The notes below the pieces were generated by a model. The model ran no database searches, had not been told where the DNA came from, and worked only from the letters and a program-made list of their open reading frames with translations. A stretch of DNA of 64,000 nt from Embleya hyalina (GTDB taxonomy: Bacteria; Actinomycetota; Actinomycetes; Streptomycetales; Streptomycetaceae): positions 1 through 64,000 of the forward strand of contig NZ_BIFH01000019.1 of assembly GCF_003967355.1 (NCBI RefSeq), written 5' to 3'. The position numbers and the translations under genes were made by a program. The stretch's first letter is position 1. Each line of letters begins with the position of its first letter. Positions 1-64,000 of this stretch are shown one piece after another.

Positions 1-291
1 GCTCCCGAGGTATCGAAGATCGTCGAAACGCTTCTCGCGCCCATCGTGTCAAACCATGCCCCTCACGTCTTGTCTTCGCCGGACCGGACCCCCGGATCCC
101 GCCTCGTGTACGCCCGCGAACCGGCGCCCGTGATCACCACCCGGCCCCACCACGTCGGCGCGGCGCTCGGGATTCTCACCGACCGTGACCCGCCGACCGT
201 TCTCCTGCGACCGCACCGCCCGATACGGTGACGGACACGGACGCCTACGAGGTCCGACAATGGAGTTGTGTGCGACCTTCGGAGGAGGCCC
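1..291. other. Left edge, no gene recognised
   Basis: The first 291 bases show no supported gene. A short GTG-started frame at 46-231 has no recognisable content. The ribosome site of the devR-like gene lies at 280-287. Confidence 0.4.
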
Positions 292-954
292 GTGTCGACA
301 TCGCCCATCCGTGTGTTCCTGCTGGACGACCACGAGGTGGTTCGCAGGGGCTTGGCCGACCTTCTCGGCGGTGAACCCGACATCGAGGTGATCGGCGAGT
401 CGGGTTCGGCCGCCGAGGCGGCCCGGCGCATCCCGGCGCTGCGTCCCGATGTCGCCATTCTCGACGGGCGGCTGCCGGACGGCAGCGGCATCGACGTGTG
501 CCGCGAGGTGCGTTCGCGTTTCCCCGAGATCAACGCGTTGATCCTGACCTCGTACGACGACGAGGACGCGCTGTTCGCGGCGATCATGGCCGGCGCGGCG
601 GGCTACGTGCTCAAACAGATCCGCGGCCGGGACCTGATCGCCGCCGTCCGCACGGTCGCCGCCGGACAGTCGCTGCTCGACCCGGCGGTGACCACGCGCG
701 TCCTCGAACGGGTGCGACAGGGACCGGCCGCGGAGCCGGGGCCGACCGGTCTCAGCGAGCGGGAACAACAGGTCCTGGAGCACATCGCCCAGGGTCAGAC
801 CAATCGAGAGATCGCCGAGAGCCTGGGCCTGGCGGAGAAGACCGTCAAGAACTACGTTTCGGCGGTTCTGAACAAACTCGGCCTCGAACGCCGGGTCCAG
901 GCGGCGGTGTACATGACCGAGTTGCACCAGGGCAACGAGCGGCATCGGACCTGA
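292..954 (+). CDS. devR: DevR/DosR-like LuxR-family response regulator
   Basis: This is a NarL/LuxR-type two-component response regulator of 220 aa. The receiver domain has the acidic pair Asp12-Asp13 and phospho-acceptor Asp58 in the LDGRLPDG segment. The C-terminal LuxR helix-turn-helix contains EKTVKNYVS, which matches the recognition helix of mycobacterial DosR as I remember it. Similarity to DevR/DosR of mycobacteria and OsdR of Streptomyces extends over the whole length. The GTG start at 292 is chosen because GGAGGAGG lies just upstream. No sensor kinase is present in the window; it may lie to the left or elsewhere. The neighbouring 25 kb has the content of a DosR regulon, so this is inferred to be its activator. 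The 3' end overlaps the convergent CBS gene by 110 bp. Confidence 0.9.
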   Translation: MSTSPIRVFLLDDHEVVRRGLADLLGGEPDIEVIGESGSAAEAARRIPALRPDVAILDGRLPDGSGIDVCREVRSRFPEINALILTSYDDEDALFAAIMAGAAGYVLKQIRGRDLIAAVRTVAAGQSLLDPAVTTRVLERVRQGPAAEPGPTGLSEREQQVLEHIAQGQTNREIAESLGLAEKTVKNYVSAVLNKLGLERRVQAAVYMTELHQGNERHRT

Positions 955-1582
955 GTCCGTGGGTGACCTTCTCGACGCCGTCCACGGCGGCGGAGAGCCG
1001 CACCACCACGTCGACGAGGGTGGGGTGGTCGACCTCGCCCGTGAGATGTACGACGGCGTCGCGCACCTCGACCCCGATCGTTCCGGGCTCCAGGCACAGC
1101 GCCTCGCCGAGGACCTCACGCTCGATCTCGGCGCGGATCTCCGCGTCCGATCGCACGAGGGCGCCCAGCAGGTCGCAACGACTGACGATGCCCACCAGTC
1201 GCCCGGAACGGTCCACCACAGGTAGGCGCTTGACGTGGTGGCGGTCCATCAGTCGAGCCGCCCACAGGGTGCTCGACGTCGTCGTCACGGTGATCACCGG
1301 AGCCGTCATCAGCCCCCGGGCGGTCAGCGCCTCTTCGGGTGGCGCTGCCACGTCTTCCCGACCCGAGTCCCGCCGTGTCCGCGACATCCCGGTGCCGGCG
1401 ACGCGCACGTGCAGCAGGTCCGCCTCCGAGACGATGCCGAGCAGCCGATGGGCGTCGTCCACCACCGGAAGCGCACTCACCTGCCAGGTCTCCAGCACCC
1501 CCGCGATGTCACGGAAGCGCGCGCCCGAGCCGACGGTGACGACGTCACGCGTCATCACGTCCCCGATCGTGCCGTGTGTCAT
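845..1582 (-). CDS. CBS-pair protein with C-terminal BON domain (copy 1)
   Basis: The 245-aa protein begins MTHGTIGDVMTRDVVTV. It has two CBS motifs (roughly residues 5-60 and 85-140) and then a BON domain with the signature VRDAVVHLTGEV. CBS pairs bind adenosyl ligands; the role of the BON domain in soluble proteins is uncertain. The start at 1582 overlaps the stop of the flavodoxin-like gene in an ATGA junction, and GGGAGG lies upstream. A paralogue sits at 11256-11957. CBS proteins such as Hrp1 belong to the mycobacterial DosR regulon, and the upstream promoter has two putative DevR boxes. The last 35 or so codons run antisense into the devR-like gene and encode a low-complexity tail. Confidence 0.85.
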   Translation of the reverse strand: MTHGTIGDVMTRDVVTVGSGARFRDIAGVLETWQVSALPVVDDAHRLLGIVSEADLLHVRVAGTGMSRTRRDSGREDVAAPPEEALTARGLMTAPVITVTTTSSTLWAARLMDRHHVKRLPVVDRSGRLVGIVSRCDLLGALVRSDAEIRAEIEREVLGEALCLEPGTIGVEVRDAVVHLTGEVDHPTLVDVVVRLSAAVDGVEKVTHGLRSDAARCPGATRSCTPPPGPGVRGRVCSEPPKRSS

Positions 1583-1830
1583 GTCGTACCTCCCGTCGTG
1601 GGCGTTCGCGGAACGAGCTCGGCGGCGATGCCGTCGGCCCACGCCTCGATCTCGGTCCGGTTCCGGAAGTCGCCGTACCGCCCCCCGACCGGACGGAGGA
1701 ACAGCCGACCCCGGAAGGCACGCGGGCCGACCCGCGCGTGCAGACCGCGCCCGCGCAGGCGCTCTGCGATGCGGTGGGCGATTGCCCGCGTACCGCCGTG
1801 CGCGCTCGCGTACGCGATGAGGACGTTCAC
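1579..1830 (-). CDS. Internally deleted flavodoxin-domain protein
   Basis: The 83-aa product keeps the flavodoxin N-terminus (VLIAYASAHGGTRAIAHRIA, the FMN-phosphate loop and helix 1) and the usual C-terminal block (GDFRNRTEIEAWADGIAAEL). The central half, which should hold the isoalloxazine-binding loops, is missing; related actinomycete proteins are about 160-180 aa. The reading frame is intact, begins with GTG after GGGAGGTG, and is the first gene of a unit with the CBS gene. FMN binding is doubtful. It may survive only as a translated leader for the CBS gene. Confidence 0.7.
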   Translation of the reverse strand: MNVLIAYASAHGGTRAIAHRIAERLRGRGLHARVGPRAFRGRLFLRPVGGRYGDFRNRTEIEAWADGIAAELVPRTPTTGGTT

Positions 1831-1888
1831 CGTGTGTCACCTCCCGGGTGGACACCCTCAGCATGCGCGTGTCGGCGAAGGCGTGACA

Positions 1889-1924
1889 GGGCCGCGTTGC
1901 CCGGCGTCCGGGGCCGTTCGGCCC
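1889..1924 (-). promoter_or_regulatory. Two putative DevR boxes, flavodoxin/CBS promoter
   Basis: GGGCCGCGTTGCCC (1889-1902) and the perfect palindrome GGGCCGTTCGGCCC (1911-1924) lie 22 bp apart start to start and 59 bp upstream of the GTG at 1830. The same arrangement with nearly the same bases recurs at 12054-12089 before the second CBS gene. They could also serve the divergent gene at 2101. Assignment to the DevR-like regulator is inferred. Confidence 0.6.
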
Positions 1925-2100
1925 GGGTGTGTCCCGCGTCCCGATGCGCCACCAGTCCGCGCCACCCGGAGTGGGCCGGCGCGCGGCGGCTCGAACGAAC
2001 GGGCGTACGGGCTCGGACGAGTCATCTCCGGAGCGACGTTCGGCCCTTCTGCGGGCCTGTCGTCGGCGGGCAGGGTGGGACGCGACCCAGGGGAGGGATC

Positions 2101-2754
2101 ATGCGTCGACGGGGGCTGAAGATCGTGATGACCGAGTCGCACACGGGCGGCTGCGAACCGGTCGCGGGCGAGCTGACCGCGGCCGGGCACAGCGTGCTGC
2201 GCTGCCACGGGGGATCGGCGGTCGATTCCGAGGCACCGTGTGTGGCCTGGACGGCGGGGGGTGCGTGCCCACTGCTCGCACCGGACGTCGACGTCGTCGT
2301 GGACGTGCGCACCGGGGCCGGGCGGCAGACGGCACGCGAGCAGGGCGCGATGTGCGCGCTCGTGGCCGGTGTGCCGCTGGTGGTCTGTGGACCCGTCGAC
2401 ACCCTCGGCGCGGCCGGGACGCTGTCGCGCGCGGACGTGGTGTGCGGGCCGGCGGACGTCGAGGCCGCGTGCCATCGCGCGTTCTCCCCCGTCGGCCCCA
2501 CCGCGCACCGGGTGGTGGCGCGTGCGGTGTCCCGCGCGCTCGCCGGGGTGACCGCGCCCGCCGACGTGCACGTCGACCTGACCGCGCGCGAGAGCGTCGT
2601 CGTCGCCGACATCACGGTCGCCGCGTCCCCGACGGCCACCGGCTTCCGTCGGGTACGAGGTGCCGTCCGGACGGCCCTCGCCCCCTTCACCCCGACCTGG
2701 CCGTATGTCCCGGTGACGCTGTATCACCGCACACCCGGAATCCGGCACGAGTGA
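2101..2754 (+). CDS. Unrecognised 217-aa protein of the hypoxia island
   Basis: I do not recognise this family. The protein is soluble, with no signal peptide or membrane segment. It starts MRRRGLKIVMTESH and has alternating hydrophobic strands and Gly/Ala-rich turns (VPLVVCGPVDTLG), suggesting an alpha/beta fold. Four of its five Cys fall in the first half. GGGAGGG lies 3-4 bp before the ATG, a short but usable spacing. It is divergent from the flavodoxin/CBS unit and shares the intergenic region holding two DevR-like boxes, so coregulation is possible. Codon use matches its neighbours. Confidence 0.7.
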   Translation: MRRRGLKIVMTESHTGGCEPVAGELTAAGHSVLRCHGGSAVDSEAPCVAWTAGGACPLLAPDVDVVVDVRTGAGRQTAREQGAMCALVAGVPLVVCGPVDTLGAAGTLSRADVVCGPADVEAACHRAFSPVGPTAHRVVARAVSRALAGVTAPADVHVDLTARESVVVADITVAASPTATGFRRVRGAVRTALAPFTPTWPYVPVTLYHRTPGIRHE

Positions 2755-2807
2755 TCCCGCCGAACACTTCGCAAGCCTCCTCGGGCCCGGCCGTCTTCCG
2801 TGCGAGC

Positions 2808-2821
2808 GGGTCCAACGGCCC
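2808..2821 (+). promoter_or_regulatory. Putative DevR box upstream of acetate kinase
   Basis: GGGTCCAACGGCCC is the exact reverse complement of the box before the decayed stress-protein gene at 24898. It lies 208 bp before the acetate kinase start. No good partner is seen 22 bp away. A separate palindrome, GGACCCGGGTCC, lies at 2871-2882. Confidence 0.45.
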
Positions 2822-3028
2822 TGCCGGAATCCGCGCCGGGGCGGAACCGTCGACAAGTGTCCGGAGGTTTGGACCCGGGTCCGTTCGAGGGAGGTCACCG
2901 GTCGCGGGTCGCGTCCCGGAACGGGTGACGCCCGAACCCGTGCGCGTCTCGGTCGCCGAGAGTGCGCGGCGGATGCGATCCCCGTGTCCGCGCATCGAAT
3001 CCAGATCCATCGTGAGGGAGTACACGTG

Positions 3029-4141
3029 ATGAGCCCGGATCGGGTCCTTGTCGTCAACGCGGGGTCGTCGACGGTGAAAATGTCGGTACTGGAGCCGAAC
3101 GACACGGTCGTGTGCGCGTCGACCATCGAGTGCCCCGACGAGATTCCGGACGGGGCGGTTTCCGGATTCCTGCGCGAAGCCGGCCCCGTCGACGCGGTCG
3201 GTCACCGGGTGGTGCACGGTGGGGCGGAGTTCACCGGCGCGACCCGGCTCGATCCGTCGGTGTTCGCGCGGATCGCCGGCCTCGCGCCGTTGGCGCCGTT
3301 GCATCAGGGGCGGGCGCTCGCGGGGATCGACGCGGTTCGCCGGGCGCTGCCGGGCGTGCCGGCGGTCGCCTGCTTCGACACCGCGTTCCACCGCACGCTG
3401 CCGGCGGAGGCGAGTACGTACGCCCTGCCGGAGGACTGGCGCACGAAATGGGGGCTGCGCCGGTACGGCTTCCACGGTCTGTCGCACGCGTACGCCGCCC
3501 GGCGTGCCTGCGAACTGGCGGGCGTGGACCCGGCGTCGGCGCGGGTGGTGAGCTGCCATCTGGGCGCGGGGGCGTCGCTGGCCGCCGTACGCGGAGGTGA
3601 GTCGGTCGACACGACCATGGGGTTCACCCCGGCCGAAGGGTTGGTCATGGCGACCCGGGCGGGCGATGTCGACCCCGGCCTGATCCTGTGGCTCCAGCGC
3701 CGGGGGGTCACCGTCGACGACCTCGAACAGGCGCTGGAACACGGCGGGGGCATGGCGGCGCTCGCCGGGCACGGCGGGGACATGCGGGCCATCCGCGCCG
3801 CGGCCGAGGCCGGCGATCGGCGCGCCGAAATCGCCCGCCGGATCTACGCCTACCGCCTCCGCGCGAAGATCGCCGCCATGGCCGCCGCGATGGGCGGTCC
3901 GGACGTGCTCGCCTTCACCGGGGGAGTCGGCGAACACGACGACGCCATCCGGGCCGACGCCGTCGGCGAACTCGCCTTCCTGGGCGTGCGCCTCGACCCG
4001 CGCGCCAACGCCGAAGCACACGGCGACGCCGACGTGGGCGCCCCCGACGCCCCCGTCCGCACGCTCGTCGTCACCGCTCGCGAGGACGTCGAGATCGCCC
4101 GACAGACGCGTTCACTGGTCACCTCCGAGAACGGCCAGTGA
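3029..4141 (+). CDS. ackA: Acetate kinase
   Basis: Acetate kinase interconverts acetyl phosphate plus ADP with acetate plus ATP. The 370-aa protein has the family signature VVNAGSSTVKMS at the N-terminus, the HRVVHGG segment, the conserved DTAFHRTLP and RYGFHGLSH blocks, the phosphate loop CHLGAGASL and the adenosine-binding FTGGVGEH. It is slightly shorter than the usual 400 aa. The ATG at 3029 follows GAGGGAG; a GTG three bases earlier is also possible. With the phosphoketolase at 17816 it would complete a route from sugar phosphates to acetate and ATP under low oxygen. Confidence 0.95.
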   Translation: MSPDRVLVVNAGSSTVKMSVLEPNDTVVCASTIECPDEIPDGAVSGFLREAGPVDAVGHRVVHGGAEFTGATRLDPSVFARIAGLAPLAPLHQGRALAGIDAVRRALPGVPAVACFDTAFHRTLPAEASTYALPEDWRTKWGLRRYGFHGLSHAYAARRACELAGVDPASARVVSCHLGAGASLAAVRGGESVDTTMGFTPAEGLVMATRAGDVDPGLILWLQRRGVTVDDLEQALEHGGGMAALAGHGGDMRAIRAAAEAGDRRAEIARRIYAYRLRAKIAAMAAAMGGPDVLAFTGGVGEHDDAIRADAVGELAFLGVRLDPRANAEAHGDADVGAPDAPVRTLVVTAREDVEIARQTRSLVTSENGQ

Positions 4142-4268
4142 CGTCCCCCGGCAACGCGGCATCGACACTCCAGGACCTGCGTCGGCGACTCGCGCCTGTC
4201 GCGGCCTCGACGCGCGTCGGGACGTCCCGGCAGCACCTGGCACCGATGGTCCCGTCCACGGTGCCGCC

Positions 4269-4304
4269 GGGACGGTCGGTCCGGTGCTCAGGGCCGTCCG
4301 GCCC
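4269..4304 (+). promoter_or_regulatory. Two putative DevR boxes before a universal stress gene
   Basis: GGGACGGTCGGTCC (4269-4282) and GGGCCGTCCGGCCC (4291-4304) are 22 bp apart start to start and end 71 bp before the ATG at 4375. The second is a near-perfect palindrome. Confidence 0.6.
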
Positions 4305-4374
4305 TGTCCGGGGTCCGCCGCGAGCGGGACGGTGGGCGCGAGGCGCCACCCGCTCGTGCGAATGGAGATGTGAC

Positions 4375-5283
4375 ATGGACCGGATACCGCTCGTCGTCGC
4401 GGCGACCGACGGCTCGCCCGAGGCGACCGCTGCCGTGATCGAGGCCGCCGACGAAGCCGCCCGTCGGGGCGCGGAGTTGGAGATCGTGTTCGCCTGGGAG
4501 GGGTCGGTGCACGAGCGGTACGCGGGGTACCGCGAGGTGCTGAGCGACCACGTCGAACGGATCCGCCGGGAGGCCGCCGACGTCGCGCGCTCACGGCAGC
4601 CGGGGATCGGGACGCGTTCCCTGGTCGTGCACGACGCCCCCGTCGCCGGATTACTGGAGGTGGCCAAGCGGGCCGACCTGCTGGTCGTGGGCAGTCGTGG
4701 GCGAGGTGCGGTCGCCGGGATCCTGCTCGGGTCGGTGAGCCTGGCCCTGGCCGCCCGGGTGCCCTGCCCCGTCCTGGTGGTCCGCAGCCGCGTACACCCC
4801 GGGCGTGCGGTGGCCGTCGGCGTCGCCGGCGAGGAAAGTCGACGCGCGCTGGAACGGGCCTTCGCCGAGGCCCGGGCGCGCGACGTGGGCGTGATCGCGG
4901 TGCACGCCTGGGACTACCCCGAGATCCCGAGAGCGTTGTGGGAGGCGCGCGGAGCCGAGTCGCCCTACCACCGGGCCGAGGAGTTCGCGCGCCGAGTACT
5001 CGCCACGGTGGTTTCGCCGCTGCGGGAGGCAAACCCGCGGATGCCGGTCGAGGAGCGCGTCGTGCGGTCCGGCGCCGCCGCCGCGTTGCTCTCGGCAACG
5101 CGGGACGCGGGCCTGATCGTCGTCGGGCGGCATGCTTCGCCGCACCACTTCGGGCCCCGCCTGGGACACGCGACGACCGCGCTGCTTCACCACGCCCACG
5201 CACCGCTCCTGGTCGTGCCGTCGGATCCACCCGACGGCCTTGGCTCGTGGGCGGCCGGAACGAGCCGACCGGAAGTCGGCTGA
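4375..5283 (+). CDS. Tandem universal stress protein (UspA family)
   Basis: The 302-aa protein has two UspA domains (about residues 1-140 and 145-295). Domain 1 begins PLVVAATDGSPEA and ends with the ATP-binding GSRGRGAVAGILLGSVS followed by CPVLVVR. Domain 2 keeps the hydrophobic core but has a variant loop, VGRHASPHHFGPRLGH. Tandem Usp proteins such as Rv2623 are abundant DosR-regulon products that bind ATP and slow growth. The ATG follows GGAG. It converges on the hydrogenase operon. Confidence 0.92.
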   Translation: MDRIPLVVAATDGSPEATAAVIEAADEAARRGAELEIVFAWEGSVHERYAGYREVLSDHVERIRREAADVARSRQPGIGTRSLVVHDAPVAGLLEVAKRADLLVVGSRGRGAVAGILLGSVSLALAARVPCPVLVVRSRVHPGRAVAVGVAGEESRRALERAFAEARARDVGVIAVHAWDYPEIPRALWEARGAESPYHRAEEFARRVLATVVSPLREANPRMPVEERVVRSGAAAALLSATRDAGLIVVGRHASPHHFGPRLGHATTALLHHAHAPLLVVPSDPPDGLGSWAAGTSRPEVG

Positions 5284-5362
5284 TCGGGACGCCGGGAGAC
5301 GAAGACCCCCGGGTACGTGTATCCGGGAACCGAGCCGCAGTGGTCTTCCGGGCACCGTGCCG

Positions 5363-6742
5363 TCAGCGTGCGGGGCCGGCTCGGTCCACGGTCAGGTCGA
5401 GAAAGTGGGCGGAGCAGGAGATGCACGGGTCGTGATTGCGGATCACGCGTTCGCACAGGGCGGTCAGCGCGGCGTCGGTCGGGTCGCCGGCGTCCAGCCG
5501 GTCCTGGACCTGACGGCGCAGGTCCTCTTCGATCGCCCCCTGGTTCTGTGCGGTGGGCGGGACCAGCACGGCGTCGGTGACGGTCCCTCGCGCGTCGAGG
5601 GTGTAGCGATGGTAGAGCAGGCCGCGTGGTGCCTCGGTGGCGCCGTGACCGGTGCCGGGGCGCGGTGGCACGGGGACGGCGGGACGCAAGGGGGGTTCGT
5701 AGGACGCGATCAGACGCAGCGCCTCGTCGACCGCGTAGAGGACCTCGACGGCGCGGACGATGATGCTGCGGAACGGGTTGCGGCAGACCGCGGCCTGTCG
5801 GGGATCGGCCAGCCCGGCGTCCAGGGCGGCCTGGAGCGCGAGCGGGGAGAGCCAGCGCCCGCTGATGGCGTACCGGGCGAGTGAACCGGTCAGGTGGCGG
5901 CGGCCGTCCAATCGGGAGTGCAGCGCCGTGGAATGCGGCACTTGGTGTTCGACGACGTGATCGCCGAACGTGGGAAGGGCGAACGTGCGGGTGGGCGGTG
6001 CCCGGTTGCCGTCCGGGCGCGGCCCGGCGGTGCGCGGGGCCGGCATGACCGTGGGCGTGCCGGACTCGATGGCGTAGGTTCCGGGTTCCGACAGGGCGAG
6101 GAGGTCGTGGTCGCATTCGGCGTCGGGGAACTCGAAGCCGGCCACCCAGCGCACCGTCTGTGCGGCGTCATCGCGTGCCCGAAGCAAAGTCTCCGCGAGG
6201 GGGCGTAGTTCGGCGACGGTCGGGACGCGGTGGAAGCCGCCGAGGCGGACGTTGACGGGGTGGATCGCCCGGCCGCCCAGCAGTTCGAGGATCGTGTTGC
6301 CGGCCTGCTTGAGCCGCAGGCCGCGTTCGACGTCGCTGCGGTGGGTGCGGGCCAGGTCGATGGCGCTGTCCCGGCCGAGGAAGTCGGGGGCGTGGAGCAG
6401 GTGGATGTGCAGGGTCTGGCTTTCGATCCACTCGCCGCAGTAGAGCAGCCGTCGCAGGGCGGCGAGTTGTCCGTCCACCACGACGCCGCAGGCGTCCTCG
6501 ACCGCACGGCAGGCGCTCAACTGATAGGCGACCGGGCAGATCCCGCAGATCCGTGAGGTGATGTCGGGCGGCTCGGTGTAGGAGCGTCCGCGCAGGAGGG
6601 CCTCGAAGAAGCGCGGGGGTTCGTAGATCGCCAGCCGGGCGTGGGTGACCCGGTCACCGATCAGGTTCAGGCGCAGTGCGCTCTCGCCCTCCACCCGGGA
6701 CAGCGAGCCGACATGCAGCACACGCGAGCCGCGATGAGTCAC
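5363..6742 (-). CDS. hydA: [NiFe] hydrogenase large (alpha) subunit, group 3b type
   Basis: The 459-aa protein carries both nickel-ligand motifs: [11 protein letters not shown] near residue 64 and [13 protein letters not shown] near the C-terminus. Only 13 residues follow the final His, as expected of a precursor trimmed by an endopeptidase after that residue. It forms the catalytic core with the small subunit upstream. Cytosolic group 3b enzymes couple H2 to NADP(H) and can also reduce sulfur. The GTG start overlaps the small-subunit stop (GTGA), with GAGGAGG upstream. It is the last gene of a five-gene operon. The Hyp assembly proteins are not in the window. Confidence 0.93.
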
Positions 6743-7545
6743 CGGAGTTCCTCCTCGTCGCGGGAGGCCGCGTCGAATTCCTCGGCGGCGGTGTTGAAGG
6801 TGCGCAACACACGCACCACGTCGAGAGTGTCCATGCCGTCGCGGCGAAGCAGCGGGACGAACGCGGGGAGGTTCGTGGAGTCGGAGGGACCGAAGCAGCC
6901 GTAGCAGCCGCGCCCCATCGTGGGGCAGAGCGCGCCGCATCCGGCGTGGGTGACCGGGCCGAGACAGGGGGTTCCGTGGGCCACCGTCACGCAGGTGGTG
7001 CCGCGCTGCTTGCACTCGAAGCAGACGCTGTGTCGCGGTACACCGGGTGTGCGCCCGGCCAGGTGGGCGGTGATGACCTCCAGCAACTGGCCGCGATCGA
7101 TGGGGCAGCCGCGCAGCTCGAAGTCGACGGGGACATGGGCGGCGATGGGGGTGGAGGTGGCCAGGGCGGCGACGTAGTCCGGCCGGGCGTAGACGACGGC
7201 CTGGAACTCGGCGACATCGGCGTAGTTGCGCAGCGCCTGCACACCGCCGGCCGTCGCGCAGGCGCCGATGGTCACCAGGCGTCGCGAGACGGCCCGCACG
7301 TGCCGGATCCGTTCGACGTCCCGGGGCGTGGTGACGGATCCCTCGACCAGGGACAGGTCGTAGGGGCCGGGCGCGGTGGCACTGGACGCTTCGAGGAAGT
7401 GTGAGATGTCGACCTTTTCGGCGATGCCGAGGAGTTCGTCCTCGCAGTCCAGCAGGGTGAGCTGGCAGCCGTCGCAGGAGGCGAACTTCCATACGGCGAG
7501 TGTCGGACGCCGGGGGGCGCCGCCGGGCGTCTCGTCGGTGGGCAC
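6739..7545 (-). CDS. hydD: [NiFe] hydrogenase small (delta) subunit
   Basis: The 268-aa protein begins with the proximal-cluster motif [12 protein letters not shown]. It continues with [20 protein letters not shown] and a Cys-rich C-terminal half ([28 protein letters not shown]) that would hold further [4Fe-4S] clusters. There is no twin-arginine signal, which fits a soluble group 3 enzyme. The GTG start lies one base after the stop of the flavin subunit, with GGGAG upstream. It passes electrons from the NiFe site to the Fe-S and flavin subunits. Confidence 0.93.
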
Positions 7546-7546
7546 G

Positions 7547-8344
7547 CTACAACTCCCGGACCATCAGCAGAGGTTCGGCGCGGGTCCAGCCGACGACGGG
7601 GCCGTCGCGGCAGAGCAGCAGGGGGCCGAGCTGGCAGTGGCCGCAGTGTCCGGTGCCGCAGTGCATCGTGCGCTCCAGGGAGACCCGGATCCGGTCCGGG
7701 TCGACGCCGCGGTGCACCAGGTCGGCGGCGGTGGCCCGGATCATCGGCTCGGGACCGCAGATGAACGCCGCGGTTCGCGGCGGCTCGAAGTCGGCCCGGT
7801 CGATCAACGTCGTCACCAGGCCGACCTCTCCGGTCCACGCGGGGCCGGCTCGATCGACGGTGACGCGGACCCCGGCCGCCGCCTGCCAGGGCTCGCCGCA
7901 ATAGAGGAGGTCGTCGGGCGTCCGTCCGCCGATCAGCACGTTCAGGCGCCGGTAACGCTCGGGTGTGGCGAGTGCGGCCAGTACGAGGGGCCGCAGCGGT
8001 GCCAAGCCGATGCCCCCGGCCACCACCACCAGGTCGCGGCCTTCGGCCTCGGAGAGTTCCCAACCGGTGCCGAAGGGGCCGCGCACCCCGACGGTTCGGC
8101 CGATTCGCACGTCGTGCAGCGCGCCGGACACGGCTCCGACGGTGCGCACGGTGTGTGCCAGGCGGGGACCGTCGATGTCGCAGACCGACAGCGGGATGTC
8201 GCCGACGCCGAAGGCGTACACCATGGCGAACTGCCCCGGAGCGAAAGGCGGCAGGGCCGCGTCGGCGGGTTCCAGGACGATCGTGGCGGTGTCGGGAGTG
8301 TCGACCCGGTGTGCCACCACGCGGTAGGGGACGGGGACGGTCAT
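7547..8344 (-). CDS. hydG: Hydrogenase flavin/NAD(P) (gamma) subunit
   Basis: The 265-aa protein belongs to the ferredoxin-NADP reductase superfamily. It has an FAD-binding beta barrel (residues 1-100), a nucleotide-binding [23 protein letters not shown], and a C-terminal [2Fe-2S] motif [13 protein letters not shown]. The layout matches HydG of group 3b hydrogenases, the site of NAD(P)H exchange. The ATG overlaps the stop of the preceding cyclic-nucleotide-fold gene (ATGA). Confidence 0.92.
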
Positions 8345-8799
8345 GGTGTGCCGCCGCCGGGGAACCCGTACAGGTCGAGCAGGCGGGTGCGCGTCGCCTT
8401 CAGGCGGCGTGCGATCACCTCGGCGACGCAGCGTGTCACCGCGAGTCCGAAGGCCGGGTCCTCCGCACAGGCGAGGCGGACCGGCTCCGCGTCGAACTCG
8501 TAGGCGGTGACGGCGGCGTGGCACCGCGCGCCCAGATGCCACCGGTAGGGTTCGAACATCCAGGACCACCCCAGCAGGTCGCCTTCCCCCAGCGTCTCCA
8601 CCACGGCGGCGCGGCGGCCCGGGACATGGATGTCCAGCGCGACCAGGCCCGAGCGGATGAGCCAGAAACGATCGGCGGCGCCGGCCTCCTCGAAGACGCG
8701 GGTCTCGGCGGGAAAGCATGCCTCGCGGGCGAAGGTGAGCAGTCGATCGCGGTGGCCGGGGGCGAGGGCACCGAGGAAGCCGTGCCGGACCACACTCAT
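8341..8799 (-). CDS. Cyclic-nucleotide-binding-fold protein without HTH (hydrogenase operon)
   Basis: The 152-aa protein is a single cNMP-binding beta roll with a C-terminal helix and no DNA-binding domain. It contains DRFWLIRSGLVALDI and ETLGEGDLLGWSWMF. The phosphate-binding cassette reads GWSWMFEPYRWHLGARC instead of the usual GE-RTA pattern, so canonical cAMP binding is doubtful. It overlaps both neighbours by 4 bp inside the hydrogenase operon. A paralogue lies at 10775-11245. From memory, a similar gene occurs in mycobacterial group 3b operons. A role in modulating the enzyme complex is inference. Confidence 0.85.
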   Translation of the reverse strand: MSVVRHGFLGALAPGHRDRLLTFAREACFPAETRVFEEAGAADRFWLIRSGLVALDIHVPGRRAAVVETLGEGDLLGWSWMFEPYRWHLGARCHAAVTAYEFDAEPVRLACAEDPAFGLAVTRCVAEVIARRLKATRTRLLDLYGFPGGGTP

Positions 8800-9953
8800 C
8801 CCGCCTCCTGCGCCGTGCTCCGCCCGCGTTCCCGGTTCAGCGCGTGGGCTTCTTCGGTGATGTCGATGCCGACCGGGCACCACACGATGCAACGACCGCA
8901 TCCGACGCAGCCGGAACTGCCGAATTGGTCGTACCAGGTGCCGAGTTTGTGGGTGGCCCACTGCCGGTATCGGCTGCGGGGGGAGTCGCGGACCGGGCCG
9001 GTCGGCACATGGGTGAAGTCCCGATCGAAGCAGGACTCCCAGTGTCGCCACCGCTCGGCGTGGTCACCGGTGAGGTCGGTGACGTCCTCGACGGTGGTGC
9101 AGAAGCAGGTCGGGCACACCATCGTGCAGTTGCCGCAGGTCAGACAACGCGACGTCACGTCGTTCCAGCGTTCGGCGTCCAAGGTCTCGCGCATCAGTGT
9201 GCGCAGATCGACGAGCGGCATCGTCCGACCCATCCTGTCGGCCGCCTCGGCGACCCGGTCCCGGGCGGCGGACCGGGTGGCGGAGTCGGCGGCGCGGCTC
9301 GGCAGTTCGGCGAGGACGGCCGCTCCTTCCCCGCTCCCGGCGCGGACGAGGAAGCGGTGGCCGTCACCGTCGAGCACCTCGGTCAGTGCGAGGTCGTAGC
9401 CCGGTCCCACGGCCGGCCCGGTCTCCATCGACACACAGAAGCACGTGGCGCCCGGCTCGGTGCACTCCACGGCCACCAGGAACGCGCCGTCCCGACGGCG
9501 GCGGTACGCCGAGTCGCCGTACCGCCCGCCCGTCAGCACGCGGTCCTGTACGGCGATGGCTCGCAGGTCGCAGGGGCGCACCCCGAGAAACGCGTAGGCC
9601 GGCACCGGGGTGTCGTCCGCGGTCACCACGATCGTGCCGTCGGCGTCGCGATCGGCGCTCCACTCCCGTACCCGCGGCGGATGCAGGAACGTCTTCCACG
9701 ACTGCGGGCCCGCGCTGTGCGCGAACGCGGCGCCGTCGTCGCGCGCGACCAGTCGATAGCGTCCGGCCTCCAGTTCCACTCCCCAGCCATAGGGCAGTTC
9801 CGCGCCGCCGGAGATCTCCGCGAGGATGATGGCACCGTCGCGGACGGTGGGCCCGACGACCGTGCGCCCTCGCGCGGCGAGGATGGTGATCAGGGCGTCC
9901 ATGCCGTCCTTGTCGATCACCGCGTCGGCGCTGTCCCGCTCGCACCCCGTCAT
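8796..9953 (-). CDS. hydB: Hydrogenase Fe-S (beta) subunit
   Basis: The 385-aa protein is an HydB/AsrA-type electron-transfer subunit. The N-terminal region includes FLGVRPCDLRAI and TCFCVSM. Two [4Fe-4S] motifs follow: CLTCGNCTMVCP near residue 270 and GCVGCGRCIVWCP near 345. It links the small subunit to the flavin subunit. The ATG at 9953 follows GGAGG and is the first gene of the operon. The promoter lies in the 174-bp gap shared with the divergent protease gene; I see no convincing DevR box there. Confidence 0.92.
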   Translation of the reverse strand: MTGCERDSADAVIDKDGMDALITILAARGRTVVGPTVRDGAIILAEISGGAELPYGWGVELEAGRYRLVARDDGAAFAHSAGPQSWKTFLHPPRVREWSADRDADGTIVVTADDTPVPAYAFLGVRPCDLRAIAVQDRVLTGGRYGDSAYRRRRDGAFLVAVECTEPGATCFCVSMETGPAVGPGYDLALTEVLDGDGHRFLVRAGSGEGAAVLAELPSRAADSATRSAARDRVAEAADRMGRTMPLVDLRTLMRETLDAERWNDVTSRCLTCGNCTMVCPTCFCTTVEDVTDLTGDHAERWRHWESCFDRDFTHVPTGPVRDSPRSRYRQWATHKLGTWYDQFGSSGCVGCGRCIVWCPVGIDITEEAHALNRERGRSTAQEAG

Positions 9954-10127
9954 TCGCCGACCTCCACATGCCGATGCCGATCTCCACCCGAGTATGGTCA
10001 CGATCCGTGGTCGAACCGTGCTCGACGGTCGTCGCCCCTGCGCCGGATGGTGCAATCGTTCCCTCGTACGGAGTCCGTCGGGGCGCGGTGCGGCCGTCGG
10101 GCGACCCGAACGGGGACAGGAAGCGGC

Positions 10128-10694
10128 ATGAGAGCGGGCGGGCGGGTCGTCGTGGTCGGTGTCGGCAACGAATACCGGCGCGACGACGGTGTCGGGTGGG
10201 CGGTGGTGGCCCGTCTGGCCGAGCGGGTCACCCGGTCGGCGTGTCGGGCCGATGTCGTGCTGCGGACGTGCGACGGCGACCCTGCCCGGTTGATCACGTT
10301 GTGGGACGCTGCCGACTTCGCCGTCGTGGTGGACGCGGCGCACGCCCACCCGGGACACCCCGGCCGGGTACACCGCCTGGAACTCGACGCGAGGCAACTG
10401 CCCCGGGGCGGCGGCAGCACGAGTTCGCACGGCCTCGGCCTCGGAGAGGCCGTCGAACTCGCGCGCGTACTGGACCGCCTGCCCGGGCGGCTGGTCGTCT
10501 ACGCCGTGGAGGGCGCCGACCACAGCCTGGGCAGCGGAATGTCGGGGCCCGTGGCGGCGGCGGTGGAGCCGGTCACCCGACGGATCGCGCAAGAGATCGC
10601 CTTCGCATGCCGACCGGTGCCCGATCCCGTCGACAGGGCCCTTCACGGTGGGCGTCGGGACGGTTGTACCCGATGCGGGCCTTCTCGTCGGTGA
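10128..10694 (+). CDS. Hydrogenase maturation endopeptidase
   Basis: The 188-aa protein is a HyaD/HycI-type peptidase. It has VVVGVGNEYRRDDGVGW with the nickel-sensing acidic residue, DAAHAHPGHPG, and the SSHGLGLGEAVELA segment with its conserved His. These proteases cut the C-terminal tail of the large subunit after nickel insertion, which fits the short tail on the product of 5363-6742. It is transcribed divergently from the hydrogenase operon. The last 30 residues are Arg/Gly-rich and not conserved. Start chosen at the ATG before RAGGRVVVVG. Confidence 0.9.
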   Translation: MRAGGRVVVVGVGNEYRRDDGVGWAVVARLAERVTRSACRADVVLRTCDGDPARLITLWDAADFAVVVDAAHAHPGHPGRVHRLELDARQLPRGGGSTSSHGLGLGEAVELARVLDRLPGRLVVYAVEGADHSLGSGMSGPVAAAVEPVTRRIAQEIAFACRPVPDPVDRALHGGRRDGCTRCGPSRR

Positions 10695-10774
10695 GTCGCG
10701 CGCGGGAGCGCGCGATCCGACGGGACGCCGTCGGATCGGGCTCGGGGCGGCGAACGCGTCGAGACCGCGCCGTC

Positions 10775-11245
10775 TCAGCGCTCCGCGAGGTCGTCGTTCG
10801 CCGCATGGTGTGGTCCGTACAGGTCCAGTAGTCGCAGTCGACTCGCCTGGAGGCGGTCGGCGATCACCTGCGCGCACACGAGGTTGATCGCTCGGCCGAA
10901 GTCCGGATCGCGTTCGCATTCGGCCCGCACCGCGCCCGCGTCGAACTCCACGGCCCGGACGGGGCCGACGGCCCGGCCGCCCAGGTGCCATCGGTAGGGA
11001 GGGAACAGCCAGCTCCAGCCGACGAGTTCGCCCGGTCCCAGCGTCTCCACGGTCGCCGGGTGCCCGCCGGGGACGTGCACGTCCAGGCAGACGGAGCCAC
11101 CCTCGACGAGCCAGAAGCTGCGGGCCGGTCGGTCCTCCTCGAACAGGCGCGTGCCGGGCTCGAACGTGACGGGCCGGCCGAAGGCCAGGAGCCGATCCAG
11201 GTGTTGTTTGGGGATGAGGCCGATGCGACCGGAGACGTGGAACAC
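10775..11245 (-). CDS. Cyclic-nucleotide-binding-fold protein without HTH (copy 2)
   Basis: The 156-aa protein is a paralogue of the hydrogenase-operon gene at 8341. Shared blocks are FWLVEGGSVCLDVHVPGG, ETLGPGELVGWSWLF and the C-terminal RLRLLDLYG. Again there is no DNA-binding domain and the ligand cassette lacks the usual Arg-Thr-Ala. The GTG follows GAGGAGG, which sits at the end of the CBS-BON gene 10 bp upstream, so the two are cotranscribed. The function is unknown. Confidence 0.82.
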   Translation of the reverse strand: MFHVSGRIGLIPKQHLDRLLAFGRPVTFEPGTRLFEEDRPARSFWLVEGGSVCLDVHVPGGHPATVETLGPGELVGWSWLFPPYRWHLGGRAVGPVRAVEFDAGAVRAECERDPDFGRAINLVCAQVIADRLQASRLRLLDLYGPHHAANDDLAER

Positions 11246-11255
11246 GGTGTCCTCC

Positions 11256-11957
11256 TCAACGGCCGGGCGAGCGGCGACCGAAGTGCGCCGGGCCGGGCGT
11301 GATGTGGCTGTCGTCGAAGTCGAAGGTCAGGGTGTGGTTCACGCTCTCGACGCCGTCGACGGCACGACACAGCCGCACCACGATGTCGATGAGACTGCGG
11401 TTGTCGACCGCCCCGGACAGACACACCACGGCGTCGCGCACGTCCACCACGATCGTGCCGGGCTCCAGCCACAGGGCGCCGCGCAACACGTCGTGCTCGA
11501 TCTCGGACCGGATGTCCGCGTCCGGGCGCAGGAACGTGCGCAGCAGGTCGCAGCGGCTGACGATGCCGATCAGGCGACCGTCGGTGTCGACCACGGGGAG
11601 GCGCTTGACGCGACGGCGGTCCATCAGGCGCGCGCCGCGCAGTGTGCTGGAGACCGGGTCCACACTCACCACGGGGGTCGTCATCAGGTCGCGTGCGGTG
11701 TGACCGTCACCCGTGGTGTGCCGGTTCGTCAGTCGGCGCAGGCCCGTCGGGAAGTGGGCGTCCTCGGCCTGCTCCACCTGGGCGCGCAGCAGGTCCGCCT
11801 CCGAAACGATGCCCAGGATCCGCCGCTCGGCGTCGACGACCGGCAGGGCGCTGATCCGCCGGGCATCCAACGCGGCGACGATGTCCCGGAACTCGGCGTC
11901 GGGGCCGACGGTGGCGACGTCACGGGTCATGACGTCCTCGATCCTGCGATGCAACAT
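11256..11957 (-). CDS. CBS-pair protein with C-terminal BON domain (copy 2)
   Basis: The 233-aa protein starts MLHRRIEDVMTRDVATV. It has two CBS motifs, each with a GIVSEADLL or GIVSRCDLL segment, then a BON domain (VRDAVVCLSGAV). It parallels the copy at 845-1582 along its whole length except the tail. It heads a two-gene unit with the cyclic-nucleotide-fold gene. The promoter has the same paired boxes as copy 1, which points to duplication of promoter and gene together. Confidence 0.87.
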   Translation of the reverse strand: MLHRRIEDVMTRDVATVGPDAEFRDIVAALDARRISALPVVDAERRILGIVSEADLLRAQVEQAEDAHFPTGLRRLTNRHTTGDGHTARDLMTTPVVSVDPVSSTLRGARLMDRRRVKRLPVVDTDGRLIGIVSRCDLLRTFLRPDADIRSEIEHDVLRGALWLEPGTIVVDVRDAVVCLSGAVDNRSLIDIVVRLCRAVDGVESVNHTLTFDFDDSHITPGPAHFGRRSPGR

Positions 11958-12053
11958 GCGAACCCCCTGGTCGATACGGCGCGTCGCCGAGGTGTGGTGG
12001 TGACGTCCTCGGCCGGACACCACGAGCCTGTCGCCGTTGCGAGTGCCGGGACA

Positions 12054-12089
12054 GGGCCGCTTTGCCCGGTGGGCCGGGTCGTTCGGCCC
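12054..12089 (-). promoter_or_regulatory. Two putative DevR boxes, second CBS promoter
   Basis: GGGCCGCTTTGCCC (12054-12067) and GGGTCGTTCGGCCC (12076-12089) are 22 bp apart and 97 bp from the ATG at 11957. The pair differs from that at 1889-1924 by one base in each box. Confidence 0.6.
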
Positions 12090-12234
12090 GGTCCGGCCCG
12101 CGCCACGGTGTCGGTGTGCCGTACGACCCGAGCGGGCGCGGCGACGGCCACGCCGCGAGCGTTCGGCAGGCGCGGCTCCGCCACGGCGCACCGCCCCGTC
12201 CGGCCGGGCTCGGGCAATCGGGTGATGCGTGGAA

Positions 12235-12747
12235 TCAGGCGTCCGGTGCGGGGACGAACACCACCGGTGTGGCGCTGTGGCGCAGGCAGTACAACCCGGT
12301 GGGCCCGGGAATCGTGGGGCATTCGATGCCGCTGGTACCCAGCACCAGCAAGCGGGCGTCCCGCGCACGGGCGACCAGGACCTCGCCCGCCGCGCCGTGC
12401 AGCGGGGTGGCCACGATCCGCTCCGGCGGGATCGGCACCCGCACCAGGTTGGCCAGCGCGTGCTCCAGGCGCTCGCGGGCCACGGACAGCCGCGCGTCCG
12501 GCCGGTCCAGGGTCGGGCGTTCGGGGTCGGCGTCGGTCCACGCCGCGACCACGTCCAGGACCACGCCGAGTTCGGCGGCCTCGCGTGCGGCCCAGCGCAG
12601 GGCGACGGCGGATCCGTACGAACCGTCCAAGCCCACCACGATCCGGCCTTCCGGGCGGTTCTTCGCGCCCTCTTCGGTGGGCACGACGCTTCGTCGAGGC
12701 GCCACGCCCGTCGTTTCCCGGTCGAACCGGGTGCCGAGCGATTCCAT
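12235..12747 (-). CDS. Single-domain universal stress protein
   Basis: The 170-aa protein has one UspA domain preceded by about 35 charged residues. The domain begins RIVVGLDGSYGSAVALRWAA and ends LLVLGTSGIECPTIPGPTG followed by TPVVFVPAP. The C-terminal loop lacks the full G-x9-G-S/T consensus, so ATP binding is uncertain. The ATG follows AAGGAG. It is divergent from the tandem stress protein at 13140, with a 392-bp gap between them. Confidence 0.85.
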   Translation of the reverse strand: MESLGTRFDRETTGVAPRRSVVPTEEGAKNRPEGRIVVGLDGSYGSAVALRWAAREAAELGVVLDVVAAWTDADPERPTLDRPDARLSVARERLEHALANLVRVPIPPERIVATPLHGAAGEVLVARARDARLLVLGTSGIECPTIPGPTGLYCLRHSATPVVFVPAPDA

Positions 12748-13139
12748 GTCGAACTCCTTCGGGTGGTCTTGGTGGTCGTGGGTGGCGAGGCGGTGCCGAA
12801 CGACGGGGCTTGTCGAGCCGATCAGCCGTGGCGCGACGGCGGAAGCGCGGGGAGGTCGTGGAAACCGGTGCGCCGCCGCTCGTCCTCATCGCGCTCGCCT
12901 CCTGTGGCTCCGGGGGCCGCGCCCGCGCGGTTCGCCCTGTCTCCACCATCGGGCCCGCGCAACCCCCGGGCACAGGGCCGGTGGGGATGGTCGACCGGGC
13001 CGAAAGTCCCGGTCCGGCGGTACCGGGCAGCCCTGTGTCCTTCGGTCGAGCGGGCGCACGCTGAGGACGAGGGGTCGATCGTAGGTCGCGAACCCGACTT
13101 CGTCGCCCGGGACGTCGTTCGTCGACGATTGGACAAGTC
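12748..13139. promoter_or_regulatory. Divergent stress-gene promoter region with DevR-like boxes
   Basis: This 392-bp gap holds no credible gene. GGGCCGAAAGTCCC (12997-13010) is the copy in the window closest to the mycobacterial DosR core GGGACT-N-AGTCCC. A half-conserved partner, GGGCCGGTGGGGAT, lies exactly 22 bp to the left (12975-12988). The pair could serve both the gene at 12747 (minus) and the gene at 13140 (plus). Confidence 0.55.
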
Positions 13140-14024
13140 ATGAGCACCGGAACCCATCTCCCCGACCTCGGGGTCCTGGTCGGCTACGACGGCTCGCCCG
13201 GTGGCAAACGCGCGCTCGTGTGGGGTGCCCGCGCCGCCGCCGACGCCAAGACGCCGCTCCACCTGACGATGGCCATCCCGGAAGCCGCTCTCGGCGGCCA
13301 CGCCCGCGCGGACGAGGTCCGCAGGGGCGCCCTGGCCCTCCTGGAAGAGGCGGCGGTCCGGAGCCGGGCGGCACATCCGCACCTGACCGTCGAGACTTCG
13401 CTGTTCGAGGGATCGGCCGCGGACACGATCCTGGAGGCAAGTCGGCGGGCGGAGCTGATCGTGCTCGGCACTCGGGGCCACGGCGGTTTCGCCGGGTTGC
13501 TGCTCGGGTCGGTGTCGCTGCGGGTGTGCGCGCACACGACCTGTCCCGTGGTGGTCGTGCCCGAGGCAGCCGACGAGGTGGAGACGCCGAGCATCGTCGT
13601 GGGCGTCGCCGATCACAGCGACGCGCCGGCGATCGAGTTCGCCGTGGAACGGGCTCGGCTCATCGGCGGCAGGGTTGTTCCCGTCCACGTGTGGACGCTG
13701 ACCATGGCCGGCTACTTCCCGGGCGTGGTGGCGCCGCCGCTCGGGGACCCCTTGGAGACGGCGGCGACCCACGACCACCTGTTGACCGAGATTCTGGAGC
13801 CGATCCGAGCTCGCACGCCGGACGTCACGATCGAGGCGATGGTCACGACCGGCGCGCCCGCCTACGCTCTGATCAGTGTCTCCGCGCACGCGGACCTGCT
13901 GGTGGTCGCCGCCCACCGAGCACACGGCCCCTTCCCGATGCGCCTCGGCCCCACCACCCACGCGGTACTCCATCACGCGACCTGTCCGGTGGCCCTGGTG
14001 CCGATACCCGCCACCGCGTCATGA
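13140..14024 (+). CDS. Tandem universal stress protein
   Basis: The 294-aa protein has two UspA domains. Domain 1 (residues 8-145) begins GVLVGYDGSPGGKRAL and carries the full ATP loop LGTRGHGGFAGLLLGSVS with CPVVVVP. Domain 2 (about 150-290) has VGVADHSDAPAIEFA and a degenerate loop, VVAAHRAHGPFPMRLG. The stop overlaps the start of the Rv1733c-like gene (ATGA), so the two are translationally coupled. Confidence 0.92.
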   Translation: MSTGTHLPDLGVLVGYDGSPGGKRALVWGARAAADAKTPLHLTMAIPEAALGGHARADEVRRGALALLEEAAVRSRAAHPHLTVETSLFEGSAADTILEASRRAELIVLGTRGHGGFAGLLLGSVSLRVCAHTTCPVVVVPEAADEVETPSIVVGVADHSDAPAIEFAVERARLIGGRVVPVHVWTLTMAGYFPGVVAPPLGDPLETAATHDHLLTEILEPIRARTPDVTIEAMVTTGAPAYALISVSAHADLLVVAAHRAHGPFPMRLGPTTHAVLHHATCPVALVPIPATAS

Positions 14025-14635
14025 ACGGCTCCGGGCCGCGAGCACACCGAACGCTCGCCCGCATGCGACGCCGGATCCGCGCCCTGCTCGGCCGTGAGCC
14101 GCTGTACCGGCGATGTGACGTCGTCCATCTGCGGTCGACGCTCGCGCTGACGCTCCTGGCCCTGATTCTGGTCCCGTTGGTCGTTTTGGCGGCCGTCCAT
14201 GCCCAGGCCCGCTCCGGCGAGGCGACCCGGAATCGCCAACTGGCGCACAAGCACCAGGTTTCCGCCGTACTGCTGGTCAAGCCACCCACGGTGGCCGAGC
14301 CCGGCGCCGAGACGGTGTCGGCCGGCGTGCGATGGGTCGCGGCCGACGGCACCGCCCACACCGACGACGCGCCGGTGCCGCTCGGCGGGGAGGCGGGCGA
14401 CACGACTCGAATCTGGCTCGACGTCGAGGGCCGGCCCACGACGCCCCCACCGACCCACAGCGCGATCGTCGACAACGCGATCACCACCGGCATGCTCGTG
14501 CTCGCCGCGTCGCTCCTGGTCACCGCAGGGGTCTTCGCCTTGGAGCGACTGCTGATCTCCCGCCGGCGGGACCACGGTTGGGAGCGTGAGTGGGCGGCGG
14601 TCGAGCCGGGTTGGACCGGTCGCATCGAGCACTGA
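14021..14635 (+). CDS. Rv1733c-like two-helix membrane protein
   Basis: The 204-aa protein has a basic N-terminus, a membrane helix at about residues 39-60, an extracytoplasmic domain of about 90 aa (GVRWVAADGTAHTDDAPVP and WLDVEGRPTTPP), and a second helix at about 153-175 followed by an Arg-rich end. This layout matches the Rv1733c family, a conserved membrane component of the mycobacterial DosR regulon with unknown function. It is coupled to the upstream tandem stress gene by a 4-bp overlap. Confidence 0.82.
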   Translation: MNGSGPRAHRTLARMRRRIRALLGREPLYRRCDVVHLRSTLALTLLALILVPLVVLAAVHAQARSGEATRNRQLAHKHQVSAVLLVKPPTVAEPGAETVSAGVRWVAADGTAHTDDAPVPLGGEAGDTTRIWLDVEGRPTTPPPTHSAIVDNAITTGMLVLAASLLVTAGVFALERLLISRRRDHGWEREWAAVEPGWTGRIEH

Positions 14636-14796
14636 GGGCACGAGGGGCCGACGATCGGAGCACGCACGGGAAGCGAACGCGACACCATACCGGCGGCCGG
14701 AAGCCGTGACACGGTGTAACGCCGTGCTGATCGTCGGGTTCACCGCCCGTGGCACGCGAGCGCGCGACCCGGTGGAGGGCGCGCGTACCCTGAAAG

Positions 14797-17271
14797 ATGT
14801 TCGGCACCTACGTGCCGGTGCGCGCCGAGGTGGTGGTCGATCCGATGAGCGGACCCCGACGTCCACCGGCGCAGGACCCCTGGATCCTCGCCTTCCACGG
14901 CTTCGACACCCGGGACGAGGGCCGCCGGGAGGCGTTGTGCGCGCTCGGCAACGGTTACCTGGTGACCCGAGGGGCGGCCCCGGAGTCGGGGGCCGACGGG
15001 ATCCACTACCCGGGCACCTACCTCGCCGGTGCCTACGATCGTGTCGCTTCGACGATCGACGGCCGGCGGGTGGAGAACGAGGATCTGATCAACTGCCCCA
15101 ACTGGCTGCCGCTCACGTTCCGAGCCGGTGGCGCGGTCGCGTGGTTCGGCGAGGACCCCACGACGCGGATCGTGTCCCAGCGCCTGGAACTCGACCTGCG
15201 TCGGGGGGTACTGACGCGGGACGCCCTGGTCGTCGACGCGGCCGACCGGCGCACGCGGCTGCGTCAACGGCGGCTCGTGAGTCTCGCCGAACCGCACGTC
15301 GCGGCCCTGGAAACGGTGCTGACCCCGGAGAACTGGTCCGGCCCCCTGCACATCCGCGCCGCACTGGACGGAACCGTCGCCAATACCGGAGTCGCCCGCT
15401 ACCGGAGCCTGGTCGGTCGCCACCTGACCCCGGCCGGTCAAGGGGCCGGGAAGGAGGCCCTGTGGCTGCGGGTACAAGCCGTCGGGTCCCCGCTGCAGAT
15501 CGCCGTGGCCGCGCGCGGTCGCCTCCACCGCGACGGTGGGACGATCGAGGCCGAGCCCGAATTCGAGTCACCTCCCGGCAGACCGGCGCAGGTCTTCACG
15601 AGCGAAGCCGTCGCGGGCCGGTCGGTGACCGTCGAGAAGACGGTGGCCGTGTACACCTCCAGGGACCCGGCCCTCGGCGATCCACGGACCGCGGCTCTGC
15701 GGACCCTCTCGCGAACGGGTTCCTTCGACACCCTGCTGCACGACCACGCCATCCGCTGGGAACAGCTGTGGCGCCGATTCCGCACCGATACGGAGTTCAC
15801 CGACCGTGCCGGCGAGGACAACACCCTTCACCTGCACCTGTTTCACACCGCACAGACCTACTCCGAACACACCGTCGACCTCGACGTCGGCATGCCGGCC
15901 CGGGGCTGGCACGGCGAGGGATATCGCGGACACGTCTTCTGGGACGAGTTGTTCGTGCTGCGAACGCTCAACCTGCGTACGCCGCGGATCAGCCGCGCCG
16001 TGCTGCGATACCGGTACCGGCGCCTGGACGCCGCCAGACGCGCCGCCGCGGACATCGGCCTGCGCGGGGCCATGTACCCGTGGCAAAGTGCCGCCGACGG
16101 TACCGAGCAGGCCCCGAGCACCCACCTCAACCCGATGTCCGGACGGTGGCTCCCCGACCGCACACACCTGCAACGCCACGTCGGCCTGGCCGTCGCCTAC
16201 AACACCTGGCAGTACTACCAGGCCACCGGCGACCTCGACTTCCTCGACACGACCGGCGCGGAAATGCTGCTGGAGATCGCCCGTTTCTGGGCCGACATCG
16301 CCCGATACGACCCCGCCCTGGAGCGCTATCGGATCCGCGGCGTGATGGGTCCGGACGAGTATCACGACGCCTACCCGTGGGCCGACCACCCCGGCATCGA
16401 CGACAACACCTACACGAACGTGCTCGCGTCGTGGGTGCTCTCCCGCGCGCTCGACGCGCTCGACGCGCTCCCGGGATACCGACGCGACGAGTTGACCGAA
16501 CGACTCGACCTGACCCACGACGAACTCGACCGATGGCACACCGTCGCCCGTCGACTCCACGTCCCCTTCCACGACGGCGTGCCCAGTCAGTTCGCCGGAT
16601 ACGAGCGCCTCGCCGAACTGGACTGGCGGCACTACCGCCGGCTGTACCCGGACAATCGACGCCTCGATCGCATCCTCGAGGCCGAGGGCGACAGCGTGAA
16701 CCGCTACAAGGCATCCAAACAGGCCGACGTTCTGATGCTCCACTACCTTTTCCCGGCCCGGGAGATCCGCCTGCTGCTGCGACGCCTCGGCTACCCGGCC
16801 GGACACGAGATGACACAGCGTACGGTCGACTACTACCGGGCACGAACCGTGCACGGATCGACGCTCAGTTCGGTGGTGCACGCCTGGGTGCTGGCCCGCA
16901 CCGACCGCCGGCGATCATGGCGGTTCTTCCGCGACGCACTCGGCGGTGACGTCCACGACGTGCAGGGAGGAACCACCGCCGAAGGCATCCACCTCGGAGC
17001 CATGGCCGGGACGGTGGACCTGGTGCAACGCTGCTACACCGGGCTGGACACGCGCGGTGACGTGCTTTGGCTCGACCCCTGCCTCCCCGCCCGCCTGCGT
17101 CGGTTGGAGGTCGAGCTGTGCTATCGAGGGCACTGGGGCGTGGTGGTCGAGGTCGGCCGACGGCACGTGACCGTGAGCCTGCGCCCGGGCCAGAGCGGCT
17201 CGGTCCCGATCGGGATCCGCGGTTCGGTGGTCGACATCCCGGCCGGCGGCAGCCGCACCTTCACCCTCTGA
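14797..17271 (+). CDS. Glycoside hydrolase family 65 phosphorylase/hydrolase
   Basis: The 824-aa protein is a GH65 enzyme; members phosphorolyse trehalose, maltose, kojibiose or nigerose. The N-terminal domain carries ALGNGYLVTRGA. The (alpha/alpha)6 catalytic domain has the general acid Glu in GVMGPDEYHDAYPW and the phosphate-loop-like KASKQADVLML, and HGSTLSSVVHAW follows. The phosphate-binding segment suggests a phosphorylase, but the sugar cannot be told from sequence. The ATG at 14797 has a poor ribosome site; ATG 14845 is an alternative. Phosphorolysis would save ATP and could feed sugar phosphates to phosphoketolase. No clear DevR box is seen upstream. Confidence 0.88.
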   Translation: MFGTYVPVRAEVVVDPMSGPRRPPAQDPWILAFHGFDTRDEGRREALCALGNGYLVTRGAAPESGADGIHYPGTYLAGAYDRVASTIDGRRVENEDLINCPNWLPLTFRAGGAVAWFGEDPTTRIVSQRLELDLRRGVLTRDALVVDAADRRTRLRQRRLVSLAEPHVAALETVLTPENWSGPLHIRAALDGTVANTGVARYRSLVGRHLTPAGQGAGKEALWLRVQAVGSPLQIAVAARGRLHRDGGTIEAEPEFESPPGRPAQVFTSEAVAGRSVTVEKTVAVYTSRDPALGDPRTAALRTLSRTGSFDTLLHDHAIRWEQLWRRFRTDTEFTDRAGEDNTLHLHLFHTAQTYSEHTVDLDVGMPARGWHGEGYRGHVFWDELFVLRTLNLRTPRISRAVLRYRYRRLDAARRAAADIGLRGAMYPWQSAADGTEQAPSTHLNPMSGRWLPDRTHLQRHVGLAVAYNTWQYYQATGDLDFLDTTGAEMLLEIARFWADIARYDPALERYRIRGVMGPDEYHDAYPWADHPGIDDNTYTNVLASWVLSRALDALDALPGYRRDELTERLDLTHDELDRWHTVARRLHVPFHDGVPSQFAGYERLAELDWRHYRRLYPDNRRLDRILEAEGDSVNRYKASKQADVLMLHYLFPAREIRLLLRRLGYPAGHEMTQRTVDYYRARTVHGSTLSSVVHAWVLARTDRRRSWRFFRDALGGDVHDVQGGTTAEGIHLGAMAGTVDLVQRCYTGLDTRGDVLWLDPCLPARLRRLEVELCYRGHWGVVVEVGRRHVTVSLRPGQSGSVPIGIRGSVVDIPAGGSRTFTL

Positions 17272-17282
17272 CGTACACGCGT

Positions 17283-17597
17283 TTACGTGGGACCTGTGCC
17301 CTTGCGTGGTGTGTGCGCCCCGGCAGTCAGTACCGCCAAGCGCTCCCGGTACTCCTCGGTGTCGATCTCGCCGCGGGCGTAGCGCCGGGCCAGTACCTCG
17401 GTCGCCGACGAACCGGCCGGCTCCGAGGGGCCGCGACCGTGCGAGGCGCCTCGGGCCAGGAACCATACCGCCGCGACGATCACCGCGATCAGGACCAGCA
17501 TCAGCACCGACCCCCATATCCAGTTCCAGCCGTCGTCCTCGTACATGTGCCCCACGTGCCGGGCGGGCGCCACTGCCAGGGCCGAAGCCAACTCCAT
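17283..17597 (-). CDS. Small SHOCT-domain membrane protein
   Basis: The 104-aa protein has one membrane helix (WGSVLMLVLIAVIVAAVWFL) and a C-terminal SHOCT motif, EVLARRYARGEIDTEEYRER. SHOCT proteins are common in actinomycetes; their role is not established. ATG 17597 is preferred over GTG 17606 because GGTGAGG is well spaced only for the ATG. It converges on the GH65 gene with an 11-bp gap. A DevR-like box lies 93 bp upstream. Confidence 0.82.
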   Translation of the reverse strand: MELASALAVAPARHVGHMYEDDGWNWIWGSVLMLVLIAVIVAAVWFLARGASHGRGPSEPAGSSATEVLARRYARGEIDTEEYRERLAVLTAGAHTPRKGTGPT

Positions 17598-17689
17598 TGC
17601 CCTCACCTTCCTCGGACGCCGAATCGACTTCCACTTTCATGGTGCGTCGGAGACGCGACCCGCGCCGGAGCCCTACGACCCACCCGATG

Positions 17690-17703
17690 GGGCCGTTCGA
17701 CCC
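17690..17703 (-). promoter_or_regulatory. Putative DevR box upstream of the SHOCT gene
   Basis: GGGCCGTTCGACCC lies 93 bp upstream of the SHOCT gene start. A weak second site, GGGCGGCACGGGAC, is at 17711-17724 (21 bp offset). Confidence 0.5.
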
Positions 17704-17815
17704 TCTCGGGGGGCGGCACGGGACTGTGGGGACGAGTGAGCGCGTACGGGCCCGCGAAGTGGGCCGCGGTGCGGCCCGGTTCGGGCGTCGCGTTCCTTCG
17801 CGGGCCCGATTCGCG

Positions 17816-20182
17816 TCAGTGCGGATCGCGGGCGTCGCTCGACCAGGTCCAGTCGCGTACCTCCGGCATGTCCTCGCCGTGTTCGAGGATCCAGGCGCGG
17901 TGTCGGGTGCGGGCGTCGACCATGGCCTGGCGTACCGTCGCGGCGCGGGCGCCCAGGCCGGGGACGCGGTCGATGACGTCGATCACCCGCTGGTAGCGGT
18001 CCGTGTCGTTGAGGACGACCATGTCGAACGGGGTCGTCGTGGTGCCGTACTCCTTGTAGCCGCGCACGTGCAGGTGGGCGTGGTTGTGCCGGCGGTAGGC
18101 GAGGCGGTGGATCAGCCACGGGTAGCCGTGGTACGCGAACACGACCGGGACGTCGGTGCCGAACAGGGCGTCGTACTCCGTGTCGGGCATGCCGTGCGGA
18201 TGCTCCGTCTCGGGGAGCAGCCGCATCAGGTCGACCACGTTGACCACGCGCACGCGCAGGTCCGGCAGATGACGGCGGATCAGGTCGACGGCGGCGAGGG
18301 TTTCCAGCGTGGGTACGTCGCCGGCGCAGGCCAGCACGACATCGGGGTCGCCGTCGTCGTTGGAGGCCCACTCCCAGATCCCGGCGCCGCGTGTGCAGTG
18401 CAGGACGGCCTCGTCCATGGTCAGCCAGTCGGGGGTCGGGGTCTTGCCGGCGACGATGACGTTGACCAGGCCGCGGCTGCGCAGGGCGTGATCGCCCACC
18501 GACAGAAGGGTGTTGGTGTCCGGGGGCAGGTAGACGCGGACGACTTCGGGGCGTTTGTTGATGACGTTGTCGACGAAGCCGGGGTCCTGGTGGGAGAAGC
18601 CGTTCTGGTCCTGGCGCCAGACGTGGGAGGTGAGCAGGTAGTTGAGCGAGGCGATGGGCGGGCGCCAGTCGATCTCGCGACTGGCGTGCAGCCACTTGGC
18701 GTGTTGGTTGAACATCGAGGAGACGATGTGCGTGAACGCCTCGTAGCAGGAGAACACGCCGTGTCGGCCGGTGAGCAGATAGCCCTCCAACATGCCCTGG
18801 CAGGTGTGTTCGGACAGGATCTCCACCACGCGCCCGTCGGGGGCCAGGTGGGTGTCGAGGTCGGTGACCGGCTCCTGCCACGCCTTGGCGGTGGCGCGGT
18901 AGACGGCGCCGAGCCGGTTGGACTCGGTCTCGTCGGGGCCGAACAGCCGGAAGTCGCGGCGGGTCGCGGTGCGGGCGAACACCTCGCGCAGGAACTCGCC
19001 CAGCGCGCGGGTGGGTTCGGAGGAGGACGCGCCGGGTTCGGTGACCTTGACCGCGAAGTCGTGCGGGTCCGGCAGCGGCAACTCCCGCAGCAGTGTGCCG
19101 CCGTTGGCCTCGGGGACCGCGCCGAGGCGGGTGTCGCCGGCGGGGACGTTGGCGAGCACGATCGGGGTGGGGTGCCCGTCGGCGTCGAAGAGCTCGTCGG
19201 GGCGATAGGACCGCATCCACGCGTCGAGCAGGGCCAGGTGCTCCGGGTTTTCGCGGACGCCCGCCAGCGGGACCTGGTGGGAGCGCCAGGTGCCCTCGAC
19301 GGGGGTGTCGTCGACGGTGTGCGGGCCGGTCCAGCCCTTGGGGGTGCGCAGTACGAGCATCGGCCATCGGGGGCGGGTGTGCGCGGTTGCCTTGAGGTGC
19401 GCGATCTCGTCGAGGGCTTCCTCCAGCGCGGCGGCGAACTCGGCGTGTACGCGGGCGGGTTCGTCGCCCTCGACGTGGATGGGGCGCCAGCCGTATCCGG
19501 TGAGCAGCGCGTCGAGTTCGGCGCGCGGCATGCGGGCGAGCAGGGTGGGGTTGGCGATCTTCCAGCCGTTGAGGTGCAGGATCGGCAGGACCGCGCCGTC
19601 GGTGCGGGGGCTGAGGAACTTGTTCCCGTGCCAGGAGGCGGCCAGCGGTCCGGTCTCGGCCTCGCCGTCGCCGATCACGCACGCGACGACCAGGTCGGGG
19701 TTGTCGAAGGCGGCGCCGAACGCGTGCGAGAGGCTGTATCCGAGCTCGCCGCCCTCGTGGATGGAGCCGGGTACGCCGGGGGCGATGTGGCTGGGCACAC
19801 CGCCGGGCTGGGAGAACTGTCGGAACAGGGTGGCCATACCGGCCGCGTCCCGGGGGACGTTCGGGTGGCGTTCGCTGTACGTACCGTCCAGCCACGACGC
19901 GGCGAGCGCCGAAGGGCCGCCGTGGCCGGGGCCGGTGACGTGGAGCGCGTGCGTGCCGCGTTCGCGGACGACCCGGTTCAGGTGTGCGTAGATCAGGTTC
20001 AGACCGGGGGAGGTGCCCCAGTGGCCGAGCAGCCGCGGCTTGATGTGCCCGGGCCGCAACGGCTCGGCGAGCAGCGGGTTCTCGCGCAGGTAGATCTGCC
20101 CCACGGCGAGATAATTCGCCGCCCGCCACCAGGCGTCGACCATCGTCAGGTCGGGTGCCTCGGGAGTCGTCGCCGTCGTCAT
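17816..20182 (-). CDS. xfp: Phosphoketolase (xylulose-5-P/fructose-6-P)
   Basis: The 788-aa protein is a thiamine-diphosphate phosphoketolase that cleaves xylulose-5-P and/or fructose-6-P with phosphate to acetyl phosphate. Family blocks include [44 protein letters not shown], the ThDP-binding [19 protein letters not shown] and the conserved HQDPGFVDN. Length is normal for the family (about 790-800). The ATG follows GAGAGGA. Acetyl phosphate would feed the acetate kinase at 3029, giving ATP without respiration. Paired DevR-like boxes lie 71 bp upstream. Confidence 0.96.
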
Positions 20183-20252
20183 CGCTCGTCCTCTCGTCCG
20201 TCGCCGTGATTGCGCTCATGCCCACGCTCGTGCCTTCCACATGTCGGGTGAA

Positions 20253-20288
20253 GGGCCGAACGGCCCTACGGGACGGGCCACACGGGTC
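20253..20288 (-). promoter_or_regulatory. Two putative DevR boxes, phosphoketolase promoter
   Basis: The near-perfect palindrome GGGCCGAACGGCCC (20253-20266) and GGGCCACACGGGTC (20275-20288) are 22 bp apart start to start, 71 bp before the phosphoketolase ATG. Nothing else is recognised in the 300 bp between 20183 and 20482. Confidence 0.6.
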
Positions 20289-20482
20289 GATGCCGCCCAC
20301 CATGGGGCGACACCGCGGTCGGACGTCGGTCGTGTGCCGAGGAATCCGTATCGGGTGGGGTGGGCACGACGACCGGCGGGCAGCGGGCGTGCGGGTGCCG
20401 GTGGTCGGCTTCCCGGCGAACAGCGCCGCGCGCACCACGGGTTCGGCAGCCCGGGTCGAGGGTGGGGAAGGGTTCACGCCGA

Positions 20483-21526
20483 TCAGGCCCGGCCCGCTCC
20501 CGTTCCCGTACCGGTTCCGTTCCGGGCCTTCGTGCCGGCGTCGCCCGCGGCCGACCGCAGTGTCTCCGCCACGGGCCGGCGAGGGGTCGGGGCCCCGGGA
20601 GGCCCGTACCCCATCCGCAGCACCATCTGGACGTGGCCGGGGCCGGTCCGCGGGTTGCGCAGGGTCGCGCGGGTATCCGGCCATTCGACGGCCTGGTGCA
20701 GGACCGACATGCGCAGGCCGTGGACGGTCGCCAGGAGCCATGCCCGTTCCATGGCCTGACCCGTGCGCAGCCAGTCCTCCGGACGGTCGAAGCGTGTGGT
20801 GAGGGTGGCCACCCGGGGCAGTGCCTCGAAGTGCCGCGTCGAGGTGGGAAAGGCGGGCGGGTGCCCGGTGAAGGCGCGCACCGGTACCCGGGCGTCGTGG
20901 TCCTGCGGGCCCAGGGCCGCATAGGGGATGCCGTCGGTGGTGAGCTCCTCGACGCGCAGCCACGTGCGGGTTTCCGCCTGTCGGGCGAGGTCCGCGGCCG
21001 TGCGTCGTTCGGCCTCGGCCGTCAGGTTCAGGACGCGGCGTGCGTCGGTCTCCTCCAATACGTCCAGGACGACGCCTTCCGCCTCGGCGGCGGTGACGAG
21101 TTCACCGACCAGGCGCTCCGGCACGTCACGGTCGGTGAACGGCAGTCGACTGGAGTGCCGATCACCGATCGCCGGGTGGAGGTCCGGGCCGTACGGGTGT
21201 GGGTCGTGGGTGAACCGACCGAGATCGAGCACGGCCGCCGGAGCCGGTCCGCTCTCGTGAGGCAGCAGCGTCACGCGCGGATCCCGTCCCAGTCGTCCGG
21301 CGGCGACGCGCACGTTGAACACCGCCGCACCGACCGAGATATGCAGGGCCCGGCCGTCGGGATCGGTGAGGGGGACGGCACGCGTCCTGTCCGCGTACAC
21401 CGCGATCCCGCGACCGTCACTCGTGGGGCGGAAGTACCACGGTTGGCTGTTGTGGAGCGAGGGTGCCGCACCGCCCGCGGCAGCCAGATACCGCACGTCG
21501 GCGGGACTCAGGGATGCGTTGGCCAT
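20483..21526 (-). CDS. Acg-like nitroreductase-family protein
   Basis: The 347-aa protein resembles the Acg/Rv3131/Rv3127 group, nitroreductase-fold proteins of the mycobacterial DosR regulon. It has two half-domains. The N-terminus carries AAAGGAAPSLHNSQPWYFRP; the second half has ARVPVRAFTGHPPAFPTSTR and ATLTTRFDRPEDWLRTGQAMER. Acg itself sequesters FMN but is not known to act as an efficient nitroreductase, so enzymatic activity is open. The ATG at 21526 follows GGGGAGA. Two DevR-like boxes lie upstream. Confidence 0.87.
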   Translation of the reverse strand: MANASLSPADVRYLAAAGGAAPSLHNSQPWYFRPTSDGRGIAVYADRTRAVPLTDPDGRALHISVGAAVFNVRVAAGRLGRDPRVTLLPHESGPAPAAVLDLGRFTHDPHPYGPDLHPAIGDRHSSRLPFTDRDVPERLVGELVTAAEAEGVVLDVLEETDARRVLNLTAEAERRTAADLARQAETRTWLRVEELTTDGIPYAALGPQDHDARVPVRAFTGHPPAFPTSTRHFEALPRVATLTTRFDRPEDWLRTGQAMERAWLLATVHGLRMSVLHQAVEWPDTRATLRNPRTGPGHVQMVLRMGYGPPGAPTPRRPVAETLRSAAGDAGTKARNGTGTGTGAGRA

Positions 21527-21637
21527 GTCGATCTCTCCCCACGGCCCATCGGTGCGGCCGAATACCGGGAACGGCGCGTCGGGGCCGCTGTCGCGGGGCC
21601 GGCGCCGGATACGACCAGTCTCGGCGATCCCGAGCGG

Positions 21638-21682
21638 GGGCCACAAGGCCGGACGCCCCGAAGGGCCCGGGCCATGGGTCCC
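21638..21682 (-). promoter_or_regulatory. Putative DevR boxes upstream of the Acg-like gene
   Basis: GGGCCATGGGTCCC (21669-21682) is palindromic except at one pair. A weaker site, GGGCCACAAGGCCG, lies at 21638-21651. They are 31 bp apart, about one helical turn more than the 22 bp seen elsewhere. Confidence 0.48.
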
Positions 21683-21697
21683 GCATCCCACTCGGCG

Positions 21698-24319
21698 CTA
21701 TCCGCGGGTTCGCGGCCGGCGCGCCGCGATCCATCGGTCGGCGCGGGCGGCGAGGAAGCCGAGGACGGCGCCCGCGAGCGGGATCGGGAGGTCCCCGGCG
21801 GGGAGGGCGTGTGTGCCCAGCAGGTCCCGCAACATCGGCACGTACACCCCGGCCAGGCCCAGGGCGGCGGAGGCGAGGACCGTGATCGGCAGGAACGGGT
21901 TGTCGCGGGTGAGCAGCCGGGTCCGCAGGCCCGTGACGACACCGAGCTGCGCGCCGAGCAGGGTCAGGAAGAGCAGGCTCTGCCAGGCTCGTCCGGTGTG
22001 GTCGCCCCACGCGCCGGCGGCGAGGCCCACGGCGGTGACGCACAGGCCCAGTCGCAGGACCCGCTGCCACAGGCCGTCGCCGAGAATGCTCTGCTCGGGT
22101 GGGCGGGGTGCGCGCGTCATCGTGCCGGGGCCGGCGGGTTCGGCACCGAGGGCGACGCCGGTCAGGCCGTGGGTGAGCAGATTGATCCACAGGATCTGGG
22201 CGGCGAGCAGCGGCAGCGGCAGTCCCAGGAGCGGTCCGAGCAACATCACGGCGATCTCGGCGGCGCCTCCGGAGAGGCCGTAGACGAGGAAGCGGCGGAT
22301 GTTGTCGTAGACGCGCCTGCCCTCCTCCACCGCGACGACGACGGTCCCGATCTCGTCGTCGGCCAGGACCAGGTCCGCCGCCTGGCGGGCCACCTCCGTG
22401 CCGCGTCCACCCATGGCGACCCCGATGTCGGCCCGGTGCAGGGCGGGACCGTCGTTGACACCGTCGCCGGTCATCGCGGTGACGTCGCCCCGGGTACGCC
22501 AGGCCTGAATGATCGCCGGCTTCTGCTCCGGAGTCGTTCGGGCGAACACCCGTGCGGCGGTGGGATCGGGTGCGGGGTCGTTGCTCAGGTCGGCGCCGGT
22601 CAGGACGGTGGTGTCGCCGTCCCGCAGGATGCCCAGACGAGTGGCGACGGCCCGTGCGGTGGACGGGTGATCGCCGGTGATCATCACGGGCGTGATGCCC
22701 GCGTCCCGGCATGCGGCGATGGTGGCGCGGGCGGCCTCCCGGGGCGGATCGCTGATCGCGATCAGACCGAGCAGGGACATGCCTTCCTCCGCGTCCTCCG
22801 CGCGGTCGGGTACGACGTCGAGACGGCGGGTCGCCACGGCCAGGACCCGGTACCCGTCGGCCGCCAGGAGGTCGGCCTCGTAGCGCGCCGCGTGCAGGCG
22901 GTCGGGGTCGGTGGTGACGAAGCGCGGACTCAGGACGACCTCCGGGGCGCCCTTGAGGACGGCCCGAAAGCGGCCGTCGTGGTCGCGGTGCACGGTGGTC
23001 ATGCGTTTGCGGTCGCTGTCGAAGGGAGCCTCCGCCACCCGGGGGTGCTCCTCGCGCAGCGTGGTGTCGTCGATCCCGACCTTGCCGGCGGCGGCGAGCA
23101 GGGCCGCCTCCGTCGGATCCCCGAGCGCCGACCACTCGGGGTCCGTTCCCGGGGGTACGAGCGTGGCGTCGTTGCACAACGACGCCGCGGTGAGCAACTC
23201 GCGTATCTCCGGGGCGGAACCTTCGTCGAGCGGTCGCCCGTCGACGAGCACCCGGCCCTCGGGCGCGTAGCCCGTACCGGTGAGTTCGGCCGCCGTCCGG
23301 GCGGTCCATACCCGTTCGGCGACCATGCGGCCCTCGGTCAACGTGCCGGTCTTGTCCGTGGCGAGCACCGTGACGGACCCGAGCGTCTCGACGGCGGGCA
23401 GGTTGCGGACGATGGCGTGCCGCGCCGCCATCCGCCGCGCGCCCAGGGCCAGTCCCAGGGTGACCACCGCCGGCAACGATTCGGGGACCGCGGCGACCGC
23501 CAGACTGATCGCGGTGACCGCCATCGACTCGGTCGGCTCTCCCCGTACCAGGCCCAGGACGAAGACGAGCAGACACAGGCCGACGACCACGGCGGCGAGC
23601 ACCCGTCCGAGGTGAGCGAGTCTGCGCTGCAACGGGGTCGGTCCGGGGCGGTCCCGCATCAGGGCGGCGATGCGCCCCAGGGCACTGTTCGCGCCGGTCG
23701 CGGTGACCTCGGCCAGCGCCCGGCCGCGCATGATCACGGTGCCGGCCCGGAGCACGTTGTCGGCGGTGGTCTCACCGGCCGGATCGAGTGCGGACTTGTC
23801 CACCGGCACCGATTCGCCGGTCAGGGCGGCCTCGTCGACGAGCAGGCCCGACGCCTCGTACAGGACGGCGTCGGCGGGCACGATGTCGCCTTCGTCCAGC
23901 CGGACGATGTCGCCGGGGACGAGATCCGCGGAGGCCACCTCGCCTTCGGTCCCCTCGCGCAACACCCGCACGGTCGGCACCGACAGGTCCGACAGGGCCG
24001 TGACGGCCCGGTCGGCGCGGATCTCCTGAACGACGCCGACCAGGGTGTTGACCGCGACGACGAAGAGGATGACCGCCGTGTCGGCCGCATCCCCGGTCAG
24101 CGCGGTCAGGACGGCGGCGGCCAGGAGCACCAGGATCAGCGGATCACGCAATTGGGCCGTCACGCGCGTCCGCACCGGAGTACGCCGCGCCTGTCGGACG
24201 ACGTTGGGGCCGTGTACGGCGCGCCGCTCGCCCACCTGCTCGCGGGTCAGCCCACGAACGAGAGGGGGGTGCTTCGCCGACGAGGTCGACGAGGTCGGGG
24301 CAGGGGGCGTCTGGGGCAC
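21698..24319 (-). CDS. P-type cation-transporting ATPase (CtpF-like)
   Basis: The 873-aa protein is a P2-type ATPase with the calcium-pump architecture. It has an N-terminal cation-ATPase domain, the actuator motif LTGESVPVDK (about residue 167), the membrane motif VPESLPAVVT (about 279), phosphorylated Asp322 in DKTGTLTEG, KGAPEVVL, and the hinge MTGDGVNDGPAL. The C-terminal membrane helices are complete. CtpF (Rv1997) of M. tuberculosis is a DosR-regulon pump of this class; the transported ion here cannot be read from sequence. The GTG start has a weak ribosome site and lies 6 bp after the decayed stress gene, so both probably share the promoter at 24.9 kb. Confidence 0.88.
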   Translation of the reverse strand: MPQTPPAPTSSTSSAKHPPLVRGLTREQVGERRAVHGPNVVRQARRTPVRTRVTAQLRDPLILVLLAAAVLTALTGDAADTAVILFVVAVNTLVGVVQEIRADRAVTALSDLSVPTVRVLREGTEGEVASADLVPGDIVRLDEGDIVPADAVLYEASGLLVDEAALTGESVPVDKSALDPAGETTADNVLRAGTVIMRGRALAEVTATGANSALGRIAALMRDRPGPTPLQRRLAHLGRVLAAVVVGLCLLVFVLGLVRGEPTESMAVTAISLAVAAVPESLPAVVTLGLALGARRMAARHAIVRNLPAVETLGSVTVLATDKTGTLTEGRMVAERVWTARTAAELTGTGYAPEGRVLVDGRPLDEGSAPEIRELLTAASLCNDATLVPPGTDPEWSALGDPTEAALLAAAGKVGIDDTTLREEHPRVAEAPFDSDRKRMTTVHRDHDGRFRAVLKGAPEVVLSPRFVTTDPDRLHAARYEADLLAADGYRVLAVATRRLDVVPDRAEDAEEGMSLLGLIAISDPPREAARATIAACRDAGITPVMITGDHPSTARAVATRLGILRDGDTTVLTGADLSNDPAPDPTAARVFARTTPEQKPAIIQAWRTRGDVTAMTGDGVNDGPALHRADIGVAMGGRGTEVARQAADLVLADDEIGTVVVAVEEGRRVYDNIRRFLVYGLSGGAAEIAVMLLGPLLGLPLPLLAAQILWINLLTHGLTGVALGAEPAGPGTMTRAPRPPEQSILGDGLWQRVLRLGLCVTAVGLAAGAWGDHTGRAWQSLLFLTLLGAQLGVVTGLRTRLLTRDNPFLPITVLASAALGLAGVYVPMLRDLLGTHALPAGDLPIPLAGAVLGFLAARADRWIAARRPRTRG

Positions 24320-24325
24320 GGTCGT

Positions 24326-24817
24326 TCACCGATCTGTGGAATTCGTCCCGCGGGCGACGGCTCGCGGGGCATGGGTCGACGGCGGCCCGGCCGATCGGAT
24401 GTGCGGGAGGCGGCCGACCCGATGTACCGAGGGCGAAATCACCGCCGGCATCGGTCGCGGTCGGCGTCCCGCCCGCGCTCCGGCGGTCCGGCCACGACCC
24501 GGACAGGTCGCGTGCGCGATCACCGGGACGGCGATGCCGCCGGTGGTCATCGACTCCCTGATCAAGGACGACCGCCGACCCGAGCCCGGGACGACCATCG
24601 TCGCGTCGGCGGCCTGCTCCCGCAGGACGACGACACCGTGTCGTTTGTCGACGGGGGCCTGGGTGACCTCGGGCCCCGGCGGTCCGGCGCATGGATCGAG
24701 GCGCGGGCGAAGTCGGCGACGTTCGGCCTTCTCGGCAGCCCACGGGACCGCGCGTCGGCCTCCGTCGGTGCTCTCGACCCCGACGGCCACGGGTGCCGAT
24801 TCCTCGAAGGTGCTCAC
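24326..24817 (-). pseudogene. Decayed universal stress protein gene
   Basis: The frame begins like an intact stress protein (APVAVGVESTDGGRRAVPWA, behind a GTG with GGAGAGG) and later shows REQAADATMVVPGSGRRSS and TTGGIAVPVIAHATCP. Compared with the protein at 54834-55742, about 60 residues are missing between these parts. After ATCP the expected VVVVREP is replaced by an unrelated Arg-rich frame, and the second UspA domain is absent. This indicates an internal deletion plus a frameshift. It sits between a DevR-like box and the CtpF-like ATPase gene and may now act only as a transcribed leader. Confidence 0.72.
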
Positions 24818-24897
24818 CACGCGTTCCTCTCCGAACGAACCGACCCGTCTCGTCGGCTCCTTCGCCCGACTCTGCTCCCGACCGCCGTCGACGGGCA

Positions 24898-24911
24898 GGG
24901 CCGTTGGACCC
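24898..24911 (-). promoter_or_regulatory. Putative DevR box upstream of the decayed stress gene/ctpF
   Basis: GGGCCGTTGGACCC lies 81 bp before the decayed gene and is the reverse complement of the acetate-kinase box. A half-site, AAGGACCC, follows at 24925-24932. Confidence 0.5.
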
Positions 24912-24970
24912 GACGGGTGCGACGAAGGACCCCGGGTCGCGCGATCCTCGGCGGACCGCGACACGCCGGG

Positions 24971-25552
24971 TCAGAGGATGGGAAGGATGAACCCCAGGCA
25001 GTCGTCGACGTGCCTCACCGGCCGTGTCTCGTCCGAGCCGCTCCATTCGATGAGTGCCGTGTCGACGGCCGTGGCGACAAGTGCGGCCAGGCAGGACAGT
25101 TCACCTTCGGTGTAGGCCGTTCTCGAGTCGGCGGCGATGAAGGCGCCGACGACTCGGGCGAGGGGGTCTCGCCCATAGGCTCGTTTCACCTGCAGGCCGG
25201 GGTTGTCCCGGACGAGCCGAAGGCGGGTTCGGAGAATGCCCAGTTCGCTTTCGGGAAGGGCCAGGGCCGCCTCGATGGACGCCTTGAGCCGTGCCGAGAC
25301 CGAGCCCTGCCGCGGGGACTGTTCGAGCTGCGCGGAGAGCCGGCACGACAGGTCGTCGAGTCCTTCCCAGACGATCTGTTGTTTCGTGGGGTAGAAGCGG
25401 GCCAGGCTGGACCGGCTGATCCCCACGGCGGCTGCGATCTGCGCCGTCCCGACCTCTTCGAACCCGAGTTCCTCGAAAAGGGCCAGTGCGACGTCTCGCA
25501 CGCGGAAGCGGTCGATGTGCGCCGGCCGTCCCCTGGTGGCGTTCCGAGTCAA
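24971..25552 (-). CDS. TetR-family transcriptional regulator
   Basis: The 193-aa protein has a TetR HTH at residues 13-60 (RVRDVALALFEELGFEEVGT, AAAVGISRSSLARFYPTKQQI) and an all-helical ligand domain. No ATG or GTG fits near the domain start; TTG at 25552, preceded by GGAGGG with a 4-bp gap, gives a protein beginning MTRNATRGRPAH. It is divergent from the ring-cleavage operon and is its likely regulator. The ligand is unknown. Confidence 0.82.
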   Translation of the reverse strand: MTRNATRGRPAHIDRFRVRDVALALFEELGFEEVGTAQIAAAVGISRSSLARFYPTKQQIVWEGLDDLSCRLSAQLEQSPRQGSVSARLKASIEAALALPESELGILRTRLRLVRDNPGLQVKRAYGRDPLARVVGAFIAADSRTAYTEGELSCLAALVATAVDTALIEWSGSDETRPVRHVDDCLGFILPIL

Positions 25553-26091
25553 GGTTCCCTCCAGATTATAGAACAGCGCCTCATTAACCCTATCCTCTCG
25601 CGGCGGCGAGATGGCGGGCGGCGTCGGCGGGGCACCCGCCGACGCCTGCTGTGGCACGGCGGTCCGAATGCACTCACGCGCGGATCCCCCCTGCCCGACT
25701 GCCGTCTGTGTCGACCTGCCGGCTTCCGGGGTAGCCGCCCCGCCCTCCGGCCCGCCGAACCTCGGGCCCGGCGGACAGGCTCTCCGGGCTCGCCCGGGCA
25801 TCCCCGAGACGCGGAGGTCGCCACCCCTTCCCCATTATCGGACAGCGTGCTAAAAATGCTTCCGCGAGCTCGCGGCGAACACCGCTCCGCATCCGGGCCC
25901 GCTCTGCCGGAGCGGGGGCGGGGGCACCCCGATGTCCCCGTGACGGCGAGGTATCCCGCGTGGGAAGGCTCCCGGCCGAGTGATCGCCGGACGCGACGTC
26001 GTGCGCATCCCCGCGACCCCGATCCCCAGGAAACCCAACGGCATACGGCGTCTCGACGAAGCACGCCCACGACCAGCAGAAAGGGATGGAG
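25553..26091. promoter_or_regulatory. Divergent control region, tetR/ring-cleavage operon
   Basis: This 539-bp gap holds no credible gene and contains two AT-rich patches that stand out from the background. The 14-mers ATTATAGAACAGCG (25565-25578) and ATTATCGGACAGCG (25834-25847) match at 12 positions in the same orientation. They are candidate TetR operators. TATAAT on the minus strand (25565-25570) could be a -10 element, but it lies only 12 bp from the TTG start. Confidence 0.4.
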
Positions 26092-27090
26092 ATGGACCAT
26101 CTCGTCGCGCACCTCGCGCACGTCGAAATCCGCACACCCACACTCGAGGAGAGCGTCGCTTTCTTCCACGACCTGATCGGCATGGAGGTCGTCCTCGAAC
26201 ACGGCGATTCGGTCTTCCTCAGGACATGGGGCAACTACCTCCCCTACGACCTGATCCTCACGCGGAGCCCGACGACGGGCCTCGGCCACATCGGATGGCG
26301 GGCCAGGAGCGCCGAAGCCCTCGATCTCGCGGCGCGGCGGCTCGGCGCGGACAACGGGGGCCTGGGCTGGCAGGAACCGGCCCCCCGACAGGGAAGGGCG
26401 TATCTCTTCGTCGGGCCCAACGGGCAGAAGCAGAAGCTCTTCTGGGACGCCGAGCACTACCGGGCACCTCGGCACCTGGCCTCGCCGCTGCCCACCCGCC
26501 CGCAGCGCAACCCCGCCCGCGGTGTCGCGGCGCGCCATCTCGACCACGTGAACTTCCCCTCCGCGGACGTGCTCGGGGACGCGCGGTGGTACGAGAGAAA
26601 CCTCGGCGTCTTCCTCACCGAATGGACGGAGGTGCCCGAGGGAGGCCCGGCCATCTTCGCGACCCTGTCCACCGGTGCGGCGTTCCAACTGGCCTTCCTG
26701 CGCGACGACTCCGGGTACCGGGGCCGGTTCCACCACTTCGCCCTGCAGGTCGACGAGCGCGCCGATGTCCTCCGTGCCGCCGAGATCTTCCGCGAGGCCG
26801 GAGTCCCGATCGAATGGGGCCCGGGACGCCATGGGCACGGGGAGTCCTTCTCGGTCTACGTGCGCGAACCCGGGGGAATGCGTCTGGAGATCGTTTCCCC
26901 CGGCCTTCAGCGCATCGCTCCGGACCACAAGCCGGTCAAGTGGGCTCCGGCCCAGGGATCCTCCGACTTCCACCTCAGCAACCCGCTGCCGGAGGCGTTC
27001 CTCGAAGTCCTGCCGGCCGTCTCGACCACCGACCGACCAGCGTCCGCCATCGACGTGGCCGGACTCGGAAACCCCTGGGGCAACCTGTGA
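26092..27090 (+). CDS. Type I extradiol ring-cleavage dioxygenase
   Basis: The 332-aa protein has two vicinal-oxygen-chelate domains, as in catechol 2,3-dioxygenases. The C-terminal domain has the metal ligands: His152 in HLDHVNF, His214 or His215 in FHHFALQV, and Glu266 in MRLEIVSPG. It would open an aromatic diol next to a hydroxyl using O2 and Fe(II). ATG 26092 is preferred over 26086 because AAGGG is correctly spaced only for it. Its stop overlaps the next start (GTGA). The substrate is unknown; the operon suggests a hydroxylated phenyl compound. Confidence 0.92.
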   Translation: MDHLVAHLAHVEIRTPTLEESVAFFHDLIGMEVVLEHGDSVFLRTWGNYLPYDLILTRSPTTGLGHIGWRARSAEALDLAARRLGADNGGLGWQEPAPRQGRAYLFVGPNGQKQKLFWDAEHYRAPRHLASPLPTRPQRNPARGVAARHLDHVNFPSADVLGDARWYERNLGVFLTEWTEVPEGGPAIFATLSTGAAFQLAFLRDDSGYRGRFHHFALQVDERADVLRAAEIFREAGVPIEWGPGRHGHGESFSVYVREPGGMRLEIVSPGLQRIAPDHKPVKWAPAQGSSDFHLSNPLPEAFLEVLPAVSTTDRPASAIDVAGLGNPWGNL

Positions 27091-27998
27091 GATTCGCAAA
27101 CGTCAACGGCCGCTCCACCCTCGTCACGGGCAGCGCCACCGGCATCGACCTGGCCCGCGCCGCCGGGGACGAGAGCCTCGCCGACCCGCACACGGCGCTG
27201 TCCCGATGGGAGGAGGTCACCGCGCGGGCGGGCGGGCTCGACCGCGCCTCGCTTCCCCCCGGGGCGAGCGTCACCTGGAGCGAGAACGACCTCCTGTGCC
27301 CCTCGCCCGCACCCGGGCAGATCATCTGCATCGGCCTCAACTACGTGAGCCACGCGGTCGAGTCCGGCCTCGCCATTCCCGAGCACCCGTTCGTGTTCGC
27401 GAAGTTCGTGTCCGCCCTCGCGGGCCCGTTCGGGCCGGTCACCATCGTCGACGACACGGCCGACTGGGAGGCCGAGGTGGTCGTGGTGATCGGCAGGACC
27501 GCCCACCGGGTTCCCGAGTCCGAGGCGTGGGGCCATGTGGCGGGCATCACCGCCGGCCAGGACATCTCCGACCGGGCGGTGCAAAACCGGCTGGGAGTGA
27601 ACAGCCGGCCCACCTTGGGCAAGTCCCGCCCCGGTTACGGCCCGGTCGGGCCGTTGATCGCCACACCGGACGAGTTCGACGATCGGGACGACATCGGCAT
27701 CACCTGCACCGTCAACGGTGAGATTGTCCAGAGCGGGTCCACCGGGGACCTCATCTTCGATATCCCGAAGGTGGTCGCCTACCTCTCCGACATCGTCGTG
27801 CTGCGGCCCGGCGACCTGATCTTCACCGGAACCCCCTCGGGAGTCGGCATCGGCCGCACGCCTCCGCGTTTCCTGACCGACGGGGACGTCCTCGAAACCA
27901 CCGTCGAGGGGGTCGGGACCATGCGCCACGAGGTGTGTGCGCAAGGGCCCGGTCCGGCCGGAACGAAGGCCGCGACCCGGTCCGGGAGCACACGATGA
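27087..27998 (+). CDS. Fumarylacetoacetate hydrolase-family protein
   Basis: The 303-aa protein has the FAH C-terminal domain. It has DWEAEVVVVIG with the first metal acidic residues, GQDISDRAVQ, GKSRPGYGPVGP and GTPSGVGIG. Members hydrate or hydrolyse ring-cleavage products or decarboxylate oxalocrotonate-like acids; which reaction applies is not decidable here. The GTG start overlaps the dioxygenase stop and its own stop overlaps the hydroxylase start, so the three are translationally coupled. Confidence 0.92.
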   Translation: MRFANVNGRSTLVTGSATGIDLARAAGDESLADPHTALSRWEEVTARAGGLDRASLPPGASVTWSENDLLCPSPAPGQIICIGLNYVSHAVESGLAIPEHPFVFAKFVSALAGPFGPVTIVDDTADWEAEVVVVIGRTAHRVPESEAWGHVAGITAGQDISDRAVQNRLGVNSRPTLGKSRPGYGPVGPLIATPDEFDDRDDIGITCTVNGEIVQSGSTGDLIFDIPKVVAYLSDIVVLRPGDLIFTGTPSGVGIGRTPPRFLTDGDVLETTVEGVGTMRHEVCAQGPGPAGTKAATRSGSTR

Positions 27999-29623
27999 AC
28001 GCGCCGTCGATCGACCTGGACGTCTGCGTCGTCGGATACGGCCCGGTGGGCCAGACGCTGGCGGCCCTGCTCGGGCGCAAGGGCTGGAAGGTCGGCGTGT
28101 ACGAGCGCTGGGAACTGCCGTATCCGCTTCCCAGGGCCGGGCACGTCGACGACGAGATCGTCCGGGTCCTCCAGTCCATCGGCGTCGCCGACCTGTTCGA
28201 GGTACGGGCCGTCCCGGCCACCGAGTACGACTGGGTCGACGGCAAGGGAGACCTCCTCTTCCGGATCGACTGGAGCAAGCCCACCACGTCGTCCTGGCGG
28301 TCCGACTACATCTTCTACCAGCCCGATCTCGAAGCCCTGCTCTCGCAGGCGGCCGAGGCCCACGAGAACGTCTCCGTCCACCGGGGCTGGGAAGCGGTCG
28401 GCCTCGAACAGCACGAGGACCGGGTGGAGGTGACCTTCCGCGGCGGGACGCAGGACGGACACGGATGGGAACCGAACGGCGCCACCACGACCGTCCACGC
28501 CCGCTACGTCGTCGGTGCGGACGGAGCCAACTCGTTCGTCCGGAAAGCTGCCGGCATCACCTGGGACGACTTCGGATTCTCCGAGACGCTCTCCATCGTG
28601 GACGTCAGACTCCACGAACCGGACCTGAAGATCGCGATGCCGGCCTCCGGTCAGATGTGCGACCCCGAGCGTCCCGTGACCCTCTTTCGCTGGCTGGCCC
28701 GCGAGCACGCCCGGTGGGAGTTCATGCTGATGCCGGGGGAGGACCCCGCCGAACTCGTCGGCGAGGCAAGCTGCTGGAGCAAGCTCGAACGCTGGGGCGT
28801 CACCCCCGAGAACGCGACGCTGATCCGACGGACCCTCTACACCTTCAACTCCCTGGTCGCCCACGACTTCGTCGCCGGCCGCGCGATCCTGGCCGGCGAC
28901 GCCGCGCACCTCATGCCGCCGTTCCTGGGACAGGGGATGTGCTCGGGAATCCGCGACGCCGCCAACCTCGCCTGGAAGCTGGACCTGGTCCTGGACGGCA
29001 CCACCCCGGACGACATCCTGGAGACCTACACGCGGGAACGACGGGACCACGTCCGCGAGATCACCCGGATCGCGATCACGCTGGGCGCGGTCCTGTGCGA
29101 GACCGACCCGCGGAAGGCGGCCGCCCGGGACGCCGCGATCCGCCGGGACGGGCCGCCGCCCGTGCCCCCGCTGCCGGCCCTGACGACGGGCTTCCTCGGC
29201 GAGGCCGACGGCGATTCCGGCGCGCGAGGCCGGCTCGGAGTACAGGGCCTCATCGTCCACGAGGACAGGGTCAGGCGGTTCGACGACGTCGCGGGATCGG
29301 GCTGGACGTTGTTCTGCGCCGACCGCGCCCTCGCCGAGGACGCCCGCCGGGTCCGTGACGCCGCGTCCGGCTTCGTCGGGATCAACGTGGTCTACGTCTC
29401 CAGGGCCCCCGTGGACTTCCCGGGCTCCTACGTCGACTTCGACGGTACGTACGACCGATGGTTCGCCTCCTCGAACGCGCGGGCGATCCTCGTCCGTCCC
29501 GACTTCTACACCTACGGACAGGCGAACACCTCCGCGGAGGTGACGGATCTCCTCACCGAAATGATCGGCCGGCTACGGAACCCCCTGGACGCCGCGCCCG
29601 GTACGGGCCGTACGGCCCGGTAG
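27995..29623 (+). CDS. FAD-dependent aromatic hydroxylase (MhpA-like)
   Basis: The 542-aa protein is a class A flavoprotein monooxygenase. The dinucleotide fold is VVGYGPVGQTLAALLGRKG, the DG motif is GADGANSFVRKAAGI, and the FAD ribityl motif is GDAAHLMPPFLGQGMCSG followed by RDAANLAWKL. The C-terminal thioredoxin-like domain (about 420-530) ends in YGQAN. This matches MhpA/PheA-type phenol hydroxylases. It probably makes the diol that the extradiol enzyme cleaves, using NAD(P)H and O2. GGGAG precedes the ATG. Confidence 0.92.
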   Translation: MNAPSIDLDVCVVGYGPVGQTLAALLGRKGWKVGVYERWELPYPLPRAGHVDDEIVRVLQSIGVADLFEVRAVPATEYDWVDGKGDLLFRIDWSKPTTSSWRSDYIFYQPDLEALLSQAAEAHENVSVHRGWEAVGLEQHEDRVEVTFRGGTQDGHGWEPNGATTTVHARYVVGADGANSFVRKAAGITWDDFGFSETLSIVDVRLHEPDLKIAMPASGQMCDPERPVTLFRWLAREHARWEFMLMPGEDPAELVGEASCWSKLERWGVTPENATLIRRTLYTFNSLVAHDFVAGRAILAGDAAHLMPPFLGQGMCSGIRDAANLAWKLDLVLDGTTPDDILETYTRERRDHVREITRIAITLGAVLCETDPRKAAARDAAIRRDGPPPVPPLPALTTGFLGEADGDSGARGRLGVQGLIVHEDRVRRFDDVAGSGWTLFCADRALAEDARRVRDAASGFVGINVVYVSRAPVDFPGSYVDFDGTYDRWFASSNARAILVRPDFYTYGQANTSAEVTDLLTEMIGRLRNPLDAAPGTGRTAR

Positions 29624-29752
29624 CCGACGACACCGACCACCAGGTTGCCCGCGCCCGCGCCCGCGTCGTGGCGGAGTCGGTCCGGCCGGCGTCGAGAGTC
29701 CGTCGCCTGCCGCGTCCGCGCGCACGATGTACCGCCCGCCCCCGCCTCATCG

Positions 29753-29775
29753 AACCGGAGAATTCCTCTCCGGTT
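29753..29775. promoter_or_regulatory. Inverted repeat upstream of the 221-aa gene
   Basis: A perfect 9-bp inverted repeat, AACCGGAGA and TCTCCGGTT with a 5-base spacer, is followed by an unusually AT-rich stretch to 29820. It may be an operator or an attenuator controlling the gene at 29843; there is no T-run. Confidence 0.45.
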
Positions 29776-29842
29776 ATGTTATGGTTTAGAAGCAGAGAAA
29801 AACTCTCCGCTTAGGGTTTCATCTTGTCGAAAGGAGCACGCC

Positions 29843-30508
29843 ATGAACGGCGCGCTGACCGTCCGGACCGTGATCGACGGCACGGAGTACACGCGGGACG
29901 ACGTCCGCCGGTGGGAACTGGACCGTGCCCGGAACGCGCTCGCCCTGCTCAAGAACCGGATCGGCGACGAGTCGATGCGGGAACTGCTCGCCGAGGACCT
30001 CCTGGTGGCGGACGAGATCATGGCCCCGCTGCCGGACGCCTCGGGCGGCGTCTGGCGGTCCGCCGTGACCGAGATGGAGATCGGCGGGATCACCGCCGAG
30101 GAGTTCCTGACCTGGTGGCAGGGCCGGCTCGCGAGCGCCGACCGGACGGCGTTGCTCTCGGCCAACCCCGAGCACTACCTCGCCAACTCCGCCGACGGGG
30201 TGGTCGAGATCGTCGAGACCATCGGCTCCGGGCCGCTGCGCTTCTTCCTCACCTTCCACGACGGCGTCGAGATCGAGGACGAGGGCCACGAAACCTACCC
30301 CGTGCGGATCGGCGGCACCGGACGGCTCACGGACGGCACCGAGATCTGCCGCGTCATGCACGAGTTCGGCGACGGTCCGAACGGCCTGCGCATCCGCCTG
30401 ACGATCCAGTTCCCGACACACGCCCCCGAGCACGTCTTCACCGGCCACCAGTGGCACTTCGCCTGCGAATTCCTCAACTGGCTGGAGGCCGCGCACACCG
30501 CCCGCTGA
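29843..30508 (+). CDS. Unrecognised protein of the ring-cleavage cluster
   Basis: I do not recognise the family. The 221-aa protein is soluble and rather acidic. It starts MNGALTVRTVIDGTEYTRDD, then a helical part (RARNALALLKNRIGDESMRE) and a beta-rich second half with EHYLANSADGVVEIVETIG, FFLTFHDGV and GHQWHFACEFLNWLE. A cone-like ligand-binding fold is possible, but this is a guess. A good AAAGGAG precedes the ATG. It follows the hydroxylase after a 219-bp gap with its own control elements and ends at a strong hairpin. Confidence 0.72.
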   Translation: MNGALTVRTVIDGTEYTRDDVRRWELDRARNALALLKNRIGDESMRELLAEDLLVADEIMAPLPDASGGVWRSAVTEMEIGGITAEEFLTWWQGRLASADRTALLSANPEHYLANSADGVVEIVETIGSGPLRFFLTFHDGVEIEDEGHETYPVRIGGTGRLTDGTEICRVMHEFGDGPNGLRIRLTIQFPTHAPEHVFTGHQWHFACEFLNWLEAAHTAR

Positions 30509-30523
30509 CGACGGCCGAACGGC

Positions 30524-30558
30524 GGTGGGGAACCTCCCGCGCTGCCGGGTTCCCCACC
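30524..30558 (+). terminator. Hairpin after the ring-cleavage cluster
   Basis: An 11-bp perfect stem, GGTGGGGAACC pairing with GGTTCCCCACC around a 13-base loop, lies 16 bp after the stop of the 221-aa gene. There is no T-run, as is common for high-GC actinomycete terminators. Confidence 0.7.
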
Positions 30559-30604
30559 CCGCGCCCCCGCCGGCACGCACCAGACACCATCGAGGTCACC
30601 CCTC

Positions 30605-31471
30605 ATGCGGCTCGGAAAACCACCCCCGAATCCGGACCCGCCCTCCTGCACGTCGCTTCCCCCGAAGTCCTCCCCGGCCTCTTCCCCGTCAGGGCCCGCC
30701 CGCCCCGGCCGAGTGCCCACGGTCGGCCCGCCCCGACACACCCTGCGGCGAGCCGCACACGAGTTCGGCCTCACCGCGCTGCTGCTCTTCCTCGTCGTCA
30801 CCGCGATGCGATGGCTGCTCGCGCCCGACTCGCCCGCGGCGATCGGGGACCCGGACCTCGCCCCGGTCGTACTCGGCGCACTCGTCGGCGTGCTGCTCAC
30901 CGCGCTCATCCTGTCGCCTTCCGGGCGGTACTCCGGCGGACACCTGAACCCCGCCGTCACCGTGGCCCTATGGCGTCTCGGAGCGTTTCCCGGGCGGGCC
31001 GTCCTCCCGTACATCGCCGCCCAGGCGGCCGGATCCCTGGCCGGCACCGCGCTCGGCGGCCTCCTTTGGGGGACCACTGCCCGCCACGCCCCCATCGCGT
31101 ACGCGGCCGTGGTGCCCGCGCCGACCTGGAACGCCGCCGCGGTGCTCGCCGCGGAAGCCGGAGCCATCGCCGTCGTGACGCTCATGCTCGGCGCCTTCCT
31201 GCGCCGTCCGTCCTCCCTGCCGCTGCTGCCGTACGCCGTGGGCCTGGCCACCGCTCTCATCATCGCGTCACTGGGCTCCCGCAGTGGCGGATCCGCCAAC
31301 CCCGCACGGCAGTTCGGCCCGGCGCTGCTGTCCGGGAACACCACCCATCTGTGGATCTACCTGTTCGCCCCGGTGATCGGCGCCTTCATCGGCGGGGGCA
31401 TCCGACACACGCGCGCCGCACCCGCCCACCGGGCGCGGGCCCGCCACGCCCCCGACACGGACTCCGACTGA
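30605..31471 (+). CDS. MIP-family aquaporin/glycerol channel
   Basis: The 288-aa protein has about six membrane helices and both channel motifs: GGHLNPAVTVALWRLG near residue 117 and GGSANPARQFGPALLSG near 232. The first 48 residues are Pro/Ser-rich and may be an over-long N-terminus. The Phe and Leu near the pores do not settle whether water or glycerol is carried. It follows a terminator and is probably transcribed separately. Confidence 0.9.
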   Translation: MRLGKPPPNPDPPSCTSLPPKSSPASSPSGPARPGRVPTVGPPRHTLRRAAHEFGLTALLLFLVVTAMRWLLAPDSPAAIGDPDLAPVVLGALVGVLLTALILSPSGRYSGGHLNPAVTVALWRLGAFPGRAVLPYIAAQAAGSLAGTALGGLLWGTTARHAPIAYAAVVPAPTWNAAAVLAAEAGAIAVVTLMLGAFLRRPSSLPLLPYAVGLATALIIASLGSRSGGSANPARQFGPALLSGNTTHLWIYLFAPVIGAFIGGGIRHTRAAPAHRARARHAPDTDSD

Positions 31472-32138
31472 TCGGCCCCGCTCCCGCGTCGGGTCGCCCG
31501 GTTCCTTTCGGGACGGCGGTTCGGGCTTACTGCGAATGGGTTCCGCTGGGCAAACCATCGTGTCGGTTATGTTTTTGGGCGAGCGGTCGCGCTTGACCGA
31601 CATGCGTGGACGATCCCAAGAGCCGTCGCGCTCGCCGGCGCGGACGTCCGTGCGAGCCCTCGCCGAACCACCTTCCCGACCCGGAGACTTCGTCGCCACG
31701 GCGTCTCCGGTGACGGGTGAGCCGCCGTCGGCGCGCGGGACTCGGGCACCTCCCGCGCGCCGACCCCCTCTATCTCGCGGGTTCACGACGCCCGCCCGGA
31801 GCTTTCGTGGGCGGCGGGACGGATCGGCGTGATCGTCCCAGGGGCGTGATCGAGTCCGCGGTCGGTCGATGTCGTCGGCCATCGGGCCGAGCGGGTGACC
31901 ATGCGGGCGCGGTGGGCGAGTGAGCGCGCCGCAGCGGTCGCTCCGGCGGCGCGTCGGTGGGTTCGGCGTCGGTGCCGGGCGCGGAGATCGACTTCCCCGG
32001 GCTCGGGCGGAACATTGACGGAAGGCTTATGAACGCTTGTGGATGCGCCCCGGGTGTACGTACGTCGCCGCACCGTCGAAGCACCTGATCGCGACGCGAC
32101 CGAGGGCGCGGCCCGCCACGCCCGCCTGCCGGGATCGG
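31472..32138. other. 667-bp gap without a recognised gene
   Basis: No reading frame here has convincing codon bias or similarity. A possible 19-residue frame with two Cys starts at 32029 behind GGAAGG, but nothing else supports it. A GTCGGT/ACCGAC inverted pair flanks a short AT-rich patch near 31570. Confidence 0.4.
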
Positions 32139-32855
32139 TCAGCGGCAGGAGCAGCCGGCGGGGCATCCGCATGTGTCGCCGCCGGTTTCGGCGGCGGTCT
32201 TCGTGGTGGTCGCGGGTGCGCAGCATCCTTGCCCTCGCCAGGCGTTCAGGCCTTCCTTCGTCGCGATCGCGGCGATGACGAGAGCCGCGATCGGGTCCGC
32301 CCAGGTCCAGTCGAGGGTGGCGTTGAGGACGAGGCCGAGGAGCAGGACGGCGGACAGGTAGGTGCACAGCAGGGTCTGCTTGGAGTCGGCGACGGCGCTG
32401 GCCGAGCCGAGTTCGCGCCCGGCGCGGCGTTGGGCGGCGGACAGGAACGGCATGATCGCGAGGGACAGCGCGGCCAGGGCGATGCCGGTGACGGAGCGGT
32501 CCGCCTCGCCGGATCCGGCAAGAGCACGTGCGGCGTCGGCGGCGACGTACGCGGCGAGCACGAAGAACGAGACCGCGATGATCCGCAGGGTCCGCTGTTC
32601 GCGGGCTTCGCGCACGTGGTGGTCGCGGGCGGAGAACTGCCAGGCGACCGCCGCGGCGGAGGACACCTCGATGACGGAGTCGAGGCCGAACCCGACCAGC
32701 GCGGTCGAGGACGCGACGGTGCCGGCGGTCAGCGCGACGACCGCCTCGACGACGTTGTAGGCGATCGTCGCGGCGACCAACAGCCGTATCCGGCGCGCCA
32801 GTGCCTCGCGGCAGGACGGACTCGGGCCCGGGGACAGGGACATGGGGGCGGTCAT
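32139..32855 (-). CDS. Cation diffusion facilitator metal exporter
   Basis: The 238-aa protein has six predicted helices. Motifs are GFGLDSVIEVSSAA (the CDF metal-site Asp on helix 2) and the helix 5 segment ADSKQTLLCTYLSAVLL with Asp. The C-terminus is short and Cys-rich (CCAPATTT, CGCPAGCSC) in place of the usual cytoplasmic domain. It overlaps the stop of its CmtR-like regulator (ATGA). Export of a soft metal such as cadmium or lead is inferred from the regulator. Confidence 0.85.
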   Translation of the reverse strand: MTAPMSLSPGPSPSCREALARRIRLLVAATIAYNVVEAVVALTAGTVASSTALVGFGLDSVIEVSSAAAVAWQFSARDHHVREAREQRTLRIIAVSFFVLAAYVAADAARALAGSGEADRSVTGIALAALSLAIMPFLSAAQRRAGRELGSASAVADSKQTLLCTYLSAVLLLGLVLNATLDWTWADPIAALVIAAIATKEGLNAWRGQGCCAPATTTKTAAETGGDTCGCPAGCSCR

Positions 32856-33205
32856 CGGCAGCAGTCCCGGGTTTCGGCGTCGGGGCAGGAGGGGTTCGCC
32901 TCGACCGCCAGGACGGTGGCGCGCAGGCTGTCCAGCGCGGTCGCGAGCCGGGCGTCGGCGAGTTCGTAGCGACTGCGACGCCCGACGGGGACGGCGACGA
33001 CCAGGCCGCAGTCGCGCAGGCACGCGAGGTGATTCGACAGACGGGTCCGCGAGACGCCGAGCGCGTCGGCGAGATCCGCCGGGTGCGCGGGCGCCTCGCG
33101 CAGGGTGAGCAGGATGCGGCAGCGAAGGGGATCCGCGAGGGCCCGCCCGAACCGGGCCAGCACGTCGACATCGGAGGCGAGATGCAACATCCCGCAACAG
33201 TACAC
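32852..33205 (-). CDS. ArsR/SmtB-family repressor, CmtR-like
   Basis: The 117-aa winged-helix protein contains ADPLRCRILLTL and GVSRTRLSNHLACLRDCGLV. The two Cys of ACLRDCG and a C-terminal Cys (NPSCPDAETRDCC) match the cadmium/lead site of M. tuberculosis CmtR. The start is a GTG at 33205; the N-terminus YCCGM adds two more Cys. It heads a two-gene unit with the metal exporter. TGAATTCA at 33213-33220 is a palindrome close to the start and a candidate operator. Confidence 0.88.
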   Translation of the reverse strand: MYCCGMLHLASDVDVLARFGRALADPLRCRILLTLREAPAHPADLADALGVSRTRLSNHLACLRDCGLVVAVPVGRRSRYELADARLATALDSLRATVLAVEANPSCPDAETRDCCR

Positions 33206-33422
33206 GGAATCATGAATTCACCAACACCTGAACTCTGGGGATTCGCGACGTTGCCCGTGCACACGAATGCTCGCCCGGTGCGTACGTCCGACCGGAACAG
33301 TCGGGCGAGCCCGAGTGCGGCGAAGGCCATGGCGATCGGGAACGGCACGTGGAACGGCGCCATGCGCAGGACTCGGCCGAGGTCGTCGTCGAACTCGGGC
33401 ACCCGGGAGGCGATCGCGACGA

Positions 33423-33878
33423 TCAGGGTGGTCTCGTTCGACCATCGGTGAGCGGCGGCTTCGTCGCTCGACGGCCGCCCTCGGCCGGAGCCCGCCGGCC
33501 TCTCCCGTCCCGCCCGGTCGGCTCCGAGACGCCCTGGTCGGGATGCCCCTGCTCGCGGGCGGCGCGGGATCGCCCGCCCGGCGGGCCGGCGAGGGCTCCG
33601 CGCAAGGCCCGAACGTTCGGAGCCCCTTCGGGGCGGCCGTCCGTGTCCCGGTACAGGCGGCACGACAGGCTCGGCATCGCCCCCGGCACCGCGAACGGGT
33701 CGATTCCGTCGATCAGCACGGTGGGCGAGCCGGTCATGCCCCGGCGCACGGCCTCCGTCTCGTCCCGCACCTCGACCACGTCGACCTCGACCGCCCGGCC
33801 GTCCAGGGCGGCGGCGATCCGTTGCCGTACGACCGGCAGGTTGGGGCAGTGCGGAACAGCCAGAACGGTGATGCGCAT
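33423..33878 (-). CDS. Thioredoxin-fold protein with degenerate tail
   Basis: The 151-aa product begins MRITVLAVPHCPNLPVVRQR and has the MTGSPTVLIDGIDPFAV segment of small thioredoxin-like proteins often annotated near mercury or metal genes. Only one Cys of the usual pair is present (HCPNL). About 100 residues fit the family; the last 50 are low-complexity and may reflect a lost natural stop. AAAGG precedes the ATG. A GGGAAATGTGTCCC palindrome lies upstream at 33913-33926. Confidence 0.65.
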   Translation of the reverse strand: MRITVLAVPHCPNLPVVRQRIAAALDGRAVEVDVVEVRDETEAVRRGMTGSPTVLIDGIDPFAVPGAMPSLSCRLYRDTDGRPEGAPNVRALRGALAGPPGGRSRAAREQGHPDQGVSEPTGRDGRGRRAPAEGGRRATKPPLTDGRTRPP

Positions 33879-34145
33879 CCTGGTGACCTTTCGCCACGTC
33901 GGGCCCCGGTGCGGGAAATGTGTCCCGAGGTCACTCGAGAGTCCTCTCCCCGGCCGTCGACGAGCCCGAAACCACTTCCGCAACATCACCCCGTGTCGTC
34001 CTCGGGGGCGCGCGCGGCGAACGGCTCGTGGCCGGTACCGGTCGGGGCGGGACCGTGAAGACCCGCCCTTTCCCCGCCCCCGGTGCCGGAAGCGGCGGAG
34101 CCGACGCCGTCGTCCGCCCGCAAGTGACGGAGCGCCGAACCGGGT

Positions 34146-34883
34146 TCAGCGCGCGGCGTGTTCGAAGGCGCTGCCGACCTGGTCGGCGAGGGTGACCGCG
34201 ACCAGGCGGGCCCGCAGGGACGGCCGGGAGTCGGGCGTGGGGTCGAGCATGAAGCGGCCGTGGAAGTGGTCGCCCCGGTATACGCGCAGTTCGATCTCCT
34301 CGGCGGGTAGGCCGTGTCGGTCGACGTCCCGGGCGCACGGTCCGACGGATACCGACCCGTCCTGTTCCAGGCGCGGGGGCCGGCCGATGAGCCTGCCGTA
34401 TTCGAACCGGCAACCACGCAGGTCGAGGAGCGCGATCAGGTGGGCCCCGACCGCGTCGACCACGGCGTCCGGCGACGTGGACGAGCGGGTGACGTCGGCG
34501 ACGTCGCGGACGCGGGAGCGGTGATCGGCGTCGGTGCGGGCGATCATCTGCAGGCGACGGGCACGGGCGGCGATCCGCGAGACCGCCAACCCGACCAGGA
34601 GCAGCAGCACCGCCATCAGCACGTCGGCCGAGCGGGCGATGCCGAGGCTCCCATAGGGCCTGGAGAAGAAGAAGTCGAACCACAAGGTGGCCGACAGGGC
34701 GGTGAGCGCCCCGGCGAGCCGATGGCCGTTCGCAGCCACCGCGACCACGACCACGACCATGCACAGGGCCACGTTCACGCTCGCGAAATGCGCCCGGAAC
34801 GGCGCCAGTATCCCCGCGACCGCCACCGGCACCACCACGGCCGCGATCACCGCCACCCGGTCCCGGCGGGGATATCGAGGCAT
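34146..34883 (-). CDS. DUF4118 membrane protein (KdpD-like sensor part)
   Basis: The 245-aa protein has about four N-terminal membrane helices with the DUF4118 signature ALSATLWFDFFFSRPYGSL. A short coiled linker and a C-terminal domain (about 130-245) resembling a GAF/ligand domain follow. KdpD kinases have this membrane module, but no histidine kinase domain is present here. GGAGGT precedes adjacent GTG and ATG codons. Its partner is unknown. Confidence 0.82.
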   Translation of the reverse strand: MPRYPRRDRVAVIAAVVVPVAVAGILAPFRAHFASVNVALCMVVVVVAVAANGHRLAGALTALSATLWFDFFFSRPYGSLGIARSADVLMAVLLLLVGLAVSRIAARARRLQMIARTDADHRSRVRDVADVTRSSTSPDAVVDAVGAHLIALLDLRGCRFEYGRLIGRPPRLEQDGSVSVGPCARDVDRHGLPAEEIELRVYRGDHFHGRFMLDPTPDSRPSLRARLVAVTLADQVGSAFEHAAR

Positions 34884-35154
34884 CACCGAACACCTCCATC
34901 CACGGAATCACACGGCTCGTCGGTCGCCGAAGCCGGCCGCCGCACTGCCGTCGACACCCTTGCCGTGACCAACCGTGCGGTGGATTGCCAGAGTATGTCC
35001 CCGTATCCGAATGGACGCGACGACGCGGCGTCAAGGCAGCGACAAGGTTTTCGGCCGTACCACCAAAGGTGTGACAACGCTCGCCGGAACGGCTGCGCTT
35101 GACGCTCACAGGTGACAACCGGGCGGCAGCGGCGCCGCGTTGGTGGCGCTTCGG

Positions 35155-35478
35155 CTACGCGAACGGGTCGGGAGGACTGTTTCGTGTGCTGCGGTATCCA
35201 CCGGAAACCGGCGAGCGTCCGCCGTCGTCGGCATCGAATTCCGTATCGAATTCCATGGTGACAGGCGAGGCGGCGCCCGCGGTGAGCGACTCGGCCGCCC
35301 GTAGGAGGTCGTGCAACGCCTTCGACACCACCTCCAGTTCACGCGCCAGTCGCTCTTCGGAGGGTTCGTGGAACAGTCGAGTCGCGCGCCAACGCATGGT
35401 CCGAAGACGGTGGTGAGCGGATTCGACCGCCGTGCGCAACCCTTCGAGATGCTCTCGACGAACGGGGTCCGAAGGCAC
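35155..35478 (-). CDS. Small hypothetical helical protein
   Basis: The 107-aa frame starts at GTG 35478 behind AAGGAGG. Residues 8-65 are strongly helical with heptad-like spacing (EGLRTAVESAHHRLRTMRWR, REVEVVSKALHDLLRAAESL-like). The second half is acidic and Gly/Ser-rich. I do not recognise it. Confidence 0.5.
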   Translation of the reverse strand: MPSDPVRREHLEGLRTAVESAHHRLRTMRWRATRLFHEPSEERLARELEVVSKALHDLLRAAESLTAGAASPVTMEFDTEFDADDGGRSPVSGGYRSTRNSPPDPFA

Positions 35479-35701
35479 CGGAGGCCCTCCTTCGCAGTAG
35501 CGATTGCCGCAGTGTTCGGCCGAGTCGACGAATCCGGCCGGTGACGGAGCCCAGGACGTCGACCCGGACTCGGGGCTGTCGGACCGGAGCATTCCCGACG
35601 ATGGAGACTTCCGCCGCGTTACCGAGCGGTCCATACGTCGCGCATACGCAACGAGACCGCATTCGAACAAGCTCTTGACCCCGCACCAGACTGCATCGCG
35701 T

Positions 35702-36430
35702 TCAGGACGAGGTGGCTCGTTCGTCCGTGTTCGAGTGGTCTTCGGTGACGTGCCAGTGCAGGTCGCGGACGTCCGGGGTGAGGGACAGGCGGGCGACGAG
35801 TTGTTCGAGCACGGTTCCGACCGGGCCGGTGACGACGAGGACGGCCTCCAGGCGGGCCGTGTCCGCGTCGTCGCGGCGCACGCTCAGGCCCAGGATCAGG
35901 ATGTCGGGTGTGTCGAGGGCCTGGACGAGCAGGGCCCGCGTCCGAGCCTCGGACGGCCGGTCGCACACGAGGTGGACGGTGGCGGGGGTGGTGATGTCGC
36001 CCTCGCCTTGTGGGGCGTGGTCGATCAGGCGTCCGGCGGGCCGCAGCAGCAGGTGTACGGCCAGGACCGCGGCGGTGCCGATGAAGGCGAGGGCCGGTCG
36101 GCCGGAGGCGGCGAGGACGCCGACGGCGGCGGAGCACCACAGGGTCGCGGCGGTGTTCAGGCCGCGGACCCCGGCGCCGTCGCGCAGGATGACGCCGCCG
36201 CCGAGGAAGCCGATGCCGGAGACCACGTAGGCGGCGATCTGCGTGTTGTTGCCGGTGTCGGTGATGGCCTCGCCGTGGAGGACGAACAGGGTGGCGCCGG
36301 TGGCCACCAGGGCGTTGGTGCGCAGTCCGGCCATCCGGGCGCGCCATTGGCGTTCGATCCCGATGAGCGCGCCGCAGCAGACGCCGACCGCGAGCCGGAC
36401 GAGGAACTCGGTGGTGGTGATGGTGTGCAC
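35702..36430 (-). CDS. mgtC: MgtC/SapB-family membrane protein
   Basis: The 242-aa protein has the MgtC core: GVCCGALIGIERQWRARMAG, TNALVATGATLF, GIGFLGGGVILRDG and GLNTAATLWCSAAVGVLA. A cytoplasmic ACT-like domain fills residues 150-235. MgtC proteins adapt cells to low magnesium. GTG 36430 is chosen because GGAGGAGG is 8 bp upstream of it; the GTG at 36439 touches that site. It follows the MgtA gene, with a hairpin between them. Confidence 0.9.
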   Translation of the reverse strand: MHTITTTEFLVRLAVGVCCGALIGIERQWRARMAGLRTNALVATGATLFVLHGEAITDTGNNTQIAAYVVSGIGFLGGGVILRDGAGVRGLNTAATLWCSAAVGVLAASGRPALAFIGTAAVLAVHLLLRPAGRLIDHAPQGEGDITTPATVHLVCDRPSEARTRALLVQALDTPDILILGLSVRRDDADTARLEAVLVVTGPVGTVLEQLVARLSLTPDVRDLHWHVTEDHSNTDERATSS

Positions 36431-36504
36431 GGTCGGCACCTCCTCCTCGGGTGTGTGGGTGTGTGGGTGTCGGACGGGGCGGACGCCCGCGGGTCGTCGC
36501 CGGC

Positions 36505-36531
36505 GTGGGGCCCGTCCGGTGCGGGCCCCAC
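36505..36531 (-). promoter_or_regulatory. Hairpin between mgtA and mgtC
   Basis: A perfect 10-bp stem, GTGGGGCCCG with CGGGCCCCAC around a 7-base loop, lies in the 120-bp gap, 20 bp after the MgtA stop. It may be a terminator that dampens or separates mgtC expression, or an RNA processing site. Confidence 0.55.
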
Positions 36532-36550
36532 GGGTCGAGCCGAACGTGGG

Positions 36551-39268
36551 CTACAGCCAGGTGCCGTAGCGCCTGATGTAGCGGGTCTTGACGAACTGGG
36601 TGAGGGCGCAGTAGGTGAGCAGGGTCGCGGCCAGGATCGGGAAGTACGTCCAGGGCAGGGACTGCATCCGGAGGGTGTCGGCGAGCGGCGAGAACGGCAG
36701 GTAGATGCCGATGGCCATGATGACGCCGGTGAGGACCAGGACCGGTGTGGCGGCGCGGGACTGGACGAAGGGGACCTTGCGGGTGCGGATCATGTGCACG
36801 ATCAGCGTCTGGGAGAGCAGGCCCTCGATGAACCAGCCGGACTGGAACAGGGTTTGTCGCGCCTCGGTGTCGGCGGAGAAGACCCACCACATGACGCAGT
36901 AGGTGGTGATGTCGAAGATCGAGCTGATGGGGCCGATGCGCAGCATGAAGCGGGAGAGGTCGTCGGCGGCCCACTTGCGCGGCTTGCGCAGGTACTCCTT
37001 GTCCATCTTGTCCCAGGGGATGGACAGTTGCGAGATGTCGTAGCAGAGGTTCTGCACCAGAAGGTGTACGGCGAGCATCGGCAGGAAGGGCAGGAAGGCG
37101 GAGGCGACCAGGACGGAGAAGACGTTGCCGAAGTTCGAACTGGCCGTCATCTTGATGTACTTCATGATGTTGCCGAAGGTCCGACGACCCTCGACGACGC
37201 CCTGGTCGAGGACCATGAGGTCCTTCTCCAGGAGGATGATGTCGGCGGATTCCTTGGCGATGTCCACCGCGGTGTCGACGGATATGCCGACGTCGGCGTC
37301 GCGCAGCGCGGCGGCGTCGTTGATGCCGTCGCCGAGGTAGCCCACGGTGTGCTCGCCGGCCTGGAGGGCGCGGATGATCCGGGCCTTCTGGACCGGGTTG
37401 ACCTTGGCGAACACCGTGGACTTCTCGGCGAGTTCGCGCAGTTCGTCGTCGTCGAGCGGGTCGATGTCGCGACCGAGCGGGATGTCGCCGACGTCTAGGC
37501 CGACCTCGGTGGCGACCTTGCGGGCGACCGGCTCGCTGTCACCGGTGATCACCTTGACCGCGACGCCGTTCTCGTGGAGGGCGGAGATCGCGGCGGAGGC
37601 GGAGGCCTTGGGCGGGTCCAGGAAGGCGACGAAGCCGACGAGGGTCAGTTCGGACTCGTCCGCGACACCGTAGCCGGCGCGCGCCGCCGGTACGGAGCGG
37701 GTGGCCACCGCGAGCACGCGCAGGCCTTCGCGGTTCTGCGCCTCGGCGACCTCGCGTACTCGCTCGCGGGCCGCGTCGGTGAGCACGATCTCCCGCCGGC
37801 CCTCGCGCACCGTGGCGCAGATGTCCAGGATCTCGTCCACCGCACCCTTGGCGATCAGTACGCGGGCACCCTTTTCGCGCTCCAGGATCACCGACATGCG
37901 GCGGCGGGTGAAGTCGAAGGGGATCTCGTCGATCTTGGTGAAGCGGGCGGCGGCGAGCAGCCGGTCCCCTTCCTCGACGTGGTCGATGATCGCCCGGTCG
38001 AGGAGGTTCTTGAGGCCGGTCTGGAAGGAGCTGTTGAGGTAGGCGTATTCGAGAACCTCGTCGTCCGGTCGCCCGAGGGTGTCGAGGTGGCGTTCGAGGA
38101 CGATGCGGTCCTCGGTGAGGGTGCCGGTCTTGTCCGTGCACAGCACGTCCATCGCGCCGAAGTTCTGGATGGCGTTGAGGCGCTTGACGATCACCTTGCG
38201 CCCGGACATCGCGATCGCGCCGCGAGCCAGGTTGGCGGTGACGATCACCGGCAACATCTCGGGCGTGAGGCCGACGGCCACCGACACCGCGAACAGGAAC
38301 GCCTCGGGCCAGTCGCCCTTGGTCACCCCGTTGATCACCAGCACGATCGGGGTCATCACCAGCATGAAGCGGATCAGCACCCAACTCACCGACCGCACAC
38401 CACGATCGAAGCTTGTCTCCGGGCGGGCCCCGGCCAGGTTCTTGGCCATCGACCCGAAGTAGGTCCCCGCCCCGGTCGCGGCCACCACCGCGGTGGCCGA
38501 CCCGGACACCACAGAGGTGCCCATCAGGCACAGCACGGACGACTCCAGCGGCTCCCCGCCGTCGGCCGCCCGCCCGTCCGCGGCTTTCTCCGCGACCGCG
38601 CCGAGCGTGTCGTACTTCTCCACGGGCAACGACTCGCCGGACAACACGGCCTGGGAGACGAACAGGTCCTTGGAGGTGAGCAGTCGGCAGTCGGCGGGGA
38701 TCATGTCGCCGGCGGCGAGGCGTACGACGTCACCGGGGACCAGGTGCTCGATCGGCACTTCGCGCTCCACCGGGTCGGCGGTGCGGTTGGCGCGGCGTAT
38801 CACGGTGGCGGTGGTGGTCACCATCGCCTTCAGCGCCTCGGCCGCCTCGGTGGAGCGGAACTCCTGCCAGAACCTGAGGAATACGCTGACCAGGACCATC
38901 GTGGTCAGGGTGATCATGCCCTTGAGGTCGTCGGTCAGGAAGAAGACCAGGTCCAGGCAGATCAGCACGACGATGAACGGGTTCTTGACCGTCGACGCCA
39001 GTTGTGCGACCCAGTGCGGCGGGCGGTCGTGGCCGACGACGTTCTCGCCGTACTTCTCCAGCCGTTCGACCGCGTCGCGTTCGGTCAGGCCGTGCGTGCC
39101 GGTGCGCAGGGTGTGCAGGGTCGTGTCCGTCGGGGCGGCGGCCACCGCGGCGAGTTCGGCGCCGATGCGGGCCGTCGCGGCCCCCAGGGTGTCCCCGCGA
39201 CGGGCCCTGCGGGCCGGACGCCTGGGCCCCGAACGGCCACGCTCCAGTTCTTCCAGGATCTTGGTCAT
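36551..39268 (-). CDS. mgtA: Magnesium-transporting P-type ATPase
   Basis: The 905-aa protein is a P3B ATPase. Its motifs are LSGESLPVEK, the membrane motif VGLTPEMLPVIV, phosphorylated Asp379 in CTDKTGTLTED, YLGDGINDAAALRDADVGIS and the ESADIILLEKDLMVL block. The C-terminal helices include LVQNLCYDISQLSIPWD, typical of MgtA/MgtB. It imports Mg2+ at low external levels. The ATG at 39268 follows only a weak ribosome site. It is upstream of mgtC on the same strand. Confidence 0.95.
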   Translation of the reverse strand: MTKILEELERGRSGPRRPARRARRGDTLGAATARIGAELAAVAAAPTDTTLHTLRTGTHGLTERDAVERLEKYGENVVGHDRPPHWVAQLASTVKNPFIVVLICLDLVFFLTDDLKGMITLTTMVLVSVFLRFWQEFRSTEAAEALKAMVTTTATVIRRANRTADPVEREVPIEHLVPGDVVRLAAGDMIPADCRLLTSKDLFVSQAVLSGESLPVEKYDTLGAVAEKAADGRAADGGEPLESSVLCLMGTSVVSGSATAVVAATGAGTYFGSMAKNLAGARPETSFDRGVRSVSWVLIRFMLVMTPIVLVINGVTKGDWPEAFLFAVSVAVGLTPEMLPVIVTANLARGAIAMSGRKVIVKRLNAIQNFGAMDVLCTDKTGTLTEDRIVLERHLDTLGRPDDEVLEYAYLNSSFQTGLKNLLDRAIIDHVEEGDRLLAAARFTKIDEIPFDFTRRRMSVILEREKGARVLIAKGAVDEILDICATVREGRREIVLTDAARERVREVAEAQNREGLRVLAVATRSVPAARAGYGVADESELTLVGFVAFLDPPKASASAAISALHENGVAVKVITGDSEPVARKVATEVGLDVGDIPLGRDIDPLDDDELRELAEKSTVFAKVNPVQKARIIRALQAGEHTVGYLGDGINDAAALRDADVGISVDTAVDIAKESADIILLEKDLMVLDQGVVEGRRTFGNIMKYIKMTASSNFGNVFSVLVASAFLPFLPMLAVHLLVQNLCYDISQLSIPWDKMDKEYLRKPRKWAADDLSRFMLRIGPISSIFDITTYCVMWWVFSADTEARQTLFQSGWFIEGLLSQTLIVHMIRTRKVPFVQSRAATPVLVLTGVIMAIGIYLPFSPLADTLRMQSLPWTYFPILAATLLTYCALTQFVKTRYIRRYGTWL

Positions 39269-40000
39269 GAAGTCGTCTCGTCTCTCGGTACGTCCCGACG
39301 CCGGCCCGGCCGTGCGCGCGGCGGCCCCGAAACGGCGCGCGTGGGCACACCCGCCCGTGTCACGGGCATGGCGAAGGCTCACTCGGACGTCACGAGGCGG
39401 CCCGCGAACGCCGAACGGCGCCGGGGCGGAAGGGAATGAAAAGCGGGAGGTATCGGGGAGGGGCCGTCACGAGCCACCCGGACTCGACCGGCGAACGGGC
39501 GAGGCGGGACCGCGAAGCGGCGAGACCGCGAACCGGCGAACCTCCGGGTCGACGCGCTACCGAATCGACGCGCCGTGGTCGGCGCGGGAGTACGGGGAGC
39601 AGGGCTGGGGCGGGTTGGTACTACTGCCGCTCGGACTCACTGCTCTCACCTCCTCGCTGCCGAACCGACGATGCGCGGCGCGAGGCATGCCGCTCTCCGC
39701 ACCCCGACGACGGGGCGGGCGAGGGCGTACACCTCCTCGTCAGAGCTTTGGCACCACGCGGCGTATCCGCCCGATCGGGTCGGGAAGCCACTTGGAGTCA
39801 CCCCTTGGGCCGGGGAGACCTGTCCTGACCTGGAGCGTCTCTCGACGGGGAAGGTCAGTGGCCTGTGTCCGCGTGGAAGCCTCACCGAACGAGGTGCCAC
39901 AGCCGTCAGTGAACACCCACCCGTCCTTGATAGTCAAGCGGCCACGCAAGTAACGTGGAGTCACCAGCTACTTTCGCGCCCTACCCGGAGACGCCCGACC
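39269..40000. other. 732-bp gap upstream of mgtA and arsR-type gene
   Basis: No reading frame here is convincing. It should hold the mgtA promoter and leader on the minus strand, but I cannot identify a magnesium-sensing leader from sequence alone. At 39926-39938, CTTGATAGTCAAG is a palindrome 63 bp before the ArsR-type gene and a candidate operator. Confidence 0.4.
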
Positions 40001-40375
40001 GTGACCGATACCCCCGCCGCCGACGACGCGTGCCGGCCTCTCGACGCCCGCACCCTCCAGCAGGCCGCCGCGACCTTCGGCATGCTGGCCGCGACCAACC
40101 GCCTCCAGATCATGTGGCTGCTCTCCCAGGGCGAGAGCGACGTGGGCACCATCGCGGACAAGGTCGGCGGCACGGTCGCCACGGTCAGTCAACACCTCGC
40201 CAAGCTCAAGCAGGCCGGCATGGTCGGCTCCCGCCGAGAGGGCCGCCGCCGGATCTACGTCCTCGACGACCCGCACATCGCCATCCTGGTCGACCAGGTC
40301 GTCGCCCACCAACGCGAACAGGACCTCCGCGGCGGCACGTTCACCGACCGCCTCCCCGGCGGAAAACGCGCCTGA
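40001..40375 (+). CDS. ArsR/SmtB-family metal sensor
   Basis: The 124-aa winged-helix repressor has AATNRLQIMWLLSQGESDVG and VATVSQHLAKLKQAG. The last helix reads DDPHIAILVDQVVAHQRE. This fits the alpha-5 zinc/cobalt/nickel site pattern D-x-H-x10-H-x2-E of SmtB, NmtR and CzrA. The start is GTG. The adjacent epoxide hydrolase converges on it, so its target gene is not obvious; it may autoregulate through the palindrome upstream. Confidence 0.85.
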   Translation: MTDTPAADDACRPLDARTLQQAAATFGMLAATNRLQIMWLLSQGESDVGTIADKVGGTVATVSQHLAKLKQAGMVGSRREGRRRIYVLDDPHIAILVDQVVAHQREQDLRGGTFTDRLPGGKRA

Positions 40376-40422
40376 GGCCGCTTGCGGCGGCGCACCACCA
40401 CCCATCCCGACCCGACGAGGCC

Positions 40423-41580
40423 CTACCGGTCCTGCTTCCGCAGCGGTCGGAAGAAGTCCCGTAGGTCGCGCGCCAGTTGCTCGGGCTCCTCGTGGGCCAT
40501 GAAGTGCCCGCCGCGTTCGGGGGTGTGCCACTGCCGCAGGTCGGTGAAGGTGCGTTCGGCGAGGCCGCGTGGCATTCCGCGGAACGCCGCTTCGTTGCTC
40601 AGCGTCACGGCGCCGGGCACGGTGATCGGCGGCACCGGCCGGTCGTGCGGCCAGTCGTGGTACTCGCGAAACGACGTGCCGATCGACCCGGTCGTCCAGT
40701 AGAGCGTGGCCACCGTCAGCAGCGTGTCGCGGTCCCAGCGCGTCGCCACGTCGCCGCCGCAGTCGCTCCAGTCGCGGTACTTGTCCACGATCCACGCCAG
40801 CAGTCCCGCCGGGGAATCGATCAGCGCGGCCGCGACGGTGTCCGGGCGGGTGGACATGATCGCGCTGTAGCCGCCGTCGGCCGCGTCGTACACGGCCAGC
40901 GCGTCGAGGAACCGCTGCTCCTCGGGCGTCGGCGGCGCCGCGCCGAAGTCGGTCGGGACCACCGACGAGGTGACCAGCACGCCGGCCACCTCGTTCGGGA
41001 ACAGCGCGCCGAGCCACTGCGTGACCCCGCCGCCGATGTCGCCGCCCTCGGCACCGAAGCGCGGGTAGCCGAGCACGTCGGTCATGAGCGCGTGCCACGT
41101 CCGGGCGACGGCGCGCCGCGTGAACGGGCCGCTCGGCGGCTCGGAGAAGGCGAACCCGGGCAGCGACGGGATCACCACGTCGAACGCGTCCGCCGGGTCT
41201 TCGCCGTGCGCGCCCGGGTCGGTCAGCAGTTCGGCGATCCGCAACATCTCCACGAAGCTGCTCGGCCATCCGTGGCTGAGGACCAGCGGCAGCGGCGCCG
41301 GTCCTCGGTCCGGGCCCTTGCCGCGCATGTGCACGAAGTGCACCTTGCGGCCGTCGACTTCGGCACGGAAGTGCGGGTACGCGTTCAGTCGGGCCTCGGC
41401 CGCCCGCCAGTCGAAGCCGTCCGCCCAGTACGCGACGAGTTCGCGCAGCTCGCCGGGATCGACCCCGGCCGGCCGACGCGCCGCGTTCGTCGCGGTGGTG
41501 AACCGAGTGCGTACCAGCCGCTCGCGCAGGTCGTCGAGCACGTGGCCGGGGACCGAGATGTGGAATCGCTCTGTGCTCAT
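40423..41580 (-). CDS. Epoxide hydrolase (alpha/beta hydrolase with EHN domain)
   Basis: The 385-aa protein has the N-terminal EHN region (FHISVPGHVLDDLRERL) and an alpha/beta hydrolase fold. The oxyanion-hole motif is HGWP (103-106), the nucleophile is Asp181 in GGDIGGG, and the catalytic His lies in ERGGHFMAHEEPEQL. Microsomal-type epoxide hydrolases open epoxides to diols; the natural substrate is unknown. Some relatives also act as juvenile-hormone-type hydrolases. It ends 47 bp from the convergent ArsR gene. Confidence 0.93.
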   Translation of the reverse strand: MSTERFHISVPGHVLDDLRERLVRTRFTTATNAARRPAGVDPGELRELVAYWADGFDWRAAEARLNAYPHFRAEVDGRKVHFVHMRGKGPDRGPAPLPLVLSHGWPSSFVEMLRIAELLTDPGAHGEDPADAFDVVIPSLPGFAFSEPPSGPFTRRAVARTWHALMTDVLGYPRFGAEGGDIGGGVTQWLGALFPNEVAGVLVTSSVVPTDFGAAPPTPEEQRFLDALAVYDAADGGYSAIMSTRPDTVAAALIDSPAGLLAWIVDKYRDWSDCGGDVATRWDRDTLLTVATLYWTTGSIGTSFREYHDWPHDRPVPPITVPGAVTLSNEAAFRGMPRGLAERTFTDLRQWHTPERGGHFMAHEEPEQLARDLRDFFRPLRKQDR

Positions 41581-41736
41581 GTGTCCTTCGGTGGTTCATC
41601 CGCCGGCAGGGCGCGCGTCCCGGTACGACCGGGGCGCGGCCGGCGCGGGCCTCGCGTCGGTAGCTGCCAACGCCGACCGGCCTTCGCTGATTCCGGACGG
41701 CCGTGAGCAGGCGGCGCGACGACGCGTGGCGTTCGG

Positions 41737-42549
41737 TCAGTCGTAGTCGATGTCGCCGCACCCGCCGCCGCATCCCTCGCCGTTCGGCGGCACGGACACC
41801 ACCGGACGATACGAGTGGGAGGTCAGGATCGCCTCCACGTCCCGGTCCAACCCCGCTCGATCCCGCTCGAGCCGCCGGCAGCAGTGGTCCACCAACTCGG
41901 ACGCGTCGTTGGCCGCCGGCAGGGAGGCGAGGGCGAACCGGGCGAGCAGCCAGGGCGCCGGCAGGAACGGGACGACCCAGGCGACACGCAGGGCGGGGTG
42001 GACGGAATGCGCGTTCAGCGCCGCCGCGCCCGGCACGGTGAGCAGGCACCCACCCATCATGAAGCTCGCCATCCAGATGGCGGCCTCCGCGGCCTGGCGC
42101 GACGGTGGGGCGTCGTTCGCGCGCAGATCGTAGAGAAGACGGACGTGGGTGTCACGAACGGCGGCGTAGGGGGCGTGCTCGCCCAACTCGTACGGCTTGT
42201 AGCCCTCGTCCGGCAGGAGCCGCGAGAGCGGGAAGAGCGCGGCGGCGCGCACGAGAGGATCGCCCGAGGGCCGCGTCTCGCGGGTGGCCACGGGCGTGAC
42301 GACGCCCTCGCGCGAGACGTGCACGCGTCCCAGGGCGTGCAGCCGCAGCAGTACCAGCCGGTCGACCAGCACGGTGCCGCCGACGATTCGGGCGGCCTCG
42401 TATCCGTTCACGCCCGAACGCACGAGACGGGTCGCGACGTACTCCCGGGTGCGCACTCCGGAGGAGACCACGAGCGCGCACACGCCGTACACCAACGCCC
42501 AACACGCCACCAGGACGGACAGCGTGGCGGCCACGGACCCGACGGTCAC
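41737..42549 (-). CDS. TIGR04222-type membrane protein with GCGGGCG tail
   Basis: The 270-aa protein has an N-terminal membrane helix, a cytoplasmic part, a helix pair near residues 160-205 (WMASFMMGGCLLTV, VVPFLPAPWLLARFALA), and a C-terminus ending GEGCGGGCGDIDYD. The Gly/Cys tail is the hallmark of TIGR04222 proteins, whose function is unknown. A related protein begins at the right end of the window. The start is GTG at 42549. Confidence 0.75.
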   Translation of the reverse strand: MTVGSVAATLSVLVACWALVYGVCALVVSSGVRTREYVATRLVRSGVNGYEAARIVGGTVLVDRLVLLRLHALGRVHVSREGVVTPVATRETRPSGDPLVRAAALFPLSRLLPDEGYKPYELGEHAPYAAVRDTHVRLLYDLRANDAPPSRQAAEAAIWMASFMMGGCLLTVPGAAALNAHSVHPALRVAWVVPFLPAPWLLARFALASLPAANDASELVDHCCRRLERDRAGLDRDVEAILTSHSYRPVVSVPPNGEGCGGGCGDIDYD

Positions 42550-42799
42550 GACGCGTCACCCCCGGTCCGCGATTCGAACCGGGACGGCGCGAAGACCGCC
42601 CCGGCATCGCACGATCACGTCGGCGCGACGGACCCCGGACCGTACCGCCGAGGGGTCGTCGGCCCCGAACACCTTGCCGCACCCGCCCGGGAGGGAACAA
42701 GACGCCTCGGCTCGCGCCGTGAGAATCCACAATCGGAAGGCGATCGTCGGTGTGCGGTCCACGCCGACGCCGGCGTGGACGGCCGACGGGGGGCGCCTG

Positions 42800-43216
42800 T
42801 CAGGCCGCCTCGACGCCGAGTTCGGCGAGCAGGGCGCGGACGCGTCGTTCGATCTCGTCGCGGATCGACCGTACGGCCTCGACACCCTGTCCGGCCGGGT
42901 CGTCGAGCCTCCAGTCGAGGTATCGCTTGCCGGGGAAGATCGGGCACGTGTCGCCGCAACCCATGGTGATCACCGCGTCGGACGCGCGGACCGCCTCCGT
43001 GGTCAGGATCTTCGGCGTTCGGGCGGACATGTCGATGCCGACCTCCGCCATCGCCGCGACGGCGGCCGGATTCACGGCGTCGGCGGGCGCGGATCCGGCG
43101 GAGCGCACCTCGACACGGTCACCGGCGATGTGAGTGAGCCAGGCGGCGGCCATCTGGGACCGTCCGGCGTTGTGGACGCATACGAACAGCACGGATGGTG
43201 TGGCGAGTTCAGACAC
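42800..43216 (-). CDS. arsC: Arsenate reductase, low-molecular-weight phosphatase type
   Basis: The 138-aa protein has the nucleophile loop VCVHNAGRSQ (Cys13 to Arg19), the MGCGDTCPIFPGKRYLDW block with two further Cys, and the general-acid region WRLDDP. It reduces arsenate to arsenite for export. The GTG start overlaps the ACR3 stop by 8 bp, so it is the third gene of the arsR-acr3-arsC operon. Confidence 0.93.
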   Translation of the reverse strand: MSELATPSVLFVCVHNAGRSQMAAAWLTHIAGDRVEVRSAGSAPADAVNPAAVAAMAEVGIDMSARTPKILTTEAVRASDAVITMGCGDTCPIFPGKRYLDWRLDDPAGQGVEAVRSIRDEIERRVRALLAELGVEAA

Positions 43217-44312
43217 GGGCGGGACCTTCCGGGGCGACGGTCGCGGTGGGTGGGGGGAAGTGTCGCCGGGCGGCGAGGGCGACGTACACCAGGCCGATCA
43301 GCACCGGCACCTCGATGAGCGGTCCGACGACTCCGGCAAGGGCCTGTCCGGAGCCGGCGCCGAAGGTGGCGATGGCGACCGCGATGGCGAGTTCGAAGTT
43401 GTTGCCCGCGGCGGTGAACGCCAGTGTCGTGGCCCGCGCGTGGTCCAGGCCGACCGCGCGTCCGACGGCCATGGACCCGCCCCACATCAGCGCGAAGTAG
43501 GCGAGCAGGGGCAGTGCGATCCGGGCGACGTCGAACGGTTTGGAGGTGACGGCGTCGCCCTGGAGGGCGAAGAGCACGACGATGGTGAACAGGAGCCCGT
43601 ACAGGGCGAACGGGCCGATCCTGGGAAGCACCCTGGTCTCGTACCAGGTCCGGCCGCGGGCCCTCTCGCCGAGGCGGCGGGTGAGGAACCCGGCCAGGAG
43701 CGGGATGCCGAGGAAGATCAGCACGCTGCGGGCGATCTCCCACACGGACACGTCCAGCGCGGTGCGTTCCAGGCCGAGCCATCCGGGCAGCACGTCGAGG
43801 TAGAACCAGCCGAGTGCGGCGAAGGCGATCACCTGGAACACCGAGTTGAGCGCGACCAGGACGGCGGCGGCCTCACGGTCGCCGCAGGCGAGGTCGTTCC
43901 AGATGATCACCATGGCGATGCAGCGGGCCAGGCCGACGACGATCAGGCCGGTGCGGTACTCGGGCAGGTCGGGCAGCATCAGCCACGCGAGGGCGAACAT
44001 CAGCGCCGGGCCCACGATCCAGTTCAGGACCAGGGACGGCAGGAGCAGCCGACGATCGCGGGTGACGGTGTCGAGCCGGTCCCAGCGGACCTTCGCGAGC
44101 ACCGGATACATCATCACCAGCAGGCCGAGCGCGATCGGCAACGAGACCCCGGTGACCGTCACCTTCGCGAGCGCGTCGCCCAGGCCGGGGACGAGTCGGC
44201 CCAGGCCGAGGCCGGCGGCCATCGCGATCAGGATCCACACCGCGAGGAAACGGTCGAGGAACGACAGTCGCCCGGCGACCGGTCCCGCCGGGGTCGCGGC
44301 CGGGGCGCTCAC
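43209..44312 (-). CDS. acr3: Arsenite exporter ACR3
   Basis: The 367-aa protein has about ten membrane helices. The ACR3 signature around the essential Cys is present: GLARCIAMVIIWNDLACGD and VALNSVFQVIAFAALGWFY; AFTAAGNNFELAIAVAIA is the second conserved half. It exports arsenite using the membrane potential. The GTG start overlaps the arsR stop. Confidence 0.95.
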   Translation of the reverse strand: MSAPAATPAGPVAGRLSFLDRFLAVWILIAMAAGLGLGRLVPGLGDALAKVTVTGVSLPIALGLLVMMYPVLAKVRWDRLDTVTRDRRLLLPSLVLNWIVGPALMFALAWLMLPDLPEYRTGLIVVGLARCIAMVIIWNDLACGDREAAAVLVALNSVFQVIAFAALGWFYLDVLPGWLGLERTALDVSVWEIARSVLIFLGIPLLAGFLTRRLGERARGRTWYETRVLPRIGPFALYGLLFTIVVLFALQGDAVTSKPFDVARIALPLLAYFALMWGGSMAVGRAVGLDHARATTLAFTAAGNNFELAIAVAIATFGAGSGQALAGVVGPLIEVPVLIGLVYVALAARRHFPPPTATVAPEGPARV

Positions 44313-44707
44313 GCGCCGACCGGAGCGGAGGCGGGTTCGGGGAGGGGGTCGCCGGCGGGGCGGGTGAGGATCGCGGCGAGGCGGTCGGTCATGGCGGGCA
44401 GGAGCCGGTAGTACACCCATGTCCCGCGCCGTTCGGAGGCGATCAGCCCGGCCTGCTTCAGCAGCTTGAGGTGGTGGGAGATCGTCGGCTGGGACAGATC
44501 GAACGCCGGGGTGAGATCGCAGACGCAGATCTCCCCGCCCGCGCGGGAGGCGATCATCGACAGCAGACGCAGCCGCACCGGGTCGCCCAGCGCCTTGAAC
44601 ACCCGCGCCAGGTCGACGGCCCGGTCCTCGTCCAGCGGGGCGGTCAGCAGCGTGGGGCAACATCCCTCGGTGTCCCGGCCGAGTACCACGAGTTCCTGTT
44701 TCGACAT
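44309..44707 (-). CDS. arsR: Arsenical resistance repressor ArsR
   Basis: The 132-aa repressor has GDPVRLRLLSMIAS, the arsenite site EICVCDL just before the recognition helix (LSQPTISHHLKLLKQAG), and an N-terminal GCCP that may add a thiol. It is the first gene of the ars operon and is divergent from cadI, with an operator-like inverted repeat between them. Confidence 0.93.
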   Translation of the reverse strand: MSKQELVVLGRDTEGCCPTLLTAPLDEDRAVDLARVFKALGDPVRLRLLSMIASRAGGEICVCDLTPAFDLSQPTISHHLKLLKQAGLIASERRGTWVYYRLLPAMTDRLAAILTRPAGDPLPEPASAPVGA

Positions 44708-44742
44708 TCCTCTATGTTGACATTCTTCGATGCAGCGCGCAA

Positions 44743-44770
44743 GCTTGTATCGACCGACATCGATACAAGC
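44743..44770. promoter_or_regulatory. Inverted repeat between arsR and cadI
   Basis: GCTTGTATCGA and TCGATACAAGC form a perfect 11-bp inverted repeat with a 6-base spacer. It lies 36 bp before the arsR start on one side and 18 bp before the cadI start on the other. It is the probable ArsR operator for both directions. Confidence 0.7.
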
Positions 44771-44788
44771 CGATGGGAGACTGTCGTC

Positions 44789-45256
44789 ATGTCCCGTGTG
44801 CAACTCGCGCTCAACGTCGCCGACCTCGAAGCCTCGGTGGCCTTCTACACCAGGCTGTTCGGCGTCGAGCCCGCCAAGCGCCGACCCGGCTACGCCAACT
44901 TCGCCGTCACCGACCCACCCTTGAAGCTCGTCCTGATCGAGGGCGAGGCCGGCCAGGACACCCGCCTCGACCACCTCGGCGTCGAGGTCGGCTCCACCGA
45001 CGACGTCACCGCCGCCACCACCCGCCTCAAGGACGCCGGACTCGCCACGTTCGAGGAGAACGACACCTCCTGCTGCTACGCCCTCCAGGACAAGGTGTGG
45101 GTTCACGGCCCGGGCAAGGAGCCGTGGGAGGTCTACGTCGTCAAGGCCGACGCCGACCGGATGGGCAAGCCCCCGACACCGGACACCGACACCTGTTGCC
45201 CGGTCGAGCCCCCGAACGCCCCATCACCCACCACGACCTGCACCTGCGGCACCTGA
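44789..45256 (+). CDS. cadI: CadI/ArsI-family metalloprotein
   Basis: The 155-aa protein is a vicinal-oxygen-chelate fold protein beginning MSRVQLALNVADLEASVAFY. It has PGYANFAVTDPPLKLVLIEG, LDHLGVEV, the thiol pair TSCCYALQDKVW and a C-terminal TCCP plus CTCGT. ArsI members cleave C-As bonds of organoarsenicals using an N-terminal His, a central His and Glu. Here the N-terminal His position is Gln, as I recall in mycobacterial CadI, so lyase activity is uncertain. GGGAGA precedes the ATG. Confidence 0.88.
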   Translation: MSRVQLALNVADLEASVAFYTRLFGVEPAKRRPGYANFAVTDPPLKLVLIEGEAGQDTRLDHLGVEVGSTDDVTAATTRLKDAGLATFEENDTSCCYALQDKVWVHGPGKEPWEVYVVKADADRMGKPPTPDTDTCCPVEPPNAPSPTTTCTCGT

Positions 45257-45349
45257 CGGCAAACCCGACAGACACCACAACCCGCGCCCCGACCGCTGGT
45301 GGTTGCGAATCAGGGGGCGTTCCCGAACTGCAATGGAACGCAATGGCGT

Positions 45350-47362
45350 TCAACATTTCGGAGGCAGCGTCGAGTGGCCCTGCCATGCGAAAGTGGCGAG
45401 CTTGGTCATGCCGGTGATCGACGGGGCACCCGGATTCTTGTCGCCGTTGGCGCGCGCCGATTCGTTGTGAATGAAGGTGTTCAGCACCGTATCGGGCGCG
45501 ATGACGACGTAGTAGGTGATCCGGAGCGTGACCGACGCCGGCCAGGTGGCGAACTGGGTTCCGTGCCAGGATCCTTCCCGTCCGACGGTGACGAGGTGGT
45601 AGTAGGTCCCCTGGCCGTGAACTCCGTTCGTGTCGCAACCGGCGCGTTCGGGAACGGTGATGATGGCCAGGCTCTGCCCCCTGGGCAGCGTTCCCGATAC
45701 GCGACCACTGGTGTCCAGTCGGCCCTTGTTGTGGATCGGGTCTCTGCTGTCCAGGACCACCGTGTCGCAAAAGTCGTACCCTCCACCACCGTTGATCTGT
45801 TCGACCGGTACACGAACCCCCGACCCGGCGGCCGGACAAGCCGATGGTCCCCGTGAAGTCGGCGTCTGCGGCGTGAGGGATGTCTTGACGGGGGTATACC
45901 CGGGCTTGTCTCCGCCGGGAGCCCGCGGCGTCGAGGTCGCCTTGCCGGGGCTGTTCCCGGGTTTGCCTCCCGTCGGAGTGGTGGCCGTACCTGTGATTCC
46001 CGGTGGGGGTGTCTTCCGAGCACTCGACTCCGAAGCCGTCGCCGTGCGGGGGCCGGCTGTCGTGGGTGGGCGTGATGCGGATGAGGTGTCGGACGAAAGC
46101 GCGGTGCTCGGTGTCGTGGCGGCCGACGCGGTGGCCGTGCCGCGCTTCGCGACGGTGCGCACGCGTCCGGTGGGATCGATGATTCCGGCCAGATCGGCAT
46201 CGGGCTCGTTGAAGAAGACGAGGCCGTCGCGGACTGCGAGTTCCACGTCGGTGCCGGCGGCGGTCAGGGGGACTGTGTGGACGGCCCCCATGGTGCCGTC
46301 GCCGCGAAGTTCCACGATCGAGACGGTCCCGCGTGTGAGGTTGGGTATGTACGCCCTCCCGTCCACCTCCACGGGGATCCCGAACACGTCCGAGCCCGGC
46401 TCGTCGACCAACACCGCCGCATGGCAACGCCGCTCGGCGGTCGTGGAACAGGACAACAGATGTCCGGAAGCCTTGCTCGTGATCAGCACGTGTGGTGCGT
46501 CGGAGGTCCCCACGGTGATGTCATCACCTGCGTCAACACCGGGAAGTTCGATGCTCGGGCCGCTCGGAACGCCTGTATCGGGGGCGAGTGGAATCGCCCG
46601 ACGGCCCGCCGGGTCGACGACGACCGGGCGGTCTGCCGCGGTGGTGATGCGTGCGCCGGGGCCCGCTCCCGTTTCCGTCGGGCCGCCGGTGTACGCGGTC
46701 CAGATCGATCCGGACGACCGATCGACAAACCATGGACCCGCTCCGGGAGTTCCGCGGCCACCGGTGTCCACGAGCGTCACGGTCTGTTCCGCCCCGCGCG
46801 TCGAGCTGTACGTGACGGGCCCGATGGCTTTCAACGTTTCGGGGTTCACGGTGGCGAACCGACCACCGCGGGTGTCGATGATGTACAGCGCGGTCGGGGT
46901 GACCCGCAACTCCGTTGGGCCGGACTCCGGCCATGGGTCGGCCCCGACGGTGAGACGGCCCGTGGCCCCGTCGATGCGGGTGACGCCACCCTGTGGGCCG
47001 ACGACATAGCCGGTCGTGCCCAGTTGGGCGGTGCGAACACGATCGTCCCCGTCGGAACGGAAGGCAATGTTCGTGGTGACACGGACGGAAGCGCCGTCCA
47101 ACAGGGTCGCCTGTGCCGGATGGTTCGATGCCAACCACAGCGCTCCGGAGCCCAACCGCACCCGAGTCCCGGGATGGCCGCGGTGGTTCGGAGCCAAGGC
47201 CGCCACGACCAGGGTGACGACCGCGCAAGCGGCGACGACCTTCGCGAGTCGGCCGGGCACGACCCTGCGCCGATCACCGTGGCGGCGGTGGGCGAGGGTA
47301 GTGGCTCGGAGGGTTCCCTCGGGAGCGTCGTGCGCTGCGGCGGGTCGGGATCGGCGCGTCAT
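45350..47362 (-). CDS. Membrane-anchored extracellular protein with propeller-like repeats
   Basis: The 670-aa protein has a basic N-terminus and one membrane helix (VVAACAVVTLVVAALA, about 42-57). An outside region of about 350 residues of short beta repeats follows, with segments such as WLASNHPAQATLLDGASV, WFVDRSSGSIWTAYTGG and GRAYIPNLTRGTVSIVEL. Next is a Pro/Thr/Ser linker (about 415-515) and a C-terminal beta domain with four Cys. Related anchored proteins accompany MoxR-DUF58-transglutaminase genes in actinomycetes. It is the last gene of that operon; its ATG overlaps the transglutaminase stop (ATGA). The ligand is unknown. Confidence 0.78.
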   Translation of the reverse strand: MTRRSRPAAAHDAPEGTLRATTLAHRRHGDRRRVVPGRLAKVVAACAVVTLVVAALAPNHRGHPGTRVRLGSGALWLASNHPAQATLLDGASVRVTTNIAFRSDGDDRVRTAQLGTTGYVVGPQGGVTRIDGATGRLTVGADPWPESGPTELRVTPTALYIIDTRGGRFATVNPETLKAIGPVTYSSTRGAEQTVTLVDTGGRGTPGAGPWFVDRSSGSIWTAYTGGPTETGAGPGARITTAADRPVVVDPAGRRAIPLAPDTGVPSGPSIELPGVDAGDDITVGTSDAPHVLITSKASGHLLSCSTTAERRCHAAVLVDEPGSDVFGIPVEVDGRAYIPNLTRGTVSIVELRGDGTMGAVHTVPLTAAGTDVELAVRDGLVFFNEPDADLAGIIDPTGRVRTVAKRGTATASAATTPSTALSSDTSSASRPPTTAGPRTATASESSARKTPPPGITGTATTPTGGKPGNSPGKATSTPRAPGGDKPGYTPVKTSLTPQTPTSRGPSACPAAGSGVRVPVEQINGGGGYDFCDTVVLDSRDPIHNKGRLDTSGRVSGTLPRGQSLAIITVPERAGCDTNGVHGQGTYYHLVTVGREGSWHGTQFATWPASVTLRITYYVVIAPDTVLNTFIHNESARANGDKNPGAPSITGMTKLATFAWQGHSTLPPKC

Positions 47363-49713
47363 GGCACCCCTGTCGACGGGTCCGGACGGGCGGTGAGAGG
47401 TTCATCGGTGCGATGGCGGCCACGTCGACCGTCATGTGCTCGTGGGAGTCGCCGAAGTGACCGTGGCGTCAGACGAACCCGGATACGGGAGCGTCGACGA
47501 GGAAGGAGCCTGTATCGGATGTCGCGCTCCAACGTCCAGGCCCGGGCGACTCGTCGTGGCTCGACGGGATCGTCGCTGTAGACGACGTCACTGATCATCG
47601 CCGCCATCTGCTCGAACGCTTCGAGGTATGCGCGCCGATCCGGTCGGTCGATGCGGAGGGGCATCTCCCTCAAGTGGGCGACGAGTTCGAGCGCGGTTGC
47701 GCCGGTCGGCAGGACGAGGCCACGGTCGGTGTGACAATCGCGAACCTCGAGCCAAGCCCCGAGGATACGATCGCGTGGGCACCTCGCGCGGCGCCGAACA
47801 CGTTTGCGCCGGGCTTTGAGAGCGGATACGGCAAGCGCGGCCGAGCCGATACCGGCGACGGCCGACGCTACGAGCAGCCACATCGTCGCGATCAATACCC
47901 GGGTCACGGCATGGGACGACGGATACCCGTTCCGGGACGATGCGCCGGGGCCGGCGGAGGGTGGGCTCGGGGGTGCCGACGGTGGGACCACCCGGGTCGA
48001 CGGCGGTACGGGTTCCCGCGTGGTGCGCGGCGGGACGGTGGTGCGTCCTTCGGCGTCGAAGGCCACCCAACCGAATCGCTCGGTGCGGATCTCGACCCAG
48101 GTGGTGGCATCGGCGGTGGTGACGGTCGTACTGCCGCCGACCGGAGGCCGCAGACGGTAGCCGACGGCCACCCGCGCCGAGAACCCCTGTGAACGAGCCA
48201 GTACCGCCAACAGAGCCGCGTGCTGGGCGACGTTTCCACCGGTCGCGATGTCGGGGGACGTGCCGGTCAGGTCGACCAACTGTCGATACGTCGTGCCCGG
48301 GGGAGCCTGATCGTCCTCCGGGAGTGAACGCACGTACTCCTGCAGCGCCGCCAGTCGGGCACGGGGCGTGTCCCGGTTCGCGACGTGGTTGCGTGCGGTC
48401 TCCGCGAGAGCGTCCGGTGTGTCCGGGGGAGGTGTGTAGGCGGCCACGTCGGCGCCGACGCGGGGCTGGTCGTCCACCGGACTCGGAATCCTCGCGGTCA
48501 GTTCGTACTCGCCGTGCGTCGAGGAGACGTTCGGCAGGAGGAGGCTGCCCGACTCGGCCCCCATCGCGAGCCGGCCCTCGGTGTCCTCGCCGCGCATGAC
48601 GACGTGCGTGGTGTTCCCGACCGTGGGCAGAAAGGGGCCCGCGAACTGATGGAGGAACACCCTGGCGGTGACCGACGCATCCGACGCGAGTGCGGGATCG
48701 ACGGGAATTGTGCCGGTGGTGGCGGTGAAGGTCTGGTGGGTACGCCACACCGACCCGTCGTATTCTTCCAGAGTCACGCTGCGGACGCGTTGAACACGGG
48801 CGGCACCCGGACCTCGTAGAGAGACCGTGAAGAGCGGGCGGGCCGGTTTCTCCTGGCGTTCGGCGACGATTCGGGCGAGGGGAGTGGCCGCGTCGGGCAG
48901 TTCGACGCGGGGCGCGTACCAGCGGCGGGGATCCAGCCGCTCGTGCTCTACCGGGGCAGGGATCAGCGCCCCCGCCGCCAGGGCCGACGCGAGGACGAGC
49001 GCCAGATATGCCACCGCTCGCACGCGGCGCGCGCGTGTCACCGACTGGTCGGCCCCCTGACTCGTGGCCCTCACGAACGGAGTCCCGGGAGCACGGCCGA
49101 TCAGCAACAGACCGACGGCACCCGCGAGTATCGTCGCGGGCATCAAGTAGGTTCCAGGTTCGGGCGCGACCAGCAGCAACGCGATCCCGAACGCGACGAG
49201 CGGCGGCAGACCCGCCGCCAAACGAGTCGTGGGCCGCAGGGCCAACGTTGCCGCGCAGAAGGCGGACAACCAGGTGACGACGGCGGGTGTGGTCAAGAGA
49301 TCGGCGTCGACATCGGCGGGCAACATCACGGTCAACATGCGGGCCCAGCCGCCGGTCAAGTCGTGCGTGAAGGCTGTGCCTTCTCGGAGTATCGGCGACC
49401 CGGAGCGCGGTTCGTCGTGGTCGCCCATCGTGCGCACCACGACGATCAACGTCAGCAGACCCGAACCCACCACGCCTGCGCCGGCCAGGCCGCCCCGCCA
49501 TCTCGACCACCGCGAACGACACACGAACAACAGCCAACCGGTGAGCGCCCCCGATAGGGACGCGGCGGCGAGAGGTGGGCGGTAGCCGTCGCCGTCGAAG
49601 AAGCCGCCATAGACGCCACAGGCCGCGATGGTGGCGAGAAGGGAAAAACCGATGGCACCGGCCGAAGACCACGACCACGACGCGACTCCCGGACGATCGG
49701 CGCGCCGGTTCAC
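47359..49713 (-). CDS. Membrane transglutaminase-fold protein lacking catalytic Cys and His
   Basis: The 784-aa protein has six to seven N-terminal helices (DUF3488-type, to about residue 225), an extracellular domain with a transglutaminase fold near 440-560, a Pro/Ser linker, another helix near 600 and an Arg-rich cytoplasmic tail. The usual G-x-C-x-Q-x-A reads GNVAQHA (Val495). The usual D-A-H-A-W reads DATTWVEI (Thr537). Only Asp553 of the triad remains. It is therefore predicted to be non-enzymatic. The GTG start overlaps the DUF58 stop (GTGA). Confidence 0.85.
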   Translation of the reverse strand: MNRRADRPGVASWSWSSAGAIGFSLLATIAACGVYGGFFDGDGYRPPLAAASLSGALTGWLLFVCRSRWSRWRGGLAGAGVVGSGLLTLIVVVRTMGDHDEPRSGSPILREGTAFTHDLTGGWARMLTVMLPADVDADLLTTPAVVTWLSAFCAATLALRPTTRLAAGLPPLVAFGIALLLVAPEPGTYLMPATILAGAVGLLLIGRAPGTPFVRATSQGADQSVTRARRVRAVAYLALVLASALAAGALIPAPVEHERLDPRRWYAPRVELPDAATPLARIVAERQEKPARPLFTVSLRGPGAARVQRVRSVTLEEYDGSVWRTHQTFTATTGTIPVDPALASDASVTARVFLHQFAGPFLPTVGNTTHVVMRGEDTEGRLAMGAESGSLLLPNVSSTHGEYELTARIPSPVDDQPRVGADVAAYTPPPDTPDALAETARNHVANRDTPRARLAALQEYVRSLPEDDQAPPGTTYRQLVDLTGTSPDIATGGNVAQHAALLAVLARSQGFSARVAVGYRLRPPVGGSTTVTTADATTWVEIRTERFGWVAFDAEGRTTVPPRTTREPVPPSTRVVPPSAPPSPPSAGPGASSRNGYPSSHAVTRVLIATMWLLVASAVAGIGSAALAVSALKARRKRVRRRARCPRDRILGAWLEVRDCHTDRGLVLPTGATALELVAHLREMPLRIDRPDRRAYLEAFEQMAAMISDVVYSDDPVEPRRVARAWTLERDIRYRLLPRRRSRIRVRLTPRSLRRLPRAHDGRRGRHRTDEPLTARPDPSTGVP

Positions 49714-50873
49714 GCCGGGCCGTTCCACAGCGCGGCGAACTCTCGGGCGGTGCGAGCCCGGCATACGGTCATCGATCCCGTGTGATGGATCGACGGTCGG
49801 GAGTGGTCGCCCATCTTGACGATCAGACACGAGCGCCGGTCGGACCAGGCCCGAACCACGTGCGTCGGCGGTCCCGGCGACTTGCCGCCGGTGACTACGA
49901 GAAGCACGTCGGGGTGGTGCCGTGCGATCAGAGCAGGCAACCGCTCCAGACCACCCCCGTCGGTGCCGGGACCGACGACGGCCAGTCGATCCAGAATCGA
50001 ACTCGCCCGTGGCGGTGTGTCGATGTCTTGATCACCCGACGATTCGACCGGCCCGGTGGTGCACAACGACACGTATCCGTGTGCCCGAATCGCGGCGACG
50101 CTCAGTGAGGCGGCCACCTGGACGGCCTCCTCGAAGAGGGCGCCGGGAGGGACGGCCGGGCCGGTGTCCAGCACGACGAGCCGTCCGGACTGTTCGGATT
50201 CCACGAAGTGCCGCACGATCAGCGGCCCGAGGCCGCCGGTACGCAACGTCGCCCCCCAGTCGATCGAGCGCCGATCGTCGCCGTCTTGGTATGTCCGCAA
50301 GGAGTGGAAGACCGATCCTCCCTGGCGCATCGACGATGCGGCGACGTCCGTTCCCTCGGCCGACGTTCCGCGAAGAGCGGTGTTGAGGAACTGCACCCGC
50401 GGGTGCACCCACAGCACGGATGATCGACCACTCCGGCGCACCGTGCGCAACAGCCCGAGCGGGTCACCGATCAGCAGCGTCGGCGGTTCCACCACGAAGC
50501 GACCGCGGCGGTCGGTGGGTAGGGCCGCGACCACGCGCTCCTCGGAGCGGCGAGGTGTTGCCGGGAGACGGATCGACATCGGCCCCGAGGGGAGACCGCG
50601 CAACTGCGCCGTCAAGGGGGGTGATCGTAGCCGGCCGGGGTTGCGCACGGTCATCTCCACGGTGACTGCTTCACCCGTCTCCACCGCTGTCGATTGCAGT
50701 TCCCAGTCGATTCGGGGTCGCCGGTACAGGGTCGTCGACACCAGGAGCAACGCGCCGAGCAGGCCCAAGAGAGCGACTTCGGCGAGCATGATCAACTCCG
50801 GTGCCCCGACCCACGAGCCGACCGCGACGAACAACACGACCAGGACCGCGGTAATTTTCCCGACGTATGTCAT
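49710..50873 (-). CDS. DUF58 (von Willebrand-like) membrane protein
   Basis: The 387-aa protein has two N-terminal membrane helices and a DUF58 domain with [21 protein letters not shown], then a vWA-like part with [13 protein letters not shown]. The metal-site residues of a true vWA domain are partly lost. DUF58 proteins are usual partners of MoxR ATPases and are linked to complex assembly or cell-envelope functions. Its ATG overlaps the MoxR stop by 4 bp. Confidence 0.9.
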
Positions 50874-51907
50874 CGGCGATACCTCGTCCCCCAGCCATCG
50901 GGAGGGGGGACCGACGCCACGACGTCCCGAACGAGATTGCTCGGATCAGGCGCCCGACCTTCGCTGTTCACACGAGGGACCAGGCGGTGTGCCAGGACCG
51001 GCACGGTCAGAGCCTTGATGTCGTCCGCCGTTACCATCGGACTCATTCGACTGGCCGCGCGCGCCTGGGCCGCCAAGGTGAGAGCGATCCCCGCACGGGG
51101 GCTCATCCCCACCTCGATGCCCGGATGTTCGCGTGAGGCGGCGGCAATGTCGACGACGTAATATCTTATTTCCTCGTTCACGACGACATGGCGCACGATA
51201 TCGATCATTTCCAGGAGTTGGTGTCGATCGACGACCTGGGGAAGCGCCCCGGAATCTCTTCGCCGAGCGGCATCCGCGATGATCGACATCTCCGCGTCCC
51301 GGTCCGGGTAGCCGAGGTCGAGGCGCATCATGAAGCGGTCCATCTGGGCCAGGGGAAGTGCGTATGTTCCGGCTTGATCGACGGGATTCTGCGTCGCGAT
51401 ACACAGGAAGGGATCGGGCACACGATGGTCTTGGCCGTCGGCGGTCACCTGGCTCTCCGCCATGACTTCCAGGAGCGCGGCCTGTGTCCTGGGTGAGGCT
51501 CGGTTGAGTTCGTCCGCGATCACGATGTTGGCGAAGATCGGCCCCTTACGAAAAGTGAAGCGAGTCACCTCCCGCTCGGATTTCGCCCATCGACCGAGAG
51601 GGTCGACCGGCACCATCGTTCCGGTCACATCGGACGGCATGAGATCGGGAGTGAATTGAATTCGATGCAGCACCACATCCTTCACGGACTGCGCGATTGA
51701 TTTCGCCAGGGACGTCTTGGCGACTCCGGGGCGATCCTCGAGCAGTACGTGTCCTTCGGCGAACAGGCAGAACAGCACCAACCGAACACTGTTCCTTTGT
51801 TTGCTCCCGCGGATGAAGCTGCACACGCTGGTTGTGAACGCCTCGAAATTCCGGTGAAAATACTCGAGGTCGAGCCTGGTCGGGGCCGAGTCGTCCGAAG
51901 TGGTCAT
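50870..51907 (-). CDS. MoxR-family AAA+ ATPase
   Basis: The 345-aa ATPase has Walker [17 protein letters not shown], Walker [21 protein letters not shown], sensor [17 protein letters not shown], the arginine finger region [14 protein letters not shown] and the lid domain. The Walker A has Ala for the usual second Gly, a variation seen in other MoxR proteins. MoxR acts as a chaperone on substrates recruited through DUF58-type partners. The ATG follows GAGGGG. Confidence 0.93.
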
Positions 51908-51971
51908 CGCGTCCCCTCGGAGGGTTGAACGGTTGCCGTCGGTCGTGCGCGGCGTCCTTGCCGAACCGCGA

Positions 51972-52670
51972 TCAGGCCCGGGTCTTCGACACCGATTGGG
52001 TGGCCACCGGGCGGGCGCCCTGCGGCAGGGCCGTGCGATGGATGTCCCATGAGGTCGTGCCGTCGTTCGCCTGGTTCTCCGCCAGCGACGGTGTGGCCGC
52101 GGCATCGGCCAGGACTACGAGCAGGTCTCGACTGGTCCCGACCTGGGCGCCGCTCAGGTCCAACGGGAGCTCGTGATCGCCCGGTGTGGTCGGTACGGGT
52201 GCCTTCGCGTAGAACCTGGTACTGGGCGGTGACCCGATATTGGGTACTTTCGCCACCAACCACAGTGAGGAACCCTCGGGGACGGGCGTGGCGTCCAGCG
52301 TGATACGCACCGTCGCGTGGCTCCCCATCCCGGGCAGACCGTCGGCGGAAGTCACACTCGCGATGCGGACGCCGATCGGCGCGGAGGCCGTCGTCCTCGT
52401 GCTCGGTGGGTCGGTCGGTCGTGGGGTGGTCGAGGACGAGGACGAGGGCGAGGGCGGGGGCTCGGTGGTCGGCGGAGCGGGAGTGGGCGGAGGGGGCGAA
52501 GGCGAAGGTGGGGCGTGGGTGGGACGCGCCGAGTCGCCGGCGACGGTGCCGCCGCGGCCGTCGGACGAATCGCTTCGTGTCACGAGCACGTAAAGGGCGG
52601 CGATCACCGCGCCGATCAGGACCAAGGAAAGGATTTTCAAGCTCGCGAGCCTTTTCATGAGGCTCTTCAT
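51972..52670 (-). CDS. Membrane-anchored protein with Pro/Ser linker
   Basis: The 232-aa protein has an N-terminal membrane anchor ([18 protein letters not shown], about 13-30), a Pro/Ser/Thr linker (about 50-90) and a C-terminal beta domain ([20 protein letters not shown] to the end). The domain resembles small extracellular beta sandwiches but is not recognised. It starts the operon just before MoxR with a 64-bp gap. GGAG is 7 bp from the ATG. Confidence 0.72.
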
Positions 52671-53110
52671 CGCAATGCTCCGCCGGCCGGCGGTCGTTGT
52701 GGATCGACCGGTGAAACGATCATGGAATCGATTTCCATGGGACCCCCGCCCCGAAAGGTGCAGACTGCATGCACTTCCAGCTCGATGGTGCCGATCCGAC
52801 GGATGGCAAACGTCACCCCTGGCGCACCGTCGGCGGCGCTTCCGATGTCGGCCAGTATCCACCTCGCCGGCGCTTGGCGGTGCCGAACTCGAGAATGCCC
52901 CGAAAGATATTCCCCGGGTACTACAAGTCGGTCTCGTTCACCGCGTTCGGAAGACTTCTCGAGGGACGGCGGGCACCCTGTCCCAAGAACTTCCACACCG
53001 TTCCGCGTCGATCGGATCGAGGTTGCGATGATCTCCGCCGGCGAAATTTGGGAATCAGAATCGTTTCTGCCCGTAGTCGCTCTCGTCGTGGGGACGATAA
53101 CGGCTGCCAT
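52667..53110 (-). CDS. Doubtful 147-aa frame at the head of the MoxR operon
   Basis: This frame ends in an ATGA overlap with the anchored-protein gene, which argues for translation. Its last 70 residues (ILADIGSAADGAPGV, TIELEVHAVCTFRGG) look protein-like, but no good start or ribosome site is seen. The 5' end overlaps the divergent gene at 53028, and third-position GC is only moderate. It could be a small leader gene or a chance frame. Confidence 0.3.
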   Translation of the reverse strand: MAAVIVPTTRATTGRNDSDSQISPAEIIATSIRSTRNGVEVLGTGCPPSLEKSSERGERDRLVVPGEYLSGHSRVRHRQAPARWILADIGSAADGAPGVTFAIRRIGTIELEVHAVCTFRGGGPMEIDSMIVSPVDPQRPPAGGALR

Positions 53111-53642
53111 CAGTACTTGGGCCTCGTTGCACGCGGCTCACCCCAGGCTCCGGTTGGTCTATGGAATGCCGTCCGCCACGGCCTTGATGAGCGCGCTGCC
53201 CGCGGTCGTACCCACTCTCGCCGTGAGCTGGGGGACGCAGATTCTGGTCCATCCGCACGTGGTCCAGGTACGGGTGGCCAACACGGGACGTCGAGACATC
53301 CTGCGCGGTGCGTTCGACGGGAATCAACCGATCGGCATCGATGTGGGGGAGCCCATCCTCGCCGTCCTGGCCACCAGTAGCCCCTGCCCGAGCAGCACCG
53401 CGGGCAGCGAACTCCTCATCCCGCCCAGGCTTTTGAAGAAGGACGAGGCGCTGACGTTTTCGCTGCTCGTGGACGGGGCCGCCCCTCGCCTGGTCGGATG
53501 TCGGGCGCAACTCAACGATGTCGAGGTGCACAACGAGGCGGATGACGCACGTCAAGCGGCGGTGCGACTGGCCGTCCTGACCCGGGTCGGCGTTGCCATC
53601 GCGACCTTCGGCCTGGTGCTGTGGATCGCGACGCTGGTATGA
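53028..53642 (+). CDS. Two-helix membrane protein, unrecognised
   Basis: The 204-aa protein has an N-terminal membrane helix (FLPVVALVVGTITAAISTWA, about 12-31), a beta-rich domain (HVVQVRVANTGRRDILRGAF, LLKKDEALTFSLLVDG) and a C-terminal helix (LAVLTRVGVAIATFGLVLWI). The order suggests an outside or cytoplasmic beta sandwich tethered at both ends. GAGG precedes the ATG at 53028. It is divergent from the MoxR operon and may share its promoter region. Confidence 0.75.
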   Translation: MISAGEIWESESFLPVVALVVGTITAAISTWASLHAAHPRLRLVYGMPSATALMSALPAVVPTLAVSWGTQILVHPHVVQVRVANTGRRDILRGAFDGNQPIGIDVGEPILAVLATSSPCPSSTAGSELLIPPRLLKKDEALTFSLLVDGAAPRLVGCRAQLNDVEVHNEADDARQAAVRLAVLTRVGVAIATFGLVLWIATLV

Positions 53643-53789
53643 GGTGAGCCGCGTGCGGCGAAGCGGGCGGGATCCCTGCCGGCCTCACCGCACGCCGCCG
53701 CAGCGGTCTCGCACGCCAACTCCGGGTCGAGGATGCGGTTCCGCATATGCGGTGTCCCGGGGGTCGTGGGTTGGGGGTGTGGGTGGGAT

Positions 53790-54734
53790 TCAGGGGGTTT
53801 CTTCGGGGTTTTGGGTCTTGGTGGGCTCGGGGTGGTTGTGGGTGGGGATGAGGAGGATGGGGGAGTGGGCGTGGTGTAGGGCTGTGTGGATGGCTCGGCC
53901 CAGGTTGGGGCCGAAGCGGCCGGTGGGGCGGTGGGCGGCGAGGACCAGGAGGTCGGCGTCGGCGCTTGCGGTGATCAGGGCGTGGGCGGCGGTGTCCAGG
54001 ACGGCGTCCTCGGTGACGGGGACGTCCGGGTGCTTGTCGCGGAAGGGCTTGACGGCGGTGATCAGGGTGGTTTCCGCCATCGTGCGCCAGTCGTCGATGA
54101 TCGACACGGCCGGGGCGAACGCCAGGCCGCCGGCCATCGACGCGGGGTAGCGCCACGCGTGGATGGCGCGTACGGGCAGGTTCCGGGCCGCTGCCTGGGC
54201 GAAGGCGGCCTCCAGGGCGGGGCCGCAGTCGTCGGCGGAGACGCCGACCACGATCGGCTTCGCCGGACGGTCGGCGGCGGTGTCGTGGTCGGGGTGGACG
54301 ACCAGGATCGGGCAGCGGGCCGCCGCCGAGACGGGGAGGCTGACCGAGCCCATCAGGAGACCGGCGAAGCCGCCCATCCCTCGGCTGCCGACGACGAGCA
54401 GGGCGGCGCGGTCGCTCGCGGCCTCCAACGCGTCGATGGCGTTGGCGAGTTCGACCGTGGCGAGTACCGGCAGGCCCTCGTGCCTGGCGCGTGCGCGGTC
54501 GGCGCCTCGGTCGACGATCGCGCGGGCGTTCTCGCGCAGCTGCTGCCCGAAGCGGTCGTCGCCGCCGGCGACTTCGACCCATTCCAGGGCGTGCAGCACC
54601 TCGAGGATGGTGTGTCGTCGGGCGGCCTCGTCGGCGGCCAGGTCCACCGCTCGTTCGGCGCCGGGGGAGCCGTCGAAGCCGACGACGACGTGCCCCTGGA
54701 GCGGAGCCGGACGGGGGGTCGATTCCCGGGTCAT
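53790..54734 (-). CDS. Tandem universal stress protein
   Basis: The 314-aa protein has two UspA domains. Domain 1 starts HVVVGFDGSPGAERAVDLAA and carries the full ATP loop VGSRGMGGFAGLLMGSVS with CPILVV. Domain 2 starts PIVVGVSADDCGPALEAA and ends LAAHRPTGRFGPNLGRAIH. A His/Pro/Thr-rich tail closes the protein. It follows the stress gene at 54834 by 99 bp on the same strand and probably shares its promoter. Confidence 0.92.
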   Translation of the reverse strand: MTRESTPRPAPLQGHVVVGFDGSPGAERAVDLAADEAARRHTILEVLHALEWVEVAGGDDRFGQQLRENARAIVDRGADRARARHEGLPVLATVELANAIDALEAASDRAALLVVGSRGMGGFAGLLMGSVSLPVSAAARCPILVVHPDHDTAADRPAKPIVVGVSADDCGPALEAAFAQAAARNLPVRAIHAWRYPASMAGGLAFAPAVSIIDDWRTMAETTLITAVKPFRDKHPDVPVTEDAVLDTAAHALITASADADLLVLAAHRPTGRFGPNLGRAIHTALHHAHSPILLIPTHNHPEPTKTQNPEETP

Positions 54735-54833
54735 GGCGGGGATTCCCTTCGAGGAGGTGAGAGGAGGTGAGAGGCGGGGGTGGGGGTGGGACGTCGAGGC
54801 CGACCGTGCGCCGATGCCCGGTTCGGCCGGGGC

Positions 54834-55742
54834 TCAGTCGTGGTCGGCGGACGTCTCGTCCGCCGAGGTGGGGACGATCACCAGCGGGCAGCGAGCGTGG
54901 TGGATCAAGCCCTGACCGACCGAGCCGAGCAGCAGACCCGCGAAGCCGCCGCGCCCGCGCGAGCCGACGACCAGGCACAGCGCGTGCTCGGCGGCCTCGC
55001 GCAGGACCGCGACCGGGTGTCCCACGGCGACCTCGCGGTGTACCGGCACGCTCGGGTACTTCTCCGTCCATCCGGCGAGTGTCTCGGCGAGCCGCAGCCG
55101 GCCCTCCTGCATCTCCTCGCGCATCCGCAGCCCGGCCAACAACCCGCCGGACATCTGACGGACGTTGACGGCCACGATCGTGGCGCCGCGCCGGGCCGCC
55201 TCGTCGAAGGCGTACGCCACGGCCGGTTCGGAATGCCGCGCCCCGTCCACCGCGACCACGATGGTCGGCGGCTCGCCGCTCGTGTGCTCGGGCTCTCGGA
55301 CGACGACGACCGGACAGGTCGCGTGCGCGGCGATCGGTACCGCGATTCCGCCGGTGGTCAACATCTCCGCGGCCGTGGACAGGCGGCGCGAGCCGAGCAC
55401 GATCATCGCCGCGTCCCGGGAGTGTTCGCGCAGCGCGGCCACGGGCGGTCCATCCGCCAGGACCGACTCGGTGCTCAGCCGAGGGTGGCGGGTCGCGACC
55501 GACTCGCGGGCTTCGTCCAGGGCTCGGACGCCGGTCGCGCGGAAACGTTCGCCCCAGGTCAGGCGGTGTGGGTTCGACTCGGGGTGACGGTCGGCGCCGA
55601 TCGGCCAGTCGAGCGCGTGCACCAGGCGCAGCGGCAGGCCTCGGCGGGCGGCCTCGTCGGCGGCCCAGACCACGGCGAGGCGGCCCGCGTCGGTGTGCTC
55701 GACGCCGACGACGATCGGTGTTGCTCCCACGTGCGCGGTCAC
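54834..55742 (-). CDS. Tandem universal stress protein
   Basis: The 302-aa protein has two UspA domains: PIVVGVEHTDAGRLAVVWAA at the start and TIVVAVDGARHSEPAVAYAF near residue 165. The ATP loop is degenerate in domain 1 (LGSRRLSTAAEMLTTGG) and canonical in domain 2 (VGSRGRGGFAGLLLGSVG). It is the intact counterpart of the decayed gene at 24326-24817. The GTG follows GGGGAG. Paired DevR-like boxes lie 83 bp upstream. Confidence 0.92.
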   Translation of the reverse strand: MTAHVGATPIVVGVEHTDAGRLAVVWAADEAARRGLPLRLVHALDWPIGADRHPESNPHRLTWGERFRATGVRALDEARESVATRHPRLSTESVLADGPPVAALREHSRDAAMIVLGSRRLSTAAEMLTTGGIAVPIAAHATCPVVVVREPEHTSGEPPTIVVAVDGARHSEPAVAYAFDEAARRGATIVAVNVRQMSGGLLAGLRMREEMQEGRLRLAETLAGWTEKYPSVPVHREVAVGHPVAVLREAAEHALCLVVGSRGRGGFAGLLLGSVGQGLIHHARCPLVIVPTSADETSADHD

Positions 55743-56210
55743 GGTCGACTCCCCTTTCCCGGGGCCGAACGATCGCCTGCCGGCCCGTGCCTCGAACACT
55801 GCCCGCCCTGCCGGGACCCGGGCAGGGCCATTGGACCCGAGTCCCCGGACCGGTCGGCCCTGCCCGGCATGTGGGTCGGCGCGATGTCGGCGGCGAATCC
55901 GTACCGGTGCTCGGCCTGCGGGCGCTGTTCGGCCTCGGCGGCGTGGTCACCGAGGTCCCGGCGGACCACGGCGCACCCCGTCGACCGCCTCGGACGTGCA
56001 CACGCTGCTCGTGGGCTTGCGGGGGCGCCGCTGCTCCACGGCCACCGGGGGCGGCGCCGCCCGCATCCGCCTCGCGCCGAGCCCCGGCCGCCCGGCTCCC
56101 GCAGTTCCCCTCGTCGTCATCCGTGCGACATCCCCTTCCGATATCGTGCACCGCTGTCGAAGTGCCCGTTCCATCGGCTCCCTGCGGCCGTCGTCGTCGA
56201 GGAGTGAGTG
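55743..56210. other. 468-bp gap upstream of stress gene and permease
   Basis: Apart from the paired boxes at 55825-55860, no gene or structure is supported here. Reading frames on both strands show no familiar motif. Confidence 0.45.
55825..55860 (-). promoter_or_regulatory. Two putative DevR boxes before stress genes
   Basis: GGGCCATTGGACCC (55825-55838) and GGACCGGTCGGCCC (55847-55860) are 22 bp apart start to start, upstream of the GTG at 55742. They place this distant pair of stress genes in the same proposed regulon as the island at 1-25 kb. Confidence 0.6.
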
Positions 56211-57479
56211 ATGGGTACGTCCGCGGCGCCCGCCGGCGGGGGAGGTCTGGAACGGCGTCTGGGCGTGTCCGACGCCGTGGTGATCGGATTGGGCTCGATG
56301 ATCGGGGCCGGGATCTTCGCCTCGCTGGCCCCGGCCGCGTCGGCGGCCGGATCCGGACTGCTGCTCGGCCTGGCGCTGGCGGCGGTGGTGGCGTACTGCA
56401 ACGCGACGTCCTCGGCGCGGTTGGCGGCCCGCTACCCGCAGTCGGGCGGCACGTACGTCTACGGGCGCGAGCGGCTCGGCGACTTCTGGGGATACCTGGC
56501 CGGGTGGGGCTTCGTGGTCGGCAAGACCGCCTCGTGCGCGGCGATGGCGCTGACGGTCGGCTCGTACGTGTGGCCCGAACAGGCGCACGCGGTCGCCGTC
56601 GCCGCGGTGGTGGTGCTGACGGCGGTGAACTACGCGGGCGTGCGGAAGTCCGCGCTGTTGACCCGGGCGGTGGTCGCGGTCGTCCTGGCGGTGCTGGCCA
56701 CGGTGGTCGTGGTGTGCCTGACGTCGGGCTCCGTGGTCGCGACGCGGCTGGATGTCGGTGCGGACACCTCCGCGGGCGGGGTGTTGCAGGCCGCCGGGCT
56801 GTTGTTCTTCGCCTTCGCCGGGTACGCGCGCATCGCCACGCTGGGCGAAGAGGTCCGGGATCCGAAGCGGACCATCCCCCGCGCGATCCCGTCGGCCCTC
56901 GGCATCACCCTCGTGGTCTACGCGGCGGTCGCCGTCGCCGTCCTGCTGGTGCTGGGGCCGGATCGACTCTCCGACGCCGCCGCGCCGCTGGTCGAAGCGG
57001 TCCGCGCGGCGGGTGTCCCGGGCCTGGCCCCCGTGGTCCGGGTCGGCGCCGCCGTCGCCGCCCTCGGTTCGCTCCTGGCGCTGATCCTGGGCGTCTCCCG
57101 TACCACCCTGGCGATGGCCCGCGACCGGCACCTGCCGCATGCCCTGGCCGCCGTGCATCCGCGCTTCCACGTCCCGCACCGTGCCGAGCTCGCCGTCGGC
57201 TGCGTCGTCGCGGTCCTGGCCGCCACGACGGACGTACGCGGCGCCATCGGCTTCTCCTCCTTCGGCGTGTTGGCCTACTACGCGATCGCCAACGCCGCCG
57301 CCTGGACCCTCGCCCCCGAAGAGGGCCGCCCGGCCCGGATCGTGCCGATCGTCGGCACGTCGGGCTGCCTGGTCCTGGCGTTCGCCCTGCCGCTCGCCTC
57401 GGTACTCGCCGGAGCCGCCGTGATCACGGCCGGCGCCGCGGCCTACGGCGTCCGCAGAGCGATCGACCGCGACACCTGA
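56211..57479 (+). CDS. APC-family amino-acid permease
   Basis: The 422-aa protein has about 12 membrane helices. Helix 1 carries GLGSMIGAGIFASLAPAA, the unwound substrate-binding segment of the APC fold. YPQSGGTYVYGRERLGDFWGYLAGW and FFAFAGYARIATLGEEVRDP are further family blocks. The transported amino acid or amine is unknown. GAGGAG is 6 bp before ATG 56211. Confidence 0.9.
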   Translation: MGTSAAPAGGGGLERRLGVSDAVVIGLGSMIGAGIFASLAPAASAAGSGLLLGLALAAVVAYCNATSSARLAARYPQSGGTYVYGRERLGDFWGYLAGWGFVVGKTASCAAMALTVGSYVWPEQAHAVAVAAVVVLTAVNYAGVRKSALLTRAVVAVVLAVLATVVVVCLTSGSVVATRLDVGADTSAGGVLQAAGLLFFAFAGYARIATLGEEVRDPKRTIPRAIPSALGITLVVYAAVAVAVLLVLGPDRLSDAAAPLVEAVRAAGVPGLAPVVRVGAAVAALGSLLALILGVSRTTLAMARDRHLPHALAAVHPRFHVPHRAELAVGCVVAVLAATTDVRGAIGFSSFGVLAYYAIANAAAWTLAPEEGRPARIVPIVGTSGCLVLAFALPLASVLAGAAVITAGAAAYGVRRAIDRDT

Positions 57480-57588
57480 CGGATCTTCGCCGACCCGGGA
57501 CCGGACTCGGCTCGGGCGTCGCGTTCACCCGCGACGCGGGTATCGGCCGCCCCGGCGTGTGTTGCCGCGGGTGCGGGCGCGGTGATGG

Positions 57589-58143
57589 TCACCGGGAGCT
57601 TCGGAGTGGTGACGCGGGCGAATTGTCGGCCACGTACGCGGCGGCGGCCGCGGGAGGGTTCAAGGCGCGGGCGCGGGCGGTGTTTTCGGCATCGTCGCCG
57701 GGGACCTCGACGACGGCGACGATGGACAGGCGTTGCTCGCCGCCGCCGAAGAGCCCTTCCGCGTCGAGGCGGGCCATGGCCGTGACCATCGCGCGCAGGC
57801 GCAGTTCGAACTCGACGTCCCCCTCGTCGTCGGGGAGTTCGAAGACTTGCGGTCGGGCGTCGAAGAGGCTTCTGATCGGGGCGAGGTGCCGCTCCCCATA
57901 GGTGCAGAAGGGCGAGTCCGCGTAGGACCACCGCAACATGTCCGCCTCGGCCGCGGATTCGCCCGCCGCGGTGGCCAGGGCCTGGGTCGACCAGGCCGAC
58001 AGGGACGGGCCGAAGGCCTCGCCCGGCGTGACCAACGCGCAGTAGTAGAAGTCGTGTTCCGGGTATTCCCGGAACAGGTCCGAGACGGCGGCACGGGTGG
58101 CCCGGTACACGGCTTCGGTGAGGTCCGCCTCGGTCGGTATCAC
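57589..58143 (-). CDS. DUF4303 protein
   Basis: The 184-aa soluble protein has the DUF4303 pattern: an N-terminal helix (DLTEAVYRATRAAVSDLFRE), FYYCALVTPGEAFGPSLSAW and MLRWSYADSPFCTYGE. Function is unknown; relatives occur near polymorphic-toxin genes in some bacteria, but none is seen here. The GTG follows AAGGGAG. The permease converges on it. Confidence 0.8.
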   Translation of the reverse strand: MIPTEADLTEAVYRATRAAVSDLFREYPEHDFYYCALVTPGEAFGPSLSAWSTQALATAAGESAAEADMLRWSYADSPFCTYGERHLAPIRSLFDARPQVFELPDDEGDVEFELRLRAMVTAMARLDAEGLFGGGEQRLSIVAVVEVPGDDAENTARARALNPPAAAAAYVADNSPASPLRSSR

Positions 58144-58359
58144 GTCGACTCCCTTGTGCGCGTTCGAGCGGAACCCCGGCCGACGCCGCCCGCAGGGGCC
58201 AACTCTCGCAGACGGACAACCGCCCGTCCCGCGGTGCGGTGGAAGCGGAAGCCGATGCCGCGAGTGGGCCGTGTCGCGGAGCCGGCGATGGGCTGCTCGG
58301 CCACGCGACCACGGTGCGGACGCCGGGCGGCGGGCACCGTGGTCGCGCGGATCGTCAGG

Positions 58360-59367
58360 TCACGGCCGCAGCGCACCGTCGAACTGCTGCCACCCCTGCC
58401 AGTTGCCGCCGGGCGTACCTTGGACGCGGTGGTAGATCGCCCCGCCGCTGTTGACGCCGAACAATTCGATCCGCCCATTGGCGTTGGTTTCGGCGGCCAC
58501 TTGGCTCAGGGATCCGTCGAACTGCTCCCATCCGGACCAGCCGCCGGGGGCGGTGGGGCTCTGCGAGCGGTGGTAGATCGCGCCATTGGAGTTGGCGCCG
58601 AAGATTTCGAGCCTCCCGTCGGCGTTGCGCGCCGCGGCGATCGAGCTCAGCGCACCGTCGAATTGGACCCACCCCGACCAGGCTCCGCCCGGGGTGGTCT
58701 GCCAGCGGTGGTAGATCGCCCCGCCGCTGTTGACGCCGAACAACTCGACCCGTCCGTCGGCGTTGGTTTCGGCGGCCACTTGGTTCAAGGATCCGTCGAA
58801 CTGCTCCCATCCGGACCAGCCGCCGGGGGCGGTGGGGCTCTGCGAGCGGTGGTAGATCGCGCCATTGGAGTTGGCGCCGAAGATTTCGAGCCTCCCGTCG
58901 GCGTTGCGCGCCGCGGCGATCGAAGTCAGCGCACCGTCGAATTGGACCCACCCCGACCAGGCTCCGCCCGGGGTGGTCTGCCAGCGGTGGTAGATCGCCC
59001 CGCCGCTGTTGACCCCGAATAACTCCACCCGTCCGTCGGCATTGGTCTCCGAGGCCACCGCGTGCAGCGCCCCGTCGAATTGCGCCCACCCACCCCAAGG
59101 GCCGCCGATGGCGGTCTGGGCGCGGTGGTAGATCGCGTCGCCGCTGTTGACCCCGAAGAGTTCGAGGCGTCCGTCGGCGTTGCGAGCCGCACCGATCGAG
59201 GAGCCCCAGATGTCCACGGCGGCGGCGCGCGCGTTCGTGGTCGGGGCGGCCGCCTCCGTGTTCGCGGAGGCGCTGCTCGTCAGGGTCAGACCGGTGGTGG
59301 TGGCAAGTGCCACCGCGAGCGAGGAGGCGCCGATCAGCCTGGTGAGGCGCCCGATTCGAGTTCCCAT
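58360..59367 (-). CDS. Secreted lectin-like beta-propeller protein
   Basis: The 335-aa protein has a signal peptide (LIGASSLAVALATTTGLTLT then SSASA) and six repeats of 46-47 residues. Each runs NADGRxELFGVNSxGAIYHR to GWxxWxQFDGAL, which resembles PLL-type fucose-binding propellers. Repeats 2-3 and 4-5 are almost identical as a pair. The N-terminal VDIWGSSIGA probably closes the last blade. Binding of a surface glycan is inferred. AAAGG precedes the ATG. Confidence 0.85.
   Translation of the reverse strand: MGTRIGRLTRLIGASSLAVALATTTGLTLTSSASANTEAAAPTTNARAAAVDIWGSSIGAARNADGRLELFGVNSGDAIYHRAQTAIGGPWGGWAQFDGALHAVASETNADGRVELFGVNSGGAIYHRWQTTPGGAWSGWVQFDGALTSIAAARNADGRLEIFGANSNGAIYHRSQSPTAPGGWSGWEQFDGSLNQVAAETNADGRVELFGVNSGGAIYHRWQTTPGGAWSGWVQFDGALSSIAAARNADGRLEIFGANSNGAIYHRSQSPTAPGGWSGWEQFDGSLSQVAAETNANGRIELFGVNSGGAIYHRVQGTPGGNWQGWQQFDGALRP
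58510..59067. repeat. Tandem 279-bp repeat within the propeller gene
   Basis: Two copies of a 279-bp unit (58510-58788 and 58789-59067) are nearly identical, each encoding two propeller blades. The identity at synonymous sites indicates recent duplication or gene conversion. Confidence 0.8.
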
Positions 59368-59728
59368 GTCATGCCTTTCAGATGGTGGGGAACGCAATGC
59401 ACGCATGCCCGGATCCACGTCGCCGAGGACCCGGCCGCGATGCTTGGTGTCGGTACGTGTTGCGGGAATCACGCTACGCACATCCCTCGCGTCCCGGGAA
59501 CCACAGCCGCACCGGGATGTAAGAACGCAGCAAGTTCCTTTGCCGGTAGGGGAGTTCGAGCCGGGGTCCGATGTGATCCTCGTCGGCCGGCACGCCGGTG
59601 GTACGCCGACGCGCGTGTGTGGAACGACCGTGGTGGGGGCTCGTCGCGGTGGCGGCATGGACGTTCGCCCGGAACGCGCCCGGCAACAGCGTCTCCCCGT
59701 ACCCGCGTCTGATCCGATCCGCGGCGCC

Positions 59729-59776
59729 CGTGCGTTCGGGCGGTGATCCGCAACGGGGTCACCGCCCGAACGCACG
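59729..59776. terminator. 18-bp perfect stem-loop
   Basis: CGTGCGTTCGGGCGGTGA pairs perfectly with its reverse complement at 59759-59776 around a 12-base loop. It lies about 190 bp after the PadR-GyrI stop and could be its terminator; the length of the stem is unusual. Confidence 0.6.
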
Positions 59777-59780
59777 AAGG

Positions 59781-59802
59781 CCGACCGGATACGTCCGGTC
59801 GG
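59781..59802. terminator. 9-bp stem with TACG loop
   Basis: CCGACCGGA and TCCGGTCGG enclose the tetraloop TACG. It begins 4 bp after the 18-bp stem-loop. Confidence 0.55.
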
Positions 59803-59858
59803 ACCGAGAACCGGACCACGACGCACCCGACTCGCCCCCACCCCCGGCATCCGTCGAA

Positions 59859-59898
59859 CGCGTTCCGCCCCCCGGTCTCGACGCGGGGGCGGAACGCG
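59859..59898. terminator. 14-bp perfect stem-loop
   Basis: CGCGTTCCGCCCCC and GGGGGCGGAACGCG are perfectly complementary around a 12-base loop. It lies 70 bp after the PadR-GyrI stop (minus strand) and is the best candidate for that gene's terminator. Confidence 0.6.
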
Positions 59899-59968
59899 GC
59901 CGATTCCGGCTGTCCGGCCGCGCGGCTGTCGATGGGGCGCTCCACCCGGAGTACCGGCAATGGCTCCG

Positions 59969-61156
59969 TCAGCGGTCGACGGGTTCGACCGGCTGGCGCA
60001 GGACGGTCTTCATCTTCTCGGGGGCGGTCTTGCGTGGGTCGCTGAGGTAGATCTCGTGGTGCAGACCCCCGTGCCGCAGGGCGTTGGCTTCGAAGTAGGT
60101 GTGGTGGAGTTCGTGCAGGACGGGGCCCTCGTCGTCGTAGGGGCCGATGTGCAGCACCTGGGCGCTGGGTCCTTCGTGGAGCGTCAGGTGTCGTACCTCG
60201 GAGATCGTGGGCAGCTTCTTCTTCGCGAGGGCCGCCTCCTTGGCGTCCTCGATCATCTTCTTCGTGACCCAGGGGGGCATGGCGATGAGCATCGTCCAGT
60301 TCCAGCTGTCCTTGGCGCGGGTGGTGAACACTTCCGGCCGGTCGGCCCACCACAGCCCCTCCAGCGGGGCGACGACGAAATCGCCGGCGTCCGTGCGCTT
60401 GGCGGCGAACTTCAGGGTGTAGGCGACCGCGTACAGGGCGCTGACCGCGTCGGCGTAAGCGGGTGAGGTGTTCGGATCCCCGGCGCCGTCGATGGCGATG
60501 AACTGCTGTTCGGGAACGTCGACGATGGCCCACGTGGTGTTCTTGGGCGCGTACAGCCCCTTGTGCTCGCGCTTCACGTCGTACGGGGTCATGCGTGCCG
60601 CACCTTTCCGGTCGTGGGGTGGTGTGTCGAGCGATGCCCGGTAGTCGGCCAGCCACGTGGCTTCGGCCGACAGTTGGCCGAGGGCGTGGTCGAAGATCGC
60701 GCGGACGAAATCCGGGGCATCCCGGTCCGCGGTGGCGGCCCGGCGGACGTGTTCGACGCGTTCGGCGAGCGCGCGGGAACGTCGATCGAGGGCGGAGAGC
60801 AGGCGCTCCCGGTCGATGGCCGGGACGTTGGCCAGGCCCACCAGGATGCGTGGGAACACCGGATGCAGCTCCGCGATCGCCTCCTCGGCCGCGGCGGCGC
60901 ACTCGCGGTGCCCTTCGGGGGTCGCGGTGTAGACCTTGCGCGTCTTGCCGCCCGCGGCTCGTGTCGGATCGGTCGGGGTGATCAGGCCCCGTTCTCGAAG
61001 TCTGTTCAGCAGGTAGTAGATGGAGCTGAAGCCGATCTCCGTCCATTCGCGCATGCCGCGCTCGGAGATCACCTCCTCCAGCTCGTAGCCGTGCCTGGGT
61101 TGCTCGACCAAAAGGCCGAGCAACGTCAGTTCGGCAGCGGTCAGGCTTCGGTCCAT
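59969..61156 (-). CDS. PadR regulator fused to a GyrI-like domain
   Basis: The 395-aa protein joins two normally separate proteins. Residues 1-180 are a PadR repressor (LLGLLVEQPRHGYELEEVIS and SIYYLLNRLRERGLI). Residues 189-395 are a GyrI-like small-molecule-binding protein that begins MTPYDVKREHKGLYAPKNTT, exactly like free-standing relatives, with WWADRPEVF and HEIYLSDPRKTAPEK. An AAAGG sits before the internal ATG at 60592, so the second domain may also be made alone. A direct drug-sensing regulator is the likely role. Confidence 0.88.
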   Translation of the reverse strand: MDRSLTAAELTLLGLLVEQPRHGYELEEVISERGMREWTEIGFSSIYYLLNRLRERGLITPTDPTRAAGGKTRKVYTATPEGHRECAAAAEEAIAELHPVFPRILVGLANVPAIDRERLLSALDRRSRALAERVEHVRRAATADRDAPDFVRAIFDHALGQLSAEATWLADYRASLDTPPHDRKGAARMTPYDVKREHKGLYAPKNTTWAIVDVPEQQFIAIDGAGDPNTSPAYADAVSALYAVAYTLKFAAKRTDAGDFVVAPLEGLWWADRPEVFTTRAKDSWNWTMLIAMPPWVTKKMIEDAKEAALAKKKLPTISEVRHLTLHEGPSAQVLHIGPYDDEGPVLHELHHTYFEANALRHGGLHHEIYLSDPRKTAPEKMKTVLRQPVEPVDR

Positions 61157-61258
61157 GCCGCTATTCTAGTACTGGAATAGCGGGAGGTGGGCGAGCGGAA
61201 CCCGCATGGCGACACCGCCCGTCGGCGGGCTCCGCCGGGCGGAGCGCGGCCGCGTCGT

Positions 61259-62203
61259 TCAGCGGAGGCGGGGTCCCGGCGTGATCACGATCTTGCCGTG
61301 GACGTGGCGTCCGGCCTGCAGGGCGACCGCGTCGCGGATCCGCTCGATCGGGAAGGTCTCGGCGATCGGTACGGTGACCGCGCCGGCGAGGATCGCGTCG
61401 GTGATCCGCGCCATGGCGTTCGGGTCCGCGTCGAAACCGCCGGTCGCGCGGACGCCGCCGGGAGGGTTGGGCCCCGCGGCGATCGTGGAGATCCGCTCGG
61501 GCGGCACACCGAGCGCGAGCGCGGCCTCGGCGGTCTCGACGCCGAACAAATCGGTCGCCGCGGTCACACCCTCCGGAGCCAGGGCCCGTACCCGCTCCGC
61601 CAATCCGGGGCCGTAGGCCACGGGCTCGACACCGAACCGGCGCAGGAACTCGAACGTGCTCTGCGCGGCGGTCCCGATCACCCTGGCCCCGGTGAGCCTC
61701 GCGAGTTGTATGGCGAACACGCCCACACCGCCCGCGGCGCCGCCGACCAGGACGGTGTCGCCGGAGCGCGGTTCCACAACCGCCAACGCGGCGGCGGCGC
61801 TCATGCCGGCCACCGGAAGCGTGGCCGCCACCTCGTCGCCGATGCCCTCCGGCGTGTGCCAGAGCGGCTCGGCCGCCTCGGTGGGCGTGGTGACCACCAC
61901 GAAATCGGCAACGGCCCTGCCCAGCGCGCCGCCGTGGACACGGTCGCCCACGGCGAAACCCGTGGCGCGGGTGTCGACCTCGTCGACGACCCCGGCGAAG
62001 TCGTAACCGAAGCCGGATGGCACGGTGACGCCGAACCGGGCCGCCACCTCGGGCTGCGCGGCGATCCCCCAGTCCATGGGATTCAGACCGGCTGCCGTGA
62101 CGCGAACGCGGATCTGGCCCGGTCCGGCATGCGGTTCCGCGACCTCTCGCACCTCCAGCACCTCGGGGCCTCCGAACGTCTCGTAGACAACGGCTCGGCT
62201 CAT
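61259..62203 (-). CDS. NADP-dependent quinone oxidoreductase (MDR family)
   Basis: The 314-aa protein is a zinc-free medium-chain reductase. It begins SRAVVYETFGGPEVLEVREV and has AAGLNPMDWG, GYDFAGVVDEV, VGDRVHGG, the cofactor loop LVGGAAGGVGVFAIQLA, and a C-terminal GRHVHGKIVI. It reduces quinones or enones with NADPH. It is divergent from a TetR gene with clear operators between them, so induction by a ligand of that regulator is likely. Confidence 0.92.
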   Translation of the reverse strand: MSRAVVYETFGGPEVLEVREVAEPHAGPGQIRVRVTAAGLNPMDWGIAAQPEVAARFGVTVPSGFGYDFAGVVDEVDTRATGFAVGDRVHGGALGRAVADFVVVTTPTEAAEPLWHTPEGIGDEVAATLPVAGMSAAAALAVVEPRSGDTVLVGGAAGGVGVFAIQLARLTGARVIGTAAQSTFEFLRRFGVEPVAYGPGLAERVRALAPEGVTAATDLFGVETAEAALALGVPPERISTIAAGPNPPGGVRATGGFDADPNAMARITDAILAGAVTVPIAETFPIERIRDAVALQAGRHVHGKIVITPGPRLR

Positions 62204-62224
62204 ACGTACCTCCAGGAGAAAGCG

Positions 62225-62276
62225 TGATGGGACTTGGTCTCATCACCGTACATCAAGTCACGGGACCAAGTCCCGT
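62225..62276. promoter_or_regulatory. Paired TetR operator-like palindromes
   Basis: TGATGGGACTTGGTCTCATCA (62225-62245) is palindromic with one mismatch. ACGGGACCAAGTCCCGT (62260-62276) is a perfect palindrome around CAA. The two share an inverted 11-mer, GGGACTTGGTC. They lie between the oxidoreductase start (62203) and the TetR start (62288). Confidence 0.7.
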
Positions 62277-62287
62277 ACGATGTCCTC

Positions 62288-62857
62288 ATGGCCCGATGGC
62301 AACCCCACGCATCCGAGCGACTCGTCGTCGCCGCCCTTGAACTGTTCGAGGAACGGGGCTACGAGAACACGACGGTGATCCAGATCGCGGAGCGCGCCGG
62401 ACTGACGAAGAGCACCTTCTTCCGGCACTTTCCGGACAAGCGGGAAGTGCTCTTCGGCGGGGGCGCCGTGAGCGGACTGCTCGTCGAGGGGATCGACGCG
62501 GCGCCGGCCGGAGCCGGTCCGCTCGAAGCGGTGGCGCATGCCCTGGAGGTGATCGGCGCGGAGGTCTTCACCTCCGATCGTCGCGAGTTCGGCGCCCGGC
62601 GGTCGGCGGCGATCGCCGCCAACCCCGAACTGCGGGAACGCGAAGCGTTGAAGGGACTCCGCGTCACCGCGTCGATGACCGACGCGCTCAAGCGCCGCGG
62701 CGTTCCCGACCTGGCCGCGCGCGTGGCCGCCGAACTGGGCGCACTCGCCTGGAAGATCGCCTACGAGCGCTGGACGGACGCAGCCAACGGCGACACCTTC
62801 GGCGAACTCGCGCGACGAACACTCGCCGAGGTACGGGCGGCCGGCGCCGTGTGCTGA
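62288..62857 (+). CDS. TetR-family transcriptional regulator
   Basis: The 189-aa protein has a TetR HTH at residues 8-55 (ERLVVAALELFEERGYENTT, AERAGLTKSTFFRHFPDKRE) and a helical C-terminal domain. ATG 62288 begins MARWQPHASERL, the usual distance before the HTH. It probably represses itself and the divergent oxidoreductase through the palindromes just upstream. Confidence 0.9.
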   Translation: MARWQPHASERLVVAALELFEERGYENTTVIQIAERAGLTKSTFFRHFPDKREVLFGGGAVSGLLVEGIDAAPAGAGPLEAVAHALEVIGAEVFTSDRREFGARRSAAIAANPELREREALKGLRVTASMTDALKRRGVPDLAARVAAELGALAWKIAYERWTDAANGDTFGELARRTLAEVRAAGAVC

Positions 62858-62973
62858 CGGCGGCCTCCCGGCCCGGACCCGTACCCGCCGTCCGCACGCG
62901 CGGTGCCCGCTGCCGAGGCTTCGTCGAGGTCCTGGTGTGCCGGGACGGTCGCCGGGCAGGCTAGTTTGCTCGG

Positions 62974-63414
62974 ATGAGTCTTCTTGATGACGTGGCCGAA
63001 CGCGATGGCCGGCGGTGCTGGGTGTGCGACGAACCCGTGGACCTCGACAAGTCGGTGAACGACCCGCAAGGACCCAGCGTCGACAGTCGGACCGCCGACC
63101 GGAAGGCCAAGATCGCCGAGCGGCTCGCGCACCGCGCGTGCAACAGCCGCAAGGGCGCGGTCAAGGTGGCCATCGCCTGGCCGGAGCGCCTGTACGTGGT
63201 CGAGCCCGCGCCGTTGCTCGCCGTTGCCGCGAGGCTGGAGCGCAAGGGGGGCCGTGAGATCGTGGGCCGCTGTCCGACCGCGCGGGACGCTCGGGAGGCG
63301 GCGGATTGGCTGGTGGACCGGTTCTCCCGACTGGTACCGGGCCTGCCGGTGACCGCCGACGTCGAGGCGGGAGGCGGCCAGTTCCTGGTCGTCCTGACCA
63401 CCGGCCGCCGCTGA
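62974..63414 (+). CDS. Small HNH-like zinc protein
   Basis: The 146-aa protein begins MSLLDDVAERDGRRCWVCDE. It has a Cys-x2-Cys (RCWVCDEPVD) and, about 40 residues on, AHRACNSRKG, resembling the zinc and HN parts of an HNH endonuclease fold. The central catalytic His is not obvious, so nuclease activity is uncertain. The second half (VGRCPTARDAREAADWLVDR) forms an alpha/beta domain. Such proteins are common and uncharacterised in actinomycetes. Confidence 0.7.
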   Translation: MSLLDDVAERDGRRCWVCDEPVDLDKSVNDPQGPSVDSRTADRKAKIAERLAHRACNSRKGAVKVAIAWPERLYVVEPAPLLAVAARLERKGGREIVGRCPTARDAREAADWLVDRFSRLVPGLPVTADVEAGGGQFLVVLTTGRR

Positions 63415-63490
63415 CCGGGTGCGGGACCGCATCGGCCGCGTCGTCGACCGCCACGGCGGTCCCCGCCACGACACGGGCGGCGCGGTCCGC

Positions 63491-64000
63491 TCAATCGCCG
63501 CCGCATCCGCAACCGCCGCATCCGCCACAACCGCCGCATCCGTCGGCGGCGCAGCCGCTTTCGGAATTCCATACGTCGAAGGCGAACTCGACTTGGTGGT
63601 CGCCCGACCGTCCAGCCGCCTTCAGCAGTGCCGTACGCGCCCCGGAAGGCTCCAGGGCGGTGATGCCGAGACAGGCGACCGCCATGAGCGACGTGGCCCG
63701 CGCGGCCGTTCCGCCGCCGGCCGGACGTCCGGCCCGAAGCGCCTTGACGTCGGTGCGCACCGCCTTCACGACCCGGCGTCCCGTGGCACTCGCCCGAACC
63801 GGCGCTTCCGCCAACGTGATCGCGATGGCGAACACGCCGGGGAGGGACAGGGCGAGCAGGAACGTGGACGCCCATCCGAGGCCGTCCCCGAACACCGAGG
63901 GCAACACGACCAAGAGGATTCCGCCGGTCGCGACGGCGAACATCACGTAGGTCGGGATTCGAGCCCGTCGCCGGGTCCCGGGCGCGACGACGAGACCTCG
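63491..64000 (-). CDS. TIGR04222-like membrane protein, 5' end outside window
   Basis: The frame stays open to the window edge, so the N-terminus is missing. It shows two membrane helices (YVMFAVATGGILLVVLPSVF and STFLLALSLPGVFAIAIT), a basic loop, a third hydrophobic segment and a C-terminus made of GCGG repeats (GCGGCGGCGGCGCGGD). The Cys/Gly tail resembles that of the protein at 41737-42549. Function is unknown. Confidence 0.65.
   Translation of the reverse strand, partial: RGLVVAPGTRRRARIPTYVMFAVATGGILLVVLPSVFGDGLGWASTFLLALSLPGVFAIAITLAEAPVRASATGRRVVKAVRTDVKALRAGRPAGGGTAARATSLMAVACLGITALEPSGARTALLKAAGRSGDHQVEFAFDVWNSESGCAADGCGGCGGCGGCGCGGD

Follow-up and report, generated by a model that had tools for sequence, protein, structure and literature searches.

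Group 3b [NiFe] hydrogenases are widespread, and they have been counted as four-subunit enzymes: in the portions of the literature available to us, the listing for Hyd3 of M. smegmatis comprises four consecutive subunit genes and names no cNMP gene (PMC2799521), and the enzyme of Nitrospina gracilis is presented as four holoenzyme subunits with six accessory proteins (PMC3578206). Genes with a cyclic nucleotide-binding domain have been mentioned as part of 3b clusters in 'M. acidophilus' 29, an alphaproteobacterial methanotroph, where the gene is called HoxI (PMC12319191), and in Rhodococcus equi 103S, where it is listed without function (PMC13332983). The passages concerned give no experiment, family definition or cross-phylum pattern; judged by their description, both genes would belong to the family considered here.

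By analogy, the characterised precedent for a subunit of this kind is HoxI of the group 3d enzyme of Cupriavidus necator (HoxFUYHI2), a 167-aa protein with a cyclic nucleotide-binding domain whose gene accompanies those of a soluble, NAD-linked [NiFe] hydrogenase (SH). According to the accessible text of the study concerned, HoxI is a homodimer bound to the diaphorase module and serves as the NADPH activation site, 40 uM NADPH having activated only the six-subunit SH enzyme; the four-subunit SH without HoxI keeps most of the H2:NAD+ activity (192 vs 227 U/mg; PMC3702609), so that a HoxI-like subunit need not matter for turnover. HoxI is also described as separating readily from the SH core.

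The window analysed here, a 64,000-nucleotide stretch of Embleya hyalina DNA (NZ_BIFH01000019.1), carries on its minus strand an operon (9953-5363) in the order hydB, cNMP-fold gene, hydG, small subunit, large subunit. The product of the embedded cNMP-fold gene probably serves a group 3b enzyme as a dedicated component or control element that has so far escaped notice. The features of the locus are as follows.

8796..9953, minus strand: hydB (beta), 4Fe-4S dicluster electron-transfer subunit, 385 aa, ATG at 9953 (Pfam Fer4_22, 111 bits)
8341..8799, minus strand: embedded cNMP-fold protein (cNMPa), 152 aa, no HTH (Pfam cNMP_binding, 33.7 bits, cut-off 27.5)
8539..8571, minus strand: cNMPa codons 77-87, GWSWMFEPYRW, in place of the phosphate-binding cassette, with Glu replaced by Trp78 and Arg by Trp87 (alignment columns from 70 embedded and 24 solo sequences)
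7547..8344, minus strand: hydG (gamma), 265 aa, the FAD/NAD(P)-binding subunit, whose Cys-rich motif is of the 2Fe-2S type (Pfam NAD_binding_1 and DHODB_Fe-S_bind)
6739..7545, minus strand: small (delta) hydrogenase subunit, GTG start, 268 aa (Pfam Oxidored_q6, 77.6 bits; NCBIfam ShyD/HydD)
5363..6742, minus strand: large (alpha) catalytic subunit, GTG start, 459 aa (Pfam NiFeSe_Hases, 74.2 bits; NCBIfam ShyA/HydA)
10128..10694, plus strand: divergent hydrogenase maturation protease (HycI family), 188 aa, putative start codon (Pfam HycI, 28.7 bits, cut-off 23)
10775..11245, minus strand: cNMPb, a solo paralog of cNMPa and the second cNMP-fold gene here, 156 aa, starting with GTG and sharing the Trp cassette (Pfam cNMP_binding, 45.3 bits)
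11256..11957, minus strand: CBS-BON gene, start placed from the residues MLHRRIEDV (Pfam CBS and BON in the open frame 12368-11256)

Read directly, the junctions consist of 4-bp ATGA overlaps between hydB and the cNMP-fold gene and between the latter and hydG, a single base between hydG and the small subunit gene, and a 4-bp GTGA overlap between the small and large subunit genes. An earlier note on this DNA had described the same five-gene order with 4-bp overlaps and a one-base gap, and had called the enzyme a group 3b-type hydrogenase; the first description is exact (three overlaps, one single-base gap), and the second agrees with the subunit set and NCBIfam ranks, from which the 3b class is deduced. 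The complete four-subunit set is present by Pfam and NCBIfam (FeS beta, FAD/NAD(P) gamma, small delta and large alpha), and the translated large subunit retains its nickel ligands in N- and C-terminal CxxC motifs (RICGIC and DPCISCSAH). Sulfhydrogenase models rank first in NCBIfam for the large subunit, the small subunit and HydB (sulfhyd_HydB/ShyB at 118/112 bits, with AsrA close at 111), and the AsrB model ranks first for HydG, all scores lying below the equivalog cut-offs. From this we infer that the enzyme encoded by the five genes is a group 3b [NiFe] hydrogenase, soluble and NAD(P)-linked, that has one further component. The four subunit families match those of described group 3b enzymes (Thermococcales HydBGDA/sulfhydrogenases and M. 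smegmatis Hyd3), and the published listing of Hyd3 has the same beta, gamma, delta, alpha order; that listing shows no cNMP gene, whereas the operon in the window has the embedded fifth gene. A scan of positions 5100-11300 for sigma-70 promoters and terminators gave no promoter and one terminator-like site, equal to the level in shuffled sequence. Searches for DosR-type boxes gave, in the strict form, one match with 3 mismatches, not near hydB, against 1.19 expected and, in the loose form with up to 1 mismatch, 81 matches against 94.9 expected.

The fifth component is predicted to be a CRP-type jelly roll with a dimer helix and no DNA-binding domain. Pfam assigns cNMPa cNMP_binding as its sole domain, and its AlphaFold2 model (mean pLDDT 87.2) shows a jelly roll followed by a long C-helix (115-144) at which the model ends, with no HTH in either analysis. 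The Glu and Arg of a phosphate-binding cassette are the contacts to cAMP. Both are Trp in the cassette typical of this family, GWSWLxxPYxW: among 70 embedded sequences, Trp78 occurs in 64 and Trp87 in 63, while Glu at position 78 is found in none and Arg at position 87 in one. Thus two further claims of the earlier note, that the protein lacks a DNA-binding domain and that the cassette Arg is missing, hold, and the loss extends to the Glu. A classical cAMP- or cGMP-responsive regulator, or a fragment of a CRP/FNR transcription factor, might have been suggested by the Pfam match above its cut-off and by Foldseek, whose top ranks are GlxR/CRP structures, several with cAMP; given the missing HTH and the replaced contacts, we regard this identity as very improbable, and we rejected the transcription factor on the first ground and the classical cAMP receptor on the second. 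The best structural match to cNMPa is a putative cyclic nucleotide-binding protein of Geobacter metallireducens, Gmet_1532 (PDB 3mdp; VIA Z 20.1, 128 aligned, 1.9 A), which is also the best PDB match to the family profile (82.4 bits) and has a related cassette, GVSSLIKPYHY, differing in V and S at the positions of Trp78 and Trp80 and in Tyr at that of Trp87.

In at least five phyla the cNMP gene is flanked by hydB on one side and hydG on the other, and the order hydB-cNMP-hydG was seen in 13 of the 14 loci of the first scan; such recurrence across phyla indicates that the arrangement is more than chance. Among 296 Actinomycetota genomes, 14 of 29 family copies above 100 bits are embedded. Of these genomes, 28 have a HydB match of at least 200 bits; 14 of them carry the embedded gene and the other 14 lack it. 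Both cut-offs were chosen after the score gaps were seen. (The HydB query had one extra residue before the ATG.) At E 1e-30, HydB matches extend to 84 Actinomycetota genomes, the 56 outside these counts scoring 107-162 bits and possibly including other 3b-like operons. All nine Acidobacteriota genomes with HydB (E <= 1e-50; 149 genomes) have the gene embedded, as do 14/14 loci, found via the cNMP gene, from the phylum of an Ignavibacteriae MAG, and 20/20 fetched loci of Nitrospinota (the 20 best of 34 matches); the search for HydB itself covered the Actinomycetota and Acidobacteriota. Proteobacteria were sampled through plasmids only, with the gene embedded in 3/3 Burkholderiaceae plasmids; it is likewise embedded in the two Rhodococcus plasmids looked at. 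We fetched seven of the 14 actinobacterial genomes that have HydB but no embedded gene, and two of these seven cNMP-negative operons are nested beside cNMP-positive ones, which, together with the even division of the 28 genomes, indicates that the gene is dispensable.

The family also has members outside hydrogenase operons, as its solo paralogs show. Fifteen of the 29 actinobacterial copies above 100 bits are solo, one of them being the cNMPb of the window, and so are four of 13 in the Acidobacteriota. Thirteen of the 15, in 8 genomes, occur where there is no HydB match at E 1e-30, and the family therefore also works without a 3b hydrogenase. Of 17 solo loci that we looked at, five have CBS-BON genes nearby and four a response regulator; cNMPb itself, 2 kb from cNMPa and 55% identical to it over 139 aa, begins 10 nt after a CBS-BON gene. 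These associations would fit a role of cNMPa as a free cytosolic sensor, merely co-expressed with the hydrogenase and acting on some other partner, as the solo copies presumably do. Such a sensor would not be expected to recur between hydB and hydG in at least five phyla, nor to conserve residues when embedded that are less conserved when solo, and we think it improbable. The residues in question are T69 (69/70 embedded vs 10/24 solo), D142 (69/70 vs 13/24), Y144 (69/70 vs 17/24) and R49 (64/70 vs 13/24), whose stronger conservation in embedded copies would be expected of a docking surface; these counts and their Fisher values ignore relatedness, four of the 24 solo rows (L050, L102, L107, L109) are distant, and the loci in this table and in the trees were mostly found because a cNMP gene was present.

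Divergence of the protein follows that of its neighbours. Over 66 loci, pairwise distances correlate at 0.83 between cNMP and HydG, 0.67 between cNMP and HydB (a value reached in 0 of 2000 permutations) and 0.75 between HydB and HydG. The hydB-cNMP junction overlaps in 42 of 68 loci, with start codons chosen by script; no hydB-cNMP fusion occurs in the 68, which counts against a subunit. The earlier note had guardedly proposed that the protein is a subunit, structural or regulatory, and not a transcription factor, and that proposal gains support from the combination of no HTH, loss of both cAMP contacts, the recurrent gene order, frequent overlaps and distances that track HydG. We consider it rather likely that cNMPa is a dedicated accessory or regulatory subunit working like HoxI, and neither a transcription factor nor a classical cAMP receptor. 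Columns that distinguish cNMP-positive operons from all seven fetched negatives are HydB E289 (0.88 of positives, 69 loci), HydS R145 (0.90, 49 loci) and HydL A35 (1.00, 14 loci), candidate markers that we treat as only a lead, five of the seven negatives forming one divergent clade and many columns having been scanned; HydG yielded no separating column (67 vs 6 loci).

A purely structural or assembly role, in which the jelly roll binds no ligand, does no signalling and helps the HydB-HydG half to assemble or to stay stable, is less likely. Bulky Trp at both cAMP-contact positions in most members could fill the pocket, some 3b operons lack the cNMP gene, HoxI is described as coming off the SH core readily, and the four-subunit SH is active. 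Against this, G77, W78, S79, W80, P84 and W87 of the cassette are kept in most embedded and most solo copies alike, which suggests a ligand or a critical contact. A HoxI-like subunit, the reading we prefer, would most likely dimerise through its C-helix and, from its gene position and HydG-tracking divergence, dock on the HydB/HydG electron-transfer half, where it could stabilise the NAD(P)H module or let a non-cyclic ligand reactivate the oxidised enzyme; by analogy with HoxI, NADPH would be the first candidate.

HoxI and cNMPa are both cNMP-domain proteins lacking an HTH and encoded with a soluble NAD(P)-linked hydrogenase. hoxI lies 3' of hoxH and a protease gene, whereas the window gene lies between hydB and hydG; the host enzyme of HoxI is a group 3d HoxFUYH, whereas the neighbours here are HydB/G and the small and large subunits; and the HoxI cassette reads GELGFIDQTPHS, against GWSWLxxPYxW in the family. 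Identity is 26% over 82 aa. The family profile gives Cupriavidus HoxI 36.6 bits, as compared with 65.8-66.5 for GlxR-type CRP proteins (L055-L057), and the other cNMP match on the HoxI plasmid 30.5 bits; used as a query, HoxI retrieved none of the family's plasmid records. A quick tree placed HoxI outside the family with the CRP proteins, although its branch is long and the outgroup does not form one side of a branch, and an AU test did not reject a joint clade of HoxI and the family (p-AU 0.559), which scored 3.0 log units above the free search. Membership of HoxI by sequence is accordingly not established, the profile scores favouring GlxR-type proteins and the AU test leaving the joint clade standing.

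A more far-reaching proposal, which we advance tentatively as possible, is that cNMPa represents an unrecognised fifth subunit of a widespread bacterial 3b class, whose Trp-rebuilt pocket would sense a redox or dinucleotide signal (e.g. NADPH) and thereby gate hydrogenase activity. Its recruitment would have been independent of that of HoxI, and copies would have found new use as solo sensors next to CBS-domain proteins in hypoxia clusters of actinobacteria. A fifth component conserved across many lineages would alter how purification and expression experiments are designed and offer a handle on how 3b enzymes switch between producing H2 and supplying NAD(P)H. The list of cNMP folds re-used beyond cyclic nucleotides would become longer, and the adoption of one fold for control by two hydrogenase groups would provide a test case.

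Further observations concern related loci. In two Actinomycetota genomes (G043, G250), a weak cNMP match of 86-90 bits lies about 3 kb from a HydB-like match of 107-162 bits on the same contig. The cNMPb and maturation protease genes of the window had not figured in the finding of the earlier note, and the CBS-BON/cNMP pair of which cNMPb is part is also present on an Embleya plasmid (L025).

Direct reading of the sequence confirmed the operon proposed in the earlier note, a group 3b-type hydrogenase cluster with an embedded cNMP-fold gene, together with its gene junctions, which comprise three ATGA/GTGA overlaps and a one-base gap. The window forms the beginning of contig C19 in a genome totalling 12.05 Mb, and its G+C content is 67-73% (4-kb steps). 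The genes concerned are:

9953 to 5363, minus strand: five-gene run of hydB, cNMP-fold gene (152 aa; cNMPa), hydG, small subunit and large subunit
10128-10694, divergent: HycI-type protease
11245-10775, minus strand: second cNMP-fold copy (cNMPb) with the same Trp cassette, 55% identical to cNMPa over 139 aa
11256-11957, minus strand: CBS-BON gene, ten bases before cNMPb

By Pfam and NCBIfam, the four enzyme subunits fit the sulfhydrogenase (group 3b) set with scores below the NCBIfam equivalog cut-offs, the related AsrB model ranking top for HydG and AsrA scoring just below the leading models for HydB. Translation of the large subunit revealed that RICGIC and DPCISCSAH are retained. Since contig C42 encodes a further [NiFe] large subunit and hypD is matched once in the genome, maturation of the hydrogenase is plausible; these two genes lie approximately 8 kb apart (G000:C42:52808-63732 of the window genome).

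The embedded protein has cNMP_binding as its sole Pfam match (33.7 bits). An AlphaFold2 model built from 16 sequences of the window and related loci (mean pLDDT 87.2) predicts a jelly roll that leads into a helix (115-144) and then a low-confidence terminus. Among solved structures the model matches Geobacter 3mdp best (Z 20.1, 128 residues, 1.9 A), with CRP/CLP-type and further cNMP domains next; GlxR holds rank one in Foldseek. Both the domain match and the model uphold the claim that the protein has no DNA-binding domain, and the proposal that it is a structural or regulatory subunit rather than a transcription factor is supported.

In the phosphate cassette, Glu and Arg have roles in cAMP binding. 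We aligned 70 embedded and 24 solo members of the family (solo copies lying outside such an operon) with CRP-type proteins. Where the family reads G-W-S-W-L-x-x-P-Y-x-W, a CRP-type protein from the genome of the window (L001) reads G-E-L-S-L-F-D-P-G-P-R. The Glu position is occupied by Trp78 in 64 of 70 embedded and 23 of 24 solo sequences, and the Arg position by Trp87 in 63/70 and 19/24; among embedded sequences, Glu occurs at 78 in none of the 70 and Arg at 87 in one. The cassette Arg, previously noted as missing, is thus replaced by Trp87, and the Glu is likewise absent (Trp78). This is conserved replacement rather than decay, and it points to either a changed ligand or a filled pocket.

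In an initial survey that took a single genome from each species, 13 of 14 relatives occupied the position between hydB and hydG: seven from Kitasatospora/Streptomyces, one from Saccharopolyspora, two from Nitrospinota, one from an Ignavibacteriae MAG and two from Acidobacteriota. Above 100 bits, a family profile retrieved 29 copies from 296 Actinomycetota genomes; 14 of them are embedded, and of the 15 solo ones 13 belong to the window's family (f1); half of the genomes with a HydB match of at least 200 bits (14/28) have the embedded gene. Among 149 Acidobacteriota genomes it occurs in 9/9 with HydB at E 1e-50, at one locus with 385 bases between the end of the HydB match and the start of the cNMP gene; solo copies account for 4 of the 13 that exceed 100 bits. 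Matches were found in 14 of 198 genomes from the phylum of the Ignavibacteriae MAG, with all 14 loci embedded, and in 33 of 77 Nitrospinota genomes, with all 20 fetched loci (the 20 best of 34 matches) embedded. Annotated plasmids of Burkholderia, Paraburkholderia, Pandoraea and two Rhodococcus have the same gene order. Two genomes from a single family each have a weaker cNMP match (86-90 bits) roughly 3 kb away from, and on the same strand as, a weak HydB-like match (G043:C6:70974-75282, G250:C39:2941-7104), which may be a related arrangement involving a different enzyme.

Pairwise distances across 66 loci correlate at 0.83 for cNMP and HydG, 0.67 for cNMP and HydB (matched by none of 2000 permutations) and 0.75 for HydB and HydG; by this measure the embedded gene behaves as part of the hydrogenase gene set. 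The HydB tree, in which positives are a non-random sample, requires three changes to account for the seven cNMP-negative operons that were fetched: five form one clade, and the other two are singles nested beside cNMP-positive operons (SH-aLRT 97, 100), which look like losses. Residues at HydB 289, HydS 145 and HydL 35 are possible contact sites: they are conserved where the cNMP gene is present, and none of the seven fetched negatives, both nested singles included, has them.

The cNMP tree unites 29 actinobacterial rows in a single group (SH-aLRT 97), of which 16 are solo and 13 embedded; both window copies are among them. The CBS-BON/cNMP pair recurs on an Embleya plasmid (L025); among 17 solo loci examined, a CBS-BON gene is near five, and a response regulator resembling that at 268-954 is near four. 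Four further solo loci of the window's family (L066-L069) have a common neighbourhood (clusters 5-7), whose genes we read from sequence starts as LysE-type, LysR-type and MFS-like. The cassette is mostly retained in solo copies, and may represent a ligand or fold element common to both classes. Other residues differ between embedded and solo copies: T69 (69/70 vs 10/24), D142 (69/70 vs 13/24), Y144 (69/70 vs 17/24) and R49 (64/70 vs 13/24), counts that ignore relatedness and include four distant rows among the 24 solo; these four residues are candidate hydrogenase contacts.

By Pfam, the neighbourhood at 268-17271 includes a response regulator with a LuxR-type HTH, two CBS-BON genes, acetate kinase and a universal stress protein, along with a gene we take to be GH65-like, resembling a hypoxia/dormancy gene island; similar islands house some solo cNMP copies. 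Inverted repeats of the form GGGNCNNNNGNCCC have 16 exact matches in the window vs 10.0 expected (1 of 100 shuffles reached as many), none within the hydB-protease gap (9954-10127). Their positions include 12997, 17690 and 20253, some between likely genes, and they are possibly regulator boxes.

Genes of this sort, putative members of the family, appear in two reports: one, from the 3b cluster of 'M. acidophilus' 29, is called HoxI (PMC12319191, 2025), and the other is listed in Rhodococcus equi (PMC13332983, 2026). The Nitrospina gracilis genome paper describes four subunits plus six accessory proteins (PMC3578206), and a table for M. smegmatis Hyd3 gives four consecutive subunit genes (PMC2799521). 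Our search of literature listings and openly accessible text, a scope that excludes Berney 2014, Burgdorf 2005 and other subscription papers, retrieved no experimental work on a cNMP protein associated with a 3b enzyme. The present analysis adds the breadth of the family, the Trp cassette, co-inheritance with HydG, the apparent losses and the solo paralogs.

The closest working model, by analogy, is HoxI of Cupriavidus, a 167-aa cyclic nucleotide-binding-domain protein encoded on pHG1 downstream of hoxFUYH and a protease gene. HoxI is described as a homodimer on the diaphorase, providing a site for NADPH activation of the oxidised enzyme; 40 uM NADPH activated the six-subunit form only, and activity of the four-subunit form was only slightly lower (192 vs 227 U/mg) (PMC3702609). 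Another report states that HoxI easily detaches from the core (PMC3189943). Against the family profile HoxI scores 36.6 bits, compared with 65.8-66.5 for GlxR-type proteins and 30.5 for the other cNMP match on the plasmid that encodes HoxI; as a query at E 1e-3, HoxI retrieved none of the family's plasmid records. Its cassette keeps G-E and has His in the Arg place. That the cNMP-fold protein might work like HoxI is a fair hypothesis by analogy. HoxI fell outside the family in a quick tree; the AU test did not reject a joint clade (p-AU 0.559), whose score was slightly higher.
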